Below, in pieces: positions 1 through 55,859 of a DNA stretch of 55,859 nt (position 1 is the first letter of the stretch; each line of letters begins with the position of its first letter). The notes beneath the pieces are model-generated. The model did not search any database and had not been told where the DNA came from. It saw only the letters and a program-made list of their open reading frames with translations. Position numbers and translations under genes: made by a program. This DNA comes from Candidatus Methylomirabilota bacterium (lineage in GTDB: Bacteria; Methylomirabilota; Methylomirabilia; Methylomirabilales; Methylomirabilaceae), in contig JAGWQH010000104.1 of the NCBI GenBank assembly GCA_028870115.1, forward strand, positions 1-55,859. Direction: 5' to 3'.

Positions 1-1
1 A

Positions 2-679
2 ATCCCGGACAATTTTAAAAATTCGGAAGGTCAATGGACAGGCTTCTCTGCACGGGCGAGGATACTGCTGGTCAAGAAAAGTCTCACTGAAAAACCGCGA
101 TCGATCCTGTCGTATACCGAGCCGCGGTGGAAAGGACGGGCAGTTATCGCCAATCCGTTGTTCGGGACCACGACTGCAGAAATCGCGGCCCTTTTCATTG
201 TGTGGGGAGATGACACAACAAAGACGTTCCTGGATGCAATGAAGGGTAATCAAATCAGGATTTCGACGAGCAATGGTGAGAGTGCCGACCTTGTGGCAAG
301 CGGCGAGTTTGATTTCGCTCTTGTAGACAGCGACGACGGCGCGAGCCGCATGAAACAGGGCAAGCCTGTAGACGTCGTTTTCCCGGATCAGGATACGGCA
401 GACATTGGCAGTCTTATCGTTCCGAACGCGGTGGTATTCATCAAAGGCGCGCCACACCCTGACAATGCCAAAAAGCTGATAGACTATCTGCTCTCAAAAG
501 AAACGGAACGGAAATTGGCGTTCGCGGAATGCGCGCAGATCCCCTTGCGTCCGGACGTTGAAACTCCTCCCGTCGTAAGGCGCATTGAGACCATCAAGAC
601 GATGAAGGTCGATTATGCCGAGGTTGCAAAGAAGATGCAGGACATCCAGCCCGTTCTTAAAACTTGGGTAGGGTATTGA
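2..679 (+). CDS. ABC transporter substrate-binding protein, ferric-iron type (5' end outside window)
   Basis: The frame is open from the first bases of the window, so the signal peptide and N-terminal lobe lie upstream. The visible 225 residues match the C-terminal half of FbpA/AfuA-like periplasmic binding proteins: a WTGFSARARILLV segment, then WKGRAVIANPLFGTT, then a hinge-like stretch and a C-terminal helix rich in KETERKLAF. Members of this family bind Fe(III), and relatives bind thiamine, spermidine or phosphonates, so the substrate is not settled. The stop codon overlaps the permease start by one base (TGATG), implying translational coupling in a three-gene importer operon. An internal ATG at 158 is in frame but would give a protein without the conserved lobe. 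Confidence 0.85.
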   Translation: MPDNFKNSEGQWTGFSARARILLVKKSLTEKPRSILSYTEPRWKGRAVIANPLFGTTTAEIAALFIVWGDDTTKTFLDAMKGNQIRISTSNGESADLVASGEFDFALVDSDDGASRMKQGKPVDVVFPDQDTADIGSLIVPNAVVFIKGAPHPDNAKKLIDYLLSKETERKLAFAECAQIPLRPDVETPPVVRRIETIKTMKVDYAEVAKKMQDIQPVLKTWVGY

Positions 680-2262
680 TGGCCAAACGCATTGTCTTGT
701 CCTCAGTGTTTGCGGTGTTGGTCGTGGCAGGCCTGCTTCCCGTCCTTGCCATGGGAGTTAAAAGCATCATCCTCGACGGCCGCTTCAGCCTTGAAAATTA
801 TAAGGCACTCCTCACGCTCGGACGAGCGCAGACCCTCATAAGTCACAGTGTTGCCTTGTCACTGCTGACGACTTTTTTTGCGACGATCATCGGGCTGCCC
901 TTAGGTATACTCCTCGGCAAAACAGATCTGCCTTTCGGGAAACTCCTGATTGTACTCTTTGCGATCCCCTTGCTGATACCCCCTTACATCACGGCCATCT
1001 CGTGGTTCTATATACTGGGCAGAGGGGGCGTTGTAGGCAGATTGCTCGGCCCATCTCTTGCTGAGCTTACTTCGAAGTGGCTGTTCGGGTTGCCGGGTTG
1101 CGTCCTGATCCTCTTTTCGACATTTCTGCCTATCGTGATTCTTCTGACCGTTACTTACTTGACAACCATCAATCCCCGCCTTGAAGAGGCCGGAAGGCTG
1201 GTATCGGACTGGCCGGGTGTTCTAAGAAGCATTACGATCCCCCTGATCCTTCCCGGAGTTCTGCTGGCGGTGATGCTCGTGTTCCTTCTCAGTTTAGGAG
1301 AGTTCAGCGTTCCGTCCTTTCTGCGTTATGATGTATTTCCTGTCGAAAGCTTTACCCAGTTTTCGGCCTTCCTGAATTTCAGTGCTGCCACGGTAGCTGC
1401 GATCCCGCTCGCAATTGTCACGTTCTTTGTCCTTGCCCTCGAATCGCATTTCCTTCGAGAAAAGACATATCAGGTTCGCCCGGCTCACGGAACACCCTTT
1501 ACTGAAAGGATCCAACTCGGGAGACACAGAAAGTGGTTGTTCACATTATCGGCCCTGCTCTGCTTTGTTATCGTCATCCTGCCCTCTCTTGTATTGATCG
1601 TACAGTCGTTGTCGGTAAATGCCTATTCTCTTGCAATCGCGAAGGCCGGTGACAGCCTTATCAGGAGCCTTATATATGCAGCGATCGGCGCTTCGGTGCT
1701 GACAGTAATCGGCTTTTTTTCAGGCTACCTGGTCCACACACACGCGCTTCCCTTCTGGCAGACCACTGATTCACTCACTATTTTTCTTTTTGCTCTTCCG
1801 AGCACGGTCATCGGGATCGGCCTGATCAGCCTCTGGAACCGGCCATGGACGAACTTCATTTATGCAACGCCGGTTATCATTATCATCGGCTACATCGCCC
1901 AGTATGCTGCAATCAGCAGCCGTATAACGGTCTCTATGCTGACGCAGATTCCGCCATCAATGGAGGAGGCTGCCCAGGTTGCGGGCGCGGGGTGGTTTCG
2001 CAGAATGGCGCTGATCGTAGCGCCCCTTGCGAAGCGCGGTCTCATGGCTGCCTGGCTTGTCGGGTTCATCTTCTGCGTGCGCGATACGGGAATCAGCATG
2101 ATTGTCTATCCTCCAGGATTTGACACGCTGCCGGTCCGCACCTTTACACTTATGGCAAATGCTCCTGCCGGCCTTACATCGGCACTCTGCGTGATCATGA
2201 TCTGTGCCGCGCTTGTCCCGGTTGGAATTTTGACCGCGGCCTTTAAAACGAGGATGCTTTAA
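679..2262 (+). CDS. ABC transporter permease, fused double-domain FbpB type
   Basis: About 527 residues with roughly a dozen hydrophobic segments arranged as two tandem binding-protein-dependent permease domains. Each has the EAA-type cytoplasmic loop: LEEAGRLVSDWPG in the first half and MEEAAQVAGAGWF in the second. Such fused permeases are typical of Fe(III) importers. I prefer the ATG at 679, which overlaps the previous stop, over an in-frame TTG at 664. The ATPase gene starts two bases after this stop. The three genes look more AT-rich by eye than the glnD and pil genes downstream, which could hint at separate ancestry, but I did not compute composition. Confidence 0.88.
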   Translation: MAKRIVLSSVFAVLVVAGLLPVLAMGVKSIILDGRFSLENYKALLTLGRAQTLISHSVALSLLTTFFATIIGLPLGILLGKTDLPFGKLLIVLFAIPLLIPPYITAISWFYILGRGGVVGRLLGPSLAELTSKWLFGLPGCVLILFSTFLPIVILLTVTYLTTINPRLEEAGRLVSDWPGVLRSITIPLILPGVLLAVMLVFLLSLGEFSVPSFLRYDVFPVESFTQFSAFLNFSAATVAAIPLAIVTFFVLALESHFLREKTYQVRPAHGTPFTERIQLGRHRKWLFTLSALLCFVIVILPSLVLIVQSLSVNAYSLAIAKAGDSLIRSLIYAAIGASVLTVIGFFSGYLVHTHALPFWQTTDSLTIFLFALPSTVIGIGLISLWNRPWTNFIYATPVIIIIGYIAQYAAISSRITVSMLTQIPPSMEEAAQVAGAGWFRRMALIVAPLAKRGLMAAWLVGFIFCVRDTGISMIVYPPGFDTLPVRTFTLMANAPAGLTSALCVIMICAALVPVGILTAAFKTRML

Positions 2263-2264
2263 TC

Positions 2265-2972
2265 GTGACATTCCTCAAAATTACATCGGTAACTAAATCA
2301 TATAACGGGCGGTCGGTACTGCACGATTTCTCGCTGGAGATCGAAAAAGGAGAACGTCTCGTCATCCTCGGTCCTTCCGGCTGCGGAAAGACTACGGTAT
2401 TGAGGCTTCTTGCCGGGTTCATAGCTCCGGATTCAGGAAGCATCAGCATTGAAGGCGACCTTGTTGCGGCTGAAGGGAAAACGGTAAAAGGTCCTGAAGC
2501 GAGAAATTTCGGGATGGTATTTCAGGACCTTGCCCTTTGGCCGCATCTTTCGGTTAGCGGTAACCTGGAGTTTGGCCTTCGGGCCAAAGGAATTCCCTCC
2601 CAAGACCGGAAACATCGTGTTCAAGAATTGTTACGGCTCGTTGAGATGGAAGCGTACGTGAATGCGAAGCCGGCAGAGCTGTCTGGCGGCCAACAGCAGC
2701 GGGTCGCCCTGGCTCGCGCGCTCATTCTGCGGCCTCAGGCACTCCTGATGGACGAGCCGCTCTCCAATCTGGATGAAGAGCTAAACCGCAGGCTCCGAAA
2801 AGAGATTCTGCGTTTGCAGGAGACCTTGGGGTTCACGCTCCTTTTCGTCACTCATGACCGGCAGGAGAGCGCAGAACTTGCCACCCGGATTGTTGTTATG
2901 AGGTCTGGCCGAATCGAACGCATTCTCACTGAGCGTCCGGATGCTGAACCGAAATCCGGAGTAGCGCCATGA
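2265..2972 (+). CDS. ABC transporter ATP-binding protein, FbpC/PotA-like
   Basis: The 235-residue ATPase energises the adjacent permease. Visible motifs in order are Walker A GPSGCGKT (residues 36-43), the Q-loop FQDLALWPHLSV, the signature LSGGQQQR, Walker B LLMDEPLSNLD and the switch histidine in THDRQE. It starts with GTG two bases after the permease stop. At 235 residues it is short for the FbpC/PotA group because the C-terminal regulatory (TOBE) extension of about 100 residues is absent; the protein ends shortly after the core. Function as importer ATPase is secure, the substrate is not. Confidence 0.9.
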   Translation: MTFLKITSVTKSYNGRSVLHDFSLEIEKGERLVILGPSGCGKTTVLRLLAGFIAPDSGSISIEGDLVAAEGKTVKGPEARNFGMVFQDLALWPHLSVSGNLEFGLRAKGIPSQDRKHRVQELLRLVEMEAYVNAKPAELSGGQQQRVALARALILRPQALLMDEPLSNLDEELNRRLRKEILRLQETLGFTLLFVTHDRQESAELATRIVVMRSGRIERILTERPDAEPKSGVAP

Positions 2973-3018
2973 GGGATGACATACGACATCACACTCACGG
3001 AAGCGCGTCACGGCGAAG

Positions 3019-3765
3019 ATGACACCCGCCTCCGTCCTGAGCCGAAGCTGGCTATTGGCATTCGCCATGCTCTTGCCTGCTTCCACGGCCTGGGGCTACC
3101 GGCCCTTCGTCTCAACCGATGCTGCTGTCGCCGACCCTAAAGAGTTGGAGATCGAGCTTGGATATTTTAACCTGGAGCGGTCGGGAGGGAAACGCACCTT
3201 CATCGTCCCTAAGGTCATCTTGAACTATGGCATCGTCAGAAACCTGGAGGTCGTTGGGGAGTTCGAGGCCGCAAAGCCTCCGGATCGAGGCGCTCAGCTC
3301 GTCGATCCCGGGGTTTTCCTGAAGGCGGTCTTGAAGGAGGGCATCCTCCAGGATCAGGAAGGGAGCGGCGTTGCGGTCGAGATCGGACCTCTTTTGCCTT
3401 CCACAGTTCAGGGCGAGCGGCGGCTTGGCTTCGAAGGGATCGGGATCCTGAGTGGAAGGTTTATCCCCTTCACCTATCACGTAAACCTTGGAGGAGGCGT
3501 GGATCGGGCGGAGGCGAATCCATTCGTCATCTGGGGACTGATCGTGGAGCTTCCAGTTTTCCCACGCTTCAGGCTCGTAGGAGAGGTCAACGGGGAGAGC
3601 GCCAGAGGGCGGCCCGCAGATAACTCTGGTCTCGTCGGTTTCATCTGGCAGCCATCACCCTCAAGCCCCTTCCTCGATGCGGGGATCAGGCATGGCTTTA
3701 GCGCTGGCGCACCTGACTGGCTGTTCACGATGGGGCTGACCTTCGGTTTCCCTATTCGCCCATGA
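3019..3765 (+). CDS. Exported protein, probable outer-membrane beta-barrel
   Basis: The 248-residue protein begins with a Sec signal peptide (residues 1 to about 26, hydrophobic core [11 protein letters not shown], likely cut after TAWG). The rest alternates short amphipathic stretches such as [21 protein letters not shown] and [10 protein letters not shown] and ends with [15 protein letters not shown], a pattern typical of small outer-membrane barrels. I do not recognise a specific family. It follows the importer by 46 bases, so an outer-membrane partner for the importer is possible but only inferred. Its last 14 bases overlap the opposite-strand YjbQ remnant. Confidence 0.65.
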
Positions 3766-3846
3766 CCTTGATAATCGCCCGCTTTTTGGCCTGCTCGTCA
3801 AACTTCGCGTAATAGATCTGCTGCCACGGGCCAAGATCGAGGCGAC
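3752..3846 (-). pseudogene. C-terminal remnant of a YjbQ (UPF0047) family gene
   Basis: Immediately downstream of pgeF on the minus strand, a frame ending in TAG at 3752 reads [17 protein letters not shown] followed by RAIIKVMGE. This is the conserved C-terminal end of YjbQ-type proteins (usual pattern LGTWQ-I-L-EFD then V-V-GE), which are about 135 residues long. Only about 30 codons remain; upstream the frame runs into the pgeF coding sequence without similarity. It therefore looks like a deletion scar that fused pgeF to the tail of a former neighbour. The call rests on recognition of the motif by eye. Confidence 0.6.
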
Positions 3847-3848
3847 AA

Positions 3849-4622
3849 TCAGCTCTCCCCTCGCCAGCCGATGAAGCTCAACTGGTGGCCGCTCTTTCCC
3901 TCTTTCCGGTATGAGTAGAAATCCCTACTGTAGCAGGCCGTGCAGGGACCGATCTTGTTGATCTGCATCTGAGGAATGCCTGCGCCGAGAAGCTGGGCCT
4001 CGTTGAGCGCTCTCAGGTCAAGGCGACCTTTCGCGCCGTCCGGCTTCCAGGCATTTGTGAGTTCCTTGCGCCAATTCGCACCGATCTGCGCCTCGACCTC
4101 AGGTCCCACCTCGTAGCAGCAGGGGCCGATGGACGGTCCCATCGCCACGTGAAGCGCGGCGAGGTCGATCCGGTAGGCCTCTTTCATCAACGCGACCGCC
4201 CGTGGGGCGATGCCTTCGGCCGTTCCCCGCCAGCCGGCGTGGATCGCAGCGGCAATCTTTCGAACAGGCTCCACGAACAGGAGGGGGACGCAATCGGCCG
4301 CCATCACCCCTACGCAGAGATTGGGCGCATCGGTCATCAGCCCATCCCCGATCCCGGCCAGCTTGCCGGTCTCGCTGGAGACCGGCAGGATCACATTGCC
4401 GTGGACCTGCTTGGCCGTGATAATGTCGATATCGCGCAGGCCAAGCGCTATCTTCAGCTCGCACCAGTTCTGTCTAACGGCTTGAGGATCGTCTCCATCA
4501 TCGCATGAAAGGCGAAAGGCGGCATTGGATGGCCGGTCCCGGCCGCCGACGCGGCCAAGAAAGCCGTGGACCAAGCCGTTAAATTGTTGCCAGTGCGGGA
4601 CTTCCAGACGAAGAATCTTCAT
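3849..4622 (-). CDS. pgeF: Peptidoglycan editing factor / laccase-domain protein PgeF (YfiH)
   Basis: 257 residues, the usual family length. Family landmarks are visible in order: KQVHGN, the metal-site segment [38 protein letters not shown] and the C-terminal [13 protein letters not shown]. The conserved His and Cys residues of the metal-binding site are present. Family members act on purine nucleosides (phosphorylase/deaminase activity), and PgeF prevents mis-incorporation of serine into peptidoglycan precursors in E. coli. The start at 4622 has no clear ribosome binding site. It is divergent from the CbiX-NUDIX gene across 107 bases, and its end abuts the YjbQ remnant. Confidence 0.9.
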
Positions 4623-4729
4623 GTTGGGGCTATTCTACGCAAACACCGGAGGCGTGTCAAACTGTGGCACTGGAGCAATCCTCAGCGGACAGGATTGTCA
4701 CCCACTGCTCTGGGGAGTATAATAACCAC

Positions 4730-5677
4730 ATGAAGCAAGCCCTTTTAATCGTTGATCATGGCAGCCGCCGCGAAGGATCAAACGATCTGCTCCGTCAGGT
4801 CGCCACCCTGATGGGGGAACGGTTCGGCCTGAGTATCGTCCACTACGCCCACATGGAGCTTGGCGAGCCGACCATCCAACAGGGGTTTGATGCCTGCGTT
4901 GCTGATGGGGCGGAGGAGGTGATTATCCATCCGTACTTTCTGAGTGCGGGGCATCACGTCGCCGTCGGCATTCCCGACCTGGTCAGGCAGGCGGCCGGTC
5001 GACACCCGGGCGTGACCTGCCGGATCACACAGCCGCTGGGTGTCCATCCAAAGATCGGCGAGGTGATCCTCGAACGGGTTACCGAATCCGATGGCGATGA
5101 TCAGGTGGGGACAGTTCAATCGGAACTCGACGTATCGGGCGAGGGCAAGCGCGCGCATGGCCATATGCACCGCACGGACGACTCGTTCCGATATTGCCCG
5201 CGATGCGGGATGGCGCTCAAACCCAGGCAGCTGAAGCCAGACGGGCCAGAGCTGCCGGCCTGTCAGAGCTGCTCATTCATCCAGTATCCCGACCCAAAGG
5301 TGGCGGCAGGCACCCTGTTTACGCTTGACGGTGGGATCGTACTGGTCCGACGAGCGATCTCCCCGGCGTACGGCAAATGGGTCTTTCCCGGCGGCTTCGT
5401 CGATAAGGGCGAGCGGGTCGAGGCGGCGGCCATTCGCGAAACGAAAGAAGAGGTCAACCTCGATGTCGAGATCGACCGGCTTCTGAATGTCTACTCCTAT
5501 GAAGACTCCGGGGTCGTGATCGTCGCCTACGCGGCGCGTGTCGTCGGTGGCGAGCTCGCCGCAAAGGACGAAGCGCTCGATGCGAAGGTCTTCTCCCCAA
5601 CCAGGATTCCGTGGGAGGACCTGGCGTTCCGCAGTGCGCACGACGCCATCAAGGATTATCTTGCTTACTACTTCTGA
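4730..5677 (+). CDS. CbiX-like chelatase domain fused to zinc-ribbon NUDIX hydrolase
   Basis: 315 residues with an unusual architecture. Residues 1 to about 120 resemble a single-domain CbiX/SirB chelatase ([14 protein letters not shown] at the N-terminus and [11 protein letters not shown] with the second metal-site histidine). A charged linker follows, then a zinc ribbon (CPRCG from residue 156, CQSC about 25 later), then a NUDIX domain whose box starts near residue 222 (GFVDKGE, seven residues, [10 protein letters not shown] replaces the usual last G). The zinc ribbon plus NUDIX half resembles NudC-like or ADP-ribose/NADH pyrophosphatases. I chose ATG 4730 because the chelatase motif starts there; an in-frame ATG at 4664 adds 22 unlikely residues. 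The physiological link between the halves is unknown. Confidence 0.82.
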
Positions 5678-5709
5678 TACAACAGCGCGAAGCCGCCGGA
5701 GTAACAGCC

Positions 5710-6573
5710 GTGCCTCGAGTGCGTGACAATAGTAAGGATTATTACGCGATCCTTGGCGTATCATCAGACGTTTCGGAAGAAGAACTGAAAAAGGCCTACC
5801 GGCGACTCGCGCTCCAGCATCACCCCGACAAGAATCCGGGAGATCCCAGGGCGGGGGAGCGGTTCAAAGCGATCAGCGAGGCGTATGCCGTTCTGATGGA
5901 TCAGAGCAAGCGGAGCCAGTACGATGCCTTCCGCGGGACCCAAGCCGGGGCGGGCGGCGCCGCGGGCGGATTCCGGTACTCCCAGGAAGAGATTTTCCGG
6001 GATCTCTTTTCTAATCCTGCCATGTCATCGATCTTTCAGGAGATGAACCGTGAATTCGCCAGGGCCGGTATCCGCTTCGATGACGCTTTCGTGCGCCAGG
6101 TCTTCTTCGGTAGCCGCGGATTCGTCTTCGGCGGTGTCTTTATGGGTGCGCCGATCGGGGTGCTCAGACGACGCGCCTCTCGCATGGCGGTCGATCGCCG
6201 AGGAGACAGGTCAACGGTTGAAGGGACCCTGGGCCAAGAGGCATTGGAAGAGGGCCGCTCACAGGGCCTCTGGTCAGCGATCGGCCGAGGGCTCAAGGCC
6301 GGCTGTGACCTGGTGAAACGGAGAATATTCGGAGCGTCGGATTCTGCTGAGGCTAGTCCGAATCTCCGGTATCATCTGACCGTTACCGCTCAGGAGGCCG
6401 CGTCCGGCACGCGCAAGCGCGTCAGCTTCATGCGGGGCGACCAGATCGAGGAGCTGATGGTGGCAATCCCTCCCGGCATCCGATCCGGGACCAGGCTGCG
6501 GTTGAAAGGCAAAGGGCTTGAGGGTGAGAATGGGATGCGCGGGGACCTCTATTTGCGGGTGACAATTACATAG
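5710..6573 (+). CDS. J-domain co-chaperone, CbpA-like (no zinc finger)
   Basis: 287 residues. An N-terminal J domain ([20 protein letters not shown], then HHPDKNPGD with the HPD triad that stimulates DnaK) is followed by a Gly/Ala-rich and Phe-rich linker. The C-terminal domain ends [22 protein letters not shown], as in class B DnaJ/CbpA substrate-binding domains. The cysteine-rich zinc-binding domain of true DnaJ is absent. I chose GTG 5710 because GGAG lies eight bases upstream and the J domain begins right after; a longer in-frame start at 5611 would overlap the NUDIX gene. It lies 32 bases after the NUDIX stop and is probably co-transcribed. Confidence 0.85.
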
Positions 6574-6631
6574 CACAGGCGTATTCTTAACTTCCGCTAT
6601 ACGTAGGTCGTGGGTCGCAACAATGGATGAC

Positions 6632-6678
6632 ATTCCCGCGAAGCGTGGCCCCGCATGTTTTAAGCGGGGAGCGGGAAT
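6632..6678. repeat. Nested palindrome in the J-domain/kinase intergenic region
   Basis: ATTCCCGC at 6632 pairs with GCGGGAAT at 6671, and inside it CCCCGC at 6649 pairs with GCGGGG at 6664. It can form a two-tier hairpin. It resembles dispersed extragenic palindromes found in many environmental genomes and could act as a transcription end for the J-domain gene, although no T-tract follows. Downstream, 6690-6770 carries a short open frame (LLPIKDNSNDVELALWD...) that ends at a TAA just before the kinase; I cannot assign it. Confidence 0.55.
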
Positions 6679-6774
6679 CCAGAAACGTACTGGTGGAACT
6701 CCTGCCGATCAAAGACAACTCCAACGACGTAGAATTGGCACTATGGGATGTGGCCGTAGTGGCGCAATAACCGC

Positions 6775-8709
6775 ATGACAATACGAGCCAGGTTACTGCT
6801 CGGATTTGGACTGGTGTGCCTTGCCCTGGTGGCGGCGCCGCTTACCATCTATATGGTGCAAAGCAGCAGAGCGCTCCAATCCGCGCGCCTGAAGTACGCT
6901 GGAATTGCGCCGTCGAAGGCGCTACTGAGGATGGTGCAGTTGCAGCAACAGCATCGTGGACTCTCAGCCGGCGTTCTGGGCGGGAACATGACGATGGAGG
7001 TGCAGCGCGTCGCCAAGCAAGCTGAAACTGACAAGGCGGTCGAGGCATTTGGTGCGATTGTACAGTCCGACATCCATGATCCCGCGTTGGTCGCCGACTG
7101 GCGCCGGGTGGCCGACTCCTGGAGGGGGCTTGCGAGCGGCGTGTCCTCGCGCTCGATCTCCGGTGAGGAGAGTTTTACCAAACACACGGCGCTCGTCGAC
7201 GAAGATCTGAAGCTGCTCGATCTCATGTTGGATTACTTCGGCCTATCGTACGACCCAACCGGCCGTGACTACCATCTGACCATGGCGCTGTTGGTGCATA
7301 TGCCGACCCTCACCGAGTTCCTCGGCCAGGCGCGGGCGCGCGGCATGCTCCTGTTGGCGCAAAAGCGCATTACACTTGCGGACCGTACCGCGTTGATCAG
7401 TCTGATCAGCAATGTCGAGAGGCAACACGAGTACATGAAGCGCGAGTTAGGCAAGGCGGTGGCGCTAAACCCACAAATGAAATCCGATCTGGGCCATATC
7501 GCACAGGGAAGCATGTTGCTCGCGCGGATGGCGATAGATCTCGCCAGAACCCAGGTGGTAGAAGTCGAGGCGCCAAGCTATTCGCCGACCGATTACTTAG
7601 CGCTATTCACCCAGGCGATCGACGGTCAATTCGCGCTACTCGATAGAGCGATGGTCGACCTGGAAGGAGGGTTAGAGGCGCGCATTGCCGCGTTGCGAGG
7701 TGGACAGATGATGACGATCGGCTTCATGGCGGCGGTGATCGCGTTCGCGGTCTGGCTTGGGGCGGTGTTCGTCCGCGCGATCAGACAGGATATGGCCGCC
7801 CTGCAACAGAGCGAGGAGGCGCAGCGACGCCACGCCGGCGAGCTCGAAGCCACCGTCGAGGAGCGGACGAGAGAGCTACGTGTGGCCAATGCTCAGCTCG
7901 AAGCGGCGTCCCGCCATAAGTCCGAGTTCCTGACCCACATGTCACACGAACTGCGGACCCCCCTGAACGCGATCCTCGGCTTCTCGGAGCTCCTGCGAAA
8001 CCCGACCATCGGGCCGCTCAATGAGCAGCAAGCCCGGCACCTTACCCACATCCAGACAGGCGGCAAGCACCTGCTAGCCATCACCAACGACCTCCTTGAC
8101 CTCGCTAAAGTCGAGGCAGGTAAGCTTGAGCTGTACCCGGAGCCCTTCGTCCTCGATGAAGCACTCATGGCCGCCCTTGCCGGTGTCCGACCGATGGCCG
8201 ACCACAAGCGCCTGAGCCTCACGCTGCACGCTGAAACCGCTACGACTCCCTTCACTGCCGACCCCGTCCGATTCAAACAGATTATGTACAACCTCCTCTC
8301 CAACGCCATCAAGTTCACCCCTGAAGGCGGCCAAGTTACGGTTACTGCACGGATGGCGTCAGACGCCGGACATCAAGAAGCAGGAAGCAGGAGGCAGGAG
8401 GCAGAAAAACAAGACGGGGATCCTCAACCCACAGGTGATTTCTTAGAAATCGCCGTGACCGATACCGGGATTGGGATGACGGCAGAGAATCTGATCAAGC
8501 TCTTTCAACCCTTTACCCAACTGGACCCCGCCCTTGCCAAGCAGTACCATGGGACCGGCCTCGGACTTGTGCTCACGAAGCAGCTCATTGAGCTACACAA
8601 CGGCAGGATCTGGGCAACCTCGGAGGGCAAAGGTCGCGGGAGCAGTTTCACAATACGCTTCCCACTGGTGCCACGGTCGAGTCCGGGAATGGATGGTAAA
8701 CGACTATGA
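6775..8709 (+). CDS. Membrane sensor histidine kinase with NIT-like sensory domain
   Basis: 644 residues. One transmembrane helix lies at about 5-27. The periplasmic region contains LQQQHRGLSAGVLGGN, which resembles the start of NIT domains (nitrate/nitrite-sensing, four-helix). A second membrane helix lies at about 313-335, then a coiled coil (ERTRELRVANAQLEAASR). The HisKA dimerisation domain has the phospho-acceptor H391 in HMSHELRTPLN, and a HATPase domain follows (N-box NLLSNAIKFTPE, G1 DTGIGM, G2 GTGLGL). The HATPase domain contains a low-complexity insertion encoded by a short tandem repeat. No response regulator is adjacent, so the partner is elsewhere. Its stop overlaps the stop of the convergent hydrolase gene. 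Confidence 0.88.
   Translation: MTIRARLLLGFGLVCLALVAAPLTIYMVQSSRALQSARLKYAGIAPSKALLRMVQLQQQHRGLSAGVLGGNMTMEVQRVAKQAETDKAVEAFGAIVQSDIHDPALVADWRRVADSWRGLASGVSSRSISGEESFTKHTALVDEDLKLLDLMLDYFGLSYDPTGRDYHLTMALLVHMPTLTEFLGQARARGMLLLAQKRITLADRTALISLISNVERQHEYMKRELGKAVALNPQMKSDLGHIAQGSMLLARMAIDLARTQVVEVEAPSYSPTDYLALFTQAIDGQFALLDRAMVDLEGGLEARIAALRGGQMMTIGFMAAVIAFAVWLGAVFVRAIRQDMAALQQSEEAQRRHAGELEATVEERTRELRVANAQLEAASRHKSEFLTHMSHELRTPLNAILGFSELLRNPTIGPLNEQQARHLTHIQTGGKHLLAITNDLLDLAKVEAGKLELYPEPFVLDEALMAALAGVRPMADHKRLSLTLHAETATTPFTADPVRFKQIMYNLLSNAIKFTPEGGQVTVTARMASDAGHQEAGSRRQEAEKQDGDPQPTGDFLEIAVTDTGIGMTAENLIKLFQPFTQLDPALAKQYHGTGLGLVLTKQLIELHNGRIWATSEGKGRGSSFTIRFPLVPRSSPGMDGKRL
8368..8413 (+). repeat. 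GCAGGAGGCAG-type tandem repeat inside the kinase ATPase domain
   Basis: Between the N-box and the G1 box of the histidine kinase the DNA turns into reiterated GAAGCAGGAAGCAGGAGGC units. They encode about 20 residues rich in E, Q, A, R and D that are not part of the HATPase fold. The unit keeps the frame, so the kinase is still full length. Confidence 0.6.
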
Positions 8710-9651
8710 GGGTGTGTCTCCGATCACCCCGCTGAGGAAACGGTTGAGCGTAGCCAGATAGGCCTGACTGCCGACCAGGTAGAGGTCGTTATGGTGGGCG
8801 CCCTTGATGCCGTAGAACGCCTTCGGCTCTCTCGCGGCCTCAAAGAGGCGTCGACCATGCCGGAACGGAACGATTTCGTCGTTCTCACCATGGACGATCA
8901 GAAGAGGGGCCCTGATCTGCCCGATCTTCGAGAGGGTGTCGTACTTGGTCTGAAGGAACGAACCGATCGGGAGGAGCGGGAAGCTCACCTTCGCCATCTC
9001 CGGGATGGACAGGAAGGGCGATTCCAGGATCAGGGCGGCGCAGCCATGTCTAGTCGCCATCTCTACCGCCACGGCGCTCCCGAGCGATTCGCCAAGGAAG
9101 ACGATTTTGGTCGAGTCTATGTCCCCTCGGCCACGCAGATACCGAATCGCCGAATCACCATCTCGATAGGTTCCCTCCTCTGACGCCCGGCCTTCGCTCC
9201 GGCCATATTCGCGGTAGTCGAAGATGAATATATTGGCTCCCAGCAGGTCATGGCGAAGCTTGATGTTATCCAGCCGGTGGCTGATATTGCCGGCGTTACC
9301 GTGGAACCAGAGGATCGTGAGAGGCGACCCGGTCCCGGGAATCCACCAGCCGTTGAGGCGCAACCCATCCGTTGTCTTAAAGTAGACCTCCTCATAGGCC
9401 AGGCCCCGGTCGCTCGGCGTCGCTTCAATCCGCTTGTCAGGGAAGAAGACAAACTTATTTTCCAGCCCCTCCACGCACCCTCCGGCGAGGAACAGGGTCA
9501 GCATCACAACCGGAGCCGTTCGCGTGGTCGCGGCCCTCGGGTGAGATGGAAGGGAATCGCAAGCTGAAGTCCCAGCATGGTTGTTCCCTTTTGAGCGTCC
9601 GATGCCACTGCCTCGTCGACTGTTGCCTTTGATGATGGGCAGGCGTCTCAC
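8704..9651 (-). CDS. Alpha/beta hydrolase, BEM46/ABHD17-like, probable lipoprotein
   Basis: A hydrolase of the alpha/beta fold: oxyanion region WFHGNAGN, YREYGRSEG, nucleophile elbow GESLGS, acid residue in HGENDEIVP and catalytic histidine in GAHHND. The order and spacing match the BEM46/YhfR-like serine hydrolases. Near the N-terminus MLTLFLAGGC is a convincing lipobox, so the mature protein probably begins at that cysteine as a lipoprotein. The start is uncertain: GTG 9651 has a GGGGGG tract upstream, while GTG 9507 or ATG 9504 would leave only about nine residues before the cysteine. It is convergent with the sensor kinase, sharing CTATGA at the stops. Substrate unknown. Confidence 0.78.
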   Translation of the reverse strand: MRRLPIIKGNSRRGSGIGRSKGNNHAGTSACDSLPSHPRAATTRTAPVVMLTLFLAGGCVEGLENKFVFFPDKRIEATPSDRGLAYEEVYFKTTDGLRLNGWWIPGTGSPLTILWFHGNAGNISHRLDNIKLRHDLLGANIFIFDYREYGRSEGRASEEGTYRDGDSAIRYLRGRGDIDSTKIVFLGESLGSAVAVEMATRHGCAALILESPFLSIPEMAKVSFPLLPIGSFLQTKYDTLSKIGQIRAPLLIVHGENDEIVPFRHGRRLFEAAREPKAFYGIKGAHHNDLYLVGSQAYLATLNRFLSGVIGDTPS

Positions 9652-9754
9652 CTGCCCCCCTTACAACATCGTGACTTATCATCTGTGCGATATATAGACA
9701 TATACGGGTAGGAAAAATACGCCCATGAGACATCTGTGTCAACTCCAATTGGCC

Positions 9755-9784
9755 TTGACCCTGTCCAGCCGGCCCGCCTATACT
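9755..9784 (+). promoter_or_regulatory. Sigma-70-type promoter for glnD
   Basis: TTGACC at 9755-9760 and TATACT at 9779-9784 are separated by 18 bases and lie 24 bases before the glnD start. The rest of 9652-9754 holds nothing I can assign. Confidence 0.6.
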
Positions 9785-9807
9785 AAGTGCAACCAACGGG
9801 GTGAAGG

Positions 9808-12606
9808 ATGAAACGATTCCAAGCCATCGCGAAGGGCCGCTTCGCAATACTGCGAAACCGAGGGGCGAATGCCGCGAGCCCCGCCGGCGACGTGCCCCCG
9901 GCTTCCGTCGAGTGCTCAGCCCTGGCCGGTGCCCTGCAATCCATACTGCAAGGGGGTCATGCGGCCAATAGTCTGATTCCCGCCCTCAGAGGGTTCATCT
10001 CCGATGAGCAGACCCGGATTCTTCACATCCATCGGAGTGGGGGAACCGGGCAGGCGGTGGTTCGATCGATCGCCACACTCACGGACGCGGTGGTGACCAC
10101 ACTTTTTCAACTGGCGGAGACGGCCTGTGATCCGGATCTGAAGCGGCGCAGCGACGGGTGTGCGCTGGTTGCGCTGGGCGGCTATGGCCGGCAGGAGATG
10201 AATCCGGCCTCCGATGTGGATCTCATGTTTGTCTACCCCCGCAGGGCCGATACCTACCTGGACACGATCCTCCATCCGGTGTTGAGCACCCTCTGGGACG
10301 TCGGGTTTGTTGTGGGACATTGCTGCCGCTCCATCGATGACTGCGTACGAATGGCCCGGATGGACCTGACTTCCTGCACCTCAATGATGGAAGCCCGATA
10401 CCTCGCCGGCGACCCGGCGCTCTATCAGGCGTTCAGTGCCAAGTTGGGACGGTCGGTCTTGTACAAGCAAGCCGATACCCTCGTCAAGCGAAAGCTTCAG
10501 GAATTGCATGAACGCCACTACCGTTACGGCGCGTCTATCTATGTGCAGGAGCCGCACATCAAGGAAGGTCCCGGCGGCCTGAGGGACCTTCACGCCGCCC
10601 TTTGCATCGCCCGGATCACCCAGCGGGTGGGTACGCCGTCCGAACTGGTGCAGAGAAGGCTCCTCGGTCAGGAGGAGCGCGAACGGTGGGACCATGCCCT
10701 GGATTTCATGCTCCGCCTGCGTAATGAACTCCATTACCTGTACCGGGGCAAGAACGATGTACTCTCGCTCTCTATACAAGAACAGGTGGCAGCCAACCTT
10801 GGGTTTCTGGACACGGCTCGCTCTTACGGCGTAGAACAGTTCATGCAGCGCTATTATCTGGCTGCAAAGGATATCTCGCAGTTGTCGGCGCAGTTGATCT
10901 CGCGCTGTACGCAAGGGAGGTCGCAGGTGGAGAGGGTGATGCGGAGGCTGAAGGCGCGCGATATCGGCGATGAGCTGACGGAGATCGATCGCTGCATCTA
11001 CGTGTCGCCGAAGAATCGGGGCCTGTTTCAGGATGACCCCGTCCGGTTGCTGAAGGTGTTCTGGTACGCGCAGCAGATGGGATACACGTTGAGTCAGGAG
11101 ATTCAGGATCAGATCAGAGCCGAGACGCATCTCATCAATGAGGGGGTGAGGCGTTCGAGCCGGGCCCTTGGCTTTTTCCTGGCCATCCTGCGAGAACCGA
11201 AGGGGGTAGCCGCCACGCTTAGGAGCATGCATGAACTTGGCGTGCTGGGAGCCTACATCCCGGAGTTCGCGAAGCTCACCCGCCTGGTCCAGTTCGATTT
11301 CTACCATCGGTACACCGTAGACGAACACACCTTTCTGGCTATCGAGACGCTCGAACATCTGGATGAGGTGTCACGATTTTACGGTGAAGAGTTTCGCTCG
11401 CTCGCATCGGATGCCAAGCGGCTCGAAATCCTTCGATTGGCGCTGCTGCTCCACGATATCGGCAAGGGGGAAGGGGCCGACCACGCGCCCAAGAGCGCCT
11501 CCCTGGTTGAAGCGATCCTTCACCGAATGAGCATCCCGGGGCCCGATGCCGATGCTGTCGGCTTCTTAGTGGCGCGTCATCTGGAGATGTCGCATATCGC
11601 CCAGCGCCTGGACCTCGACGATGAGGCCATCGTAATAGACTTTGCCAAGAAGGTGCAGACGCTCGATCGATTGAAAATGCTGTACCTGCTCACCTTCGCC
11701 GACATCAAGGCGGTCGGGCCCGGCGTCTGGACCGAGTGGAAAGGCACATTGCTGTGGGAGCTGTATATCAAGACCCATACCGTCCTCATCCGGGGTATCC
11801 CGGAGGGCGAGGACGACCTTGCCCGCGCCGAGCGGGTCAAATCGCAGCTTACCCAGGAACTATCACCGGAGTTCGGCGTGGAGGCGGTGAAACGGCACCT
11901 GCAGGAGGCCCCAATACGGTACCTGCTGATGACCCCGCCCCACAAGGTTGCGTCACACATGCGTGTAATTGCGCGCGTACAACGGGGTGAGGAGGCGTCC
12001 AGCCAATGGGCGGCATTCCCGTTGGCCGGCTACTCCGAGTTTACCGTGTGCGCGTATGGCCGTCACGGGCGATTTGCGCAGGTTGTGGGGACGCTCACCG
12101 CAAACGGGATGAACATCCTGAGCGCTCAGATTTTCACGCTGTCAAGCGGAATGGTCATCCGGCACTTCAGGGTCGATAACGGTAGCGGTGTGGCCATTGA
12201 AGACCCTGCCGTCTGGGACCGAGTGATTGCGGATCTGCGAGAGGTTCTCGGGGGCAGGGTCGCCGTCCATGATCTGATCAAGAGCCGCAGGAAAGAGGTC
12301 TTGGTTCGGCCGATCCAGAAGGGCATGGAATTCCCGATCAAGGTGGAATTTGACAATCTGGTCTCCCATGCATACACCGTCCTGGATATTCGGACACGGG
12401 ACCGGTTGGGTCTTCTGTACCTCATCACCAGCACCCTGTCGCAGCTTGGGGTTGATATACGCTCCGCCAAGATCACGACCGAGGCCGAGCAGGTCGTCGA
12501 TGTCTTCTATGTGACCAATAAGGACGGGAGCAAGCTGACCGATGAGGGGCGGAGGGCCAAGATCGGGGTCGAACTGGAGCGTGTACTTGCGGAGGGATTC
12601 AATTAA
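9808..12606 (+). CDS. glnD: PII uridylyltransferase / uridylyl-removing enzyme
   Basis: 932 residues, normal for GlnD. It senses glutamine and modifies the PII proteins to control nitrogen assimilation. Domains in order: nucleotidyltransferase (GGYGRQEMNPASDVDLMF near residues 124-141, with the catalytic D-x-D), GlnD helical linker, HD phosphohydrolase (LLLHDIGKGEGADHAPKS, the uridylyl-removing site), then two C-terminal ACT domains (YGRHGRFAQVVGTLTANG and RDRLGLLYLITSTLSQLG) that bind glutamine. It is preceded by a good promoter. aroE overlaps its 3' end, so the two are likely co-transcribed. Confidence 0.96.
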   Translation: MKRFQAIAKGRFAILRNRGANAASPAGDVPPASVECSALAGALQSILQGGHAANSLIPALRGFISDEQTRILHIHRSGGTGQAVVRSIATLTDAVVTTLFQLAETACDPDLKRRSDGCALVALGGYGRQEMNPASDVDLMFVYPRRADTYLDTILHPVLSTLWDVGFVVGHCCRSIDDCVRMARMDLTSCTSMMEARYLAGDPALYQAFSAKLGRSVLYKQADTLVKRKLQELHERHYRYGASIYVQEPHIKEGPGGLRDLHAALCIARITQRVGTPSELVQRRLLGQEERERWDHALDFMLRLRNELHYLYRGKNDVLSLSIQEQVAANLGFLDTARSYGVEQFMQRYYLAAKDISQLSAQLISRCTQGRSQVERVMRRLKARDIGDELTEIDRCIYVSPKNRGLFQDDPVRLLKVFWYAQQMGYTLSQEIQDQIRAETHLINEGVRRSSRALGFFLAILREPKGVAATLRSMHELGVLGAYIPEFAKLTRLVQFDFYHRYTVDEHTFLAIETLEHLDEVSRFYGEEFRSLASDAKRLEILRLALLLHDIGKGEGADHAPKSASLVEAILHRMSIPGPDADAVGFLVARHLEMSHIAQRLDLDDEAIVIDFAKKVQTLDRLKMLYLLTFADIKAVGPGVWTEWKGTLLWELYIKTHTVLIRGIPEGEDDLARAERVKSQLTQELSPEFGVEAVKRHLQEAPIRYLLMTPPHKVASHMRVIARVQRGEEASSQWAAFPLAGYSEFTVCAYGRHGRFAQVVGTLTANGMNILSAQIFTLSSGMVIRHFRVDNGSGVAIEDPAVWDRVIADLREVLGGRVAVHDLIKSRRKEVLVRPIQKGMEFPIKVEFDNLVSHAYTVLDIRTRDRLGLLYLITSTLSQLGVDIRSAKITTEAEQVVDVFYVTNKDGSKLTDEGRRAKIGVELERVLAEGFN

Positions 12607-13462
12607 CCTGCAATTTACGGCTGCGGCGAAGGTGTTTGTCCTCTTCGGTGATCCTGTGGCGCATAGCCTGTCGCCGGTCATGCAGAATGCCGCGCTCCAG
12701 GCGGCCGGGATCGATGGTCTCTATATTCCGTGGCGGGTAAAATCCGTCGGTTTGCCGATCGCGTTCGAGTCGCTCCGCGCGATGGACAACTTCGGGGGCG
12801 CGAATGTCACGATTCCCCACAAGGAGCAGGCGTTCGCGCTGGTCGACACCCTGACACCAGAGGCCGCCGCAGTGGGCGCGGTCAATTCGGTCGTAGCGAG
12901 AGACGGACGTCTGCTCGGAGCCAATACCGACGGACCGGGGTTTCTCCGATCACTCCATGAGGAGGCGGGTTTTCTGCCGCGTGGGAAGCCTGCTGTTATC
13001 CTTGGGGCAGGCGGGGCGGCGCGGGCTGTAGCCTGGAGCCTTGCCGAAGCCGGCGCCGAATTAGTCGTCGTCAACCGGACCGTCGAGCGCGCGCAGTCGC
13101 TGGCTGAGTTCGTACACCAGGCAATCGGAACCCCGGTCATCGGACTGGGGCTTGATGATCCTCGGACGCCGGCCAGGGTGAGAAACTGTGCCCTGGTGGT
13201 GAATACCACATCAGTCGGACTTATCCCCTCAGATCCTCCACCGATCGACCCGAGCCTCCTTCAGCCAGGCGCATTGGTCTACGATCTGATCTACCGACCA
13301 CGGGAGACCGCATTACTGCGAGAGGCGAAGAGACGGGGGTGTCAGGTCTTAGGCGGGCTGGGTATGTTGCTGTATCAGGGCGCCCTGGCCTTCGAACTGT
13401 GGACCGGGCAAAAGCCCTCAGAGGAAGCGATGCGGCACGCCCTCGTGGCTGCGCTTGCGTAA
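12587..13462 (+). CDS. aroE: Shikimate dehydrogenase (NADP+)
   Basis: About 291 residues. It reduces 3-dehydroshikimate in the chorismate pathway. Motifs: substrate-binding HSLSPVMQN, NVTIPHKE with the catalytic lysine, NTDGPGF with the catalytic aspartate, the nucleotide-binding GAGGAARAV, VNTTSVGL and the C-terminal GGLGMLLYQGALAFELW. I chose TTG 12587 because GGAG lies seven bases upstream and it keeps the strand-forming leader INLQFTAAAKVF; this start overlaps glnD by 20 bases. GTG 12632 is an alternative that would trim the first beta strand. Confidence 0.93.
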   Translation: MRRDSINLQFTAAAKVFVLFGDPVAHSLSPVMQNAALQAAGIDGLYIPWRVKSVGLPIAFESLRAMDNFGGANVTIPHKEQAFALVDTLTPEAAAVGAVNSVVARDGRLLGANTDGPGFLRSLHEEAGFLPRGKPAVILGAGGAARAVAWSLAEAGAELVVVNRTVERAQSLAEFVHQAIGTPVIGLGLDDPRTPARVRNCALVVNTTSVGLIPSDPPPIDPSLLQPGALVYDLIYRPRETALLREAKRRGCQVLGGLGMLLYQGALAFELWTGQKPSEEAMRHALVAALA

Positions 13463-13484
13463 CTTTTCAGAGGTATGGTATGCT
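13455..13484 (+). promoter_or_regulatory. Promoter for the pil operon (pilB), extended -10
   Basis: TTGCGT at 13455-13460 and TATGCT at 13479-13484, 18 bases apart, with TGG immediately before the -10 (extended -10 form). It overlaps the aroE stop and lies about 70 bases before pilB, whose ribosome site AAGGA is clear. Confidence 0.5.
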
Positions 13485-13556
13485 AACGCTGTATCATGAC
13501 TGGCAAGGATAGCTGGGAGGCACTAGTTGTAGGTAAGACAAGAAAAGGATAGGTGT

Positions 13557-15254
13557 ATGTCATCCGGGCGATTGGGCGAGATGCTGGTAAGAGCTAACCT
13601 GATTACGCCCGAGCAGTTGGATGACGCCCTTGCGCTGCAGAAAACCGCCGGTGGACGGATCGGATCGGTTCTCGTCAAACTCGGGTATGCCAGCGAGGAG
13701 GCGATCGCATCCTTTCTGGGGCGCCAATATGGCGTGCCGCCCGTTGATCTCAGTAAAGCTACGATCGATCCCGCTCTCCTCAAGCTTGTTCCTGCCGAAG
13801 TAGCTCGAAAGCATCTGCTCATCCCCGTGGGCCGGTCCGGAGGCTTCCTTATGGTTGCCATGGCGGACCCGTCCGATATCTTTGCCATCGATGAAATCAG
13901 ATTCATTACCGGTCACAACATACAACCGATGGTCGCTCCGGACGCATCCATCCAGAACGCTCTCAACAGGTACTACGAAACGGCCGGTTTCGCCAGAAGC
14001 CTGGTCAGGGATTTTGAGCAAAAAGAGCTGGGAGTCGCTGAGCCGGATCAGAGGGGAATTGATCTGGCCGAGCTGTATCGGGCCACCGAAGAGGCCCCGG
14101 TGGTGAAGCTGGTCAACCTCATTCTGACCGACGCGATCAACAAGGGTGCCTCTGACATCCACATGGAGCCCTACGAGAAGGCATTCCGTATTCGTTTCAG
14201 GCTCGATGGCGTCCTCTACGAGGTGATGTCTCCGCCCTTTACGCTGCACGCCGCAGTCACCTCTCGCATTAAGATCATGGCGCGATTGGACATCGCCGAA
14301 CGGCGTATGCCTCAGGACGGGCGGATCAAGGTCAAGATGCGAGAACGGGAGCTGGACCTTCGGGTCTCTACGGTCCCGACGCTGTTCGGCGAGAAGGTGG
14401 TTATGCGACTCCTGGACCGCGCGAACCTCGAACTGGACATGAGCAAGCTCGGATTTGAGCCTGAGGCGCTCGCCATGTTCGAGAAGGCTATCCTCGCCCC
14501 GTACGGCATGATCCTGGCAACCGGTCCGACCGGAAGCGGGAAAACGACTACATTGTATTCGGCGCTCAACCGGCTGAACCGTATCGGCACCAACATCATG
14601 ACTGCGGAAGACCCGATCGAGTACAACCTGACCGGAATCAATCAGACTCAGGTCAAGTCGGATATCGGCCTGACCTTTGCCGCCTTACTCAGGTCGTTCC
14701 TCCGACAAGACCCGGACATCATCATGGTGGGAGAGATCCGCGATTTCGAGACGGCCGAGATTGCGATCAAGGCCGCCCTGACCGGCCACCTGGTCCTGAG
14801 CACGGTCCATACCAACGACGCAATCAGTACGGTAGGGCGACTGATCAGTATGGGTGTGCCGGCGTATCTGGTAAGCGCCTCGCTCAATCTGTTGCTCGCC
14901 CAGCGTCTGGTCCGGCGGCTCTGCGCGGAGTGCCGGACAGAGATATCGATTCCTATCTCCACGCTGGAGAGCATCGGTTTCAGTTCGCAGGAGGCGAAGA
15001 GCGTGACCTGCTATCAGGGTAAGGGGTGCATTGCCTGTCGCGACACCGGCTATCGGGGCCGGGTCGGCCTTTACGAGGTGGTACTGCTCAACGAACAGAT
15101 GCGGGAGGCGATCCTGAATGGCGCTTCCGTCAGTGAGCTTCGCGCGCTTCAACGTCAGTACGGGATGAGGAGCCTCGGGGAAAGCGGCCTGCAGAAGATC
15201 CGGGAAGGCGTCACTACCGTCGAAGAGGTTGTTCGGGTCACCAGTCTCTTTTAG
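13557..15254 (+). CDS. pilB: Type IV pilus extension ATPase PilB
   Basis: 565 residues, standard for PilB/GspE. The N-terminal MshEN/GspE-N domain (LGEMLVRANLITPEQLDDAL...) is followed by the ATPase core: Walker A GPTGSGKTTT near residue 322, Asp box AEDPIEYN, Walker B DPDIIMVGEIRD and His box LSTVHTNDA. The zinc-binding loop carries C-x2-C and C-x2-C pairs (CAEC, CIAC). It powers pilin polymerisation at the inner-membrane platform PilC. It is the first gene of the pil cluster and is preceded by its own promoter. Confidence 0.95.
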   Translation: MSSGRLGEMLVRANLITPEQLDDALALQKTAGGRIGSVLVKLGYASEEAIASFLGRQYGVPPVDLSKATIDPALLKLVPAEVARKHLLIPVGRSGGFLMVAMADPSDIFAIDEIRFITGHNIQPMVAPDASIQNALNRYYETAGFARSLVRDFEQKELGVAEPDQRGIDLAELYRATEEAPVVKLVNLILTDAINKGASDIHMEPYEKAFRIRFRLDGVLYEVMSPPFTLHAAVTSRIKIMARLDIAERRMPQDGRIKVKMRERELDLRVSTVPTLFGEKVVMRLLDRANLELDMSKLGFEPEALAMFEKAILAPYGMILATGPTGSGKTTTLYSALNRLNRIGTNIMTAEDPIEYNLTGINQTQVKSDIGLTFAALLRSFLRQDPDIIMVGEIRDFETAEIAIKAALTGHLVLSTVHTNDAISTVGRLISMGVPAYLVSASLNLLLAQRLVRRLCAECRTEISIPISTLESIGFSSQEAKSVTCYQGKGCIACRDTGYRGRVGLYEVVLLNEQMREAILNGASVSELRALQRQYGMRSLGESGLQKIREGVTTVEEVVRVTSLF

Positions 15255-15317
15255 GACAGGCTGAGAGGCTCTCCAACCTTCCAGCGTTTTAGCGTCCAAG
15301 CTTTTTGGCTGTTAACG

Positions 15318-15333
15318 TGGCACTGATCTTGCT
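15318..15333 (+). promoter_or_regulatory. Sigma-54 (-24/-12) promoter before pilT
   Basis: TGGCAC, five bases, TTGCT: an exact match to the -24/-12 consensus, in the 105-base gap between pilB and pilT. The predicted start of transcription is about 12 bases after the GC, near 15345, leaving a short leader to the ATG at 15360. PilR, a sigma-54 activator, is encoded 4 kb downstream. Confidence 0.7.
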
Positions 15334-15359
15334 TATCCACATCTCGATGGGAGATAGGC

Positions 15360-16439
15360 ATGGACCTGCATGAGATGTTGAAGGAGGTGGTTGAGCGCGG
15401 CGCCTCCGATCTGCACCTGACCGTCGGCGTCCCGCCGATGCTGCGCCTGCACGGCCGCATCTGTCCCTTGGGGGATCTGCCGCTGGTCCCGACAGAAACG
15501 AAAAGCCTGGCCTATAGCGTCCTGACCGACGCCCAGAAACAGCAGTTTGAAGAAGAGAAAGAACTCGACCTCTCCTTCGGAGTCAAGGACTTGAGCAGGT
15601 TCCGGGCGAATGTCTATATTCAGCGAGGAGCCGTGGGGATGGCGATTCGGGCTATCCCATACACCATTCACCCATTCGAAGAGTTGGGCCTCCCGAAGAT
15701 CGTGGCTGATCTCTGTGAGAAGCCGAAGGGGCTCATTCTTGTCACCGGACCGACCGGTTCCGGGAAATCGACCACGCTGGCTACGATGATTGACAAGATC
15801 AACTCCGAGCACCATGAGCACATCGTCACCATCGAAGACCCCATCGAATTCCTGCACCCGCATAAGAGCTGCATCGTCAACCAGCGCGAGGTTCACTCCG
15901 ACACCCGATCGTTCGCGGAAGCGCTGAGAAGGATCCTGAGGCAGGATCCCGACAAGGTCCTCATCGGTGAGATGCGGGACCAGGAGACGATTGCCGCCGC
16001 CCTCACCATCGCGGAGACCGGGCACCTGACGTTTGCGACGCTGCATACCAACTCGGCCGTGGAAACCATCAACCGGGTTATCGACGTCTTTCCCTCGAAT
16101 CAACAGTCGCAAATTCGCGCCCAACTATCCTTCGTTCTGGAAGGAGTGCTCTGCCAGGCTCTTATTCCCAGGAGCAATGGCCAGGGGCGTGTGCTTGCGC
16201 TGGAGATCATGGTTCCGAACCCTGCCATCCGCAATCTGATTCGGGAAGACAAAATTCACCAGATCTATTCCACGATGCAAACCGGCCAGGAGAAATTCGG
16301 GATGCAGACGATGAATCAGTCGCTCCTTGGGCATTACGTGAGGCGGAACATCACACTGGAAGAGGCGATGCTCAGGAGTACACTGCCCGATGAACTGATC
16401 CAGATGATCCAGCGCGCGCAGCAGAAAAATAGGGTGTAG
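15360..16439 (+). CDS. pilT: Type IV pilus retraction ATPase PilT
   Basis: 359 residues. PilT depolymerises the pilus and powers twitching. It opens MDLHEMLKEVVERGASDLHL (the ASDLH signature), has Walker A GPTGSGKST near residue 130, Asp box IEDPIEFLH, Walker B-region LIGEMRDQET and His box FATLHTNSA. Its C-terminal AIRNLIRE motif is specific to PilT and needed for retraction. A sigma-54 promoter lies just upstream, so it may be expressed separately from pilB. Confidence 0.95.
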   Translation: MDLHEMLKEVVERGASDLHLTVGVPPMLRLHGRICPLGDLPLVPTETKSLAYSVLTDAQKQQFEEEKELDLSFGVKDLSRFRANVYIQRGAVGMAIRAIPYTIHPFEELGLPKIVADLCEKPKGLILVTGPTGSGKSTTLATMIDKINSEHHEHIVTIEDPIEFLHPHKSCIVNQREVHSDTRSFAEALRRILRQDPDKVLIGEMRDQETIAAALTIAETGHLTFATLHTNSAVETINRVIDVFPSNQQSQIRAQLSFVLEGVLCQALIPRSNGQGRVLALEIMVPNPAIRNLIREDKIHQIYSTMQTGQEKFGMQTMNQSLLGHYVRRNITLEEAMLRSTLPDELIQMIQRAQQKNRV

Positions 16440-16460
16440 GGTTCAGGGTAGAGGGAAAAG

Positions 16461-17672
16461 ATGCCGATCTTTGCCTATCGCGGACGAAGCCAGGCGGGCC
16501 GGGTGGTTGCCGGGCAGATTGAGGCCAATACCATGGAGGCTGTGGTCGCGCAACTCCGCCAACAACGGATCTTTCCGATCTCCGTCAAGCCGAAGCCGAA
16601 GTCGATCGAGCTGAAGATTCCCGGATTCGGCAAGAAGGTGAAGGAGAAGGATCTCGCTGTGTGCACCCGCCAACTTGCCACCATGATCGACGCTGGACTC
16701 CCCCTGGTGCAATGCCTGGAGGTCTTGGCATCCCAACAGCCGAATAAACGGTTCAAGAACGTCCTTACCGAGATCAGGGGGGAGGTGGAGGGGGGCTCGA
16801 CCTTTGCGGCGGCTCTCAAGCGCCATCCGACCGTTTTTACGCCGCTGTACGCCAACATGGTGGAGGCGGGCGAGGCCGGGGGGCTTCTCGACACTATCCT
16901 GAACCGGCTTGCGGTGTACATCGAGAAAGCGATGACCCTCCGACGGAAGGTCAAAGGCGCCATGATTTACCCCAGTACCATCGTCGTCGTTGCGATCGTC
17001 GTCGTCATCTTCTTGCTGACCTTCGTGATCCCGGTCTTTGAAGGATTTTTCGAGGGGGCGGGGGTTCCGCTTCCCCTGCCGACTCTGATGGTCATGACGG
17101 CGAGCCGCTTCGTTCGGAGATATCTCCTGGCCGGCCTCGGCCTCGTCGTCGCAGGGATCGTCGGCATCCGGTTCAGTTATAAAACAGAGAAGGGCAGGAG
17201 GGCCATCGATGGATTGTTTCTGCGGATGCCGATATTCGGAGTGCTGTTCCGGAAGGTAGCAGTGGCTAGGTTCACGCGGACCCTGGGGACATTGATTGCC
17301 AGCGGTGTCCCTATCCTTGACGGACTGAGTATCACCGCGACAACTGCCGGGAACAAGGTGGTAGAAGAGGCGATCGTGAAAACCCGCAGCAGCATCACCG
17401 AAGGTAAGACCATCGCCGCGCCGCTCCAGTCATCCGGGGTGTTCCCGCCGATGGTCGTACAGATGATCAGCGTTGGAGAACAGTCCGGGGCGCTTGACTC
17501 GATGTTGGAAAAGATCGCCGATTTCTACGATTCCGAGGTCGATCAAGCGGTCGCAAATCTGACCGCCCTGATTGAGCCGATACTGATGGTATTTCTCGGA
17601 GTGGTCATAGGCGGCATGATCGTGGCGATGTATCTGCCCATCTTCAGGTTGGTAACAGTGGTAGGGCGTTAA
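16461..17672 (+). CDS. pilC: Type IV pilus inner-membrane platform protein PilC
   Basis: 403 residues with two GspF/T2SSF repeats, each followed by membrane helices (TIVVVAIVVVIFLLTFVIPVF near 175-195, YLLAGLGLVVAGIVGI, and the C-terminal PILMVFLGVVIGGMIVAMYLP). GEAGGLLDTIL and GEQSGALDSML are the paired signature segments. It is the platform on which PilB and PilT act. It lies 21 bases after pilT with GAGGGA upstream, in one transcription unit. Confidence 0.95.
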   Translation: MPIFAYRGRSQAGRVVAGQIEANTMEAVVAQLRQQRIFPISVKPKPKSIELKIPGFGKKVKEKDLAVCTRQLATMIDAGLPLVQCLEVLASQQPNKRFKNVLTEIRGEVEGGSTFAAALKRHPTVFTPLYANMVEAGEAGGLLDTILNRLAVYIEKAMTLRRKVKGAMIYPSTIVVVAIVVVIFLLTFVIPVFEGFFEGAGVPLPLPTLMVMTASRFVRRYLLAGLGLVVAGIVGIRFSYKTEKGRRAIDGLFLRMPIFGVLFRKVAVARFTRTLGTLIASGVPILDGLSITATTAGNKVVEEAIVKTRSSITEGKTIAAPLQSSGVFPPMVVQMISVGEQSGALDSMLEKIADFYDSEVDQAVANLTALIEPILMVFLGVVIGGMIVAMYLPIFRLVTVVGR

Positions 17673-17701
17673 CAGGGACCCAGAAATAGACATTGGGATA
17701 T

Positions 17702-17791
17702 GTCATTGCGAGCGACCAACAGGAGCGCGGCAATTTCATCGTCGTTGTTCTGAAAGACTGTGAGATTGCTTCGGCTTTGCCTCGCAATGAC
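17702..17791. repeat. Dispersed ATTGCGAG/CTCGCAAT palindromic repeat, copy 1
   Basis: GTCATTGCGAGCG at the left and GAGATTGCTTCGG...CTCGCAATGACC at the right form imperfect inverted arms. Related copies lie at 30364-30481, 53000-53033 and 55398-55432. It fills the pilC-pilS gap and ends just before the pilS ribosome site GAAGGGA. Confidence 0.75.
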
Positions 17792-17810
17792 CGAAGGGAT
17801 TTTTTAACCT

Positions 17811-19484
17811 ATGGCGGACACATACGAGCTTCCGACTGAAGATGTTGCGCTGGGCCGACAGGTCAAATGGCTGATCGGCCTCCGGCTCCTCGTGGCATTC
17901 CTGTTTTTGGGCTCAGCGGGCGTCCTCGCCATCCGAGAGCACCCCCCCTTCGCGCTGACCCCTCTCTTCGGCTTAATCGCCTGTGCCTGCCTTCTCACCG
18001 TCTTCTATCTCCTCGCGCTGAACCGCACCGCGCGGCTGAGGCGACTCTGTGGTCTGCAGATCTGGATCGACGCAGTCCTGGTCACCGCCCTGGTGTACTA
18101 CACCGGTGGGATCGGGAGTCTCTTTGCATTTGTCTACATCTTGCCCGTCCTGGCTGCCGCCATCCTCCTGTCCAGACGATCAAGCCTGTTGCTCGCCGGC
18201 GGGAGCACCATGCTCTATGGAGCATTGATTGACATGCAGCTCTATGGGCTCACGCAGCGGGTGCAGTTTCTCGCCACGGGAGGTGCCACGTATGATCCCG
18301 CATACGCACTCCTCCAGCTCTTCGTCAACGGCGCCACCTTTTTCCTCGTGGCCCTTTTGGGCAGCCGGCTTGCCGAGCGGCTCAAAGAGACGGGTCGTGA
18401 ACTGGAAGCGCAACGGACCGACCTCCGCAATCTTCGGACTCTTCATCAGGACATCGTCGAGAACATCCCAAGCGGGGTCGTGACGCTGGACCTTGAGGGG
18501 AAGATTGTGTCGTTTAACCAGGGCGCGCAGAAGATCATCGGCGTCACGGTGGAACAGATACGAGATAAGAGCTGGCGAGAGACCCCTTTTGGAGAGATCC
18601 AGGAGCTTGAGACGTTCTTCTCCGCTCCCACGGCCACCTTTAGCGGATGCTCCCAGGAGCTTGCGATCCGAAATCACGCCGGTCAGTCTATCCCGATCGG
18701 AATCAACCTCACACCGCTGAGGTCGTCTGAGGGCAGACTCGTAGGCCTCGTGGGCATCTTTCAGGACCTGACGGAGCGGAAAAAGACGGAGGCCAGGCTC
18801 CGTCAAGCCGACCGGCTCGCGACGGCGGGACAACTGGCGGCCGGACTGGCGCATGAAGTAAGGAACCCATTGGCCGCCATCAGCGGTTGTATTGAACTGA
18901 TAAAAGAAGGGGGAACGACCAGACCGCAACTGCTCGACATTGTGCTTCGGGAGGCCGAGCGACTGAAGTTGGTGACAGGACAGTTCCTGGATTTCGCCAA
19001 GCCGACCCTGGCTTTGCAGAAACGATGCGATCTTGGAGCGCTGGTCGCAGAAGCAGTCTCGCTTCTGGAAAAGAGTTGCGACAGCGCCCACCCGGTGACC
19101 TTTTCCATTCAGCGGGAGGCTGACGAGATTATGGCTACCGGTGATCCTGATCAGTTGAAGCAGGCGCTTTGGAACCTTGGGCTTAACGCGATTCAGGCCA
19201 TGCAAATGGGCGGGCAGCTCAGCTTTGCCGTCCGCCATCACGGAGCTAAGAACGGCGGCGGCTGGGTAGCGATCGAGTTGACTGATACGGGACGGGGAAT
19301 CCCGCCGGAAGAGGTCGAACGGATCTTTGATCCATTCTATACCACGAGGCCGGGCGGCACAGGCTTGGGGCTAACCATCACACAGAAGATCATTGATAAT
19401 CTCGGCGGTCGGATCGAAGTGATCAGCCGGGAAGGCGGCGGGTCTACCTTCCGGGTCTTACTTAAACAGGCCCAGGATGAATAG
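17811..19484 (+). CDS. pilS: Pilus two-component sensor histidine kinase PilS
   Basis: 557 residues. The N-terminal third holds about six transmembrane segments (for example WLIGLRLLVAFLFLGSAGVL and FAFVYILPVLAAAILL). Then comes a PAS domain (QDIVENIPSGVVTLDLEGKI...), a HisKA domain with H348 in LAHEVRNPLAAISG, and a HATPase domain (NLGLNAIQAM, DTGRGIPPEE, GGTGLGLTI). This is the PilS layout, which in Pseudomonas and Geobacter phosphorylates PilR. pilR follows 59 bases downstream. Confidence 0.92.
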   Translation: MADTYELPTEDVALGRQVKWLIGLRLLVAFLFLGSAGVLAIREHPPFALTPLFGLIACACLLTVFYLLALNRTARLRRLCGLQIWIDAVLVTALVYYTGGIGSLFAFVYILPVLAAAILLSRRSSLLLAGGSTMLYGALIDMQLYGLTQRVQFLATGGATYDPAYALLQLFVNGATFFLVALLGSRLAERLKETGRELEAQRTDLRNLRTLHQDIVENIPSGVVTLDLEGKIVSFNQGAQKIIGVTVEQIRDKSWRETPFGEIQELETFFSAPTATFSGCSQELAIRNHAGQSIPIGINLTPLRSSEGRLVGLVGIFQDLTERKKTEARLRQADRLATAGQLAAGLAHEVRNPLAAISGCIELIKEGGTTRPQLLDIVLREAERLKLVTGQFLDFAKPTLALQKRCDLGALVAEAVSLLEKSCDSAHPVTFSIQREADEIMATGDPDQLKQALWNLGLNAIQAMQMGGQLSFAVRHHGAKNGGGWVAIELTDTGRGIPPEEVERIFDPFYTTRPGGTGLGLTITQKIIDNLGGRIEVISREGGGSTFRVLLKQAQDE

Positions 19485-19543
19485 CCTGAAGGCTGAGGAC
19501 TTTCAGGGGTAGAAACCGGGAAGGTTGTGAGAGGAGTCACGTT

Positions 19544-20926
19544 TTGGAAATGATATTGGTCGTCGATGATGAGCAGGGGATGCGCGAGCTTCTCACCGTC
19601 CTTTTGGAGCATCAGGGATATCGGGTGATTACTGCCTCTGACGGTGAGCAGGCGCTTGATCTCGTTGCGCATCAGTCACCGGATCTGGTGATCTCTGATG
19701 TTCGAATGCCACGGATGGATGGGATCGGCCTTCTGACCGGTATACGGAAAGCAGATCCGCATCTACCGGTCATCATGGTCACGGCATACGCCTCCATGGA
19801 TTCGACGATTCAGGCCATGCGATTAGGCGCTGATGACTATATCACCAAGCCGTTCCGGATCGACGAGATCCGACTGGTTGTGGAAAAGGCATTAGCCAAG
19901 GCCAGGCGACCGACTGATCAGACCTCCCGGTCGGCAGCGATGGAGGAGGCGCAGCCCGCGGGGCTCATCGGCCGCAGCCCGAAGATGGTTGAGCTGTATA
20001 AACTGATCACTCGGATTGTCGAACTGGACAGTACGGTCCTCATCACCGGGGAAAGCGGGACAGGCAAGGAGCTGGTGGCCAGGACCATCCACTGTGCAAG
20101 CCCTCGAGCCGACCGTCTGTTTCTCGCCATCAACTGCGGGGCCATACCTGAGCAACTCCTGGAGAGCGAGCTGTTTGGCCACGTAAAGGGTTCATTTACC
20201 GGGGCGGTCTCCCACAAGGCCGGGCTCTTCGAAGTCGCCAACCGCGGTACCGTACTCTTGGATGAGATCGGCGAGATGAGCCCGGCCCTTCAGGTCAAGC
20301 TCCTCCGGTTCCTGCAGGGGCGGACTTTCCGGCGGGTGGGTGGGACGGAGGACCTGGAGGTGGATGTCCGCCTCATCGCGGCCACGAACAAGGACCTGGT
20401 GAAGGCGATGGCCGGCGGCGCGTTTCGCGAAGATCTATTCTATCGGTTGAATGTGATCCCGATTCATCTGCCGCCGCTTCGTGAGCGAACGGAGGATATC
20501 CCTTTGCTGGCCAACAGGTTGCTGGCTCAGTGTGTACTTCGCCAGCGGAGGGGCCCGGCTTCAATCGCTCCGGAGGCTATGGAGATCCTTGTGCGGTATC
20601 GGTGGCCGGGCAATGTGCGGGAGCTGGAGAATGTCATCGAACGGGCCGTCGCTCTCGAGACGACCGATCAGTTGACTCCAACCAGTATTTCTGTGCAGAT
20701 GAGTACGGAGGACGAGAGCGCAGGGCGGCAGCGTCTGTGGACCTTCACCCTTCCGCCGGAGGGGATCGACCTGGACAACACCGTCTCCCAGATCGAGAAA
20801 GATCTGATGCTGCAAGCGCTCGAGCGCTCAGGATGGGTCCAGAGTAAGGCCGCTGAACTGCTCAATCTCACCTTTCGCGCCTTTCGGTACAAGGTCAAGA
20901 AGTACGGCATCTCCAAGACTCACTGA
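19544..20926 (+). CDS. pilR: Sigma-54-dependent response regulator PilR
   Basis: 460 residues, NtrC-family layout. The receiver domain has D52 in ISDVRMPRMDG as phospho-acceptor. The AAA+ domain has Walker A GESGTGKE, the sigma-54 contact loop GSFTGA (S instead of the usual A, as I recall for PilR proteins) and Walker B VLLDEIGEM. A Fis-type helix-turn-helix ends the protein (SGWVQSKAAELLNLTFRAFR). TTG 19544 has GAGGAG seven bases upstream; ATG 19550 is the alternative. Expected targets are the sigma-54 promoters before pilA and pilT. Confidence 0.94.
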   Translation: MEMILVVDDEQGMRELLTVLLEHQGYRVITASDGEQALDLVAHQSPDLVISDVRMPRMDGIGLLTGIRKADPHLPVIMVTAYASMDSTIQAMRLGADDYITKPFRIDEIRLVVEKALAKARRPTDQTSRSAAMEEAQPAGLIGRSPKMVELYKLITRIVELDSTVLITGESGTGKELVARTIHCASPRADRLFLAINCGAIPEQLLESELFGHVKGSFTGAVSHKAGLFEVANRGTVLLDEIGEMSPALQVKLLRFLQGRTFRRVGGTEDLEVDVRLIAATNKDLVKAMAGGAFREDLFYRLNVIPIHLPPLRERTEDIPLLANRLLAQCVLRQRRGPASIAPEAMEILVRYRWPGNVRELENVIERAVALETTDQLTPTSISVQMSTEDESAGRQRLWTFTLPPEGIDLDNTVSQIEKDLMLQALERSGWVQSKAAELLNLTFRAFRYKVKKYGISKTH

Positions 20927-20938
20927 TCCCTCCAAAAT

Positions 20939-20954
20939 CGTCAGTTAACTGACG
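20939..20954. promoter_or_regulatory. 16-base perfect palindrome upstream of pilA, possible PilR enhancer
   Basis: CGTCAGTTAACTGACG is a perfect palindrome, followed by CTGTCACG at 20959. It lies about 120 bases before the -24 element, the usual distance for an enhancer of a sigma-54 activator. It sits 13 bases after the pilR stop, so a role as a weak terminator is the alternative, though no T-tract follows. Confidence 0.45.
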
Positions 20955-21072
20955 CTTTCTGTCACGTTCAATTGGCTGCTTCACACCCAAATGACTTCTA
21001 TATGTTGTTATATATCCTATTCGAACTTGGTATGCTTGCATTTATGATCAGTTAATGGAAACGAATCACATA

Positions 21073-21088
21073 TGGCACGGCAACTGCA
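21073..21088 (+). promoter_or_regulatory. Sigma-54 (-24/-12) promoter of pilA
   Basis: TGGCACGGCAACTGCA matches the consensus TGGCACG-N4-TTGCA with one mismatch and correct GG-to-GC spacing. Transcription would begin near 21100, giving a leader of about 50 bases before pilA with a strong AAAGGAG site. The upstream 80 bases are markedly AT-rich. Confidence 0.75.
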
Positions 21089-21150
21089 ATGTAAACAGCT
21101 AAATGGCTGTCTTTGTATCGGCTAACATTAAACGGTAAAGGAGAAGAGAG

Positions 21151-21612
21151 ATGGAACGGCTAAGAAAGAAGCTGATCGGACGGAAAGGTGGATTCACGTT
21201 GATTGAGTTGATGGTCGTTGTGGCGATCATTGGCATCCTGGCGGCGATCGCCATCCCGCTATATGCCAGCATGCAGATGAAGGCGCGGGTCGGCAGAGCC
21301 CAAGCCGATGCCGCAGTTATCGCGGAGGCGGTGTCTGCCTTCGGGGCCCACTGCGGCGATGTACCTGGCACAGGCTACCCGGGAGGGGGAGCGGCCGCTA
21401 CCTGTGCCAACGCAATCACTGGGACCGGGGTCATACCCCTCACTCAGGCGGTCACGGATGGCAATAATATTGCTGCGGGGCCGTTCCTCCGAGCGGCTCC
21501 AACACCGCCAACGGGCGGTAACCCAGTCTGGACCTACACATATACGAGGACTGGGACTGGAATCTTCACCATCGTAGCGGCCGGCGATGGGCAGACCATC
21601 ACGCTGCCGTAA
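21151..21612 (+). CDS. pilA: Type IV major pilin PilA
   Basis: 153 residues. A 14-residue basic leader ends in GG, and the class III cleavage site G14/F15 is followed by FTLIELMVVVAIIGILAAIAIP, with the E+5 needed for assembly. The head domain contains two cysteines (AHCGD and TCAN) that could form a disulfide, and is rich in Gly, Thr and Pro. The first 50 residues are typical; the head is not aromatic-rich, so it does not look like a Geobacter-type conductive pilin. It is preceded by a sigma-54 promoter and AAAGGAG and followed by a hairpin. Confidence 0.93.
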   Translation: MERLRKKLIGRKGGFTLIELMVVVAIIGILAAIAIPLYASMQMKARVGRAQADAAVIAEAVSAFGAHCGDVPGTGYPGGGAAATCANAITGTGVIPLTQAVTDGNNIAAGPFLRAAPTPPTGGNPVWTYTYTRTGTGIFTIVAAGDGQTITLP

Positions 21613-21632
21613 GCAGCCGCAAGGGCGCGGCC

Positions 21633-21657
21633 GGGGAGAGGCGCGCAGCCTCTCCCC
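21633..21657 (+). terminator. Hairpin after pilA
   Basis: GGGGAGAGGC and GCCTCTCCCC form a perfect 10-bp stem with the loop GCGCA, 20 bases after the pilA stop. No T-tract follows, so it may act as a partial terminator or mRNA 3'-end stabiliser that sets pilin above minor-pilin levels. Confidence 0.6.
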
Positions 21658-21740
21658 ATTGCCCGGGTCTTCCACAGATGCCCACACTGCGTAAGGCGGT
21701 CTCACGGTAGTAAGTTGTTTCTGGGGCGAATGGTGTTCAG

Positions 21741-22223
21741 ATGATCTTCGGGCGAAATCGAGTGAACGGTCAACGGGGATTTACCCTCGTAGAGGTGATT
21801 GCGATTGTGGCAATCATCGGGATCGCCAGCGTGGCGGCTATCCCCCAGTTTGTCACCTTTCTCAGCGCGATGAAGACGCGGGGAGCATCCCAAGAGCTGA
21901 CGACGGTGCTCCAGCAGGCCCGGGAGCTGGCCATTGCCCGCAACACCAATTACCAGGTAAATATCGATGTGAACGCGAACCGATTGCAGTTTGTGGATAA
22001 CTCAACCGGCAACGTCTGGATCGGTCCAGGAACCGATGCGCAGGGTTTCAGACGACTGGTCAATCAATCTCAGCTCACCGGCGCGCCCGCCAACCCGATT
22101 ATCTTTAACCCCCTCGGGACCGCCCGTGGGGGGACCATCACCGTGCAGAACGCGCAGGGTACGTCATCCCTGAATGTCGTCGTCAGCTCTGCGGGCCGCG
22201 TTCAAATCCAGCAAGCCCAGTGA
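21741..22223 (+). CDS. Minor pilin / pseudopilin, GspH-FimT type
   Basis: 160 residues. The leader MIFGRNRVNGQRG is cut before FTLVEVIAIVAIIGIASVAAIP. The following ASQELTTVLQQARELAIARNT is the conserved GspH/FimT helix. It belongs to the minor-pilin set that primes pilus assembly. It starts 129 bases after pilA, beyond the hairpin, and its stop overlaps a GTG of the next frame. Confidence 0.88.
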   Translation: MIFGRNRVNGQRGFTLVEVIAIVAIIGIASVAAIPQFVTFLSAMKTRGASQELTTVLQQARELAIARNTNYQVNIDVNANRLQFVDNSTGNVWIGPGTDAQGFRRLVNQSQLTGAPANPIIFNPLGTARGGTITVQNAQGTSSLNVVVSSAGRVQIQQAQ

Positions 22224-22234
22224 GGAGAAGCGAG

Positions 22235-22681
22235 ATGCGGGCGCAGCGCGGCTTTACCCTTGTCGAGGTCCTGATTGCCCTCGCGATCCTCACCGTCGCA
22301 GTCTTAGGAGTGGCGGCAACGACTATACTTCAAAGCGGGGGGAGCGCAGGCGGCCTCTCCTTCGGTCAGGCCGCCGTCACGCGAGGCTATTATCTGTCGA
22401 CGGCAACCATGCTCGCCCAGGACCGGCTGGAACAGGTGAAACGAGTCCAGTACAAGGTAGGTGCTGACCCCTTTGCTCCAGGCAACCCCCCGCCGGGCTT
22501 TCCGGATGAAAGCCCCGTCACCAGCTTTCCTAATTTCAACCGGCAGGTCAGAGTTGTGGACGGTCCTGTTGTCCCGAACACCAAGCAGGTGACCGTCACG
22601 GTAGCCTTCACCCTTCCTACGAGTCAGGGGGCGAACCAGGAGAGCATAAACGTCAAGACGCTCGTCGCTGCCAGGCCATAA
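22235..22681 (+). CDS. Minor pilin PilV type
   Basis: About 148 residues. A very short leader MRAQRG is followed by FTLVEVLIALAILTVAVLGVAAT, the PilV-type N-terminus. I chose ATG 22235 because AGGAG lies seven bases before it; GTG 22220 in frame would overlap the previous stop (GTGA). No cysteines or known adhesin domain are evident in the head. It sits between the FimT- and PilW-type genes, the standard order. Confidence 0.85.
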   Translation: MRAQRGFTLVEVLIALAILTVAVLGVAATTILQSGGSAGGLSFGQAAVTRGYYLSTATMLAQDRLEQVKRVQYKVGADPFAPGNPPPGFPDESPVTSFPNFNRQVRVVDGPVVPNTKQVTVTVAFTLPTSQGANQESINVKTLVAARP

Positions 22682-22693
22682 AGGGGAGCGGTC

Positions 22694-23500
22694 ATGAGGC
22701 GTTTCACAAAGACAGAGGGGTACAGCCTCATTGAGCTGTTGATCGCCCTGGCGATTGCAGGTTTGATCGGCGGGGCCATCCTGGGCGTCTACCGGGTTTC
22801 GCAGGACACCTATATCCGAGCCAGCTCTCTGGAGGCCGCGCAGGTGGGGGCGAGGGCAGGCCTGGACCGTATGGCGAACGAACTGAGGCTGATCGGCTCA
22901 TACTGGATCGGGGCGTCCGGCGCAGGCAATGCCATCACGGCTGCCAGTCCTGCCAGTATAACCTTTATGGCAAACGTGAACGACTTATACATGGCAAACG
23001 CAAATGCGCTTGAGGCGGCAGCTACAAATAACGTCACCGGGACGGCTGTGTCCCTGAGCATATTGGCATCGGATACCGCCAATGCCTTCAAGGTCTATGT
23101 GAATTCCGCTCTGAATGATTATATCTATATCGCCAATGGGGGTACGCGGGAAGTCAAGCAGATAAATAGCATAAATAGTAACACGCTTACACTTGTATCG
23201 GCCACCGGCTCGACCTATCCCGTGGGCAGTCTTGTCCGGGATGTCAAGATGATCACCTATGCCAGAAATACGGGCAACAATACCCTCACCAGGACTCAGG
23301 GCGGAGACACCGCCGATACCATTGTCGATAATGTGACAGGCCTGACTTTTACCTATTTCGATGCTACAGGGGGAGCGTTGCCCGCCAGTCCTCCAAATCT
23401 GGGTGTCATCAGAGAGATCCGGATCGACTTCACAGTTCAGGACGCTGGCGGCGGCACGCGCTACATGACCACCAGGGTCAAGCCAAGGAGCCTGCCATGA
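22694..23500 (+). CDS. Minor pilin PilW type
   Basis: 268 residues. The leader MRRFTKTEG is cut before YSLIELLIALAIAGLIGGAILG; tyrosine at +1 instead of Phe is unusual but tolerated by the peptidase. The rest contains a Ser/Asn/Thr-rich beta domain ending in a FTVQDAGGGTRYMTTRVKPR strand typical of PilW C-termini. AAGGGGAG precedes the start. Its stop overlaps the PilX start (ATGA). Confidence 0.85.
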   Translation: MRRFTKTEGYSLIELLIALAIAGLIGGAILGVYRVSQDTYIRASSLEAAQVGARAGLDRMANELRLIGSYWIGASGAGNAITAASPASITFMANVNDLYMANANALEAAATNNVTGTAVSLSILASDTANAFKVYVNSALNDYIYIANGGTREVKQINSINSNTLTLVSATGSTYPVGSLVRDVKMITYARNTGNNTLTRTQGGDTADTIVDNVTGLTFTYFDATGGALPASPPNLGVIREIRIDFTVQDAGGGTRYMTTRVKPRSLP

Positions 23501-24867
23501 GCATGAACGTTCGAGCCCCCTCACCTCTATCCTCTCTCTCACAGGGGAGAGGAGTCCTAATTATTAACCCCTCGCCCCCTCTGGGGGAGAGGGCGAGAGT
23601 GAGGAGGAATTTTGATGACAATCGGGGGCTTATCCTGCCGCTCGCGCTCATGGCCTTCGTCGTCCTGGGGGCGCTTGCGGCTGCCATTCTGTCTATCGGC
23701 GGCTCTGAGGCGCAGATCGCGTCAAACCATCTGCGCGCCGTCCAGGCCGGGTTCCTGGCCGAGGCTGGCCTGGAGCACGCCTTCAACACACTCTACAACT
23801 CGACACAGACGCCGCCGAACCTGGTGACAACAGCCTATGCCACCCTTCAGCCTCTCGTCTCCAATTCGTCATTGGGTGGAGCAGGCAGCTATATCGTTCA
23901 GTATCAGTCGGCGGGAGACTATACCGTAAGGGTGGTGTCAACCGGCATCAGCGCGACCGGAGGGTCTCAAGCGATTCGAAGGGCCATCATGAGCACCTTC
24001 TTTCGGTCTAATGACGCCATCCTGACCAACGGTAATTTGACAGTCGGGGGGAGCACAGACGTGTTGGCCACAGGTGGGACCTGCGGGAACGTCCACGCCA
24101 ATGGAAATCTTAACCTGAATGGCAGCAAGGTTACAATTAACGGCAACGCCACCGCCAGCGGCACCTATACCACGACCGGCAGCCCAACCGTTGGTGCAGG
24201 CAGCGGAGGCGGTACAGCGACAGAGACGGTTCCGCACATCGATCCGACCGATTTCCTGAACACCGCGAAGGCGAAGCTGCCTGCAAGCAATCTATTACAG
24301 ATGACAGTGAACGCGACCGGTCAGGGTGAGGTTCGCGACAGCAACGGCACCCTGCTCCAGACCCTGAATTCCGGAGATACGTCTACGTGTGGATGGAAGT
24401 ACACCGCCGGCTCTCCCCTCGCGACGTGGGACCTCAACAGCGGGACACCCTGTAACGGCACGTATTACTTCCAGGGAACCGTGGGGGTGGCAAGTAGTCC
24501 GGGGAATGATTCCAATCCGTGGAAAACGACGCTGATTGCCACCGCCGATATTAAGGTTACGGGCAATCCGACGATAGGGTCCGACGCCACCTATACTGTT
24601 CACGATTCCCTGTTTATTGCAGGTCGTGATGTCCAAATCAAAGGTACCCCGAGCAATGGGTACAATGGGCTGATAGCCGCCCACGAACAGTTCGACCTCA
24701 GCGGTACCGGGACGATCAACGGACTCGTCATCGGTGAAAACGCCCCCGATACGCCAGGCAGCCTTGTAAGCGCCAACACCGTGAGCGGCAATATTACGCT
24801 CACCTACAATTGCGGATCTACCCCGCCCCTTCAAGGCCCGCTCCAGTTCCTGTCCTGGGGGTTGTAG
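23497..24867 (+). CDS. PilX-type pilus assembly protein
   Basis: Up to 456 residues. A single hydrophobic segment (GLILPLALMAFVVLGALAAAIL) followed by SIGGSEAQIASNHLRAVQAGFLAEAGLEHA identifies the PilX N-terminal domain. The remainder is a long Ser/Thr/Asn/Gly-rich region with repeated short strands (LTVGGSTDVLATGG, NLNLNGSKVTINGN) like a beta-helix or shell. PilX proteins lack the classical GFTLIE site, as here. The start is ambiguous: ATG 23497 overlaps the pilW stop, but the first 34 codons fall in a dispersed repeat, so GTG 23599 (MRRNFDDNRG...) may be the functional start. The protein is long for the family. Confidence 0.8.
   Translation: MSMNVRAPSPLSSLSQGRGVLIINPSPPLGERARVRRNFDDNRGLILPLALMAFVVLGALAAAILSIGGSEAQIASNHLRAVQAGFLAEAGLEHAFNTLYNSTQTPPNLVTTAYATLQPLVSNSSLGGAGSYIVQYQSAGDYTVRVVSTGISATGGSQAIRRAIMSTFFRSNDAILTNGNLTVGGSTDVLATGGTCGNVHANGNLNLNGSKVTINGNATASGTYTTTGSPTVGAGSGGGTATETVPHIDPTDFLNTAKAKLPASNLLQMTVNATGQGEVRDSNGTLLQTLNSGDTSTCGWKYTAGSPLATWDLNSGTPCNGTYYFQGTVGVASSPGNDSNPWKTTLIATADIKVTGNPTIGSDATYTVHDSLFIAGRDVQIKGTPSNGYNGLIAAHEQFDLSGTGTINGLVIGENAPDTPGSLVSANTVSGNITLTYNCGSTPPLQGPLQFLSWGL
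23512..23606. repeat. Dispersed repeat of CTCTCCC/GGGAGAG type over the pilX start
   Basis: CCCTCACCTCTATCC...CAGGGGAGAGGAG and CCCTCGCCCCCTCTGG...GGGAGAGGGCGAG form long imperfect inverted arms. I know this class of sequence as intergenic repeats in many bacteria; here it is translated as part of the pilX frame. Confidence 0.65.
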
Positions 24868-24984
24868 CCCCTTCCGTCATATCAATCCTTGCGAAATCCA
24901 TATAGATAGAGTAAGGTTTTTTTGATAAAGTGTACTTGCGGTTGATAAGTTGTTCTTCCGAGCACGACGAAAGGAGAAATCAAA

Positions 24985-25323
24985 GTAAGCAAACTCTGCG
25001 AAGTCAGAGATCCGCACGGTCTGGTCGTCGTTCTGGATCGTAATGCGTGGCAACATATTATCACTGGCCATCCAGAGATGCGGGACCGCCTCGGTGACAT
25101 CTTGCAGGCCATTCAGGCTCCCACCCTTATCGAGGCTGATCCCATTGACCGTGACAGCAGACGGTATTATTGGCTCAAGCCCACTTCATTTGGGAAATAC
25201 TCAAAGTTATACGTGATGGTGATTGTGTTCGTGGATAAAGAGTCGGTAAACGGTAAAGTGCGCACTGCTCACTTGGTTGACAAACCAAAGGGAGGAACAG
25301 TGCTATGGGCAGGAAAGAAATGA
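24985..25323 (+). CDS. Putative PBECR/RelE-like nuclease toxin, non-canonical start
   Basis: The frame encodes about 112 residues with the pattern LDRNAWQHIITGHPEM then ILQAIQAPTLIE, and a C-terminal strand HLVDKPKGGTVLWAG. This resembles the phage-associated Barnase/EndoU/ColicinE5/RelE-like (PBECR) nuclease group. The conserved core starts well upstream of the first ATG (25078), but no ATG, GTG or TTG exists between the upstream TAA (24946) and that ATG. AAGGAG at 24971-24976 is ideally placed for a start at 24985, where the codon is GTA. The gene is therefore either start-lost or uses a rare codon. The DUF2283 partner overlaps its end. Confidence 0.6.
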   Translation, partial: VSKLCEVRDPHGLVVVLDRNAWQHIITGHPEMRDRLGDILQAIQAPTLIEADPIDRDSRRYYWLKPTSFGKYSKLYVMVIVFVDKESVNGKVRTAHLVDKPKGGTVLWAGKK

Positions 25324-25553
25324 AGGGCATCTCATTGAACTACGATACTGAAAATGATGTGCTCTACCTGTATTTTGAGAAAGTACAGGAAGCCGTGTCT
25401 CGTGAGATCGCCGACGGAGTCTTTGTCAGACTAGACCCAAATACAGACCAGGTGGTTGGCGTAACAATCTTGGATCTACAAAAAAAGTCGTTGGAAGATC
25501 GCGGGATAAAGTTTATTCCAATCGACAAGACATTTCTGGAAGCCCGCACCTAA
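25305..25553 (+). CDS. DUF2283 protein, probable antitoxin
   Basis: 82 residues: ISLNYDTENDVLYLYFE, IADGVFVRLDPNTDQVVGVTILDL, then FIPIDK. This is the DUF2283 pattern, small beta-rich proteins often encoded beside toxin-like genes. ATG 25305 has GGAGG nine bases upstream; ATG 25320 overlaps the upstream stop (ATGA) and is a second candidate. The pair lies between pilX and the prepilin peptidase gene and has no evident pilus role. Confidence 0.78.
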   Translation: MGRKEMKGISLNYDTENDVLYLYFEKVQEAVSREIADGVFVRLDPNTDQVVGVTILDLQKKSLEDRGIKFIPIDKTFLEART

Positions 25554-25579
25554 AACGCCCCGCAAAAGGCCAGCCTCTC

Positions 25580-26368
25580 TTGCCCGGCAATCTGTCACTG
25601 CAAAGCGTATCAGCAATCTTGAGCGTCCCGCTGGGGCTCGTGGTCGGCAGTTTCCTGAATGTCTGCATATGGCGTATCCCGCGCGACGAAGGTCTCGCCT
25701 TTCCTGGATCGCATTGCCCTCAGTGCAATGGACCGATAAGTTGGTACGATAATATCCCGCTTGTCAGCTTCGTGTGGCTTGCGGGCCGATGCCGTCGGTG
25801 CAAGGCTCCGATTCACTGGCGGTATCCGCTTGTAGAAGGGTTGACCGCCGGCCTTTACCTTATGACGGTACTACACTTCGGCTTCACTATCCGAACAGCA
25901 TTTCTCCTCCTTTTCCTCTCGGTGCTGGTGGTGATCACATTTATCGATCTGGACCATGGAATCATTCCTCATATCCTCAGTCTTCCCGTCATACCGATTG
26001 GCCTCCTCGCCAGTATCCTGACCTACGATCCGCCGCCGCTTCAAGCCGTAACGGGAGCGTTTGTTGGCGCCGGACTGGTGTACCTGGTTGCGGTATATGC
26101 AGAGGTAGCCTTTCAGCGGGAGAGCATGGGCGGCGGCGATGTGAACCTGCTCAGCATGATTGGCGCCTTCCTTGGTTGGCGTCTCATGCTCGTCTCTTTT
26201 GGCGTCGCGGTTATCTCCGGCGCCTGTCTATCGCTGGGACTGATTGCAGCCCGCGTGCTGTCGCGGAAAGACCGGATCCCGTTCGGGCCGTTCTTGGCAC
26301 TCGGCGCGGTTGTCGCCCTGTTTATTGGTAATGAGTTGATCGACTGGTACCTGAGCCTCTTCAGGTGA
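25580..26368 (+). CDS. pilD: Prepilin peptidase / N-methyltransferase PilD
   Basis: About 262 residues, polytopic. The N-terminal methylase part has the zinc-binding pairs CPQC and CRRC around residues 48-75. The aspartyl protease motifs are ITFIDLDHGIIP and GGGDVNLL (the GxGD type). It processes PilA and the minor pilins encoded just upstream. The start is taken as TTG 25580, with weak AAGG upstream; no ATG exists before the first membrane helix (LSVPLGLVVGSFLNVCIWR). It is preceded by the toxin-antitoxin-like pair. Confidence 0.9.
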   Translation: MPGNLSLQSVSAILSVPLGLVVGSFLNVCIWRIPRDEGLAFPGSHCPQCNGPISWYDNIPLVSFVWLAGRCRRCKAPIHWRYPLVEGLTAGLYLMTVLHFGFTIRTAFLLLFLSVLVVITFIDLDHGIIPHILSLPVIPIGLLASILTYDPPPLQAVTGAFVGAGLVYLVAVYAEVAFQRESMGGGDVNLLSMIGAFLGWRLMLVSFGVAVISGACLSLGLIAARVLSRKDRIPFGPFLALGAVVALFIGNELIDWYLSLFR

Positions 26369-26432
26369 CGTCAGCGACAAGGTGTTGACACCCTGCTGTA
26401 ACTCGTGTAGAAATTCTACCTGTGAGCACACA

Positions 26433-28007
26433 ATGACGTACGGCGGTAACCCCACTTTTACAGTCCGGGTATTCGAGCGGATCCTGGATATCCTTCCGAT
26501 TCTCACGACCCTGCTGCTCCTCTCGATCTACCCGCTCCTCCGATACCTGCCCGGCGATCCGTTTTGGGCCGAGGTATTTCGATTCGCCGTCATCACAGTC
26601 TGGATCGGCTACCTGATCATCAATCAGGTCCGCGCTCATAAGACGCGACAGGAGCTGCTGGCCAACATGGAGACCGACTGGCGCAGCAGGCTTGAGACCT
26701 CCGGGCACTCCTTGAGTCATTATGCGATCCTCATGCCTCTGAAGCGGGAGAACAACCGCCGTGTGCTGTTTCAGACGATGCGTTCGATTGAGAGGCAGCG
26801 CTACCCGCTCGAGCGGATCACGCTGATTCCTATCGTGGAGGCGGAAGATCAAGAGACGCTTCACACGCTGGGCGATCTCCTTCCGACGTTCGAGAAGTCC
26901 TTCAGGATTCGGCTCTTCACCTATCCCACCGAGGGGATCGTGAACAGATGTAAGGCGACATCGATCAGCGCTGCCGGCCGTGATCTCGCGCGCCGGATCG
27001 ATGATGGCGCGCTCCGGGATGAGGACCTGAAGATTGTGATTATCGATGCCGACACGATTCTGCATCCACAGGACCTTGCCTTCCGGGAGCATAGCCGTCG
27101 GCAGGAAGCGGAACGCGCGATGGCCAGTGGGGACCGAGGGGTCGTCCTGCAGTCACTGACCACCTACACCTCAAACTACTGGAAGGTGCCGATGCTGCCT
27201 CGTCTGCACAACTCCGGGTTTGTCTTGTATCAGTTGGGAAAGATGCAGACTGCCGGCGACTATCTGGTCCTTGGTCCCGGGACGAGCCTCCCCTTCCGTG
27301 ATTTCCGCGCGGTGGACTACTTTGAGCCGAATCGTCATAACGAGGATATGCAGTTTCGGTACAAGGTGGTAATGGAAGGGTTTCGCGTGGCCCCTGTCAA
27401 GATGCCAACCTGGGGACAGGCGCCGCTCACCACCAGGGAGTCGTGGGGTCAGATCGCTCGTTGGGCGCGCGGCGCGGTCGACGTCAAATTCGTAGTCAAT
27501 TACGCGCGAAGATTTGACGATATACGGGTGCCGCTGCTGAAACGGAAGTTGTTCCTGGCGCTTCGGGCGCTGTTTGCCAACTCGATGCCGCCCCTCATGG
27601 TCTTTTTACCGGCGCAACTGATCCTGATCTCCTGGATCAGTCCCTGCGTCAGGGAGCTGTGGCCGTTTCAGGTATTCCTCTCGCCTGATGTCCTCACCTT
27701 ACGGATCGGGAGTAAGGGTCTGTGTGTGAGTCCACTTGCCGCCTTTAATCTCCGATTCCAGACGATTGTGCTGACCGCTTCGATGTTCTTAGGCATGGTG
27801 TTAGTCCCCCACACGCTGAAGCCGATTATTTATCAGCGGCCACCTCTCCGTTGGCGGCAGTCCAGAAAACTCTTTGAGTGGTCTCGCCTCACCTTCACGC
27901 CGGTTAACCTGCATAACTATTTCCTGATGGCCACGGCACAGCTTTACATGCAGGCTCGCCTCGCACTAGGCATCTCCATTACGCACACGGAGACTACCAG
28001 GAAGTGA
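26433..28007 (+). CDS. Membrane glycosyltransferase, family 2-like
   Basis: About 524 residues. Two N-terminal membrane helices (LTTLLLLSIYPLL, FAVITVWIGYLIINQ), a GT2-like catalytic domain with the metal-binding VIIDADTI, an acidic NEDMQFRYKVVMEGF and the QIARWARGA motif like Q-x2-RW, then about four C-terminal membrane segments. This resembles processive GT2 enzymes, but the N-terminal GT-A half (MPLKRENNRRVLFQTMRSI) is divergent. ATG 26433 is chosen over TTG 26382. It overlaps nothing, and the GT4 gene follows directly. A role in glycan or pilin modification is plausible by position only. Confidence 0.72.
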   Translation: MTYGGNPTFTVRVFERILDILPILTTLLLLSIYPLLRYLPGDPFWAEVFRFAVITVWIGYLIINQVRAHKTRQELLANMETDWRSRLETSGHSLSHYAILMPLKRENNRRVLFQTMRSIERQRYPLERITLIPIVEAEDQETLHTLGDLLPTFEKSFRIRLFTYPTEGIVNRCKATSISAAGRDLARRIDDGALRDEDLKIVIIDADTILHPQDLAFREHSRRQEAERAMASGDRGVVLQSLTTYTSNYWKVPMLPRLHNSGFVLYQLGKMQTAGDYLVLGPGTSLPFRDFRAVDYFEPNRHNEDMQFRYKVVMEGFRVAPVKMPTWGQAPLTTRESWGQIARWARGAVDVKFVVNYARRFDDIRVPLLKRKLFLALRALFANSMPPLMVFLPAQLILISWISPCVRELWPFQVFLSPDVLTLRIGSKGLCVSPLAAFNLRFQTIVLTASMFLGMVLVPHTLKPIIYQRPPLRWRQSRKLFEWSRLTFTPVNLHNYFLMATAQLYMQARLALGISITHTETTRK

Positions 28008-28040
28008 TGTGCGTGGTACAGGGTCCGGAGTGCGAAGTAC

Positions 28041-28087
28041 AAAATCCCCCTACCCCCCCTTTACAAAAGGGGAGCACGGGGGGATTT
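28041..28087. repeat. Dispersed AAATCCCCC/GGGGGATTT palindromic repeat
   Basis: AAATCCCCC near 28042 and GGGGGATTT near 28079 flank CCCCCCTTTACAAAAGGGG, giving a long inverted repeat. It lies in the longest possible reading frame of the GT4 gene and would add non-family residues there. Confidence 0.7.
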
Positions 28088-28140
28088 GCCGTGCGTGGTC
28101 CCTTGTGCGATTTGCGAAGTCCCCCGCACCCCGCACGCCA

Positions 28141-29328
28141 TTGACCATCGGTTTTTTTACCTGCAACGCCTCCCCGCTGCTCAACGGCCTCGCTGTCTCC
28201 ATTGAACAATTTGCACTTCACTTGCGTCGCCTCGGCCACCGGATCTTCATTTTTGCGCCGCGTTACCCGGGCTGCCCGGAGGTAGAGCCGGACACCTACC
28301 GGTTCCCATCGCTGCGTGTTCCCACGCATCACCGCTATGCCTTGCCGATTCCAGCCGCCGCCGTAGAACTCCATCGTCTGATTCCGCGCCTCGGTCTTCA
28401 GGTCATCCATGCTCACCACCCGTTCCTTGTCGGGCCTTACGCTCACCGCCTGGCTCGCCGGCTGCGAGTCCCGTGTGTGTTCACCTATCATACGCTGTAT
28501 GAGCATTATGCCCATTACGTGCCGGTGATCTCGCCTCTGGTCGCCCGGGTCGCGGAGGCCAGGAGCTATGCCTTCGCCAACCGGGCTGATCTGATTATCG
28601 CGCCGACGTCAGGGGTGCAGGAGCGGCTGCGGAGCCGTGGGGTCATCACCCGCATGGAAGTAATCCCCACAGGGATCGAGCCGCCGGACCCACCGGAGGA
28701 ATCGAGGCCCCGGATTCGCCGTCGTCTGAGTGTACCGAACGACGGGCCGGTCCTTCTGTACGTAGGGAGGCTGGCCAGAGAGAAGAATCTCGGATTGCTC
28801 TTGCGGGCAGTCCATGCCGCGGCCCGGGTTGTGCCTCACCTCACGCTGCTGCTGGTCGGGGAGGGAGACGAGGAGCGCTCTCTACAGCGGCTGGCCGCCC
28901 ATCTGGAAATTGCTGACCGGGTCCGCTTCGTAGGCTTGGTTCCGCATCAGGCTGTGGGCGACTGGTATCGAGCTGCGGACCTCTTCGTTTTCCCGTCGGT
29001 TTCGGAGACCCAAGGCCTGGTGGTGCTCGAGGCAATGGCGCACGGGCTCCCTGTCTTGGCCGTCCGGTCAGTTGGTACCTCGGATTTTATCACAGATGGG
29101 GTAAACGGGGCCTTGGCCGATGGTGCCGAGGACGATTTCATCCAGCGTTTGCTCTCACTGCTCCGCGATGGATCGAATCTCACTCGCTATGCCGAACAGG
29201 GCAGGGTGGGGGCGATGCAGATAACGGCGGAAGCCTCGGTTGTTCGGCTCCTTGAGGCCTACGAGCGACTGTTGGCACAGGACGTATCCTTGAATAGTGT
29301 AGTGTCTCACAATTACCGTTCGTGCTGA
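28141..29328 (+). CDS. Glycosyltransferase family 4 (GT-B)
   Basis: About 395 residues from TTG 28141. The N-terminal acceptor domain opens IGFFTCNASPLLNGLAVSIEQF, with VIHAHHPFLVGPYA and FTYHTLYEHY. The nucleotide-sugar half has LLYVGRLAREKNL, LLLVGEGDEE and the EX7E motif SETQGLVVLEAMAHGLPVLA. The closest recollected group is 1,2-diacylglycerol 3-glucosyltransferase-like GT4. Possible starts upstream are GTG 28107 and GTG 28009, but these translate a dispersed repeat. None has a good ribosome site. The last codons and stop lie in another repeat (29316-29393). Confidence 0.85.
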   Translation: MTIGFFTCNASPLLNGLAVSIEQFALHLRRLGHRIFIFAPRYPGCPEVEPDTYRFPSLRVPTHHRYALPIPAAAVELHRLIPRLGLQVIHAHHPFLVGPYAHRLARRLRVPCVFTYHTLYEHYAHYVPVISPLVARVAEARSYAFANRADLIIAPTSGVQERLRSRGVITRMEVIPTGIEPPDPPEESRPRIRRRLSVPNDGPVLLYVGRLAREKNLGLLLRAVHAAARVVPHLTLLLVGEGDEERSLQRLAAHLEIADRVRFVGLVPHQAVGDWYRAADLFVFPSVSETQGLVVLEAMAHGLPVLAVRSVGTSDFITDGVNGALADGAEDDFIQRLLSLLRDGSNLTRYAEQGRVGAMQITAEASVVRLLEAYERLLAQDVSLNSVVSHNYRSC

Positions 29329-29393
29329 GCCAGTCGAAGCATGAACGGAACGCTACAACAAGATTCACCCTTCGACAGGCTCAGGGTGAACGG
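29316..29393. repeat. Dispersed TTCGACAGGCTCAGG inverted repeat
   Basis: CCGTTCGTGCTGAGCCAGTCG at 29316 and its near-inverse CGACAGGCTCAGGGTGAACGG at 29373-29393 face each other. This is a widespread extragenic palindrome type. It supplies the GT4 stop codon and separates it from xerD. Confidence 0.75.
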
Positions 29394-29447
29394 AACTCTA
29401 AAGCCATTACTGAAACACTACGCTCGTTCTCACACCGTGCATTTGAT

Positions 29448-30344
29448 ATGACTTCAATGGAGCAGTTGATCGAGGACTACTTGAGGTTCCTGACGGTCGA
29501 GCGGGGGCTGGCAGAGAACAGCTTGGCGGCGTATGGACGGGATCTCCACCGGATAGCCGGCTACTTGAAGCAGGCCGGGGTCGGCTCATTTCAGGAGGTC
29601 AGCCGCGGGCAGGTCGCACGTCTACTCTTGACGCTCCGAGAGGAGGGGCTGGCGCCCCGCACCGTCGCGCGTCATACCTCATCGCTACGAGGTCTGTACC
29701 GGTACCTGCTGGCGCAGGGTCATGCGAAAGAGGATCCGACCGCGCACCTGGAGTCGTCGAGCCCGTGGGTCCGTCTACCTGGGGTGCTGAGCCAGGAAGA
29801 GGTCACGCGGCTGCTGGCGGCGCCGCCTACCAGCAATCATCTGGGTCTTCGTGACAAAGCGATGCTGGAACTGCTGTACGCGGCCGGCCTGCGAGTGTCG
29901 GAGATGGTGACCCTCCGGTTGTCCGATGTGGACCTGGAGGTAGGCTATGTGCATTGTCAGGGCAAGGGAGGGAAAGACCGCGTGGTGCCGTTGGGGCGCG
30001 ATGCCCAGACCGCAGTTCGCCGGTATCTCGCGACCTCAAGGTCGCACCTTCAAAGAGGACGATCAAGTTCTACGCTGTTCTTAAACCGCTGGGGGTGGCC
30101 GTTGACGCGTCAAGGTTTCTGGAAGCTCCTCCGCGCGTATGCGACAGCGGCGGGAATCGACCGGCGAGTGACCCCTCATACGCTTCGCCATTCTTTTGCC
30201 ACGCACCTCCTCGAGCGCGGCGCCGACCTTCGGGCGGTCCAGGTGATGTTGGGCCATGTCGATATCTCCACGACGCAGATCTACACACACGTCTCCCGGG
30301 CACACCTGAAGACGGTCTACAACCGATACCATCCAAGGGCGTAG
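29448..30344 (+). CDS. xerD: Site-specific tyrosine recombinase XerD
   Basis: 298 residues. SAM-like N-terminal domain (IEDYLRFLTVERGLAENSLAAYGRDL) and catalytic domain with the full tyrosine recombinase set: R in AAGLRVSEM, K in GKGGKDRVVPLG, H-x2-R in HTLRHSFATHLLERG, H in LGHVDISTTQIYTH with the nucleophilic Y. It resolves chromosome dimers at dif with XerC and FtsK. Length and the VSRAHLKTVYNRYHPRA tail fit XerD rather than an integrase. ATG 29448 is chosen because the frame upstream is repeat DNA; ATG 29457 is also possible. Confidence 0.93.
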   Translation: MTSMEQLIEDYLRFLTVERGLAENSLAAYGRDLHRIAGYLKQAGVGSFQEVSRGQVARLLLTLREEGLAPRTVARHTSSLRGLYRYLLAQGHAKEDPTAHLESSSPWVRLPGVLSQEEVTRLLAAPPTSNHLGLRDKAMLELLYAAGLRVSEMVTLRLSDVDLEVGYVHCQGKGGKDRVVPLGRDAQTAVRRYLATSRSHLQRGRSSSTLFLNRWGWPLTRQGFWKLLRAYATAAGIDRRVTPHTLRHSFATHLLERGADLRAVQVMLGHVDISTTQIYTHVSRAHLKTVYNRYHPRA

Positions 30345-30363
30345 CGCCAAACCGTGCGAAGTG

Positions 30364-30481
30364 GTCATTGCGAGCGCAGCGAAGCAATCCAACCGTTCTT
30401 TGTCTACACGACCCTACTTTACCGCAACGCAGCGCGAAGAGCAGAGAGATTGCTTCAGTCGCTCCGTTCCTTCGCAATGAC
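30364..30481. repeat. Dispersed ATTGCGAG palindromic repeat, copy 2
   Basis: GTCATTGCGAGCGCAGCGAAGC at 30364 and GATTGCTTC...CGCAATGACC ending 30481 are inverted arms related to the copy at 17702-17791. It fills the xerD to polymerase gap. Confidence 0.78.
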
Positions 30482-30505
30482 CGACGACGGGGGACCTTCA
30501 AACCC

Positions 30506-31810
30506 ATGACCGTGTTAACGCATGTGAGGCAGCTTCCTCGGTTCCGGGAACTCGATCCGCTCAGCCGTAGTACACTTGAGGCGGCGCGCAAGGCCGCCGC
30601 CCCTTCGCCGATCTATGCTGTCGGCGGCTATGTGCGGGACCTGCTCCTCAACGGGCGAAATGTCGATATCGATCTGGTAGTTGAGGGCGATGCCATTGCT
30701 ATAGCCAGACGTCTGGCGCATTCCCTCGAGGCGGTGGTGACGCCGCACCCCAGGTTCGGAACCGCCCATCTGCGGCTCCCTGGAGGCAGAAGGCTTGATC
30801 TCGCCACCGCCAGGTCGGAACGCTACCCGCACGCTGCCGCGCTGCCGGAGGTTCAACCGGCCCCACTCCTTGCCGATCTGCTTCGACGCGATTTCAGCAT
30901 CAATGCCATGGCTGCCCGTATCGATCGTCATCGGTTCGGGCCGCTGATCGATCCGCTGGGAGGACTCCGGGACCTGGATCACGGTCGGATCAGAGCCTTG
31001 CACGAACAGAGCTTCATCGACGATCCCACCCGGCTCTTCAGGACAGCCCGGTTTGAGGGCCGATATCGGTTTATGATTGCTCGAAGTACGTTGCGGCTGA
31101 TGAAGGCCGCAGTGAAGGGGGGCGCGGTCGGGCATCTTGCCGGTCCGAGAATCTTCAGAGAGCTCTACCTGATCGCGCAGGAACCATCGGCCCCCCGGAT
31201 TATCTGGCGGCTCAGAGATCTGGGCGTATTGACGGCTATTCATCCGAGGCTGGCCCTCCCGGGAGCCGCCTTCGGTCTGCTCGAGCGTGTGCGGCAGGTG
31301 CTCTCTCAGGATTCATCGATGCCGTTTCCGGAGGGAACAGCGGAAGGTGAGACGCTTCTCCTCGGAATGCTCTATTTTCTGCATCCGAAGACGGTTGTCG
31401 CCCTCCTCAAGAGGCTTACCCCACCCCACCGGATAGCCGAAAAGCTTACGGCCGATCACAAGGCATGTCGAAACGCTGCGCAGAAGCTTACACGTGCCGT
31501 CGATCTTCGCCAAAGCCGAATGGCCAGGCTGCTGGATCCCCTTTCGCCGGAGGCCAGGGCCGTACTGCTGGCTGTACTTACCAACGGATCGGCGCGGGAC
31601 GCGGTATCCCGATACCTCACGACGTCATGGCATGTCGTACCATTGCTGAAAGGCGAAGACCTGCGCCGGTTGGGACTGAAGCCAGGCCCCATTTACCGGC
31701 AGACCTTGGCCGCCTTGCGCGCAGCCAAGCTGGACGGGCGTCTCCACACCAAGGAGGATGAGACGTTGTTTATCCTTCAGCGCTTTCTCGGCGCGCGCCT
31801 TCGGCATTGA
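30506..31810 (+). CDS. CCA-adding enzyme / poly(A) polymerase family nucleotidyltransferase
   Basis: 434 residues, class II nucleotidyltransferase. Motifs: YAVGGYVRDLLLNGRN, the catalytic DIDLVVEGD, RRDFSINAMA, and DDPTRLFRTARFEGRYRF. The neck and body follow, and the C-terminus KLDGRLHTKEDETLFI resembles bacterial CCA enzymes. No HD domain is present. Whether it adds CCA, only A, or poly(A) cannot be decided from sequence alone. The ATG at 30506 directly precedes the conserved domain; frames extending further upstream run through xerD in another frame and are not real. Confidence 0.88.
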   Translation: MTVLTHVRQLPRFRELDPLSRSTLEAARKAAAPSPIYAVGGYVRDLLLNGRNVDIDLVVEGDAIAIARRLAHSLEAVVTPHPRFGTAHLRLPGGRRLDLATARSERYPHAAALPEVQPAPLLADLLRRDFSINAMAARIDRHRFGPLIDPLGGLRDLDHGRIRALHEQSFIDDPTRLFRTARFEGRYRFMIARSTLRLMKAAVKGGAVGHLAGPRIFRELYLIAQEPSAPRIIWRLRDLGVLTAIHPRLALPGAAFGLLERVRQVLSQDSSMPFPEGTAEGETLLLGMLYFLHPKTVVALLKRLTPPHRIAEKLTADHKACRNAAQKLTRAVDLRQSRMARLLDPLSPEARAVLLAVLTNGSARDAVSRYLTTSWHVVPLLKGEDLRRLGLKPGPIYRQTLAALRAAKLDGRLHTKEDETLFILQRFLGARLRH

Positions 31811-31882
31811 CAAGGGGGGTTCCCTTTGTTACGGTAACTGTAAATAAAGTTTGTATTCCCTGGAAAGAGCGCGACGAAAAAA

Positions 31883-32515
31883 ATGTCTGATCTGGCGCAA
31901 TTTATGCTGAATCTGAGCGTGAGGCTGCCGGCCATCCTGGCAGCCTTGACGTTTCACGAGTATGCCCACGGGTGGGTTGCCGACAAGCGGGGCGATCCGA
32001 CCGCGCGGTTGATGGGTCGCCTCACCTTTAACCCCATCGCCCACCTCGATCCGGTCGGAACCCTGGCCCTGATCTTGACACCGGTCGGCTGGGCCAAGCC
32101 GGTGCCGGTGAATTTCGACAATCTCCGTCATCCGCGACGCGATATGGTCTTGGTGGCGGCAGCCGGACCGGGCGCGAACCTCATCCTCGCCTCCGTATGT
32201 GCCTGGTTGCTTCGGCTGTTCGACGGGACTGAGGGGATAAGTGAGTCCGCGTGGTGGCTGACGCCGGTCCATCTCATGTTGTACAAGAGCGTGCTGATCA
32301 ACGTGGCCCTGGCCATCTTCAACCTGATTCCCTTGTTGCCGCTCGATGGCGGCCGCGTCTTGGCCGGCCTCTTGCCGCCCCGACAGGCTGCCTCGTATGG
32401 CAGGCTGGAGCGGTACGGCTTTGTGATTCTGCTGGTCCTGATGTTCAGCGGGGCGGTCGAACGGCTGATCTGGCCGCCCATCGCGCTTGTTGCCGGTCTG
32501 TTGCTCGGCGCGTAG
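31883..32515 (+). CDS. Site-2 protease family (M50) membrane metallopeptidase
   Basis: 210 residues, four or five hydrophobic segments. HEYAH near residue 25 is the zinc-binding HExxH and NLIPLLPLDGGRVL near residue 148 supplies the third ligand. GWAKPVPVNFDNLRHPRRDM is the family's conserved loop. It is the short YwhC-like form without PDZ domain. Substrate unknown. TTGACA at 31807 overlapping the polymerase stop may be its -35, but the -10 (TACGGT) is weak. Confidence 0.88.
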   Translation: MSDLAQFMLNLSVRLPAILAALTFHEYAHGWVADKRGDPTARLMGRLTFNPIAHLDPVGTLALILTPVGWAKPVPVNFDNLRHPRRDMVLVAAAGPGANLILASVCAWLLRLFDGTEGISESAWWLTPVHLMLYKSVLINVALAIFNLIPLLPLDGGRVLAGLLPPRQAASYGRLERYGFVILLVLMFSGAVERLIWPPIALVAGLLLGA

Positions 32516-32539
32516 TTGTGAGAGGAAGTACCACAGTCG

Positions 32540-33526
32540 ATGACAAAGGGTCGTGTCTTGAGTGGGATGAGGCCGACTGGACGGCTGCATCTCGGCCACC
32601 TGTTCGGCGCTCTGGACAACTGGCGCCGGCTGCAGGAAGCGTATGAGTGCTTCTTCTTCGTGGCCGACTGGCATGCGCTCACGACTGAATACGCCGAGAC
32701 AAAGGGTATTCGGGACAATATCCGCGAGATGGTCCTGGATATGTTGGCAGCCGGGATCGATCCCTCGAAGGCGACCCTCTTTCTGCAGTCGAGGCTCCAT
32801 GAACATGCGGAGCTGTACCTGTTGCTGTCGATGATTACGCCGGTCCCCTGGCTGGAGCGGAATCCGACGTACAAGGAGCAACAGCAGGAACTGACCACCA
32901 AAGACCTCAGTACCCATGGGTTTCTGGGCTACCCGGTCCTGATGGCCTCAGACATCCTGATCTACAAAGCCAATCATGTGCCGGTCGGCGTTGACCAGGT
33001 ACCGCATCTGGAATTGGCGAGGGAGATCGCGCGCCGGTTCAATACGCTGTACGGCGAGGTTCTCATCGAGCCGCAACCCCTTCTGACTGAGTTTGCAAAG
33101 GTCCCCGGCACCGATGGCCGTAAGATGAGCAAAAGTTACGGCAACGCCATCTATCTGGCCGATCCGCCCGAACAGGTGACTGCAAAGATCAAGCCGATGG
33201 TTACGGATCCTGCCAGAGTACGCCGCCGCGATCCAGGTAATCCGGACGTCTGCCCGGTCTTTGACCTGCACAGAATCTTTACACCCAAAGTAGCGCGGGA
33301 CACCGCCATCGATCCAGGCTGTCGAACAGCGGGGATTGGCTGTTTGGACTGCAAGGGGATGCTGTTGGAGCATATGCTCCCCGCGCTACGGCCTATCTAC
33401 GAGCGACGCCAGGAGTTGGCGGCTCGCCCGGAGATCGTCCAGGAGGTCTTGGAGGACGGATATGCCAGGGCCAAGAAGGTTGCGGGAGAGACCCTGTCGG
33501 AGATCAAGACCGCGATGCATATGTAG
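32540..33526 (+). CDS. trpS: Tryptophanyl-tRNA synthetase
   Basis: 328 residues, normal TrpS. Class I signatures: GMRPTGRLHLGHLFGAL (HIGH-like) at the N-terminus and GRKMSKSYGN (KMSKS). VPVGVDQVPHLELAREIARRFN is the TrpS-specific segment. AGGAAG lies upstream of ATG 32540, 24 bases after the M50 gene, so both are likely one transcript. Confidence 0.96.
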   Translation: MTKGRVLSGMRPTGRLHLGHLFGALDNWRRLQEAYECFFFVADWHALTTEYAETKGIRDNIREMVLDMLAAGIDPSKATLFLQSRLHEHAELYLLLSMITPVPWLERNPTYKEQQQELTTKDLSTHGFLGYPVLMASDILIYKANHVPVGVDQVPHLELAREIARRFNTLYGEVLIEPQPLLTEFAKVPGTDGRKMSKSYGNAIYLADPPEQVTAKIKPMVTDPARVRRRDPGNPDVCPVFDLHRIFTPKVARDTAIDPGCRTAGIGCLDCKGMLLEHMLPALRPIYERRQELAARPEIVQEVLEDGYARAKKVAGETLSEIKTAMHM

Positions 33527-33576
33527 CCCGGCGTTCAATGTGCAGGGTGCAATGTTCACAGTTGAACATCGCTTGA

Positions 33577-35049
<1,473 letters not shown>

Positions 35050-35077
35050 GTAAAGTGCGGCTTTCCAGTTATCAGTC

Positions 35078-35134
35078 GTGTAGGGGCGCTGCTTGCTGCG
35101 CCCTCTTTGGGCAGGGCAAGCCTTGCCCCTACAC
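35078..35134. repeat. Inverted repeat in the guaB-guaA gap
   Basis: GTGTAGGGGC at 35078 and GCCCCTACAC at 35125 are perfect 10-base inverted arms around GGCAGGGCAAGCC-type sequence. This is a common extragenic palindrome class. It lies between guaB and guaA and could modulate read-through. Confidence 0.7.
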
Positions 35135-35156
35135 TGATCGCTAAAAGCTGTCCTTC

Positions 35157-36689
35157 ATGGATAAAATCCTCATCCTCGATTTTGGTTCGCAGTACACGCA
35201 GTTGATCGCCCGCCGCATCCGTGAACTGGGCGTCTACTGCGAGATCCGTCCGTTCAACCTGCCGCTGGACGACATCAAGACTTTTAACCCCAAAGGAATC
35301 ATTCTCTCCGGCAGTCCTGCCAGTGTCTACCAACCGGATGCTCCTATTTGCCGGCGCGAGGTGATCGAACAGGACGTGCCGGTCCTGGGGATCTGCTACG
35401 GAATGGGGATTCTCGGTCATTTTTATGGCGCCATCACGATACGAGCCACCTCCCGGGAATATGGGCGGGCACACCTCACGATCGACGACACCGCCGATCT
35501 CTTCTCCGGCGTGAACAGTGGACTCAGTGTCTGGATGAGCCACGGCGACAAGCTTGAGGCGATGCCCGACACGTTTCGTCGCCTCGCCCACACGACGAAT
35601 GCGCCGTTCGCCGCGATCCGCCATCGAACGCAGCCGCTCTTTGCGGTCCAGTTTCACCCTGAAGTTGCCCATACTGACAGCGGGAAAGCGATCCTCGGGA
35701 ACTTTCTGTTCAGGGTCTGCGGCTGCGCCCAGGATTGGCAGATGCATTCCTTCGCCGAGATGGCTGTCGATCAGATCCGACGCCAAGTGGGGGATCGCCG
35801 GGTCCTCTGTGCGCTGAGCGGGGGGGTCGATTCTTCGGTGGTCGCGCTGTTGGTTCACCGGGCGATCGGTTCAAAGCTCACTTGCGTGTTCGTCGATAAC
35901 GGTCTGCTCCGAAAGGGGGAAGCTGCCCGGGTGGAGCAGGCCATGGGCGAGCACTTGGGTGTTCACATGGTTTCGGTCGATGCGAGGGAGCGATTCCTGA
36001 CCCGGCTCAAAGGGGTGATCGATCCTGAGGAGAAGCGGAAGATCATCGGCGCAGAGTTCATCGCCGTCTTTGAGGAAGAGTCACGGCGGCTGGGGCGATT
36101 CGACTTTCTCGCCCAGGGGACCCTCTATCCGGATGTCATTGAGAGCGTGTCGGTCCAGGGACCGTCAGTCACCATTAAATCCCACCACAACGTGGGGGGC
36201 CTGCCGGAGCAGTTCGATTTTGAGTTGCTCGAACCGCTGCGGGAGCTGTTTAAAGACGAAGTTCGAGAGCTTGGCAGGGAACTTGGCCTGCCGGATGCCA
36301 TTCTCTGGCGTCAACCGTTCCCGGGACCGGGACTGGCGGTCCGGATTATCGACGAGGTAACGCAGGCGCGACTGGACCTGCTGACAGAGGCCGATGCCAT
36401 CGTCGAGGCGGAGGTCATTCGGGCGAAACTCGACCGCGAATTATGGCAGGCGTTTGCCGTCCTGTTGCCGATCAAAACAGTGGGGGTCATGGGTGACGAA
36501 CGGACCTATGAGCATGTTGTCGCCATCCGGGCCGTCACCAGCCTCGACGGGATGACAGCCGACTGGGCGCGCCTGCCCCATGACCTGCTCCAGGCGATCA
36601 GCAGCCGGATCGTAAGCGAGGTCAAAGGCGTCAACCGCGTCGTCTACGACATCTCCTCCAAGCCTCCCAGCACCATTGAGTGGGAGTGA
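35157..36689 (+). CDS. guaA: GMP synthase (glutamine-hydrolysing)
   Basis: 510 residues. Converts XMP to GMP. The class I amidotransferase domain has the catalytic C80 in LGICYGMG and the His-Glu pair in [10 protein letters not shown]. The ATP-pyrophosphatase domain begins with the P-loop [12 protein letters not shown], and the C-terminal dimerisation domain ends [18 protein letters not shown], the canonical GuaA tail. No ribosome site is obvious before ATG 35157. Confidence 0.97.
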
Positions 36690-36763
36690 CCTCGCTTAGG
36701 TTGCGCGCTATACGGCATTTGCGCAGGCAGGCTATCACAACAAGCCGTCTGGGTCAGTAACAG

Positions 36764-37045
36764 ATGTTGACCTACAAAGCGATGTATAAGTTCCTTGAGC
36801 GTGGGGTTCACGCGGAAGTGCTGGACTTTCCCGGCACCATTACCTTTGGGGAGACACTGCAAGAAGCCCGGCGCTTGCTGGCAAGCGCCTTAGTCGATAT
36901 GACAGAAACGGCCTTACTGCGCGGCGAGCCGCTCCCACAGCCTGATCCATCATGTACCGATCCGGAAGCTGATGTGGAAGAACCCATCCATTTACTGCTG
37001 ACCGCAGCATCCCATATCAGCGTCGTGCCCCAAACGGCCGCCTGA
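36764..37045 (+). CDS. hicB: HicB-family antitoxin
   Basis: 93 residues. The opening LTYKAMYKFLERGVHAEVLDFPGTITFGETLQEARRLLASAL is the HicB RNase-H-like fold (beta strand, DFPG turn, TFGET, helix). The tail is acidic and proline-rich. It overlaps hicA by one base (TGATG). ATG 36782 is an alternative start. The order antitoxin before toxin is one of the two known for hic loci. Confidence 0.82.
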   Translation: MLTYKAMYKFLERGVHAEVLDFPGTITFGETLQEARRLLASALVDMTETALLRGEPLPQPDPSCTDPEADVEEPIHLLLTAASHISVVPQTAA

Positions 37046-37233
37046 TGAAGCGGCGCGACCTGCTTCGCCACTTGCGCCAGCACGGTTGCCGATTCGTGCG
37101 GGAAGGTACAGAACACTCGATCTGGGAAAATCCTGTAACCCGTCGCCGGACTTCGGTACCGCGCCACAGGGAGATTCCAGAGTTTACCTCCGCCCGTATC
37201 TGCAAACAACTTGGCGTGCCTGCACCGGTCTAG
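37045..37233 (+). CDS. hicA: HicA-family mRNA interferase toxin
   Basis: 62 residues, double-stranded-RNA-binding-like fold: MKRRDLLRHLRQHGCRFVREGTEHSIWENP, then TSVPRHREIPEFTSARICKQLG. The conserved histidine in TEHSIW matches the catalytic His of HicA. It is translationally coupled to hicB. Confidence 0.85.
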   Translation: MKRRDLLRHLRQHGCRFVREGTEHSIWENPVTRRRTSVPRHREIPEFTSARICKQLGVPAPV

Positions 37234-37254
37234 GGCCATGGGATACTTGGGCTA

Positions 37255-37719
37255 ATGATGGCATCCCGGCAGAGTCTGAAGCGAGCATACGATATTGAGG
37301 TATTCGGGGAGGCGGTGTACGCTATGGCCGCGCATCTGGCGCCCCGGCCTGACCAGCGACGTAAGTGGGAGGCGTTGCGACAACTCGAGGCGCAGACCAG
37401 AGATCGGCTCCGCACAGCGCTCACCCGCGCAGGTGACACGCCGTACGACTCAGCAGTCCGGACATGGCTTGGCGGCGCCGTCGGCGCCTTCGTCGGGGTC
37501 CTACCGTGGCGTGTGACGCTCATTTTACTGAACATCATTCTACGATGGTCCGTCCGATTGTTCGAACAGGTAGAGAATGAAGTCTTCAGAAAAGAGGGCT
37601 CATTGGTCCACGGGCTTGCCGCGCACGAACGCGCGCAGTGGGAGTTTGTCCGGCGTGAACTGGCGGGCGATGAGACATCGATCGATGCGATTCTTGCTCA
37701 ACTGGAGGTCCGACGCTAA
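37255..37719 (+). CDS. Conserved hypothetical protein, ferritin-like helical segment
   Basis: 154 residues, mostly helical. The opening YDIEVFGEAVYAMAAHLAPRPDQRRKWEALRQLEAQTRDRL has the acidic/His spacing of ferritin-like or rubrerythrin-like helices, followed by a hydrophobic stretch (AVGAFVGVLPWRVTLILLNIIL) and a further helix with EVENEVF and HGLAAHERAQWEFV. I do not recognise a named family. ATG 37255 and ATG 37258 are tandem; no good ribosome site. Confidence 0.6.
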   Translation: MMASRQSLKRAYDIEVFGEAVYAMAAHLAPRPDQRRKWEALRQLEAQTRDRLRTALTRAGDTPYDSAVRTWLGGAVGAFVGVLPWRVTLILLNIILRWSVRLFEQVENEVFRKEGSLVHGLAAHERAQWEFVRRELAGDETSIDAILAQLEVRR

Positions 37720-37781
37720 ACCGGCACACGGCAATCCCTGATCCGAATCCAGTGCCTAAATTCTAGTTTTTTAGGAGAATC

Positions 37782-40700
37782 ATGCACCATTCTGATTTTG
37801 TTCATCTGCACGTCCATAGCCAATACAGCCTGTTGGACGGAGCCTGCGGGTTGGAGAAGCTGGTGGCCAAGGCGAAAGAGTATAAGATGCCCGCCTTGGC
37901 CGTGACCGATCACGGCAACCTCTTCGGGGCGATCGACTTTTACACCCTCGCGATGAAAGAGGGGGTGAAGCCGATTATCGGCTCTGAGGTATACATTGCC
38001 CCCGGCAGCCGCTTCGAGAGGTCTAAACAGGACAGCAGCTACGAGGGCGCGAGCCACATCACCTTGCTGGCCAAGGACCAGGTCGGCTACCGGAATTTGA
38101 TCAAGCTGGTGTCGGCCGGCTACCTGGAAGGGTTCTATTACAAGCCGCGAATCGACCGGGAGCTGTTTGCCCAGCATTGTCAGGGGCTCATTGCCCTCTC
38201 CGGCTGTCTGAACTGCGAAGTGGCTAAGGCATTGTTGGATGGCGATGAGGCACGGGCAAAGGAGACCGTCGGTTGGTACATGGAGGCGCTGGGGCGCGAG
38301 AACTACTTTTTGGAGGTTCAGGATCACGGGATGGCGGAGCAAAAGACGGTGACTGACGGAGTCCTTCGGCTCGCTAAAGCCTTTGAGTTGCCGATTGTGG
38401 CCACCAACGACCTGCACTATCCCAGCAAGGAAGATGCGCGCGCCCATGAGGTCCTGCTCTGCATCCAGACGGGAAAAACGATTCAGGATAAGGATCGTTG
38501 GCGCTTTTCCACCGACCAGTTCTATTTCAAATCGGCAGCGGAGATGAAGCGGATCTTTGCCGAGCTGCCGGAAGCGGTCAAGAATACCATTACCGTGGCT
38601 GAGAGGTGCAACCTTCAGCTCCAGTTCGGACAGCTTCGCCTGCCAAAGTATCAGGTGCCCGAGGGGTACACCCTGGAGTCCTACCTGGCCCATCTGTCCT
38701 GGCAGGGATTGAAGGCCCGATACCCGGACGTAAATGCCGAGGTTGAGGCGCGCTTGAGGTATGAGCTGGAGGTCATCCAGAAGACCGGCTTCGCCGGCTA
38801 CTTTCTGGTGGTCTGGGACTTCATTAAGTTCGCCAAGGATCGGGGGATCTCGGTCGGCCCCGGCCGCGGGTCTGCGGCCGCCTCGCTGATTGCCTACTGC
38901 CTCGGCATCACCAACATCGATCCGCTCCGGTACGGCCTGATCTTTGAACGGTTCCTGAACCCCGAACGGATCAGCATGCCGGATATGGATATCGATTTCA
39001 GCGACGACCGGCGGGACGAGGTGATCGACTATGTGACGAGGAAGTATGGAGCCGATAATGTCGCTCAGATTATCACGTTCGGAACAATGGGGGCCAAGGC
39101 GGTCATCCGTGACGTCGGGCGGGGCCTGGGAATGCCCTATGCCGAGGTGGACAAGATCGCCAAGTTGGTTCCCAATCGGATCAATATCAGCCTGGATGAG
39201 GCGATCGCCGAGAGCCCGCCGCTGACCGAGGCGGTGCAGAACCGGACAGAGGTCGGGGAACTATGGCGGGTTGCCAAGTGTCTGGAGGGGCTGACACGGC
39301 ACGCCTCAACCCACGCCGCCGGCGTCGTGATTTCCGGCGACCCGCTCACCGAGCATGTTCCGCTGTATAAAGATCCAAAGGCCGGCAGCAAGCCGACAAC
39401 CCAGTACGCCATGAAAGCCATCGAGAAGATCGGTCTGCTAAAGGTTGATTTCCTGGGCCTGCGGACCCTGACGGTCATCGCTAATACCCTGGAGCTGATC
39501 GCGTCGGGACGCGGCTGTAAGATCCAGATTGAGGAGATCCCTCTCGACGACCCGGCGGTTTTCCAACTGCTCGGCGAGGCGCGGACCTTCGGAGTGTTCC
39601 AACTGGAATCCTCAGGGATGCGGGATCTGATGCGGCGTCTGAAGCCGGAACGGTTGGAGGACGTCATCGCCCTCGTGGCGCTCTATCGACCGGGACCGAT
39701 GGTGATGATTGACGACTTCATCAACCGCAAGCACGGCAAGGTCAAGATCCGCTACGATCATCCGTTGATGGAGGCGATCCTCAAAGAGACCTACGGGATC
39801 ATGGTCTACCAGGAACAGGTCATGCGGATCGCCTCGGATCTCGCCGGATTCTCGATGGGTGAAGCGGATGTACTGCGTAAGGCGATGGGTAAGAAAGACC
39901 CTGAGATGATGGATCAACAGCGAAAGAAGTTTGTCGACGGGGCGAAGGCCAAAGGGGTCCAGGCGCGGACGGCGGAAAAGATCTTCGACAAGATGGCCCC
40001 CTTTGCGGGATATGCCTTCAACAAACCCCATGCGACCTCTTACGCCCTCTTGGCCTATCAGACCGCCTACCTGAAAGCCCATTACCCGGTTGAGTTCATG
40101 GCGGCCCTCCTCACCTCAGAGATGGCTGATACCGACGGGATCGTCAAGTATATCGACGAGTGCAAGCAGATGGGGATTACCGTCCTACCGCCAGATGTCA
40201 ACGAGTCGGAAAGCCGCTTTACTGTGGTGGGAGAGCAGATTCGATTCGGGCTGGTGGCCATCAAGAATGTCGGCGAGACGGCCATCCAGTCGATCCTGGC
40301 TACACGGCGGGATAAGGGTCCTTTCCGGTCTCTCTTTGACTTCTGCGAGCGGGTGGACCTGCGTCTGGTGAATAAGCGTGTCATCGAGAGCCTGATCAAG
40401 TGCGGGGCATTTGACTCCCTTGGGGCGGCGAGGGCTCAGCTTATGGCTGTGGCCGATAAGGCGATGGAGGCCGGCGCCGGCGCACAGCGGGAGCGGATCC
40501 AGGGTCAGGTCTCGCTGCTGGACGTCTTGGAGGCGAAGGGTGGGCTCAGCCACCAGGCGGCAGCGCTGCCCGATATCCCGGAGTGGTCGCCCGGTCAACG
40601 CCTGTCCGCCGAAAAGGAGACATTGGGCTTCTACGTCACCGGCCACCCGCTGGCCGATTATCGGGATGTCATCGCAAAGGTTGCGGCCGTTACGACCGAT

Positions 40701-41222
40701 CGCCTCGCGGCCTGCCAGGACAAAGAGACCGTCACGCTGTGCGCCATCGTATCCGCGGTCAAGGAGATTACCACAAAGAGCGGCGAGCGGATGGCCTTCG
40801 TGACGCTCGAGGACATGGCGGGGACGGTGGAGGCGGTGGCATTTCCTGAGCTGTATAAGGCGAACCTGCTCCATCTGGTGAAGGGTGCGGCCATTATGGC
40901 AAAGGGACAGGTGGATGTCGGCGAAGAGGTGGTCAAGTTGCTCTTGACGGAAGTCAGCTCCCTCTCGACCGCCAGGCGCAACGGAGGGTCGGTGGTGGAG
41001 ATTACGGTAGACGAGGCGCACCTGTCCGACCCACAACTTGAGCAGTTAAAAGGCTTGCTGCTGAGATTCCCGGGACCCGTTCCTGTCAGGCTCCACCTGA
41101 CCGTTACTCCAGGCGCCCAGGTCACCATTGCCGCCTCGCCGGATATGACCGTGGCAGCGGACGAGTCGCTCAGGCAACAGGTGGAGGCCCTGTTGGGTCC
41201 GGGCACGATCACCGGAGCGTGA
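37782..41222 (+). CDS. dnaE: DNA polymerase III alpha subunit
   Basis: 1146 residues, DnaE1 type. The N-terminal PHP domain opens FVHLHVHSQYSLLDGACG, the polymerase palm has MPDMDIDFSDDRRDEV with catalytic aspartates, and the fingers region includes FNKPHATSYALLAYQTAYLK. A helix-hairpin-helix region and the OB fold (TLCAIVSAVKEITTKSGERMAFVTLED) follow. AGGAGA precedes ATG 37782 at ideal spacing. It replicates the chromosome with the beta clamp. Confidence 0.97.
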   Translation: MHHSDFVHLHVHSQYSLLDGACGLEKLVAKAKEYKMPALAVTDHGNLFGAIDFYTLAMKEGVKPIIGSEVYIAPGSRFERSKQDSSYEGASHITLLAKDQVGYRNLIKLVSAGYLEGFYYKPRIDRELFAQHCQGLIALSGCLNCEVAKALLDGDEARAKETVGWYMEALGRENYFLEVQDHGMAEQKTVTDGVLRLAKAFELPIVATNDLHYPSKEDARAHEVLLCIQTGKTIQDKDRWRFSTDQFYFKSAAEMKRIFAELPEAVKNTITVAERCNLQLQFGQLRLPKYQVPEGYTLESYLAHLSWQGLKARYPDVNAEVEARLRYELEVIQKTGFAGYFLVVWDFIKFAKDRGISVGPGRGSAAASLIAYCLGITNIDPLRYGLIFERFLNPERISMPDMDIDFSDDRRDEVIDYVTRKYGADNVAQIITFGTMGAKAVIRDVGRGLGMPYAEVDKIAKLVPNRINISLDEAIAESPPLTEAVQNRTEVGELWRVAKCLEGLTRHASTHAAGVVISGDPLTEHVPLYKDPKAGSKPTTQYAMKAIEKIGLLKVDFLGLRTLTVIANTLELIASGRGCKIQIEEIPLDDPAVFQLLGEARTFGVFQLESSGMRDLMRRLKPERLEDVIALVALYRPGPMVMIDDFINRKHGKVKIRYDHPLMEAILKETYGIMVYQEQVMRIASDLAGFSMGEADVLRKAMGKKDPEMMDQQRKKFVDGAKAKGVQARTAEKIFDKMAPFAGYAFNKPHATSYALLAYQTAYLKAHYPVEFMAALLTSEMADTDGIVKYIDECKQMGITVLPPDVNESESRFTVVGEQIRFGLVAIKNVGETAIQSILATRRDKGPFRSLFDFCERVDLRLVNKRVIESLIKCGAFDSLGAARAQLMAVADKAMEAGAGAQRERIQGQVSLLDVLEAKGGLSHQAAALPDIPEWSPGQRLSAEKETLGFYVTGHPLADYRDVIAKVAAVTTDRLAACQDKETVTLCAIVSAVKEITTKSGERMAFVTLEDMAGTVEAVAFPELYKANLLHLVKGAAIMAKGQVDVGEEVVKLLLTEVSSLSTARRNGGSVVEITVDEAHLSDPQLEQLKGLLLRFPGPVPVRLHLTVTPGAQVTIAASPDMTVAADESLRQQVEALLGPGTITGA

Positions 41223-41304
41223 CCTCGGCATAACCTCCCCCCGGCGAGGATATACCCTCCCGTGGGCATCCATTGCCTCCCAACCATACCTGAAGGGAGA
41301 CGCC

Positions 41305-41841
41305 ATGTGGACGCTCTTCATTCCTGAGATTTCCATCGCTGAAAAGATACTGCGGTCAGGTGTCGTCTACCTCTTTCTGCTGCTGGCCTTTCGTTTCACC
41401 GGGAAACGGCAAGTGGGCCAGCTTACCCCCTTTGACCTGGTTGTCCTGCTCATTATCTCGAATGTGGTCCAGAACGCCGTGATCGGCAACGACAACTCGC
41501 TCGGGGGCGGGCTCATCGGGGCAGTGACCATCCTTGCGCTGAATTACGGCGTGACCGAAGTGGCGTATCGCTCCAAGCGCGCGCGCCGCCTGCTCGAGGC
41601 TCAGCCAACGCTCCTGATTCACAACGGACGCATCCTCCAGGAGAATTTGCGACGCGAACGGATCACCCTCGACGAACTGCTGGCGGCGCTTCGGCGCAAC
41701 GGGCTGGTCGAACCGGCCCAGGCGCGCTTCGCGGTCTTGGAGGAGAACGGCGGGATCAGCGTCATTCCCAGGACCGCCGAAGGCGAGCCCACCCGGTCAA
41801 ACCAGGCGCCCAGTACTTCCGCACCAACAGGGGACTCGTAA
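41305..41841 (+). CDS. DUF421 (YetF-like) membrane protein
   Basis: 178 residues. Three membrane segments near the N-terminus (VVYLFLLLAFRFTGKRQVGQ, FDLVVLLIISNVVQNAVIG, GAVTILALNYGVT) are followed by the cytoplasmic DUF421 domain with PTLLIHNGRILQENLRRERIT and LLAALRRNGL. Family members are of uncertain function, some linked to spore or envelope properties. GAAGGGAG lies upstream of ATG 41305. It is convergent with the AAA+ gene. Confidence 0.88.
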   Translation: MWTLFIPEISIAEKILRSGVVYLFLLLAFRFTGKRQVGQLTPFDLVVLLIISNVVQNAVIGNDNSLGGGLIGAVTILALNYGVTEVAYRSKRARRLLEAQPTLLIHNGRILQENLRRERITLDELLAALRRNGLVEPAQARFAVLEENGGISVIPRTAEGEPTRSNQAPSTSAPTGDS

Positions 41842-41843
41842 CC

Positions 41844-41879
41844 CCAAACGCCCAGTGCGGTCAGGCGGCTGGCGTTTGG
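41844..41879. terminator. Possible bidirectional terminator between DUF421 and AAA+ genes
   Basis: CCAAACGCC at 41844 pairs with GGCGTTTGG at 41871 (9-bp stem, 18-base loop). It sits between convergent genes and overlaps the last codons of the AAA+ gene. No clear T-tract. Confidence 0.4.
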
Positions 41880-43216
41880 CTGGCGGCGAGCCCAAAGCCA
41901 ACGCCTCGACCGTCGAGGCGGCTGCCCACCGTCTGCGCCTCAACCCGGACCATGCGGATCCCTTCCAGGAGGTCTTCCGGGCGGACCTCTTCGCCCTCGC
42001 GCCCGAAGGCGAGCTGGCCGGCGAGGATATAGCCTTCCCGAAGCTGGGCGAACGAGAACCCGTCAGCCTCACTCGCCGCCCTCGCAAGAGTCTCCTCGTC
42101 GAAGGACCGGGCGCTCAATCGGCGGAAATACTCGTGACGCAGGCCGGCGGCTGGGGGTCGGAAAGGTACAACCCTGTCGAACCGACCTGGCCGTCGCAGG
42201 ATGGCTGAATCGAGGGCCGTCGGGTCGTTCGCGGTCGCCACGACGATCACGCCCTCGTACTCGGCAAGCCCGTCCAGACAGTTCAAGAGGTGTTGAAGCG
42301 TAATCTTCGTTCGGTTGTCCCCGGTATCAGTCTTTCCATAGAGACGATCGAGATCCTCAAAGATCACGAGAGAAGGGGCATCATAGCTCGCCTCTTCAAA
42401 GACCGCCGTGAGTGCCTGGTTCCGGAGATCTTTGTCGGAGAAATCCAGGCTGTGGGCGGAAATCGCCGGATGCGACGCCATCACCCGGAGGGCGCTCGTT
42501 TTGCCGTTTCCCGGCGGTCCGTAGAACAGGTAGCCGCGTCGGAAGGGCAACCGATGTCGTTTGAACCAGGCTTCCCGCTGGAGAAAGGTCTCGAAGTCAT
42601 CGCGCACCAAGCGCGTGACGGCTGGGTCGAGGACGACTTGGTTCCAGTCGTAGCCATTCAGGGGAAGTGGCACATCCTGGCCAAGGAATATCTGCACACT
42701 CTTGCGAGACTTAACGAGCAGCCCTCTCAGCAGGCTTAGGGCTGGAGCCAATTCGGTCCGGTTCACGAGCAGCCAAGCTTGCCAGTCGTGGCTCAGGCCT
42801 CTATCGAACGAGACATGGGGTATGTTGATCGCGACGATACCGTGTTTCAGCCCGTGAAACCATAAGACAACCGGGGTGTCCTTCCAATGAGGATCCCATG
42901 CGAGGTCCCGGGCGAGAATCGGGGCCTGGCGGTTTCGTCCGGGCCGCAGGGTGATCCTGGGGCTCACAGGCGGAATAGCCCAGCGCGAGACCGCCGGACG
43001 CAGGGCGTCCGCGCCGGCCAGGCATTGCCGGTCCAGGGGGACCCCGCCCCGCAGATCTTCTGCGGCGAGTTGGCCAAACGCCACCTCGAGCTCGAAAGTC
43101 ACAGATTCGGACAAGGGACATCCCAGCGCAGATTCCAACCAGGGGCGGTGTGGCTCGATGAAGGCCTCCATCGCGGCAACAGTGGGGGCAAAACGCAACT
43201 CCGTTCCAGTAACCAC
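41861..43216 (-). CDS. BCS1-like AAA+ ATPase
   Basis: 451 residues. A roughly 200-residue N-terminal region of unknown fold precedes the AAA+ core: FYGPPGNGKTSALR (Walker A), SLVIFEDLDRLYG (Walker B), ATANDPTALDSAILRRPGRFD (sensor 1 and arginine finger). The closest family is BCS1/CDC48-like. Starts at GTG 43216 with AAAGGAG seven bases upstream. It follows the HEAT-repeat gene by 39 bases and is probably co-transcribed with it; a chaperone or disassembly role is inferred only from the fold. Confidence 0.83.
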   Translation of the reverse strand: MVTGTELRFAPTVAAMEAFIEPHRPWLESALGCPLSESVTFELEVAFGQLAAEDLRGGVPLDRQCLAGADALRPAVSRWAIPPVSPRITLRPGRNRQAPILARDLAWDPHWKDTPVVLWFHGLKHGIVAINIPHVSFDRGLSHDWQAWLLVNRTELAPALSLLRGLLVKSRKSVQIFLGQDVPLPLNGYDWNQVVLDPAVTRLVRDDFETFLQREAWFKRHRLPFRRGYLFYGPPGNGKTSALRVMASHPAISAHSLDFSDKDLRNQALTAVFEEASYDAPSLVIFEDLDRLYGKTDTGDNRTKITLQHLLNCLDGLAEYEGVIVVATANDPTALDSAILRRPGRFDRVVPFRPPAAGLRHEYFRRLSARSFDEETLARAASEADGFSFAQLREGYILAGQLAFGREGEEVRPEDLLEGIRMVRVEAQTVGSRLDGRGVGFGLAASQTPAA

Positions 43217-43255
43217 TGTGGTGCTCCTTTCAATCGTCGGGTGAGTAGATAGTCG

Positions 43256-44709
43256 TCAGAGGTTCCTTGTGCTCGTGAACACCTCACGGTGCCGACACTC
43301 GCCGCCCGTCACCTGACGGCAACTGCGAGGCGTTCCATATCGTCGGTTGCATGTGAGCATAAAGGGATGCGGGTACAGCGCCAGGTCGGGCGGGAAACCG
43401 TGGAACTGGCCGCTTAACGTGTCCAAGGCTATCATGACGACCCAGAGTCGGGATCGAAGGGTATCTGGGAAAAGCGGACGCCGTAGCATCTCAGCACATA
43501 TCGGAAGGACCTCTGGCCGACGCCAGTCCCCGCGTCCCAGGACAATCGCGAGACCCTCGAGCTCCCCGGTCTGCCCGGTCCTGGCGATTGTGAGGAGCTG
43601 TGTGAAGGCGGTCTGGTCGCGGCGGGTGGTCCTGATAAGTAACCCCACCATGGGGCGGTACCAGTGAGGCGACTGCGTCAACGTGGTGATGAAGTGATCC
43701 TCCAGGTGGGTGGCGCAGCCAATGACGTCCTCCACGTCGAAAGCGTCTTGCCACTTCATCTGCATGTGCGTGATACCGGCGGGATCGCCGAAAAGGGTAA
43801 GCACCCGCGCCGCACTATGCCGATACGGGCAGCATTTGTGGTCGAGAACCAGGCGGCGCAACGCTGGGATGTACTGACGGGCACCTAAAAAGGTAACGGC
43901 GTCCAGCCCGGCTTCCGTCGCCTCGTCACTGAGCAGGGCAGGCTCGAGGAGGGCTTCCAGGTCTCGGTACCCGTCGCGCCGGCAATCCATCGCGAGGTAC
44001 ACTCGGGTCCGTAGCGAACTCGCTCTCTGCGCGGCCGCCCGCAGGAACTCGCAACCGCGCTGAGACGGGAAGGTGCGGAGCGCAATGACCGCGCGCACCT
44101 TGATGTAGTCGGAGGCCGTATCGGCCAGCTCGCCAAGCACTGGGAGTACCCTGGGGTCGCCGGACTCCTGCAAGGCGTCGATCGCGCAAGATCCGGCCCA
44201 CTCGTCTTCGAGAGCGTCGGGCGTCTCCCGCGTCAAGTCTATGAGGATCGGCAGGGACGCCCGGTCTCCGGCCTTGACGAGCAAGGCCGTCCGGAGAAGC
44301 GCCTCAGGGCTTCCCGGCTCTGCGCCGGCGGTTCGGAGTATGTCGAAGCCTTTCGGATCTCCGCTTCTGGCCAACAGGTATGCCGCCCGAAGTCGAAGCT
44401 CGGGGAGCGGGTCGGCGCACAACGCACGCAAATGCGAGATGATCACTTCCTGGCGCGCAAAGGCAGGATAGGCGTCGAGGACGCCCAGTGCGCGCCGGGC
44501 CGTGTGGAATGGTCCCCACGTGTGATCGTCGAGTGGTAGCGCGCTCGGGGTCTCACGGCGCCTTCAAGAGCTGCGCTGATGACCTTGAGGCACCGACGCT
44601 TGATGCTGCCGCGGTCAAGGCTCGCTGGTGTCGAGCAAGTGAGGGGCTTAGAGAGGGTCAAAACGGTAGTTCCAAGGGTAAGATTCAAGAACCGGCGTCT
44701 GGTCAGCAT
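43256..44709 (-). pseudogene. Tat-exported HEAT-repeat protein, interrupted by a frameshift
   Basis: The minus strand carries two overlapping frames that together look like one gene. From ATG 44709 a twin-arginine signal (LTRRRFLNLTLGTT) is followed by about 40 residues and then sequence that ends at TGA 44443. A second frame, open from a TGA near 44568 to 43256, continues with coding-like sequence ALPLDDHTWGPFHTARRALGVLDAYPAF and then about 390 residues of HEAT-like repeats (LRLRAAYLLARSGDPKG, IKVRAVIALRTFPS...). The second frame has no ATG, GTG or TTG before 44446. A one-base deletion between about 44550 and 44570 would explain this; sequencing error is possible. The AAA+ gene follows. Confidence 0.7.
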
Positions 44710-44914
44710 GTCACGTCCTTTCTCTGTGCGGGATTGCCGAGTTGTCAGTGTCAGGAGTCCCCTCTCCCTCGGGGACCTCCTCCGAGCAGGTCCTTCAGGG
44801 CGGTGCGTGGTCCTGCTCCAGCGGGTGTCCTTGCGCTCCGCTCAGGTACGCTCACGTTAAGCTTATTGTAGTGAAGGTCTGTGCGGTCTAACGCCACGGA
44901 ATGTCGGTGGCCGC
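44710..44914. other. Divergent intergenic region, no gene seen
   Basis: Contains a short hairpin (GTCCCC...GGGGAC, around 44757-44782) and GC-rich imperfect repeats, with an AT-rich stretch near 44865. It must hold the control region of the minus-strand HEAT/AAA pair, but I cannot point to a convincing promoter on that strand. Confidence 0.4.
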
Positions 44915-44944
44915 TTGACTTATTCGATTCCGTAAAGATAGACT
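44915..44944 (+). promoter_or_regulatory. Promoter for WYL regulator, possibly leaderless transcript
   Basis: TTGACT at 44915-44920 and TAGACT at 44939-44944 with an 18-base spacer. Transcription would start at about 44951, one base before the ATG at 44952, and no ribosome site precedes that ATG. Confidence 0.45.
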
Positions 44945-44951
44945 CGCGCTC

Positions 44952-45944
44952 ATGGTAGAGAATGCGCTCTCCCGCCGCGACCGACAGATGGTGCGCATCA
45001 TCTCGCTTGCAAGGTTGCTCATGGGAGGGAGCAGCCAGACCGTCTACCAACTGGCCGCCCGCTTTAAGACCCGCCGCGAGACGATCTACCGTGATCTCCG
45101 AACCCTGAACGAGGCCGGTTTCCCGGTCATGCCTGACGAGTCTGGGCGATTCAGCCGCCCGCGACTAGATCCTACGTTCCGACGGTTTCTCCCGCCGGTT
45201 CCGCTCAATGCCGAGGAAGTCGCCGCGCTGCTCTGGGCAGTGAAGCAGACAGGCGGTCGGCAGCCATTCAGGACCTCCCTCTCAAGCGCCCTTTGCAAAC
45301 TACAGGCCCTCGTTCCGACAAAGGAAGGGCGCCTCGCGATGGCTTTAGACGGGGCGATTGAGGAACGGGATCGCGGCGTGAAGGATTATGTGGGGCTCGA
45401 GGCCGTTATCCTCCACTTGGTGAAGGCAATCGTGGAGCGGAGGCGCTGCCTCGCCACGTATCATGCCCCTTGGCGCGACAAGCCGAGCAGGTTTCCCTAT
45501 GACCCGTACCGGCTTTTCAATTTTCAAGGAAGGCTGTACTGCATTGGCCAGGTATCCGCGTATGGGGGCACGACCACGCTTGCTGTTGAGAGGATTCAGG
45601 CCATTGAGCCGACTGGCGAGATGTTTGCAGTGGACTCTGGGTTCGACTGGAAGCGGTACGAGGCCGAGGCGTTCGGAGTGGTCTGGGAAAAGCCCAGGAA
45701 GGTCGTCGTCCGGTTCAGCGCAGATCAAGCGCCCTACGTCCGCGAGCGGGAGTGGCACCCCACCCAGACGATCCGCACCCTGCGCGATGGCCGCGTGGAA
45801 CTGACATTCCGAGCGGGGGGCGCCTTCGAGATCATCCGCTGGATCCTGAGCTGGGGGAGCGCCGCAACGCTTCTTCAGCCAAAGTCCCTACGCCGGCTGG
45901 TGGCCGAAGAACTCCAGGCCGCAAGCCGCCTCTATCGTCAATAG
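44952..45944 (+). CDS. WYL-domain transcriptional regulator (YafY/CapW-like)
   Basis: 330 residues. N-terminal winged helix (SQTVYQLAARFKTRRETIYRDLRTLNEAGFPV), a WYL domain (RRCLATYHAPW, YDPYRLFNFQGRLYCIGQ), and the C-terminal WCX extension (VELTFRAGGAFEIIRWILSWG). Such regulators control many phage-defence operons by sensing a nucleic-acid-type ligand through the WYL fold. It heads the nuclease/Nmad cassette on the same strand. A degraded paralogous C-terminus lies 434 bases downstream. Confidence 0.88.
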   Translation: MVENALSRRDRQMVRIISLARLLMGGSSQTVYQLAARFKTRRETIYRDLRTLNEAGFPVMPDESGRFSRPRLDPTFRRFLPPVPLNAEEVAALLWAVKQTGGRQPFRTSLSSALCKLQALVPTKEGRLAMALDGAIEERDRGVKDYVGLEAVILHLVKAIVERRRCLATYHAPWRDKPSRFPYDPYRLFNFQGRLYCIGQVSAYGGTTTLAVERIQAIEPTGEMFAVDSGFDWKRYEAEAFGVVWEKPRKVVVRFSADQAPYVREREWHPTQTIRTLRDGRVELTFRAGGAFEIIRWILSWGSAATLLQPKSLRRLVAEELQAASRLYRQ

Positions 45945-46005
45945 TGTGACGTTACCTGCCACAGCTATGGGGTAATGTAGGAAACGATGGAGACCGATTA
46001 ATAAG

Positions 46006-46374
46006 ATGGGAGCTAACCTGTTCGCGTTCGACGAAAAGTACGGAGCGAGGACGATATCCACGTCTATCGCCTCATGCATGGTTGCACTTATTATTCATGC
46101 CGTTGTCCTCGCGCCGGACGGACAGGTGGTGCGGGCCTCCGAAGAATCGCTTGGCCGACTGGTTGAGACTATGTCTGAACACATCAGGGATAATCTCGGG
46201 CGAACGATCGGACGATTCGAGCGGCACCCGGATGGAGAAGTGAGGGTGTACGACGCCTTGGGGAGACCTCTTGGGCACGCAGGTCGCAATGGAACCTTCG
46301 ACCAGCTCGGACGCAGAATCTCCCCAAATAACGTGCCTGCGTTGCTGTTGAAGTGCCCTGATCACCCTCAGTGA
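46006..46374 (+). CDS. Hypothetical protein
   Basis: 122 residues. After a short hydrophobic stretch (SIASCMVALIIHAVVLA) there is GEVRVYDALGRPLG followed by GTFDQLGRRISPNN, a pair of YDxLGR-like segments that look like genuine protein sequence. Family not recognised and no ribosome site visible. It may be a short exported protein or a remnant. The stop at 46374 lies four bases before the remnant WYL sequence. Confidence 0.5.
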   Translation: MGANLFAFDEKYGARTISTSIASCMVALIIHAVVLAPDGQVVRASEESLGRLVETMSEHIRDNLGRTIGRFERHPDGEVRVYDALGRPLGHAGRNGTFDQLGRRISPNNVPALLLKCPDHPQ

Positions 46375-46377
46375 GGG

Positions 46378-46566
46378 GATAGGCGCGACGACCGGGTCGA
46401 GTTCACCTTCCGCGCCGGCGGCTGATTCGAGATTGCGCGGTGGATCCTCGGTTGGGGGGATGCGGCTGAGGTCGTGCTGCCGGCCGCGCTGAGGCGCGAG
46501 GTGAAGCGCATCTTATCTAGCGCAGCATCGATCTATAAGCGCGAGGGGAGGGGATTGCATGGGTAA
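46378..46566 (+). pseudogene. C-terminal remnant of a second WYL regulator, in-frame stop
   Basis: The frame reads DRRDDRVEFTFRAGG, then TGA at 46423, then FEIARWILGWGDAAEVVLPA... to TAA 46564. It parallels the tail of the intact regulator at 44952 (VELTFRAGGAFEIIRWILSWG). Everything N-terminal to this is missing and one internal stop is present. It abuts the nuclease gene, so the nuclease cassette was probably once preceded by its own WYL gene or a duplicated one. Confidence 0.75.
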
Positions 46567-47686
46567 GCCAAACCTTTTCGAGTACGCTACATCTGAGTTG
46601 AGTCAGGACGCATTTTTCTGTTGGCTCCTGGATTGGTTGAACGATCCCAATCAACTTGTGGCGGAAGCAAGCTGGCGCCTGTTCGAGCAGGTATTTGGTT
46701 CGAGGGGCTTGGCCGTACAGCGAGACGGTATCGCCGCGGTGCATATCAGGCGACAGTTCCACGGGGTCGACATCGTTGTTGTCTTCGAGTTGGTGTCACA
46801 ACCGAAGATCTGCCTTGTCATTGAGGACAAGGTCGATGCGCTGCTCACAGGGAACGATCAACTCGTGCGGAACATCGAGAACACGGCCACGCACGCCGAT
46901 GAGTGGCCACCGCTGTGCGGGGTTGAGCGAGATCGAATCATGGGGTTACTCTTGAAAACGGGCTATGACTTCGATTTTCGGTGCCCACCAAGCTATACAA
47001 TGCTGACCCACCTCGACTTCAAGGACTGGGTGGAGGGTCTATTGGCGCGAAGCCTTGAAGTCAGCGACATTCTGACGAACTGGGCCGAATGGTGTTACCG
47101 AGGCTATCGAGAAAGCGAGGAGAAGGTACTAGCGGCGACGGTCCACGTTGGTGACATCGCAAGCGGGAAGTGGGTTGATAACAAGCTCTGGGATAGTCAG
47201 TGGGCGAATCCCATATACCAGTACAACCTGTTCAAGCGACTCTTCCACGTCGAACTCGGTGACATTGTCGAAGTGAAGGAAGACGATGGGTACCGTACTG
47301 TCTACTTCCATCCTTTTTACAACCGCGCTCGTAAGGAGTATCTACTCCAGGGTACGAGCCGGGGGCGTTGGTGGATTCAGTATCATTTCGACGCCCCAGG
47401 AGCCGACGATTTCTTCTATCGCCTCGACTGGCAGGCTGGCATGTGGGGGATCAGCCTGAGGTTCTACAAGAAAGATAAGTCGGCGGACGATCTGCGTCGG
47501 ATGCAGGATGTCGCCGCGACTCTCGAAGCCTTGCTCAAAGCGCGGGGGCTTGTGACAAGTAGGTTCCGCTCCTCAAGTGCGCGCATCGAGACAACATGCC
47601 TCTTGATCGATCCTTACCGGAGCCCAGGCCTGCTGGAGATGGCTGGTGTCCACGCCGACTTCGTCGGGGCGAAATTTGCCGTCTGA
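46559..47686 (+). CDS. PD-(D/E)XK nuclease family protein
   Basis: 375 residues. N-terminal LSQDAFFCWLLDWL is the typical opening helix, and GVDIVVVFELVSQPKICLVIEDKVDALLTGNDQL contains the D then E-x-K of the PD-(D/E)XK core plus a following Gln/Leu helix. The C-terminal 200 residues are not assigned. The core resembles the PDDEXK_4-type defence nucleases. ATG 46559 has GGGGAGGGG upstream and overlaps the remnant WYL frame. The DUF2779 gene follows after 16 bases. Confidence 0.8.
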   Translation: MGKPNLFEYATSELSQDAFFCWLLDWLNDPNQLVAEASWRLFEQVFGSRGLAVQRDGIAAVHIRRQFHGVDIVVVFELVSQPKICLVIEDKVDALLTGNDQLVRNIENTATHADEWPPLCGVERDRIMGLLLKTGYDFDFRCPPSYTMLTHLDFKDWVEGLLARSLEVSDILTNWAEWCYRGYRESEEKVLAATVHVGDIASGKWVDNKLWDSQWANPIYQYNLFKRLFHVELGDIVEVKEDDGYRTVYFHPFYNRARKEYLLQGTSRGRWWIQYHFDAPGADDFFYRLDWQAGMWGISLRFYKKDKSADDLRRMQDVAATLEALLKARGLVTSRFRSSSARIETTCLLIDPYRSPGLLEMAGVHADFVGAKFAV

Positions 47687-47702
47687 GCAGGCCGTAGGAC
47701 AG

Positions 47703-49187
47703 ATGGGGCACAGCCGCCAAGTTGGTCTCTCGAAGTCCCGAGTGATGGCGGGGCTGCAGTGTCATAAGCGCCTCTGGTGGATGGTGCGCGAGCCGACAGC
47801 GCCCGAGCTTCAACCGGATGAGATGGCGCAGGCGGTGATGGATCGAGGGATCCGCGTCGGTCAACTCGCCCGAACCTATGTTCCCGGCGGGCTTGTCATC
47901 GATCTGCCATACAATGCTTATGACGAGCGTATCAGACTGACCCGGCAGGCACTCGAAGACGGCGCGCCGGCGGTCTATGAGGCATCATTCCGCGCAGACG
48001 GCGTCTTCGTTGCGGTGGACATCCTGAAGCGGGACACTCATGGTTTCCGCCTTATTGAGGTGAAGTCAAGCACATCGGTCAAGGACCACTACATTTCCGA
48101 CGTGGCCATCCAGGCGCACGTTCTGCGACAGAACGGGCTCGACCTCGTGGGCAGCGAGGTGATGCATCTCAACCGTGAATGCGCCTATCCGGACCTCTCG
48201 AACCTCTTCGTGCGGTCGGACGTGACGGAGACGGTTGGAGCGGTCGAGGAGAGTGTGCTGAGGTGGGTGGCCGAGCAGATCGAGATGCTCGAAGGGTCGG
48301 TTCCTGACGTGGCCATCGGGCCTCATTGCACAATGCCCCACGACTGCCCATTCATGGCGCGATGCTGGCCGACGCTTCCGCCCCATCACGTGAGCATGCT
48401 CTACGCCATGAAACGCCGGGCCCCGGAGCTCGAAAGGCAGGGCTACCGGACGATTTATGACCTTCCGAAAGAGGTATCGCTCGGACAGGTTGCGGACCGA
48501 CAGCGGCGCGCGGTACAAGAAGGCCGAATTATCGTGGAGGCGACCCTCGCCAGAGCGCTGGACGTCTTCGTGCCCCCGATCGCCTTTCTCGACTTCGAGA
48601 CCGTGGGCCTGGCGATTCCAGTCTGGGAGGGGTGCCACCCCTACGATGCCGTGCCGGTCCAGTTCAGTTGCCACGTCCAGGAGGCCGATGACCGCGTCAC
48701 TCATCACGAGTGGCTCGCTGAAGGGCCTGAAGATCCAAGGCCGACGCTTGCGGAGCGCCTGGTCCAGGGGTGCGAGTCCGCTCGAACGGTCGTTGCCTAC
48801 AACGCCAGCTTCGAGCGTGGGTGCATCGAGCAGATGGCCGACGCTCTGCCGGCCCTCGCAACGCCGCTGCGGAGCATCGTCGCTCGCCTGGTGGACCCGC
48901 TCCCGGTTGTCCGTAACCACGTGTACCACCCGGACTTCGGAGGCAGCTTTAGCCTGAAGAGCGTTCTTCCGGCACTCGTGCCTGAGCTTCATTACAGTAA
49001 CCTCGCAATCGCTGATGGAGGAACAGCGAGTCTTGAGCTGGAGCGGCTACTTTTCAATGGGGACAGGATAGAGCCGAACGCGAAGGGCCGCCTCCGGAGC
49101 AACCTGCTCCGCTATTGCCACCAGGACACCTGGGGCCTGGTCAGACTCCTGGAACGTCTTCGGCAGCTCAGTGTCAGAATGGGATGA
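47703..49187 (+). CDS. DUF2779 protein: Cas4-like PD-(D/E)XK plus DEDD exonuclease
   Basis: About 494 residues. The N-terminal half has LQCHKRLWW (first cysteine), AVDILKRDTHGFRLIEVKSST (catalytic D and E-x-K) and CTMPHDCPFMARCW, together the Cas4/AddB-like four-cysteine iron-sulfur nuclease layout. The C-terminal half has FLDFETVGLAIP, AYNASFERG and YCHQDTWG, an RNase H-like DEDD exonuclease. I recognise the combined DUF2779 architecture. ATG 47703 follows AGGA; a longer frame begins at 47646 and would overlap the nuclease gene. The Cas4-like half suggests DNA end processing. Confidence 0.85.
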   Translation: MGHSRQVGLSKSRVMAGLQCHKRLWWMVREPTAPELQPDEMAQAVMDRGIRVGQLARTYVPGGLVIDLPYNAYDERIRLTRQALEDGAPAVYEASFRADGVFVAVDILKRDTHGFRLIEVKSSTSVKDHYISDVAIQAHVLRQNGLDLVGSEVMHLNRECAYPDLSNLFVRSDVTETVGAVEESVLRWVAEQIEMLEGSVPDVAIGPHCTMPHDCPFMARCWPTLPPHHVSMLYAMKRRAPELERQGYRTIYDLPKEVSLGQVADRQRRAVQEGRIIVEATLARALDVFVPPIAFLDFETVGLAIPVWEGCHPYDAVPVQFSCHVQEADDRVTHHEWLAEGPEDPRPTLAERLVQGCESARTVVAYNASFERGCIEQMADALPALATPLRSIVARLVDPLPVVRNHVYHPDFGGSFSLKSVLPALVPELHYSNLAIADGGTASLELERLLFNGDRIEPNAKGRLRSNLLRYCHQDTWGLVRLLERLRQLSVRMG

Positions 49188-49251
49188 TCATAGAGGCTTT
49201 GGCAGAAGCTTGTCGAGCACGCCTCGCGTAGCTTGACGCATGGAGGGCGCT

Positions 49252-49908
49252 ATGAGGCTATTCTCCTACAAACTGACTGACGATACCGGTTTCGCACCAA
49301 ATCCATTTTTTGGAGTGTTGACACTCGCTACGTGTAAGCCAGGCATCCGGAAGGCAAAGAGGTGTGGGGATTGGATAGCAGGATTCACCTCACAGAGCTT
49401 GAACGGTGATGGGGTGGGTAACGAAAGACTAATCTTTCTGATGCAGATCACGGACATAATCGAACAGTACGAGTACTTTGGTCTCCACGATTTTCAGGCC
49501 AAGATTCCCGATCTTGTAAGGCCCGAGTGTCGCTATCGGGCCGGGGATAACATCTACCGTCCGTTGACAAACCATCCTCAGGGCCCCGACGATTTTGAGC
49601 AGGTCAGGAATCCCAACCACTGGAATCCCACCGATGATTGTGAGGATAGAGACCATAAGATCAAGGATCTGTCGGGTCGGCGGGTACTTGTCTCCTCGAA
49701 TTTTTATTATTTCGGTGGGAAGCCGCGTGAGGTGCCGCTGGAGGCACGCCCCACCATTCCGAGTGGCCAGGCGCGGTATGGGTTTATGACCCACGATGAG
49801 GCACGCGCAAGGGCCTTTGTTGAGTGGGTCCATGGCCGCTTCCGAAGCGGAGTGGCTGCCGCGCCGCATAAGTGGCCTCCGAACGACCCGAGTTGGGAAA
49901 ACGGATGA
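49252..49908 (+). CDS. Nucleotide-modification-associated domain 2-like protein (Nmad2)
   Basis: 218 residues. DDTGFAPNPFFGVLTLATCKPGIRKAKRCGDWIAGF is, in my recollection, the signature opening of the Nmad2 family, proposed from genome context to act in base modification. The middle has NHWNPTDDCEDRDHKIKDL. ATG 49252 has GGAGG five bases upstream; ATG 49240 is also possible. A 29-codon open frame overlaps its stop (ATGA). Biochemistry unknown. Confidence 0.72.
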   Translation: MRLFSYKLTDDTGFAPNPFFGVLTLATCKPGIRKAKRCGDWIAGFTSQSLNGDGVGNERLIFLMQITDIIEQYEYFGLHDFQAKIPDLVRPECRYRAGDNIYRPLTNHPQGPDDFEQVRNPNHWNPTDDCEDRDHKIKDLSGRRVLVSSNFYYFGGKPREVPLEARPTIPSGQARYGFMTHDEARARAFVEWVHGRFRSGVAAAPHKWPPNDPSWENG

Positions 49909-49994
49909 AGATTGTTCTGGGCCGGAAAGGATATCCGAAAGGGCTTGTGGTTGACAACGACTTCGTCGGCACCCTAACCGCGACGGAGCTGTAG
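49905..49994 (+). CDS. Small ORF, Nmad3-like N-terminus, possible remnant
   Basis: 29 codons (MKIVLGRKGYPKGLVVDN...) beginning inside the Nmad2 stop with ATGA and ending 7 bases before the Nmad3-like gene. The first nine residues recall the beginning of Nmad3-like proteins (MKIVLSRKG in relatives as I remember them). It is too short to assign; it may be the remains of a duplicated gene or a true small peptide. Confidence 0.35.
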   Translation: MKIVLGRKGYPKGLVVDNDFVGTLTATEL

Positions 49995-50001
49995 AGTACT
50001 C

Positions 50002-50814
50002 ATGCGACTATTCGTTGTAAATGTAGGCGTTAACATGGCGGACGCGTCACGGCGAGGTCTACGGAGCCCCATTTTCCCCGACGGGACGTTCGAATTCGTC
50101 CCGATCAAAGAACACCGCAACTTCGTTAACTGCGCACGTATCCCAAGGTATTGTGACCTGCCTACTTACACCAGACGCGCCGACTCGCTAGCCGCGTATG
50201 TCCCGAAGAGCGTTGCCCTCTATCGTGCTCATCTCGATCCCGAGTTCAACACCTTCACCTACGGCGATATCGTCAGTTCTCGATCGGCGAATCTGCGTGA
50301 TGCGACGAAAGGGGATCAACTGTGGTTCCTCGCGAGACTCTGGAATTATGACGAGGCGGGTTGGGCTCAGGGGAGCAACTTCTACTTCATTGGGCTATTC
50401 GAAGTCGAGAGCAACATCTTCGTGGAGGAAGAAACCGAGCCAGAGAGCTTCTCCGCCGACGTCCGGCAGCGCATTCAGGCCAACGCCCATTACAAACGAT
50501 GGGCGGGCGCAGGGGATCGGAGTGCCTTTCGCGTGATTACCGGCCGCCGACCGGGCTCGTTCCGGTTCGACCGTGGGCTGCAGGTAACGCCGGAAGTCGC
50601 GGCTCATCTCTTCGGCGGACGTTATGATCCCCATGAGCGACTGTTTCGGCTAGGCGACGAGATTCTCACGAATCGCAACGGGTGTCCGCGCCGAGTTGAG
50701 ACCTTCGGCAGTGCAACGAGGACCATACAGGCCTTTCTCGATTCTGCGGTCGCAGGGCACCAAGAACATTTGACGTGGCTCAGCCGGTTGGCCGCCACAC
50801 ACGCTGGCTCATAA
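50002..50814 (+). CDS. Nucleotide-modification-associated domain 3-like protein (Nmad3)
   Basis: 270 residues. VGVNMADASRRGLRSPIFPDGTFEFVPIKEHRNF resembles the Nmad3-type N-terminus (VGVN, SPIF-DG-FEFIPI). A middle GDIVSSRSANLRDATKGDQLWFLARL and FNFIGLFEVES-like strand suggest a mixed alpha/beta fold. Function is unknown and the assignment is from memory. No strong ribosome site; GGAG lies 14 bases upstream. It immediately follows Nmad2 in the same orientation. Confidence 0.6.
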   Translation: MRLFVVNVGVNMADASRRGLRSPIFPDGTFEFVPIKEHRNFVNCARIPRYCDLPTYTRRADSLAAYVPKSVALYRAHLDPEFNTFTYGDIVSSRSANLRDATKGDQLWFLARLWNYDEAGWAQGSNFYFIGLFEVESNIFVEEETEPESFSADVRQRIQANAHYKRWAGAGDRSAFRVITGRRPGSFRFDRGLQVTPEVAAHLFGGRYDPHERLFRLGDEILTNRNGCPRRVETFGSATRTIQAFLDSAVAGHQEHLTWLSRLAATHAGS

Positions 50815-50874
50815 ACTGGGGCGATAAGATATCCTGGCGCAAAGAACCGTCCACATCAACTGTCAGGGGAAAAC

Positions 50875-51303
50875 ATGCCAAGGAAGAAATCGCCTGTAGA
50901 TTTCGTGAAGTGGCTTCAGGGACAGCTCGAGGCGTTCCGCGCTCGCCGCTTCGAGGAGTTGGACGTGGAGGCCTTGGGCGACGAGTTGCAAGGCTGGGTG
51001 GCAACATACCGCTATGCGGTCGAGGAACACGCGGAACGGTCATTCCGGATCCTGAAGAGACCGGAGTACGTCTATGGCGATTGGAATGATCTGACGTATG
51101 AATCGAGCATGCTGGATCTCGCCTTCAGGCACAGTCCAAGCCTCGTCAAGACCGCCGCGGCTCAAATAAAGAGCGCTTACCGGCTCGCCCGGGGTAGGGC
51201 GGAACTGCACGGAGAAGGCAGGTGGCCGGCAAAATGCCCGTGGCCGACGCTCGCGGCGCTGCGCCGCGCTCCGTGGAAGTCGAAGGGTAACGATGGGCGT
51301 TGA
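50875..51303 (+). CDS. DUF29-like protein
   Basis: 142 residues: DFVKWLQGQLEAFRARRFEELDVEALGDELQGW resembles the start of DUF29 proteins, followed by a helical C-terminal region. The function of DUF29 is unknown; the family is common in gene-rich accessory regions. AGGGGA lies about five bases before ATG 50875. It is the last gene in the + strand run before the toxin-antitoxin island. Confidence 0.7.
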   Translation: MPRKKSPVDFVKWLQGQLEAFRARRFEELDVEALGDELQGWVATYRYAVEEHAERSFRILKRPEYVYGDWNDLTYESSMLDLAFRHSPSLVKTAAAQIKSAYRLARGRAELHGEGRWPAKCPWPTLAALRRAPWKSKGNDGR

Positions 51304-51395
51304 TCGGGCGGCATTTGGATAACCGCTGATTTCAAAGTAGGATTTGCTCCTGAGATTTCCTGAACGTTAGCAACGGCGCGTGTGTTCTATCCGCA

Positions 51396-51432
51396 TTAGT
51401 GGCCGGAGACAGTCGTGCGGTAAATCACAAGT
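51396..51432. repeat. Accessory-island repeat, copy A (IRRTTV-type)
   Basis: On the minus strand it reads LVIYRTTVSGH then stop (TAA at 51396-51398), the divergent first copy of a sequence repeated at 52222, 53054, 53906 and 55460. It lies in the gap before the first VapB gene. Confidence 0.5.
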
Positions 51433-51436
51433 CCGT

Positions 51437-51465
51437 TTGACCACCCTTAGCTGTTAGGATATAGT
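51437..51465 (+). promoter_or_regulatory. Sigma-70-type promoter for the first VapBC-type module
   Basis: TTGACC at 51437-51442 and TATAGT at 51460-51465 with a 17-base spacer. The block CCGTTTGACCACCCTT-GCTG recurs at 54034. The antitoxin AGGAGG site and ATG follow within 40 bases. Confidence 0.65.
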
Positions 51466-51503
51466 ATGATCGAGTCATATCACTGATGTAGGAGGTTGGA
51501 GTG

Positions 51504-51791
51504 ATGGTGAGAACGACGATTACGCTTGCTGAAGAAGAATTCGCGGAACTCAAGCGTCTTGCCGCTCAACAGGATCGCAGCGTCTCATGGCTGCTCCGGC
51601 AAGCCTTCCGGCTCTCCAAGGCCAGGCTTGAGCGGGGGGAGCCATACGCGACAGAGTTTGACCGGATTTGGCGGGAAGTCGGTCGCTCCCTCAAACAGGT
51701 GGGTGTGCGAACTCCACGAGATGTCGACCACCTGGTAAGAGCGGTTCGTGCAGGGAAAGGCCAGGGCACTGAAAAGGCCAGCGCCCGGTGA
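51504..51791 (+). CDS. Ribbon-helix-helix antitoxin
   Basis: 95 residues. MVRTTITLAEEEFAELKRLAAQQDRSVSWLLRQAF is an RHH/CopG DNA-binding motif, followed by an acidic-basic tail with no known fold. ATG 51504 has AGGAGG eight bases upstream. Its stop overlaps the PIN toxin start (GTGA). Confidence 0.82.
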   Translation: MVRTTITLAEEEFAELKRLAAQQDRSVSWLLRQAFRLSKARLERGEPYATEFDRIWREVGRSLKQVGVRTPRDVDHLVRAVRAGKGQGTEKASAR

Positions 51792-52198
51792 GCAAGTTGG
51801 TGGTGGACACCAACGTCATCCTCTCCAGCTTCATCAGTGCCGGCCCTCCAAGACTGATTGTTAACAGGATTCGTGATCGCCTGGACCTGCTCTGTGTCTC
51901 GCCGCCAATCTTGGACGAGTACCTTGTCGTTTTGCAGCGGGCAGGCCTATCGGCGGACCTGCTTGCCTCACTGTTCTCGCTCTTTCAGGATCCCGATCGC
52001 ATCCTTCTGGCTTTCCCCTCCAGACGTCTTCACGTGATCCGCGATGATCCCAGCGACAACATGTTCATCGAGTGTGCGGTTGAAACCAGCGCAGATTATC
52101 TCATCTCTGGCGATCAGCATCTAAAAAGACTCAAGAGCTTTCAGGGTATCCAGATCGTCAGTCCTCGTGAGTACTTGTCCAGGTTGAGAGAGGAGTAG
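51788..52198 (+). CDS. PIN-domain toxin (COG1569-like)
   Basis: 136 residues. PIN signature acids: LVVDTNVILSSF (first Asp), ILDEYL, and the late DDPSDNMFIECAVETSADYLISGDQHL. Likely a ribonuclease inhibited by the RHH partner. It begins at GTG overlapping the antitoxin stop. Confidence 0.83.
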   Translation: MSKLVVDTNVILSSFISAGPPRLIVNRIRDRLDLLCVSPPILDEYLVVLQRAGLSADLLASLFSLFQDPDRILLAFPSRRLHVIRDDPSDNMFIECAVETSADYLISGDQHLKRLKSFQGIQIVSPREYLSRLREE

Positions 52199-52221
52199 CC
52201 GGGCGGCTTTACCTTCGGATA

Positions 52222-52262
52222 AATGCCCGGCGACGGTCATGCGGCGGATCTTGAAGGTGGGG
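52222..52262. repeat. Accessory-island repeat, copy B
   Basis: Copy with GCCCGGCGACGGTCATGCGG then CGGATCTTGAAGGTGG. In the minus frame it reads PTFKIRRMTVAGH. It lies between the first PIN gene and the second VapB. Confidence 0.7.
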
Positions 52263-52365
52263 ATGCCGACGTCCCGCTGAAAGATGAGGGCCTAACCAAC
52301 AATACCGAAGACACTTGACATAGCATAAAAGTCGGTCTAGTTTTCTGCATGCAGGAGGGTTCGCG

Positions 52366-52569
52366 ATGAGAACAACTCTAGAGATTGACGAGAAGCTCCT
52401 CAAGCAGGCGCAGGTTCTTACCAAGGCCAAGACAAAGAAGGAGGTTGTCCACCGCTCCCTGGAGGCCCTTATCCGCCAGCAGCGGATCGAGCGTCTCCTT
52501 GGAAAACTGGGCCACTTTCCACTGAACTTAACTCCGAGAAAACTCGCCAAGCTGCGTGCCGATGGCTGA
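52366..52569 (+). CDS. VapB-type antitoxin (DUF2191-like)
   Basis: 67 residues. MRTTLEIDEKLLKQAQVLTKAKTKKEVVHRSLEALIRQQ is the DUF2191/VapB RHH-type N-terminus. It overlaps vapC by eight bases. Confidence 0.85.
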   Translation: MRTTLEIDEKLLKQAQVLTKAKTKKEVVHRSLEALIRQQRIERLLGKLGHFPLNLTPRKLAKLRADG

Positions 52570-52990
52570 TGGATGGGTCCTGATCGACACCTCAGCCTGG
52601 ATCCATGCCCTGCGGCCTACCGGGAATCCCGTTGTCCGGCAACAAGTTTACGGTTTGCTCACTGAGGGGCGGACAGTCACGTGTGAAATGATCATCCTGG
52701 AACTTACCAGCGGCACACGGACAGAAGGGGAGTTTCGGGAGATCTGCGAAGACTTAGAGGCGCTACAACAATTCCCGATTACCAAGTCAGTCTGGAGATC
52801 GGCCTACGGGATTGCCCACGCGGTGCGACGTAAAGGTTTATCAATTCCCACGACGGATCTTCTCATCGCTGCTGTTGTCTTGAGCTACCCGTGCCGCCTT
52901 CTTCATTGCGATAAGCACTTCGACCTGATGGCCCACCATATTGCGCTTCCGATCTGGAAACCATCGGCGGCCAAGAGTGATAATGGTTGA
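52562..52990 (+). CDS. VapC-type PIN toxin
   Basis: 142 residues. LIDTSAWIHALR (first Asp), ELTSGTRTEGEFREICEDLEAL, and TTDLLIAAVVLSYPCRLLHCDKHFDLM, with the PIN acidic residues. The partner is the VapB immediately upstream. ATG 52562 chosen; GTG 52556 is alternative. VapC toxins typically cleave tRNA or rRNA; target unknown. Confidence 0.86.
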   Translation: MADGWVLIDTSAWIHALRPTGNPVVRQQVYGLLTEGRTVTCEMIILELTSGTRTEGEFREICEDLEALQQFPITKSVWRSAYGIAHAVRRKGLSIPTTDLLIAAVVLSYPCRLLHCDKHFDLMAHHIALPIWKPSAAKSDNG

Positions 52991-52999
52991 CACGTCCTT

Positions 53000-53033
53000 G
53001 AGATTGCTTCGGGGCGGTGCCCCTCGCAATGAC
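53000..53033. repeat. Dispersed ATTGCGAG palindromic repeat, copy 3
   Basis: GAGATTGCTTCGG and CCTCGCAATGAC. It lies just after vapC and is followed by repeat copy C. Confidence 0.65.
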
Positions 53034-53053
53034 TCCCCAGGTAACGCGCATGG

Positions 53054-53097
53054 CTAGTGCCCAGCGACGGTCATGCGGCGGATCTTGAAGGTAGGGA
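53054..53097. repeat. Accessory-island repeat, copy C
   Basis: AGTGCCCAGCGACGGTCATG then CGGCGGATCTTGAAGGTAGG. The minus frame is VVVPTFKIRRMTVAGH then TAG. The nearest copy in sequence is B. The remaining 53098-53230 holds nothing I can assign. Confidence 0.75.
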
Positions 53098-53230
53098 CGA
53101 CGACGCGGCTAGAGACAGAGTGATCGGGAGGCGGCTGATCGAGAACGATATGAGATGACAACGAGCGAATCCCGGCGAGGGATGGATCTGTCGAAGTCTG
53201 GAGGTCCAAAGGCTATGGGGACTGGCCGAC

Positions 53231-53782
53231 CTACTCGAAAATCTTGGAGAGTGGGAGCCTCAGGTCTGGCAAGAGGGGCGTGGTGAGGGTGTCGTCTGCC
53301 TCGCGGCTCAGTTCGGCGACCCGTTGGTAGCCCTGACCGGTGATGCGGTAGACCTTGATGGTCTCAAGCTCCGGGTCGATGATCCAGTATTCCTGCACGC
53401 CGAAGCGCTCATAGAGCTTTCGCTTGATGATCTCGTCAGTCCTGCGGGTGGTGTCGGAGAGGATTTCCACGATGAGGTCGGGAGCACCTTGGACATTCCG
53501 GGCGGTGAGAATGGACGTCTTGGCCGCCGACACGAAGAGGAGGTCAGGCTGGACGACGTCGGTCTGGGAGAGCACGACGTCGAATGGGGCAGCGTAGGCT
53601 CTTCCGATAGGCCGGGTGGTGAGATACTGCCACAGCGTCCCCGAGAGATTCATGGCGATGCGCTGATGGCCCTCGGACGGCGATGGGGTCATATAGTGTT
53701 CTCCATCGATGAGTTCATGACGTTTGCCGTCATCGGGGAACAGCAGGTAATCGTTATAGGTGAACTTCACTTGGACGGTCAT
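53231..53782 (-). CDS. Uma2 family (DUF820) restriction-endonuclease-like protein
   Basis: 183 residues. The PD-(D/E)XK-like Uma2 signatures: RHELIDGEHYMTPSPSEGHQRI, PDLLFVSA, PDLIVEILSDTTRRTDEIIKRKLYERFGVQEYWIIDPE. The start is taken at ATG 53782 because GAGGAGG lies seven bases upstream; ATG 53836 would add 18 residues. Uma2 proteins are abundant in accessory genomes; function uncertain. Confidence 0.85.
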   Translation of the reverse strand: MTVQVKFTYNDYLLFPDDGKRHELIDGEHYMTPSPSEGHQRIAMNLSGTLWQYLTTRPIGRAYAAPFDVVLSQTDVVQPDLLFVSAAKTSILTARNVQGAPDLIVEILSDTTRRTDEIIKRKLYERFGVQEYWIIDPELETIKVYRITGQGYQRVAELSREADDTLTTPLLPDLRLPLSKIFE

Positions 53783-53905
53783 GGCCTCATCCTCCTCATG
53801 CACCATGAGCCTATCAGGAACCGGCAGCAGCGTCAAGCGCGCTAGTCCCAGCTCGCACGGGTACCAACCATGCGCTCGACTGGCGTCTGAGTCTATGCGA
53901 TGGTT

Positions 53906-53950
53906 TCAATGCCGGTCGACGGTCAGACGGCGGATCTTGAGGTTGCCTGC
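53906..53950. repeat. Accessory-island repeat, copy D
   Basis: GGTCGACGGTCAGACGGCGG then ATCTTGAGGTTGCC. The minus frame is AGNLKIRRLTVDRH then TGA. More diverged than copies B and C. Confidence 0.65.
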
Positions 53951-54037
53951 TATAGTAGTCCTCTGGATGCGTTCCCCTTGTGCATTCAAGAAGCTTGGCG
54001 GACTGCGTGAGAGCTACCCGACTCGGCACGAGCCCGT

Positions 54038-54066
54038 TTGACCACCCTTCGCTGCAGTGATAGAAG
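54038..54066 (+). promoter_or_regulatory. Promoter-like block shared with the first VapBC-type module
   Basis: TTGACC at 54038-54043, 17-base spacer, TAGAAG at 54061-54066. The block CCGTTTGACCACCCTT-GCTG is the same as at 51433. It precedes the 25-codon frame and the DUF433/DUF5615 genes. Confidence 0.5.
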
Positions 54067-54075
54067 GAAGAAGAG

Positions 54076-54153
54076 ATGGTGGTCAGGCTACAACGTATCG
54101 AAAGCACGTTCGATTTGCACGACCTGATACCCGGAGTTTATTCGCGTTTGTGA
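54076..54153 (+). CDS. Small ORF upstream of DUF433, unassigned
   Basis: 25 codons (MVVRLQRIESTFDLHDLIPG...) with GAAGGAAG upstream, just after the promoter-like block. No family recognised. It could be a leader peptide or the remains of an antitoxin gene. Confidence 0.3.
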   Translation: MVVRLQRIESTFDLHDLIPGVYSRL

Positions 54154-54216
54154 AAACTCCCTAAAGCTGCTACCATCAAAGGCGATCCGAGGCAGAAAGA
54201 GAAGAGGAGACGAGGC

Positions 54217-54468
54217 ATGGCGGAAGCCGAATTGTTGGCGCGGATTCAAGTCAACCCAAAAATCTTCGGCGGGAAGCCCGTCATCCGGGGTATGCGGATT
54301 GCGGTAGAGCACATCCTGGGGATGCTCGCAGCAGGTGAGACGGCGGAGACCATCCTTAAGGAGTACCCATTTCTGGAAGCAGAGGATATTCAGGCTTGTT
54401 TGCTCTTTGCTTACCGGTCTGTGACGGGTGAGCAAATCCATGAGTGGGTACCTGTCGCCAATCGCTGA
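54217..54468 (+). CDS. DUF433 antitoxin
   Basis: 83 residues: RIQVNPKIFGGKPVIRGMRIAVEHILGMLAAGETAETILKEYPFLEAEDIQACLLFA, the DUF433 pattern (helical, DNA-binding-like). AGGAG before ATG 54217. Its stop overlaps the DUF5615 start by one base (TGATG). Confidence 0.9.
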   Translation: MAEAELLARIQVNPKIFGGKPVIRGMRIAVEHILGMLAAGETAETILKEYPFLEAEDIQACLLFAYRSVTGEQIHEWVPVANR

Positions 54469-54815
54469 TGAAGTTCCCGCTCGATGTCTGCGTCTGTTCC
54501 CGCTCGCTGCACCGACTACTGACCGATCTGAAACATGATGTCCGACTGGCATCGGACATTGATCCACGCGCTGACGACCAAACGCTGCTTGATCTCGCCT
54601 TGTTGGAAAGCCGAATCGCCGTGACCGCGGACAAGGACTTCGGGGAGCTCGTCTTTGTCTACGGTAGTCCTCATCAGACAATCGTGCGGTTCGTGGAGAT
54701 GCGGGTTGACGAACAAGTAGCCGCGATGCGAGAACTTCTGGAGCGGTATCAGGCTGAGCTGGAGTCCGGCGCAATGATCGTTGTGACTCGCGATCGCGTC
54801 CGTGTACGCCCCTGA
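54468..54815 (+). CDS. DUF5615 PIN-like protein, altered active site
   Basis: 115 residues: MKFPLDVCVCSRSLHRLLTDLKHDVRLASDI, then DQTLLDLALLESRIAVTADKDFGELVFVYG. In relatives the first strand is followed by LDENL-like acids; here it is LDVCVC, so the first catalytic position (E or N) is changed while D in DKDFG is kept. Partner of DUF433. Toxicity may therefore be reduced. Confidence 0.85.
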   Translation: MKFPLDVCVCSRSLHRLLTDLKHDVRLASDIDPRADDQTLLDLALLESRIAVTADKDFGELVFVYGSPHQTIVRFVEMRVDEQVAAMRELLERYQAELESGAMIVVTRDRVRVRP

Positions 54816-54884
54816 ACGCTACATCACTTCGCATAAAGCTCGGTCCGGTTACCAGAAGATCTTCGAGAGGTCGCGCGCTTGCCC

Positions 54885-55151
54885 TCAGTCATATATCCGT
54901 TCGTCCCGCCTGCGGACTGCTTCAATCCGTACCTCTTTCGCTTTGTCATCTACCGGGTAGAGGACCCGGTAGTCGCCTATTCGGATTCGGTAGATCTCTC
55001 GGTCGATGAGCTTCTTGGTCCCATGCGGATGTGGGTTCTCCCGAAGGCGATGGATCGCTGCCACAATACGCAGATAAGTCTCATCATCCAGCCCGTCCAA
55101 CTCCTTGCGCACGGAGCGGCTGCGGAAACGGACCCTGTAGACCTCAGCTAT
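54885..55151 (-). CDS. RelE/ParE-family toxin, non-ATG start (ATA)
   Basis: 88 residues if it starts at 55151: AEVYRVRFRSRSVRKELDGLDDETYLRIVAAIHRLRENPHPHGTKKL, then YRIRIGDYRVLYPVDDKAKEVRIEAVRRRDERIYD, the RelE pattern. The in-frame codon at the expected start is ATA (55151-55149). The first GTG in frame (55112) would remove the first beta strand. So the toxin either starts with ATA or is start-lost. Overlaps the upstream antitoxin gene by 8 bases. Confidence 0.75.
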   Translation of the reverse strand: MAEVYRVRFRSRSVRKELDGLDDETYLRIVAAIHRLRENPHPHGTKKLIDREIYRIRIGDYRVLYPVDDKAKEVRIEAVRRRDERIYD

Positions 55152-55341
55152 CTCGTGCGGTCTTTCGTAGCCCGCTCTTTTTCACTCGCTCCCGGTGATA
55201 AATGTCGAAGTTGGCTAGCGGCTCGTGGCGGCGCGCCTGGATGATTTCCCAGTCAGGGTCTTCGGGCAGCACTTCCTCGATGGTGACTCGGCGAGGCTCC
55301 CGGAGTGCAGCCGTCAGGAGGCGGTTGACAATCCAGCTCAT
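55144..55341 (-). CDS. Probable antitoxin of the RelE-like toxin
   Basis: 65 residues: MSWIVNRLLTAALREPRRVTIEEVLPEDPDWEIIQARRHEPLANFDIYHRERVKKSGL. It has an amphipathic helix and an acidic tail as in small antitoxins but no DNA-binding motif I recognise. It is the upstream gene, overlapping the toxin by eight bases. Confidence 0.6.
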   Translation of the reverse strand: MSWIVNRLLTAALREPRRVTIEEVLPEDPDWEIIQARRHEPLANFDIYHRERVKKSGLRKTARDS

Positions 55342-55397
55342 GCAAGCAGATCCGGGGCTCGGATTCGGTCAAGGCGGTGGAGTGTAAGTAGGATACA

Positions 55398-55432
55398 AGA
55401 TTGCTTCGCGCCCGTCTGGCACTCGCAATGAC
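55398..55432. repeat. Dispersed ATTGCGAG palindromic repeat, copy 4
   Basis: AGATTGCTTCGCG and CACTCGCAATGAC. Adjacent to repeat copy E, as copy 3 is to copy C. Confidence 0.65.
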
Positions 55433-55459
55433 CCAGGAGAATAGAGGAGTGCGCTCGGC

Positions 55460-55505
55460 TCAGTGCCCGACCACGGTCGTGCGGCGAATCGTGAGGGTTG
55501 GGGCG
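55460..55505. repeat. Accessory-island repeat, copy E, with a 34-codon minus-strand ORF
   Basis: GTGCCCGACCACGGTCGTGC then GGCGAATCGTGAGGGT. In the minus frame it ends VVAPTLTIRRTTVVGH then TGA (55460-55462). In this copy the frame extends to an ATG at 55564 (MARQGREALQGFTSSRQ...), giving 34 residues. Copies B, C and D share only the tail. Confidence 0.7.
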
Positions 55506-55651
55506 ACAACGCTCTGGCGGGAGCTGGTGAACCCCTGCAAGGCTTCTCGCCCTTGGCGAGCCATGCTGGTCACGGAGTCGTAACACGGCGTGATCGGCTT
55601 ACAACGTGATCTCAGTAATGGCTATCTCTGTTTTTGGATCGAAACAACCGC

Positions 55652-55680
55652 TAGACAGATGATAGGGCAAGTGATAGAAT
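55652..55680 (+). promoter_or_regulatory. Promoter for the gene entering at the window end
   Basis: TAGACA at 55652-55657 and TAGAAT at 55675-55680 with a 17-base spacer, each one mismatch from consensus. It would give a 155-base leader. Confidence 0.6.
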
Positions 55681-55719
55681 TTCGTTCACACAAAATCAGA
55701 AACCGGCGGTGGTACGACT

Positions 55720-55744
55720 ATCGCCGTGAAAATAAACGGGCGAT
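55720..55744 (+). other. Leader hairpin upstream of last gene
   Basis: ATCGCCGT and ACGGGCGAT form a stem (one bulged G) closing an A-rich loop. Located between promoter and start; possible 5'-UTR structure. No known riboswitch recognised. Confidence 0.35.
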
Positions 55745-55847
55745 GGCGTCTTTAGCTGTGGAGTAACAGCGAGATCATGGTTGACCAGCCGAAACCCGGA
55801 AGTTGATTCCGTTATTCATACAATCCACGCGAAAGGAGATGATGCAG

Positions 55848-55859
55848 ATGGCCAAGACC
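55848..55859 (+). CDS. Start of an unidentified gene (3' end outside window)
   Basis: AAGGAG at 55833-55838 and ATG 55848 nine bases later (in-frame ATGs at 55839 and 55842 are alternatives). Only MAKT is visible. Family cannot be told. Confidence 0.45.

Follow-up and report, generated by a model that had tools for sequence, protein, structure and literature searches.

Most of the genomes examined from the genus Candidatus Methylomirabilis carry a CbiX-like chelatase and a zinc-ribbon NUDIX hydrolase in a single unbroken gene, and this fusion is true and genus-specific. The protein is probably a sirohydrochlorin ferrochelatase to which a zinc-ribbon NUDIX pyrophosphohydrolase is attached as a passenger at the C-terminal end, the two having been joined by one deletion. 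This reading gives nitrite-dependent methane oxidisers a likely ferrochelatase for siroheme and hence for haem d1. It also describes a gene fusion whose pre-fusion state and junction are both preserved in living relatives. As far as the literature searched goes, the CbiX-NUDIX pairing is a new combination of two known families, and no report of such a fusion was found in the open full-text literature.

The fused gene lies at positions 4730-5677 on the forward strand of the window, that is, of the whole 55,859-nucleotide stretch that was analyzed. It translates as a stop-free frame of 315 residues. The start at 4730 is backed by the alignment of 11 proteins; a GTG at 4664 could give a longer frame, but that alignment does not support it. 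The CbiX half covers residues 1-119 (4730-5086), and Pfam places CbiX (PF01903) at residues 10-114 (5e-26, 91.5 bits against a cut-off of 22). This score above the cut-off, the class II chelatase fold and the presence of His10 and His76, invariant in 11 of 11 orthologues, which we take from SirB and CbiX-S to be the catalytic metal-binding pair, make this half a class II chelatase. Residues 120-151 (5087-5182) form a linker predicted to be disordered. The zinc ribbon follows at residues 154-186 (5189-5287), with C156, C159, C178 and C181. Its score against Zn_ribbon_Nudix (PF14803, formerly Nudix_N_2) is 25.2 bits, just below the cut-off of 25.6, and a stand-alone Nitrospirota relative reaches 36.0 bits. 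The NUDIX domain occupies residues 190-296 (5297-5617; 3.7e-19, 69.5 bits against a cut-off of 21.1). Its box reads G222-X5-E228-X7-R236-E237-X2-E240-E241; compared with GX5EX7REUXEEXGU, T238 and N243 replace the U and G positions, and the Arg and Glu residues of REXXEE are retained.

An earlier note on this DNA had described one 315-residue frame holding both enzymes, with the motifs DHGSR, AGHH, CPRCG, CQSC and a NUDIX box. Translation, Pfam and 11 genomes bear out the frame as a true fusion, and each motif lies where it was claimed to lie, intact. The one invariant histidine of AGHH is the second (H76); three of 11 orthologues have K, R or Q in place of H75.

The AlphaFold2 model (24-row alignment, mean pLDDT 79.5) consists of two folded parts joined by residues 123-151, where pLDDT falls below 50. 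In VIA-align comparisons of this predicted model, residues 1-124 match SirB of Bacillus subtilis (5zt7_B) with Z 18.2 and rmsd 1.8 over 118 aligned residues. Residues 188-315 match 3cng_A with Z 19.7 and rmsd 1.9 over 128 residues; the VIA-align rows cover mainly residues 187-315, and this Z describes the NUDIX part. The orientation of the zinc ribbon in the model is unreliable, as its Foldseek rmsd to 3cng is about 10.

Each half has a known relative, and each relative differs from the fusion. SirB (PDB 5zt7-5zta) aligns with residues 1-118 in both sequence and fold, but has two CbiX-like halves per chain and carries neither zinc ribbon nor NUDIX domain. CfbA/CbiX-S (PDB 6m28), which Foldseek also lists for the chelatase half, is likewise a single CbiX domain of about 120 residues; these enzymes, however, stand alone and handle nickel or cobalt, and the CbiX half of the fusion does not reach the NCBIfam CfbA cut-off. 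The zinc-ribbon NUDIX of Nitrosomonas europaea (PDB 3cng) aligns with residues 153-311 through both ribbon and NUDIX (E 1.7e-27). It is unfused, and is labelled just "NUDIX hydrolase", with no named substrate. Chelatases fused to other enzymes have precedents in CbiX-CbiC (NCBIfam PRK05782) and CysG (excerpts of PMC4063343), but there the partners are steps of the same tetrapyrrole pathway.

The earlier note had proposed a survey for the same domain order in other genomes. The fusion does recur, though among the genomes searched only within the genus. The complete fusion is present in 11 of 15 genus genomes, the source genome (G000) included. In the 10 others the frame is intact at 75-90% identity, and one of them (G025) is a single 2.75-Mb contig. 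Two genomes (G028 and G029) hold the same halves as adjacent separate genes in different frames, and CbiX is missing altogether from two more, G023 and G027, which are each about 80% complete. Among the matches listed (E to about 8e-15) for 80 Methylomirabilota genomes outside the genus, not one ran across both halves, and none did so in 198 Nitrospirota genomes (E up to 1e-30) or in two further phyla represented by 396 and 395 genomes (E up to 1e-25). The survey outside the genus thus found none among about 1,070 genomes, covering three phyla besides Methylomirabilota, at thresholds that a diverged fusion would escape.

The split genes indicate how the fusion arose. Aligned at the nucleotide level, the split genes contain a stretch, with the stop codon of CbiX and some of the intergenic DNA, that is missing from the fused ones. 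In trees of the two halves the fused sequences cluster (80/90 and 89/85) within a genus clade (100/99 and 100/100), and the split genes fall outside the fused clade. One fusion event by deletion accounts for both the alignment gap and the tree topology. Gene comparison thus shows two formerly adjacent, separate genes joined in frame by one deletion within the genus. The linker is partly former intergenic DNA, together with a His-rich stretch that derives from the old NUDIX N-terminus. On our reading of the alignment, the former NUDIX start region (AGAGTGACC in G028) can be traced in several of the fused genes, where it reads as a Val codon in frame. The deletion took the CbiX stop codon, and the old start codon became linker together with some of the intergenic DNA.

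Fused and split loci share their flanking genes. A divergent Cu-oxidase_4 gene (PgeF/YfiH-like; 3849-4622, reverse strand) is kept upstream at the examined fused and split loci with enough flank. A DnaJ-like gene (5710-6573, forward strand) lies downstream of both kinds of locus, with the exception of G029, where the contig stops first. At the G028 locus (L040/L091, 2818-3861) the NUDIX ends after about residue 258 in the numbering of the fusion, and the frame runs on to encode a dienelactone hydrolase, after which comes the usual DnaJ gene. This join reflects either another fusion, a deletion or a chimeric assembly.

What the NUDIX half contributes is the less certain part of the picture. It is predicted to be active and to hydrolyse, in a Mg-dependent way, a nucleoside-diphosphate compound, perhaps one resembling FAD, NADH or ADP-ribose. 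It is not a NudC-type NADH pyrophosphatase by the PRK00241 equivalog model (37.5 bits against a cut-off of 158), and SQPWPFPxS, which we take to be the NudC signature, is absent from the fusion sequence. In our preferred reading the NUDIX domain would hang on a floppy tether of some 30 residues and the two active sites would work independently. The join would provide co-production and tethering, and a shared substrate would be unneeded. Unless coupling is proved, the mechanism is ordinary.

The main alternative is that the halves are functionally coupled: the NUDIX would act in tetrapyrrole metabolism, and the fusion would channel or co-regulate its activity with siroheme synthesis. It might, for example, clear a damaged or nucleotide-linked by-product, tune the supply of FAD or NAD(H), or stabilize pathway enzymes. 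Evidence for this comes from Nitrospirota. At eight of eight Nitrospirota loci (L041-L046, L048 and L049; eight of the 13 NUDIX-only loci) a stand-alone NUDIX gene sits directly upstream of ccsB-hemA-hemC-cobA/hemD, except that one SDR gene intervenes at L046 and that the L049 contig stops after hemA. Among these loci identity falls to 69% for NUDIX and 57% for HemA, so the gene order has lasted. The NUDIX and CbiX genes of Methylomirabilis were, in addition, already neighbors before the fusion.

Work on other Nudix proteins lends this alternative some further color. Plant NUDX23, an FAD pyrophosphohydrolase, has the same order of Nudix_N_2 and NUDIX domains, and is likened to our protein by domain order alone; it differs in being an unfused chloroplast protein (excerpts of PMC12202601). 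The rice enzyme hydrolyses FAD, NAD(P)H and ADPG according to the same excerpts, and Arabidopsis NUDX23 stabilizes a biosynthetic enzyme complex (commentary PMC11062433). As excerpts of PMC4921024 describe, the fusion of a Nudix domain to a vitamin pathway revealed that a pyrophosphatase has a role in thiamin metabolism. We also considered an action of NUDX23 on plant tetrapyrrole synthesis and dropped it, as literature searches did not bear it out; the papers found on this enzyme concern flavin, carotenoids and seed germination.

Several observations count against coupling. The hem association is limited to one lineage. Hem neighbors are found at none of the five other NUDIX-only loci, at two of 56 loci with flanks of about 1.5 kb (both Nitrospirota, one of which, L113, is the same locus as L041), and at none of 20 loci with wider flanks, some of them cut by contig ends. 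A general NUDIX-hem association is therefore rejected. In several Acidobacteria loci the neighbor is a short-chain dehydrogenase instead, the split genome G028 has a shortened NUDIX joined to a dienelactone hydrolase, and the linker is unconserved. We regard coupling as unlikely, if worth keeping in mind. A link of the chelatase with dinucleotide chemistry, which the earlier note had raised, is possible, as is coupling of any kind, and the support for either is circumstantial.

A bolder version makes the zinc-ribbon NUDIX a so far unrecognised accessory tetrapyrrole enzyme in both phyla, heading the hem cluster in Nitrospirota and serving in Methylomirabilis as neighbor and then fusion partner of the ferrochelatase. 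Its substrate would be a nucleotide-linked metabolite (for example FAD, NAD(H) or a damaged form of one) that either regulates the siroheme branch or is produced along with it. This version is doubtful, and we hold it still more loosely than coupling as such. The findings do offer a testable hint that this widespread family of zinc-ribbon NUDIX proteins has to do with tetrapyrrole metabolism. As a separate observation, a short-chain dehydrogenase gene directly follows a NUDIX gene of this family at L039, L046, L053, L054 and L160, mostly in Acidobacteria.

The chelatase half can be placed with more assurance. A PF01903 locus is present in 13 genus genomes. In 11 of them, among which is the one-contig G025, the fused or split CbiX is the sole one; G021 and G028 alone carry an extra locus, a two-domain CbiX (Pfam was run on the G021 copy). 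The cobalamin gene CobN is found in none of the 15 genus genomes, and CbiD in two (G021 and G028), on the same contig as the extra two-domain CbiX. Where cobalamin genes exist, their own chelatase accompanies them. The remaining 13 genus genomes gave no sign of the cobalamin route by either marker, CobN or CbiD.

Genes that use siroheme, on the other hand, are present. Strong matches to cytochrome cd1 nitrite reductase (E<1e-128) occur in 12 of 15 genomes, namely the 11 with the fusion and G027, and in neither split genome. The match between fusion and nirS has no statistical weight, because it rests on one evolutionary event. In the source genome, nirS adjoins genes for a NirJ/AhbC-like radical SAM protein, a second cd1-like propeller and siroheme decarboxylase, both subunits of which score above their NCBIfam cut-offs. 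At L096 (14181-15311) both siroheme decarboxylase subunits are found in one 376-residue frame beside nirS. Of the 11 fused genomes, 10 carry siroheme decarboxylase, which was found in neither of the split ones; the exception is G032, whose nirS contig ends close by. That route can do without the fusion, since the decarboxylase is also encoded in unfused genomes of the phylum (G001-G004, G006, G007, G018, G020 and two genomes of f7). Of the three CbiX loci in the sister family f4, two (L082 and L083) adjoin cobA/hemD, a TauE transporter, PAPS reductase and ATP sulphurylase, as judged by Pfam on L083 and by shared gene clusters for L082. These neighbors are an assimilatory sulphate set, which needs siroheme.

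Since cobalamin markers are mostly missing and cytochrome cd1 nitrite reductase, siroheme decarboxylase and the f4 sulphate genes are present, the CbiX half is most likely a sirohydrochlorin ferrochelatase, which inserts iron to make siroheme. This assignment comes from pathway context rather than from the active site, and none of the curated models assigns iron to the CbiX half. A precedent exists in Paracoccus. There, as excerpts of PMC4063343 report, a gene annotated cbiX encodes the siroheme ferrochelatase and its deletion stops denitrification, so that an annotated cobaltochelatase serves siroheme and haem d1 in a denitrifier. The Paracoccus protein differs in having two domains, with the active site in the C-terminal half, and no NUDIX. 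By the same excerpts, Paracoccus has no recognisable precorrin-2 dehydrogenase, and in this it resembles G000, G025, G021 and G029.

In these four genomes no precorrin-2 dehydrogenase/ferrochelatase (TIGR01470) was found, which leaves a gap at one step of the proposed pathway. It is found in G028, between nrdR and ccsB; in G000 nrdR adjoins ccsB without it. Weak PF13241 matches, present in most genus genomes, were rejected as precorrin-2 dehydrogenases, given the lack of TIGR01470 in those four. In G000 one such match falls in an adjacent NAD-binding pair resembling TrkA and the other in the HemA frame, labels that were given by eye or similarity and not by a family scan. G000, G025 and G021 show no recognisable dehydrogenase of this kind yet have siroheme decarboxylase, and G021 has CbiD as well (L098, L099).

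As a ferrochelatase, the CbiX half would pair with a second copy, by analogy with the archaeal single-domain CbiX-S, which works as a symmetrical dimer (excerpts of PMC4063343). It would insert Fe2+ into sirohydrochlorin by way of His10 and His76, yielding siroheme. The siroheme decarboxylase and the NirJ- and NirF/N-like proteins encoded beside nirS would then carry siroheme on to haem d1 for the cytochrome cd1 nitrite reductase.

The earlier note had suggested, as an example, insertion of cobalt or nickel instead, which would serve cobalamin or an F430-like cofactor. Class II chelatases of the CfbA type accept several metals in vitro. The best NCBIfam match of the CbiX half is indeed the CfbA nickelochelatase (NF033198), and CfbA (6m28) is in the Foldseek list, but the score of 68.2 bits is far under the nickelochelatase cut-off of 120. 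CobN is absent, CbiD comes solely with an extra CbiX, and the siroheme-using partners indicate iron, for siroheme and then haem d1. Cobalt or nickel is thus very unlikely here, and a "cobalt chelatase" annotation transferred to this half is most likely wrong.

Could the gene instead be a non-adaptive relic, with one half decaying and merely carried along? The unconserved linker and the unfused NUDIX of G028, which is without its C-terminal third, might suggest so. Across 55 pairwise comparisons of fused genes, 54 of which could be used for the linker, however, dN/dS is 0.165 for residues 1-119 and 0.117 for residues 152-313, against 0.540 for the linker. His10, His76, Cys156 and Cys159 do not vary among the 11 proteins, and C178, C181 and the NUDIX box residues (REXXEE core) are kept in all 11 alignment rows. 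Both halves are under purifying selection, which argues that the protein is not a decaying relic and contradicts the "stable relic" of the earlier note; we give that explanation scarcely any credence. That the frame is an artefact, two genes between which a frameshift or stop was missed, has next to no chance of being right: two genus genomes do hold two separate genes, but 11 assemblies are concordant, and the intact frame in the 10 beyond our source, one of them single-contig, excludes an assembly error for practical purposes.

Finally, the fused gene is predicted to have its own promoter. A sigma-70-like TTGTCA-17-TATAAT lies at 4695-4723 on the forward strand, its -10 box ending 6 nt before the ATG. 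TTGTCA-17-TATAAT or TATACT (TTGCGA in one gene), ending 6-8 nt before the ATG, occurs in nine of 11 fused genes, in neither of the two split ones, and at none of 2000 random positions of L034. A -10 box this close to the ATG predicts a leaderless message. Rfam gave no match in the window. Two genes downstream of the fusion, at 6775-8709, is a histidine kinase with a NIT (nitrate/nitrite sensing) domain, and its gene cluster recurs near the fused gene in other genus genomes. Further along the window, positions 47646-49187 encode a DUF2779 protein of unknown function.

Follow-up and report, generated by a model that had tools for sequence, protein, structure and literature searches.

A recurring Nmad2-Nmad3 gene pair in a variable hotspot near dnaE of a Candidatus Methylomirabilota bacterium

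The DNA analysed in this work, referred to as the window, is a stretch of 55,859 nucleotides from a Candidatus Methylomirabilota bacterium (GCA_028870115.1 JAGWQH010000104.1:1-55859). It contains a dnaE homologue followed by a run of six genes and by further cargo genes (Table 1). The original prediction had joined the run, from a WYL regulator through two nucleases to Nmad2 and Nmad3, into one undescribed cassette for defence or modification. All six open reading frames were located where that prediction had placed them, and the distances were likewise confirmed: 16 bases between the nuclease and DUF2779 genes, 64 bases before Nmad2 (taking the start at 49252), and 93 bases between Nmad2 and Nmad3. 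The WYL, DUF2779, Nmad2, and Nmad3 families each exceeded the Pfam cut-off in the profile search. The Pfam scan of neighbouring genes in the window revealed no TIR gene, nothing in the region passed the Rfam thresholds for structured RNA, and the counts from a promoter and terminator scan of the region were close to chance.

Table 1. Positions in the window of the gene run, its left border, and the adjoining cargo.
Feature	Position	Strand	Evidence
dnaE homologue, bounding the variable interval on the left	37782-41222	+	named by sequence reading
WYL: HTH-WYL-WCX transcriptional regulator	44952-45944	+	Pfam WCX 1.2e-20, WYL 1.4e-11
122-aa protein, no family assigned	46006-46374	+	nothing over the curated cut-off in Pfam/NCBIfam; PADLOC none
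PD-(D/E)XK-type nuclease, PDC-S26-like, 375 aa	46559-47686	+	PADLOC PDC-S26 9e-4; plasmid homologues
DUF2779 (PF11074) protein	47703-49187	+	Pfam 2.6e-37
Nmad2 (PF18753)	49252-49908	+	Pfam 2.3e-47; alternative earlier start 49240
Nmad3 (PF18754), divergent lineage	50002-50814	+	Pfam 1.3e-15
More hotspot cargo: DUF29, RHH-PIN toxin-antitoxin, PIN, Uma2, DUF433-DUF5615, ParE-like	50875-55112	.	Pfam

The DUF2779 protein reached 128.4 bits against a cut-off of 23.3 for its Pfam profile. In an alignment of six homologues, the cysteines C20, C209, C215, and C221, the core D106...E119-V-K121...Q137, and the FLDFET motif together with Y471 and D475 were invariant. The Pfam Cas_Cas4 profile gave no significant match to this protein (0.31), and the PADLOC Cas4 profile matched it weakly (2.8e-5). 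With these residues invariant, it is reasonable to read the protein, as had been proposed, as a putative Cas4-like Fe-S PD-(D/E)XK half followed by a DEDD-type (RNase H-like) half. The second nuclease matched no Pfam family and had only the weak PDC-S26 match in PADLOC. Its N-terminal half is homologous to three Burkholderiaceae plasmid proteins at 28-33% identity, one of which is annotated as PD-(D/E)XK, and SELSQDAF, D71, and E89-D-K91 are kept across all four aligned sequences. A plasmid homologue itself matches PDC-S26 at 7e-11. From the PADLOC match and the alignment with the plasmid homologues, the protein appears to belong with the PD-(D/E)XK (PDC-S26-like) nucleases. A search of the other 94 genomes representing the phylum did not find it.

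The chromosomal site was compared with 14 congeners of the window genome, the phylum being represented by 95 genomes including that of the window. Thirteen of these 14 congeners have a dnaE whose C-terminal region is 76-93% identical to that of the window. DUF2779 is present in 5 of 15 species of the genus, the two full congeneric copies being 76-81% identical, and in three species (G008, G012, and G013) it lies at the same site near dnaE. G013 has dnaE, PIN, DUF2779, and a pmbA/tldD gene in succession, G012 has DUF2779 immediately after dnaE, and in G008 dnaE is followed by DUF421 and PIN before the contig ends within DUF2779, of which the start is present. In these three species DUF2779 was seen without WYL, nuclease, or Nmad genes beside it. 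The interval between dnaE and pmbA holds DUF421 and Uma2 in G010, a DUF421 region and PIN in G004, DUF29-like and ParE-like genes in G009, and little cargo in G005. The homologues of Uma2, PIN, DUF29-like, and ParE-like genes thus occur singly or otherwise mixed in the congeners, and nearly all the cargo genes of the congeners have homologues together in the window. Because the cargo varies from one congener to another and the window combines nearly all of it, the interval is a hotspot and the six-gene run an accumulation within it. DUF2779 is hotspot cargo independent of the other genes.

The Nmad families were reportedly named by Iyer et al. in 2013. Nmad2 was surveyed across 84,980 species genomes, giving 504 relatives; the sample examined was built on the best 80 of these 504 and also took in ten viral contigs and plasmid records. 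Among its 96 Nmad2 genes, 42 are adjoined by a co-directional Nmad3, 24 by a TIR gene, and 30 by neither. The pairs span many phyla and an archaeon, an overlap of up to 64 bases is their usual arrangement, and seven pairs have the reversed order Nmad3-Nmad2. The pair in the window is likewise adjacent and on one strand, but its genes are separated and do not overlap. Nmad2-Nmad3 is the only recurring unit of the reported gene run. Nmad3 is present in only 2 of 95 genomes of the phylum and Nmad2, patchily distributed, in 2 of 195 relatives, and the genomes G072 and G073 carry Nmad3 or Nmad2 alone. The phage records contained no Nmad2 match, and a pattern search of IMG/VR for Nmad3 returned no confirmed relative, the confirmation having used the divergent sequence of the window. 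A constant third partner of the pair was also sought by all-against-all clustering of the flanking genes, which returned lineage-specific partners only.

The same survey bears on the reading of the whole run as one defence operon, in which a modified base would be recognised or produced by the Nmad proteins, the two nucleases would destroy DNA, and the WYL regulator would exert control. Such an operon would agree with the common strand, with the short distances (16-93 bases) from the nuclease through Nmad3, and with partial recurrences elsewhere. The closest is L020, where WYL-WCX, PDDEXK_4, a 359-aa protein, Nmad2, and Nmad3 are consecutive, the PDDEXK_4 protein matches PDC-S26 at 1.7e-42, and HipA-like and type I restriction-like proteins were recognised nearby by reading. 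L055 contains WYL-Nmad2-Nmad3, L052 contains DUF2779, WYL, two GmrSD/DUF262-type genes (one of which was tested), a PP2C-like gene, and Nmad2, and in L021 a 107-aa gene stands between the end fragment of DUF2779 and Nmad2-Nmad3. However, phmmer found no match between the L020 nuclease and that of the window, no homologue of the window nuclease was detectable at the surveyed Nmad2 loci, and congeners have DUF2779 at the same site without the other genes. In the 50 genomes checked, PDDEXK_4 occurs in 16 and adjoins Nmad2 in one, and DUF2779 occurs anywhere in 14 and near Nmad2 in two, against about 0.06 expected by chance according to our own estimate. This mild excess fits what is expected of defence genes that share islands, and some functional link of the pair to nucleases is possible in view of L020 and the DUF2779 excess. 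The original prediction had itself named separation of the genes in other genomes as evidence against it, and for the combination of nuclease, DUF2779, and Nmad genes such separation is what was found; across the surveyed loci the nucleases are unlinked to the pair. A fixed five-gene cassette was rejected on the neighbourhood survey and the congeneric synteny, and a single operon appears distinctly unlikely to us. The defence and modified-base theme of the original prediction is still plausible, whereas its single conserved cassette lacks support; what merits pursuit is the Nmad2-Nmad3 pair.

The Nmad2 profile scored 161.5 bits against a cut-off of 26.1 and covered positions 3-196 of 200. The Nmad3 profile scored 58.1 bits against a cut-off of 27.0, covered positions 9-169 of 247 only, and was limited to residues 13-171 of the protein; the C-terminal motif RGQEF is missing from the Nmad3 of the window. 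In Nmad3 the polar residues H77, D79, D105, and H163 are conserved. In the Nmad2 tree, the protein of the window is sister to that of the Anaerolineae locus L014 (98/87; 57% identity) inside the main pair clade. In the Nmad3 tree, the protein groups with those of L008, L009, L055, L091, and L049 at 100/100 on long branches. By comparing both trees, two distinct Nmad3 lineages were found to pair with Nmad2, and the sequences mark the window pair as unusual in combining a canonical Nmad2 with a divergent Nmad3. A possible exchange of partners, in which a canonical Nmad2 came to be paired with a different Nmad3, would be in keeping with both proteins being required, but the long branches make this tentative.

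The AlphaFold2 model of Nmad2 (56 sequences in the alignment) had a pLDDT of 96.9. Its Foldseek matches in the PDB were almost all PUA-like, each of them weak (E at least 0.06, TM below 0.5), and included THYN1 with 5mC DNA, McrB-N with m5C DNA, EVE, ASCH, and YTH. VcaM4I, Lon-N, and ATP sulfurylase were also matched, the last two of which we take to be PUA-like (SCOP). In a viral model library, ASCH, EVE, and DUF3850 recurred. The model of Nmad3 had a pLDDT of 68, and its top PDB match was EVE, with ASCH, THYN1, and YTH among the first, all at E of at least 0.29. Neither protein had a PDB match at E of 0.001 or below, neither had meaningful sequence homology to solved structures including the EVE, ASCH, and YTH chains, and a profile comparison of Nmad2 with Nmad3 gave no homology. 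In both sequences a G-D-hydrophobic strand precedes another hydrophobic strand, a PUA-like pattern. The models thus support a predicted PUA/EVE-like fold for Nmad2, and a PUA-like fold may be followed as a lead for Nmad3.

Among 119 sampled neighbours of the pair were DNA methyltransferases, TOTE primase, Mads3, and other PADLOC families. The association with defence islands is loose and qualitative, as the PADLOC tally has no matched control. In Nitrospira the pair adjoins an AAA_14/DUF4143 protein and a metallo-beta-lactamase-like protein, and in several Nitrospira the same genes are kept beside it; such stable surroundings are less like those of mobile defence. They would suit enzymes or accessory proteins of a housekeeping pathway of nucleotide modification or salvage, as would the conserved polar residues of Nmad3 and the Pfam names of the families. 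We nevertheless regard this explanation as unlikely, because the distribution is patchy, as seen for Nmad2 among the relatives, defence genes adjoin the pair at several loci, and the predicted Nmad2 fold resembles readers and not enzymes. An addiction or toxin-antitoxin-like module, with one PUA-like protein toxic and the other its partner, would account for overlapping two-gene units of invertible order and for the toxin-antitoxin genes around the pair in the window, and EVE domains are found in toxin-antitoxin modules (PMC7641849). However, Nmad2 and Nmad3 each occur alone in other genomes, and we consider such a module very unlikely.

We hypothesize that the run was assembled by chance in the hotspot and that its functional unit is the Nmad2-Nmad3 pair, sensing modified nucleotides; on balance, this is the explanation we consider probable. 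Independent defence-type genes would have been gathered near dnaE as separate pieces, namely WYL with the PDC-S26-like nuclease, the DUF2779 nuclease, and the Nmad2-Nmad3 pair. With its modelled fold, Nmad2 would consist of a single PUA/EVE-like domain, free-standing, with a modified nucleobase as its ligand. Nmad3 would probably be a second PUA-like protein, whose conserved H-x-D-P motif may bind or process the same nucleotide. The pair would then act as a two-protein sensor, or perhaps a sensor and an enzyme, that detects modified nucleotides, whether they belong to invading DNA or to a host pathway, and blocks their use; both the ligand and the direction of action are what we infer here. 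The pair is not obligatory, and neither of its two genes is an evident effector. A bolder proposal, rather doubtful in our judgement, is that the pair constitutes a widespread and so far undescribed bacterial and archaeal system, in which two PUA/EVE-like proteins would jointly detect a hypermodified base of a phage and halt it unaided, while a sister system would employ the same Nmad2 reader together with TIR effectors. Returning to the probable reading of a sensing pair in a chance assembly, a PUA/EVE-type reader function of Nmad2, if true, would give a family defined by genome context only a biochemical role open to testing, and would supply the ThsB-TIR-Nmad2 cassettes with a candidate recognition part. 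Moreover, the conservation of the pair without a fixed nuclease raises the question of whether two base readers are enough to protect a cell.

Among the known systems, the PDC-S26 candidate defence nucleases of PADLOC are resembled by the window nuclease and its plasmid homologues, although the link of the window protein is weak and is bridged by those homologues. The GmrSD type IV restriction system (DUF262) stands beside DUF2779-WYL and Nmad2 in L052, and modified-base targeting may be a theme common to GmrSD and Nmad2, whereas the reported run of the window has no such gene. In the TIR-class loci the order is ThsB_TIR, Nmad2, MazG_C or the helical domain of a 5-hmdU DNA kinase, and UDG or radical SAM. 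These cassettes have Nmad2 in common with the window but none of their other partners; they combine TIR and base-modification enzymes, lack the Nmad3 pairing, and use a largely separate Nmad2 clade, as most TIR-class Nmad2 genes cluster together in the tree. DefensePredictor lists domains like those of the TIR-Nmad2 cassettes as predicted defence components, and a nucleotide-modification-associated domain, of unspecified Nmad family, is among its predicted, unvalidated defence domains (PMC13092281). EVE domains bind modified bases, their fast-evolving members are found in association with type IV restriction and with toxin-antitoxin modules, and EVE operons with a WYL-type YafY regulator have been described (PMC7641849). 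The term "Nmad" is absent from the text of the EVE/DCD census. Unlike the EVE/PUA/ASCH readers, Nmad2 and Nmad3 have no sequence-level match to solved structures and form a two-gene pair with no nuclease fusion. On the other hand, the predicted fold of Nmad2, and weakly that of Nmad3, is like that of such readers (THYN1, the McrB N-terminal domain, and the VcaM4I EVE), and defence contexts are common to both groups.

The interval from dnaE to pmbA/tldD is a hotspot that varies within the genus of the window, and genes for PIN, Uma2, ParE, DUF433-DUF5615 and DUF29 are abundant in it. A 48-base repeat occurs four times in the window, with 63-92% identity relative to the first copy, and once more on contig C68. 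Three of the four window copies directly follow successive hotspot cargo genes, and the repeat is possibly connected with the way in which this cargo builds up. No family could be assigned to the 122-aa product of window 46006-46374, which showed only a weak resemblance to beta-flower/RHS-like profiles.

Features of the window and of two loci with Nmad3 relatives
Feature	Position	Context
Variable hotspot	window 41222-55859	dnaE to pmbA/tldD interval
48-base repeat copies	window 52224-52271, 53058-53105, 53910-53957, 55464-55511	
Second complete Nmad3	L020 1054-1905	upstream of WYL-PDDEXK_4-x-Nmad2-Nmad3 run (x, 359-aa protein)
Nmad3 C-terminal fragment	L020 4012-4197	upstream of the same run
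Nmad3 protein, 430 aa	L009 7001-8293	haloarchaeal plasmid

The additional Nmad3 gene and fragment upstream of the run in locus L020 suggest that they arose by duplication or insertion. At locus L009, the proximity of 7-cyano-7-deazaguanine synthase and PfkB kinase genes to Nmad3 hints at a deazaguanine-type base modification.

Nmad2 was also observed in a conserved cassette, where it is accompanied by a ThsB-like TIR gene, by MazG_C or a 5-hmdU-kinase helical domain, and by UDG or radical SAM. This cassette was found at about 24 loci (L003, L004, L005, L006, L007 and L085 among them), on chromosomes and plasmids of hosts from Proteobacteria to Bacteroidota, and often has additional TIR genes and phospholipases with it.
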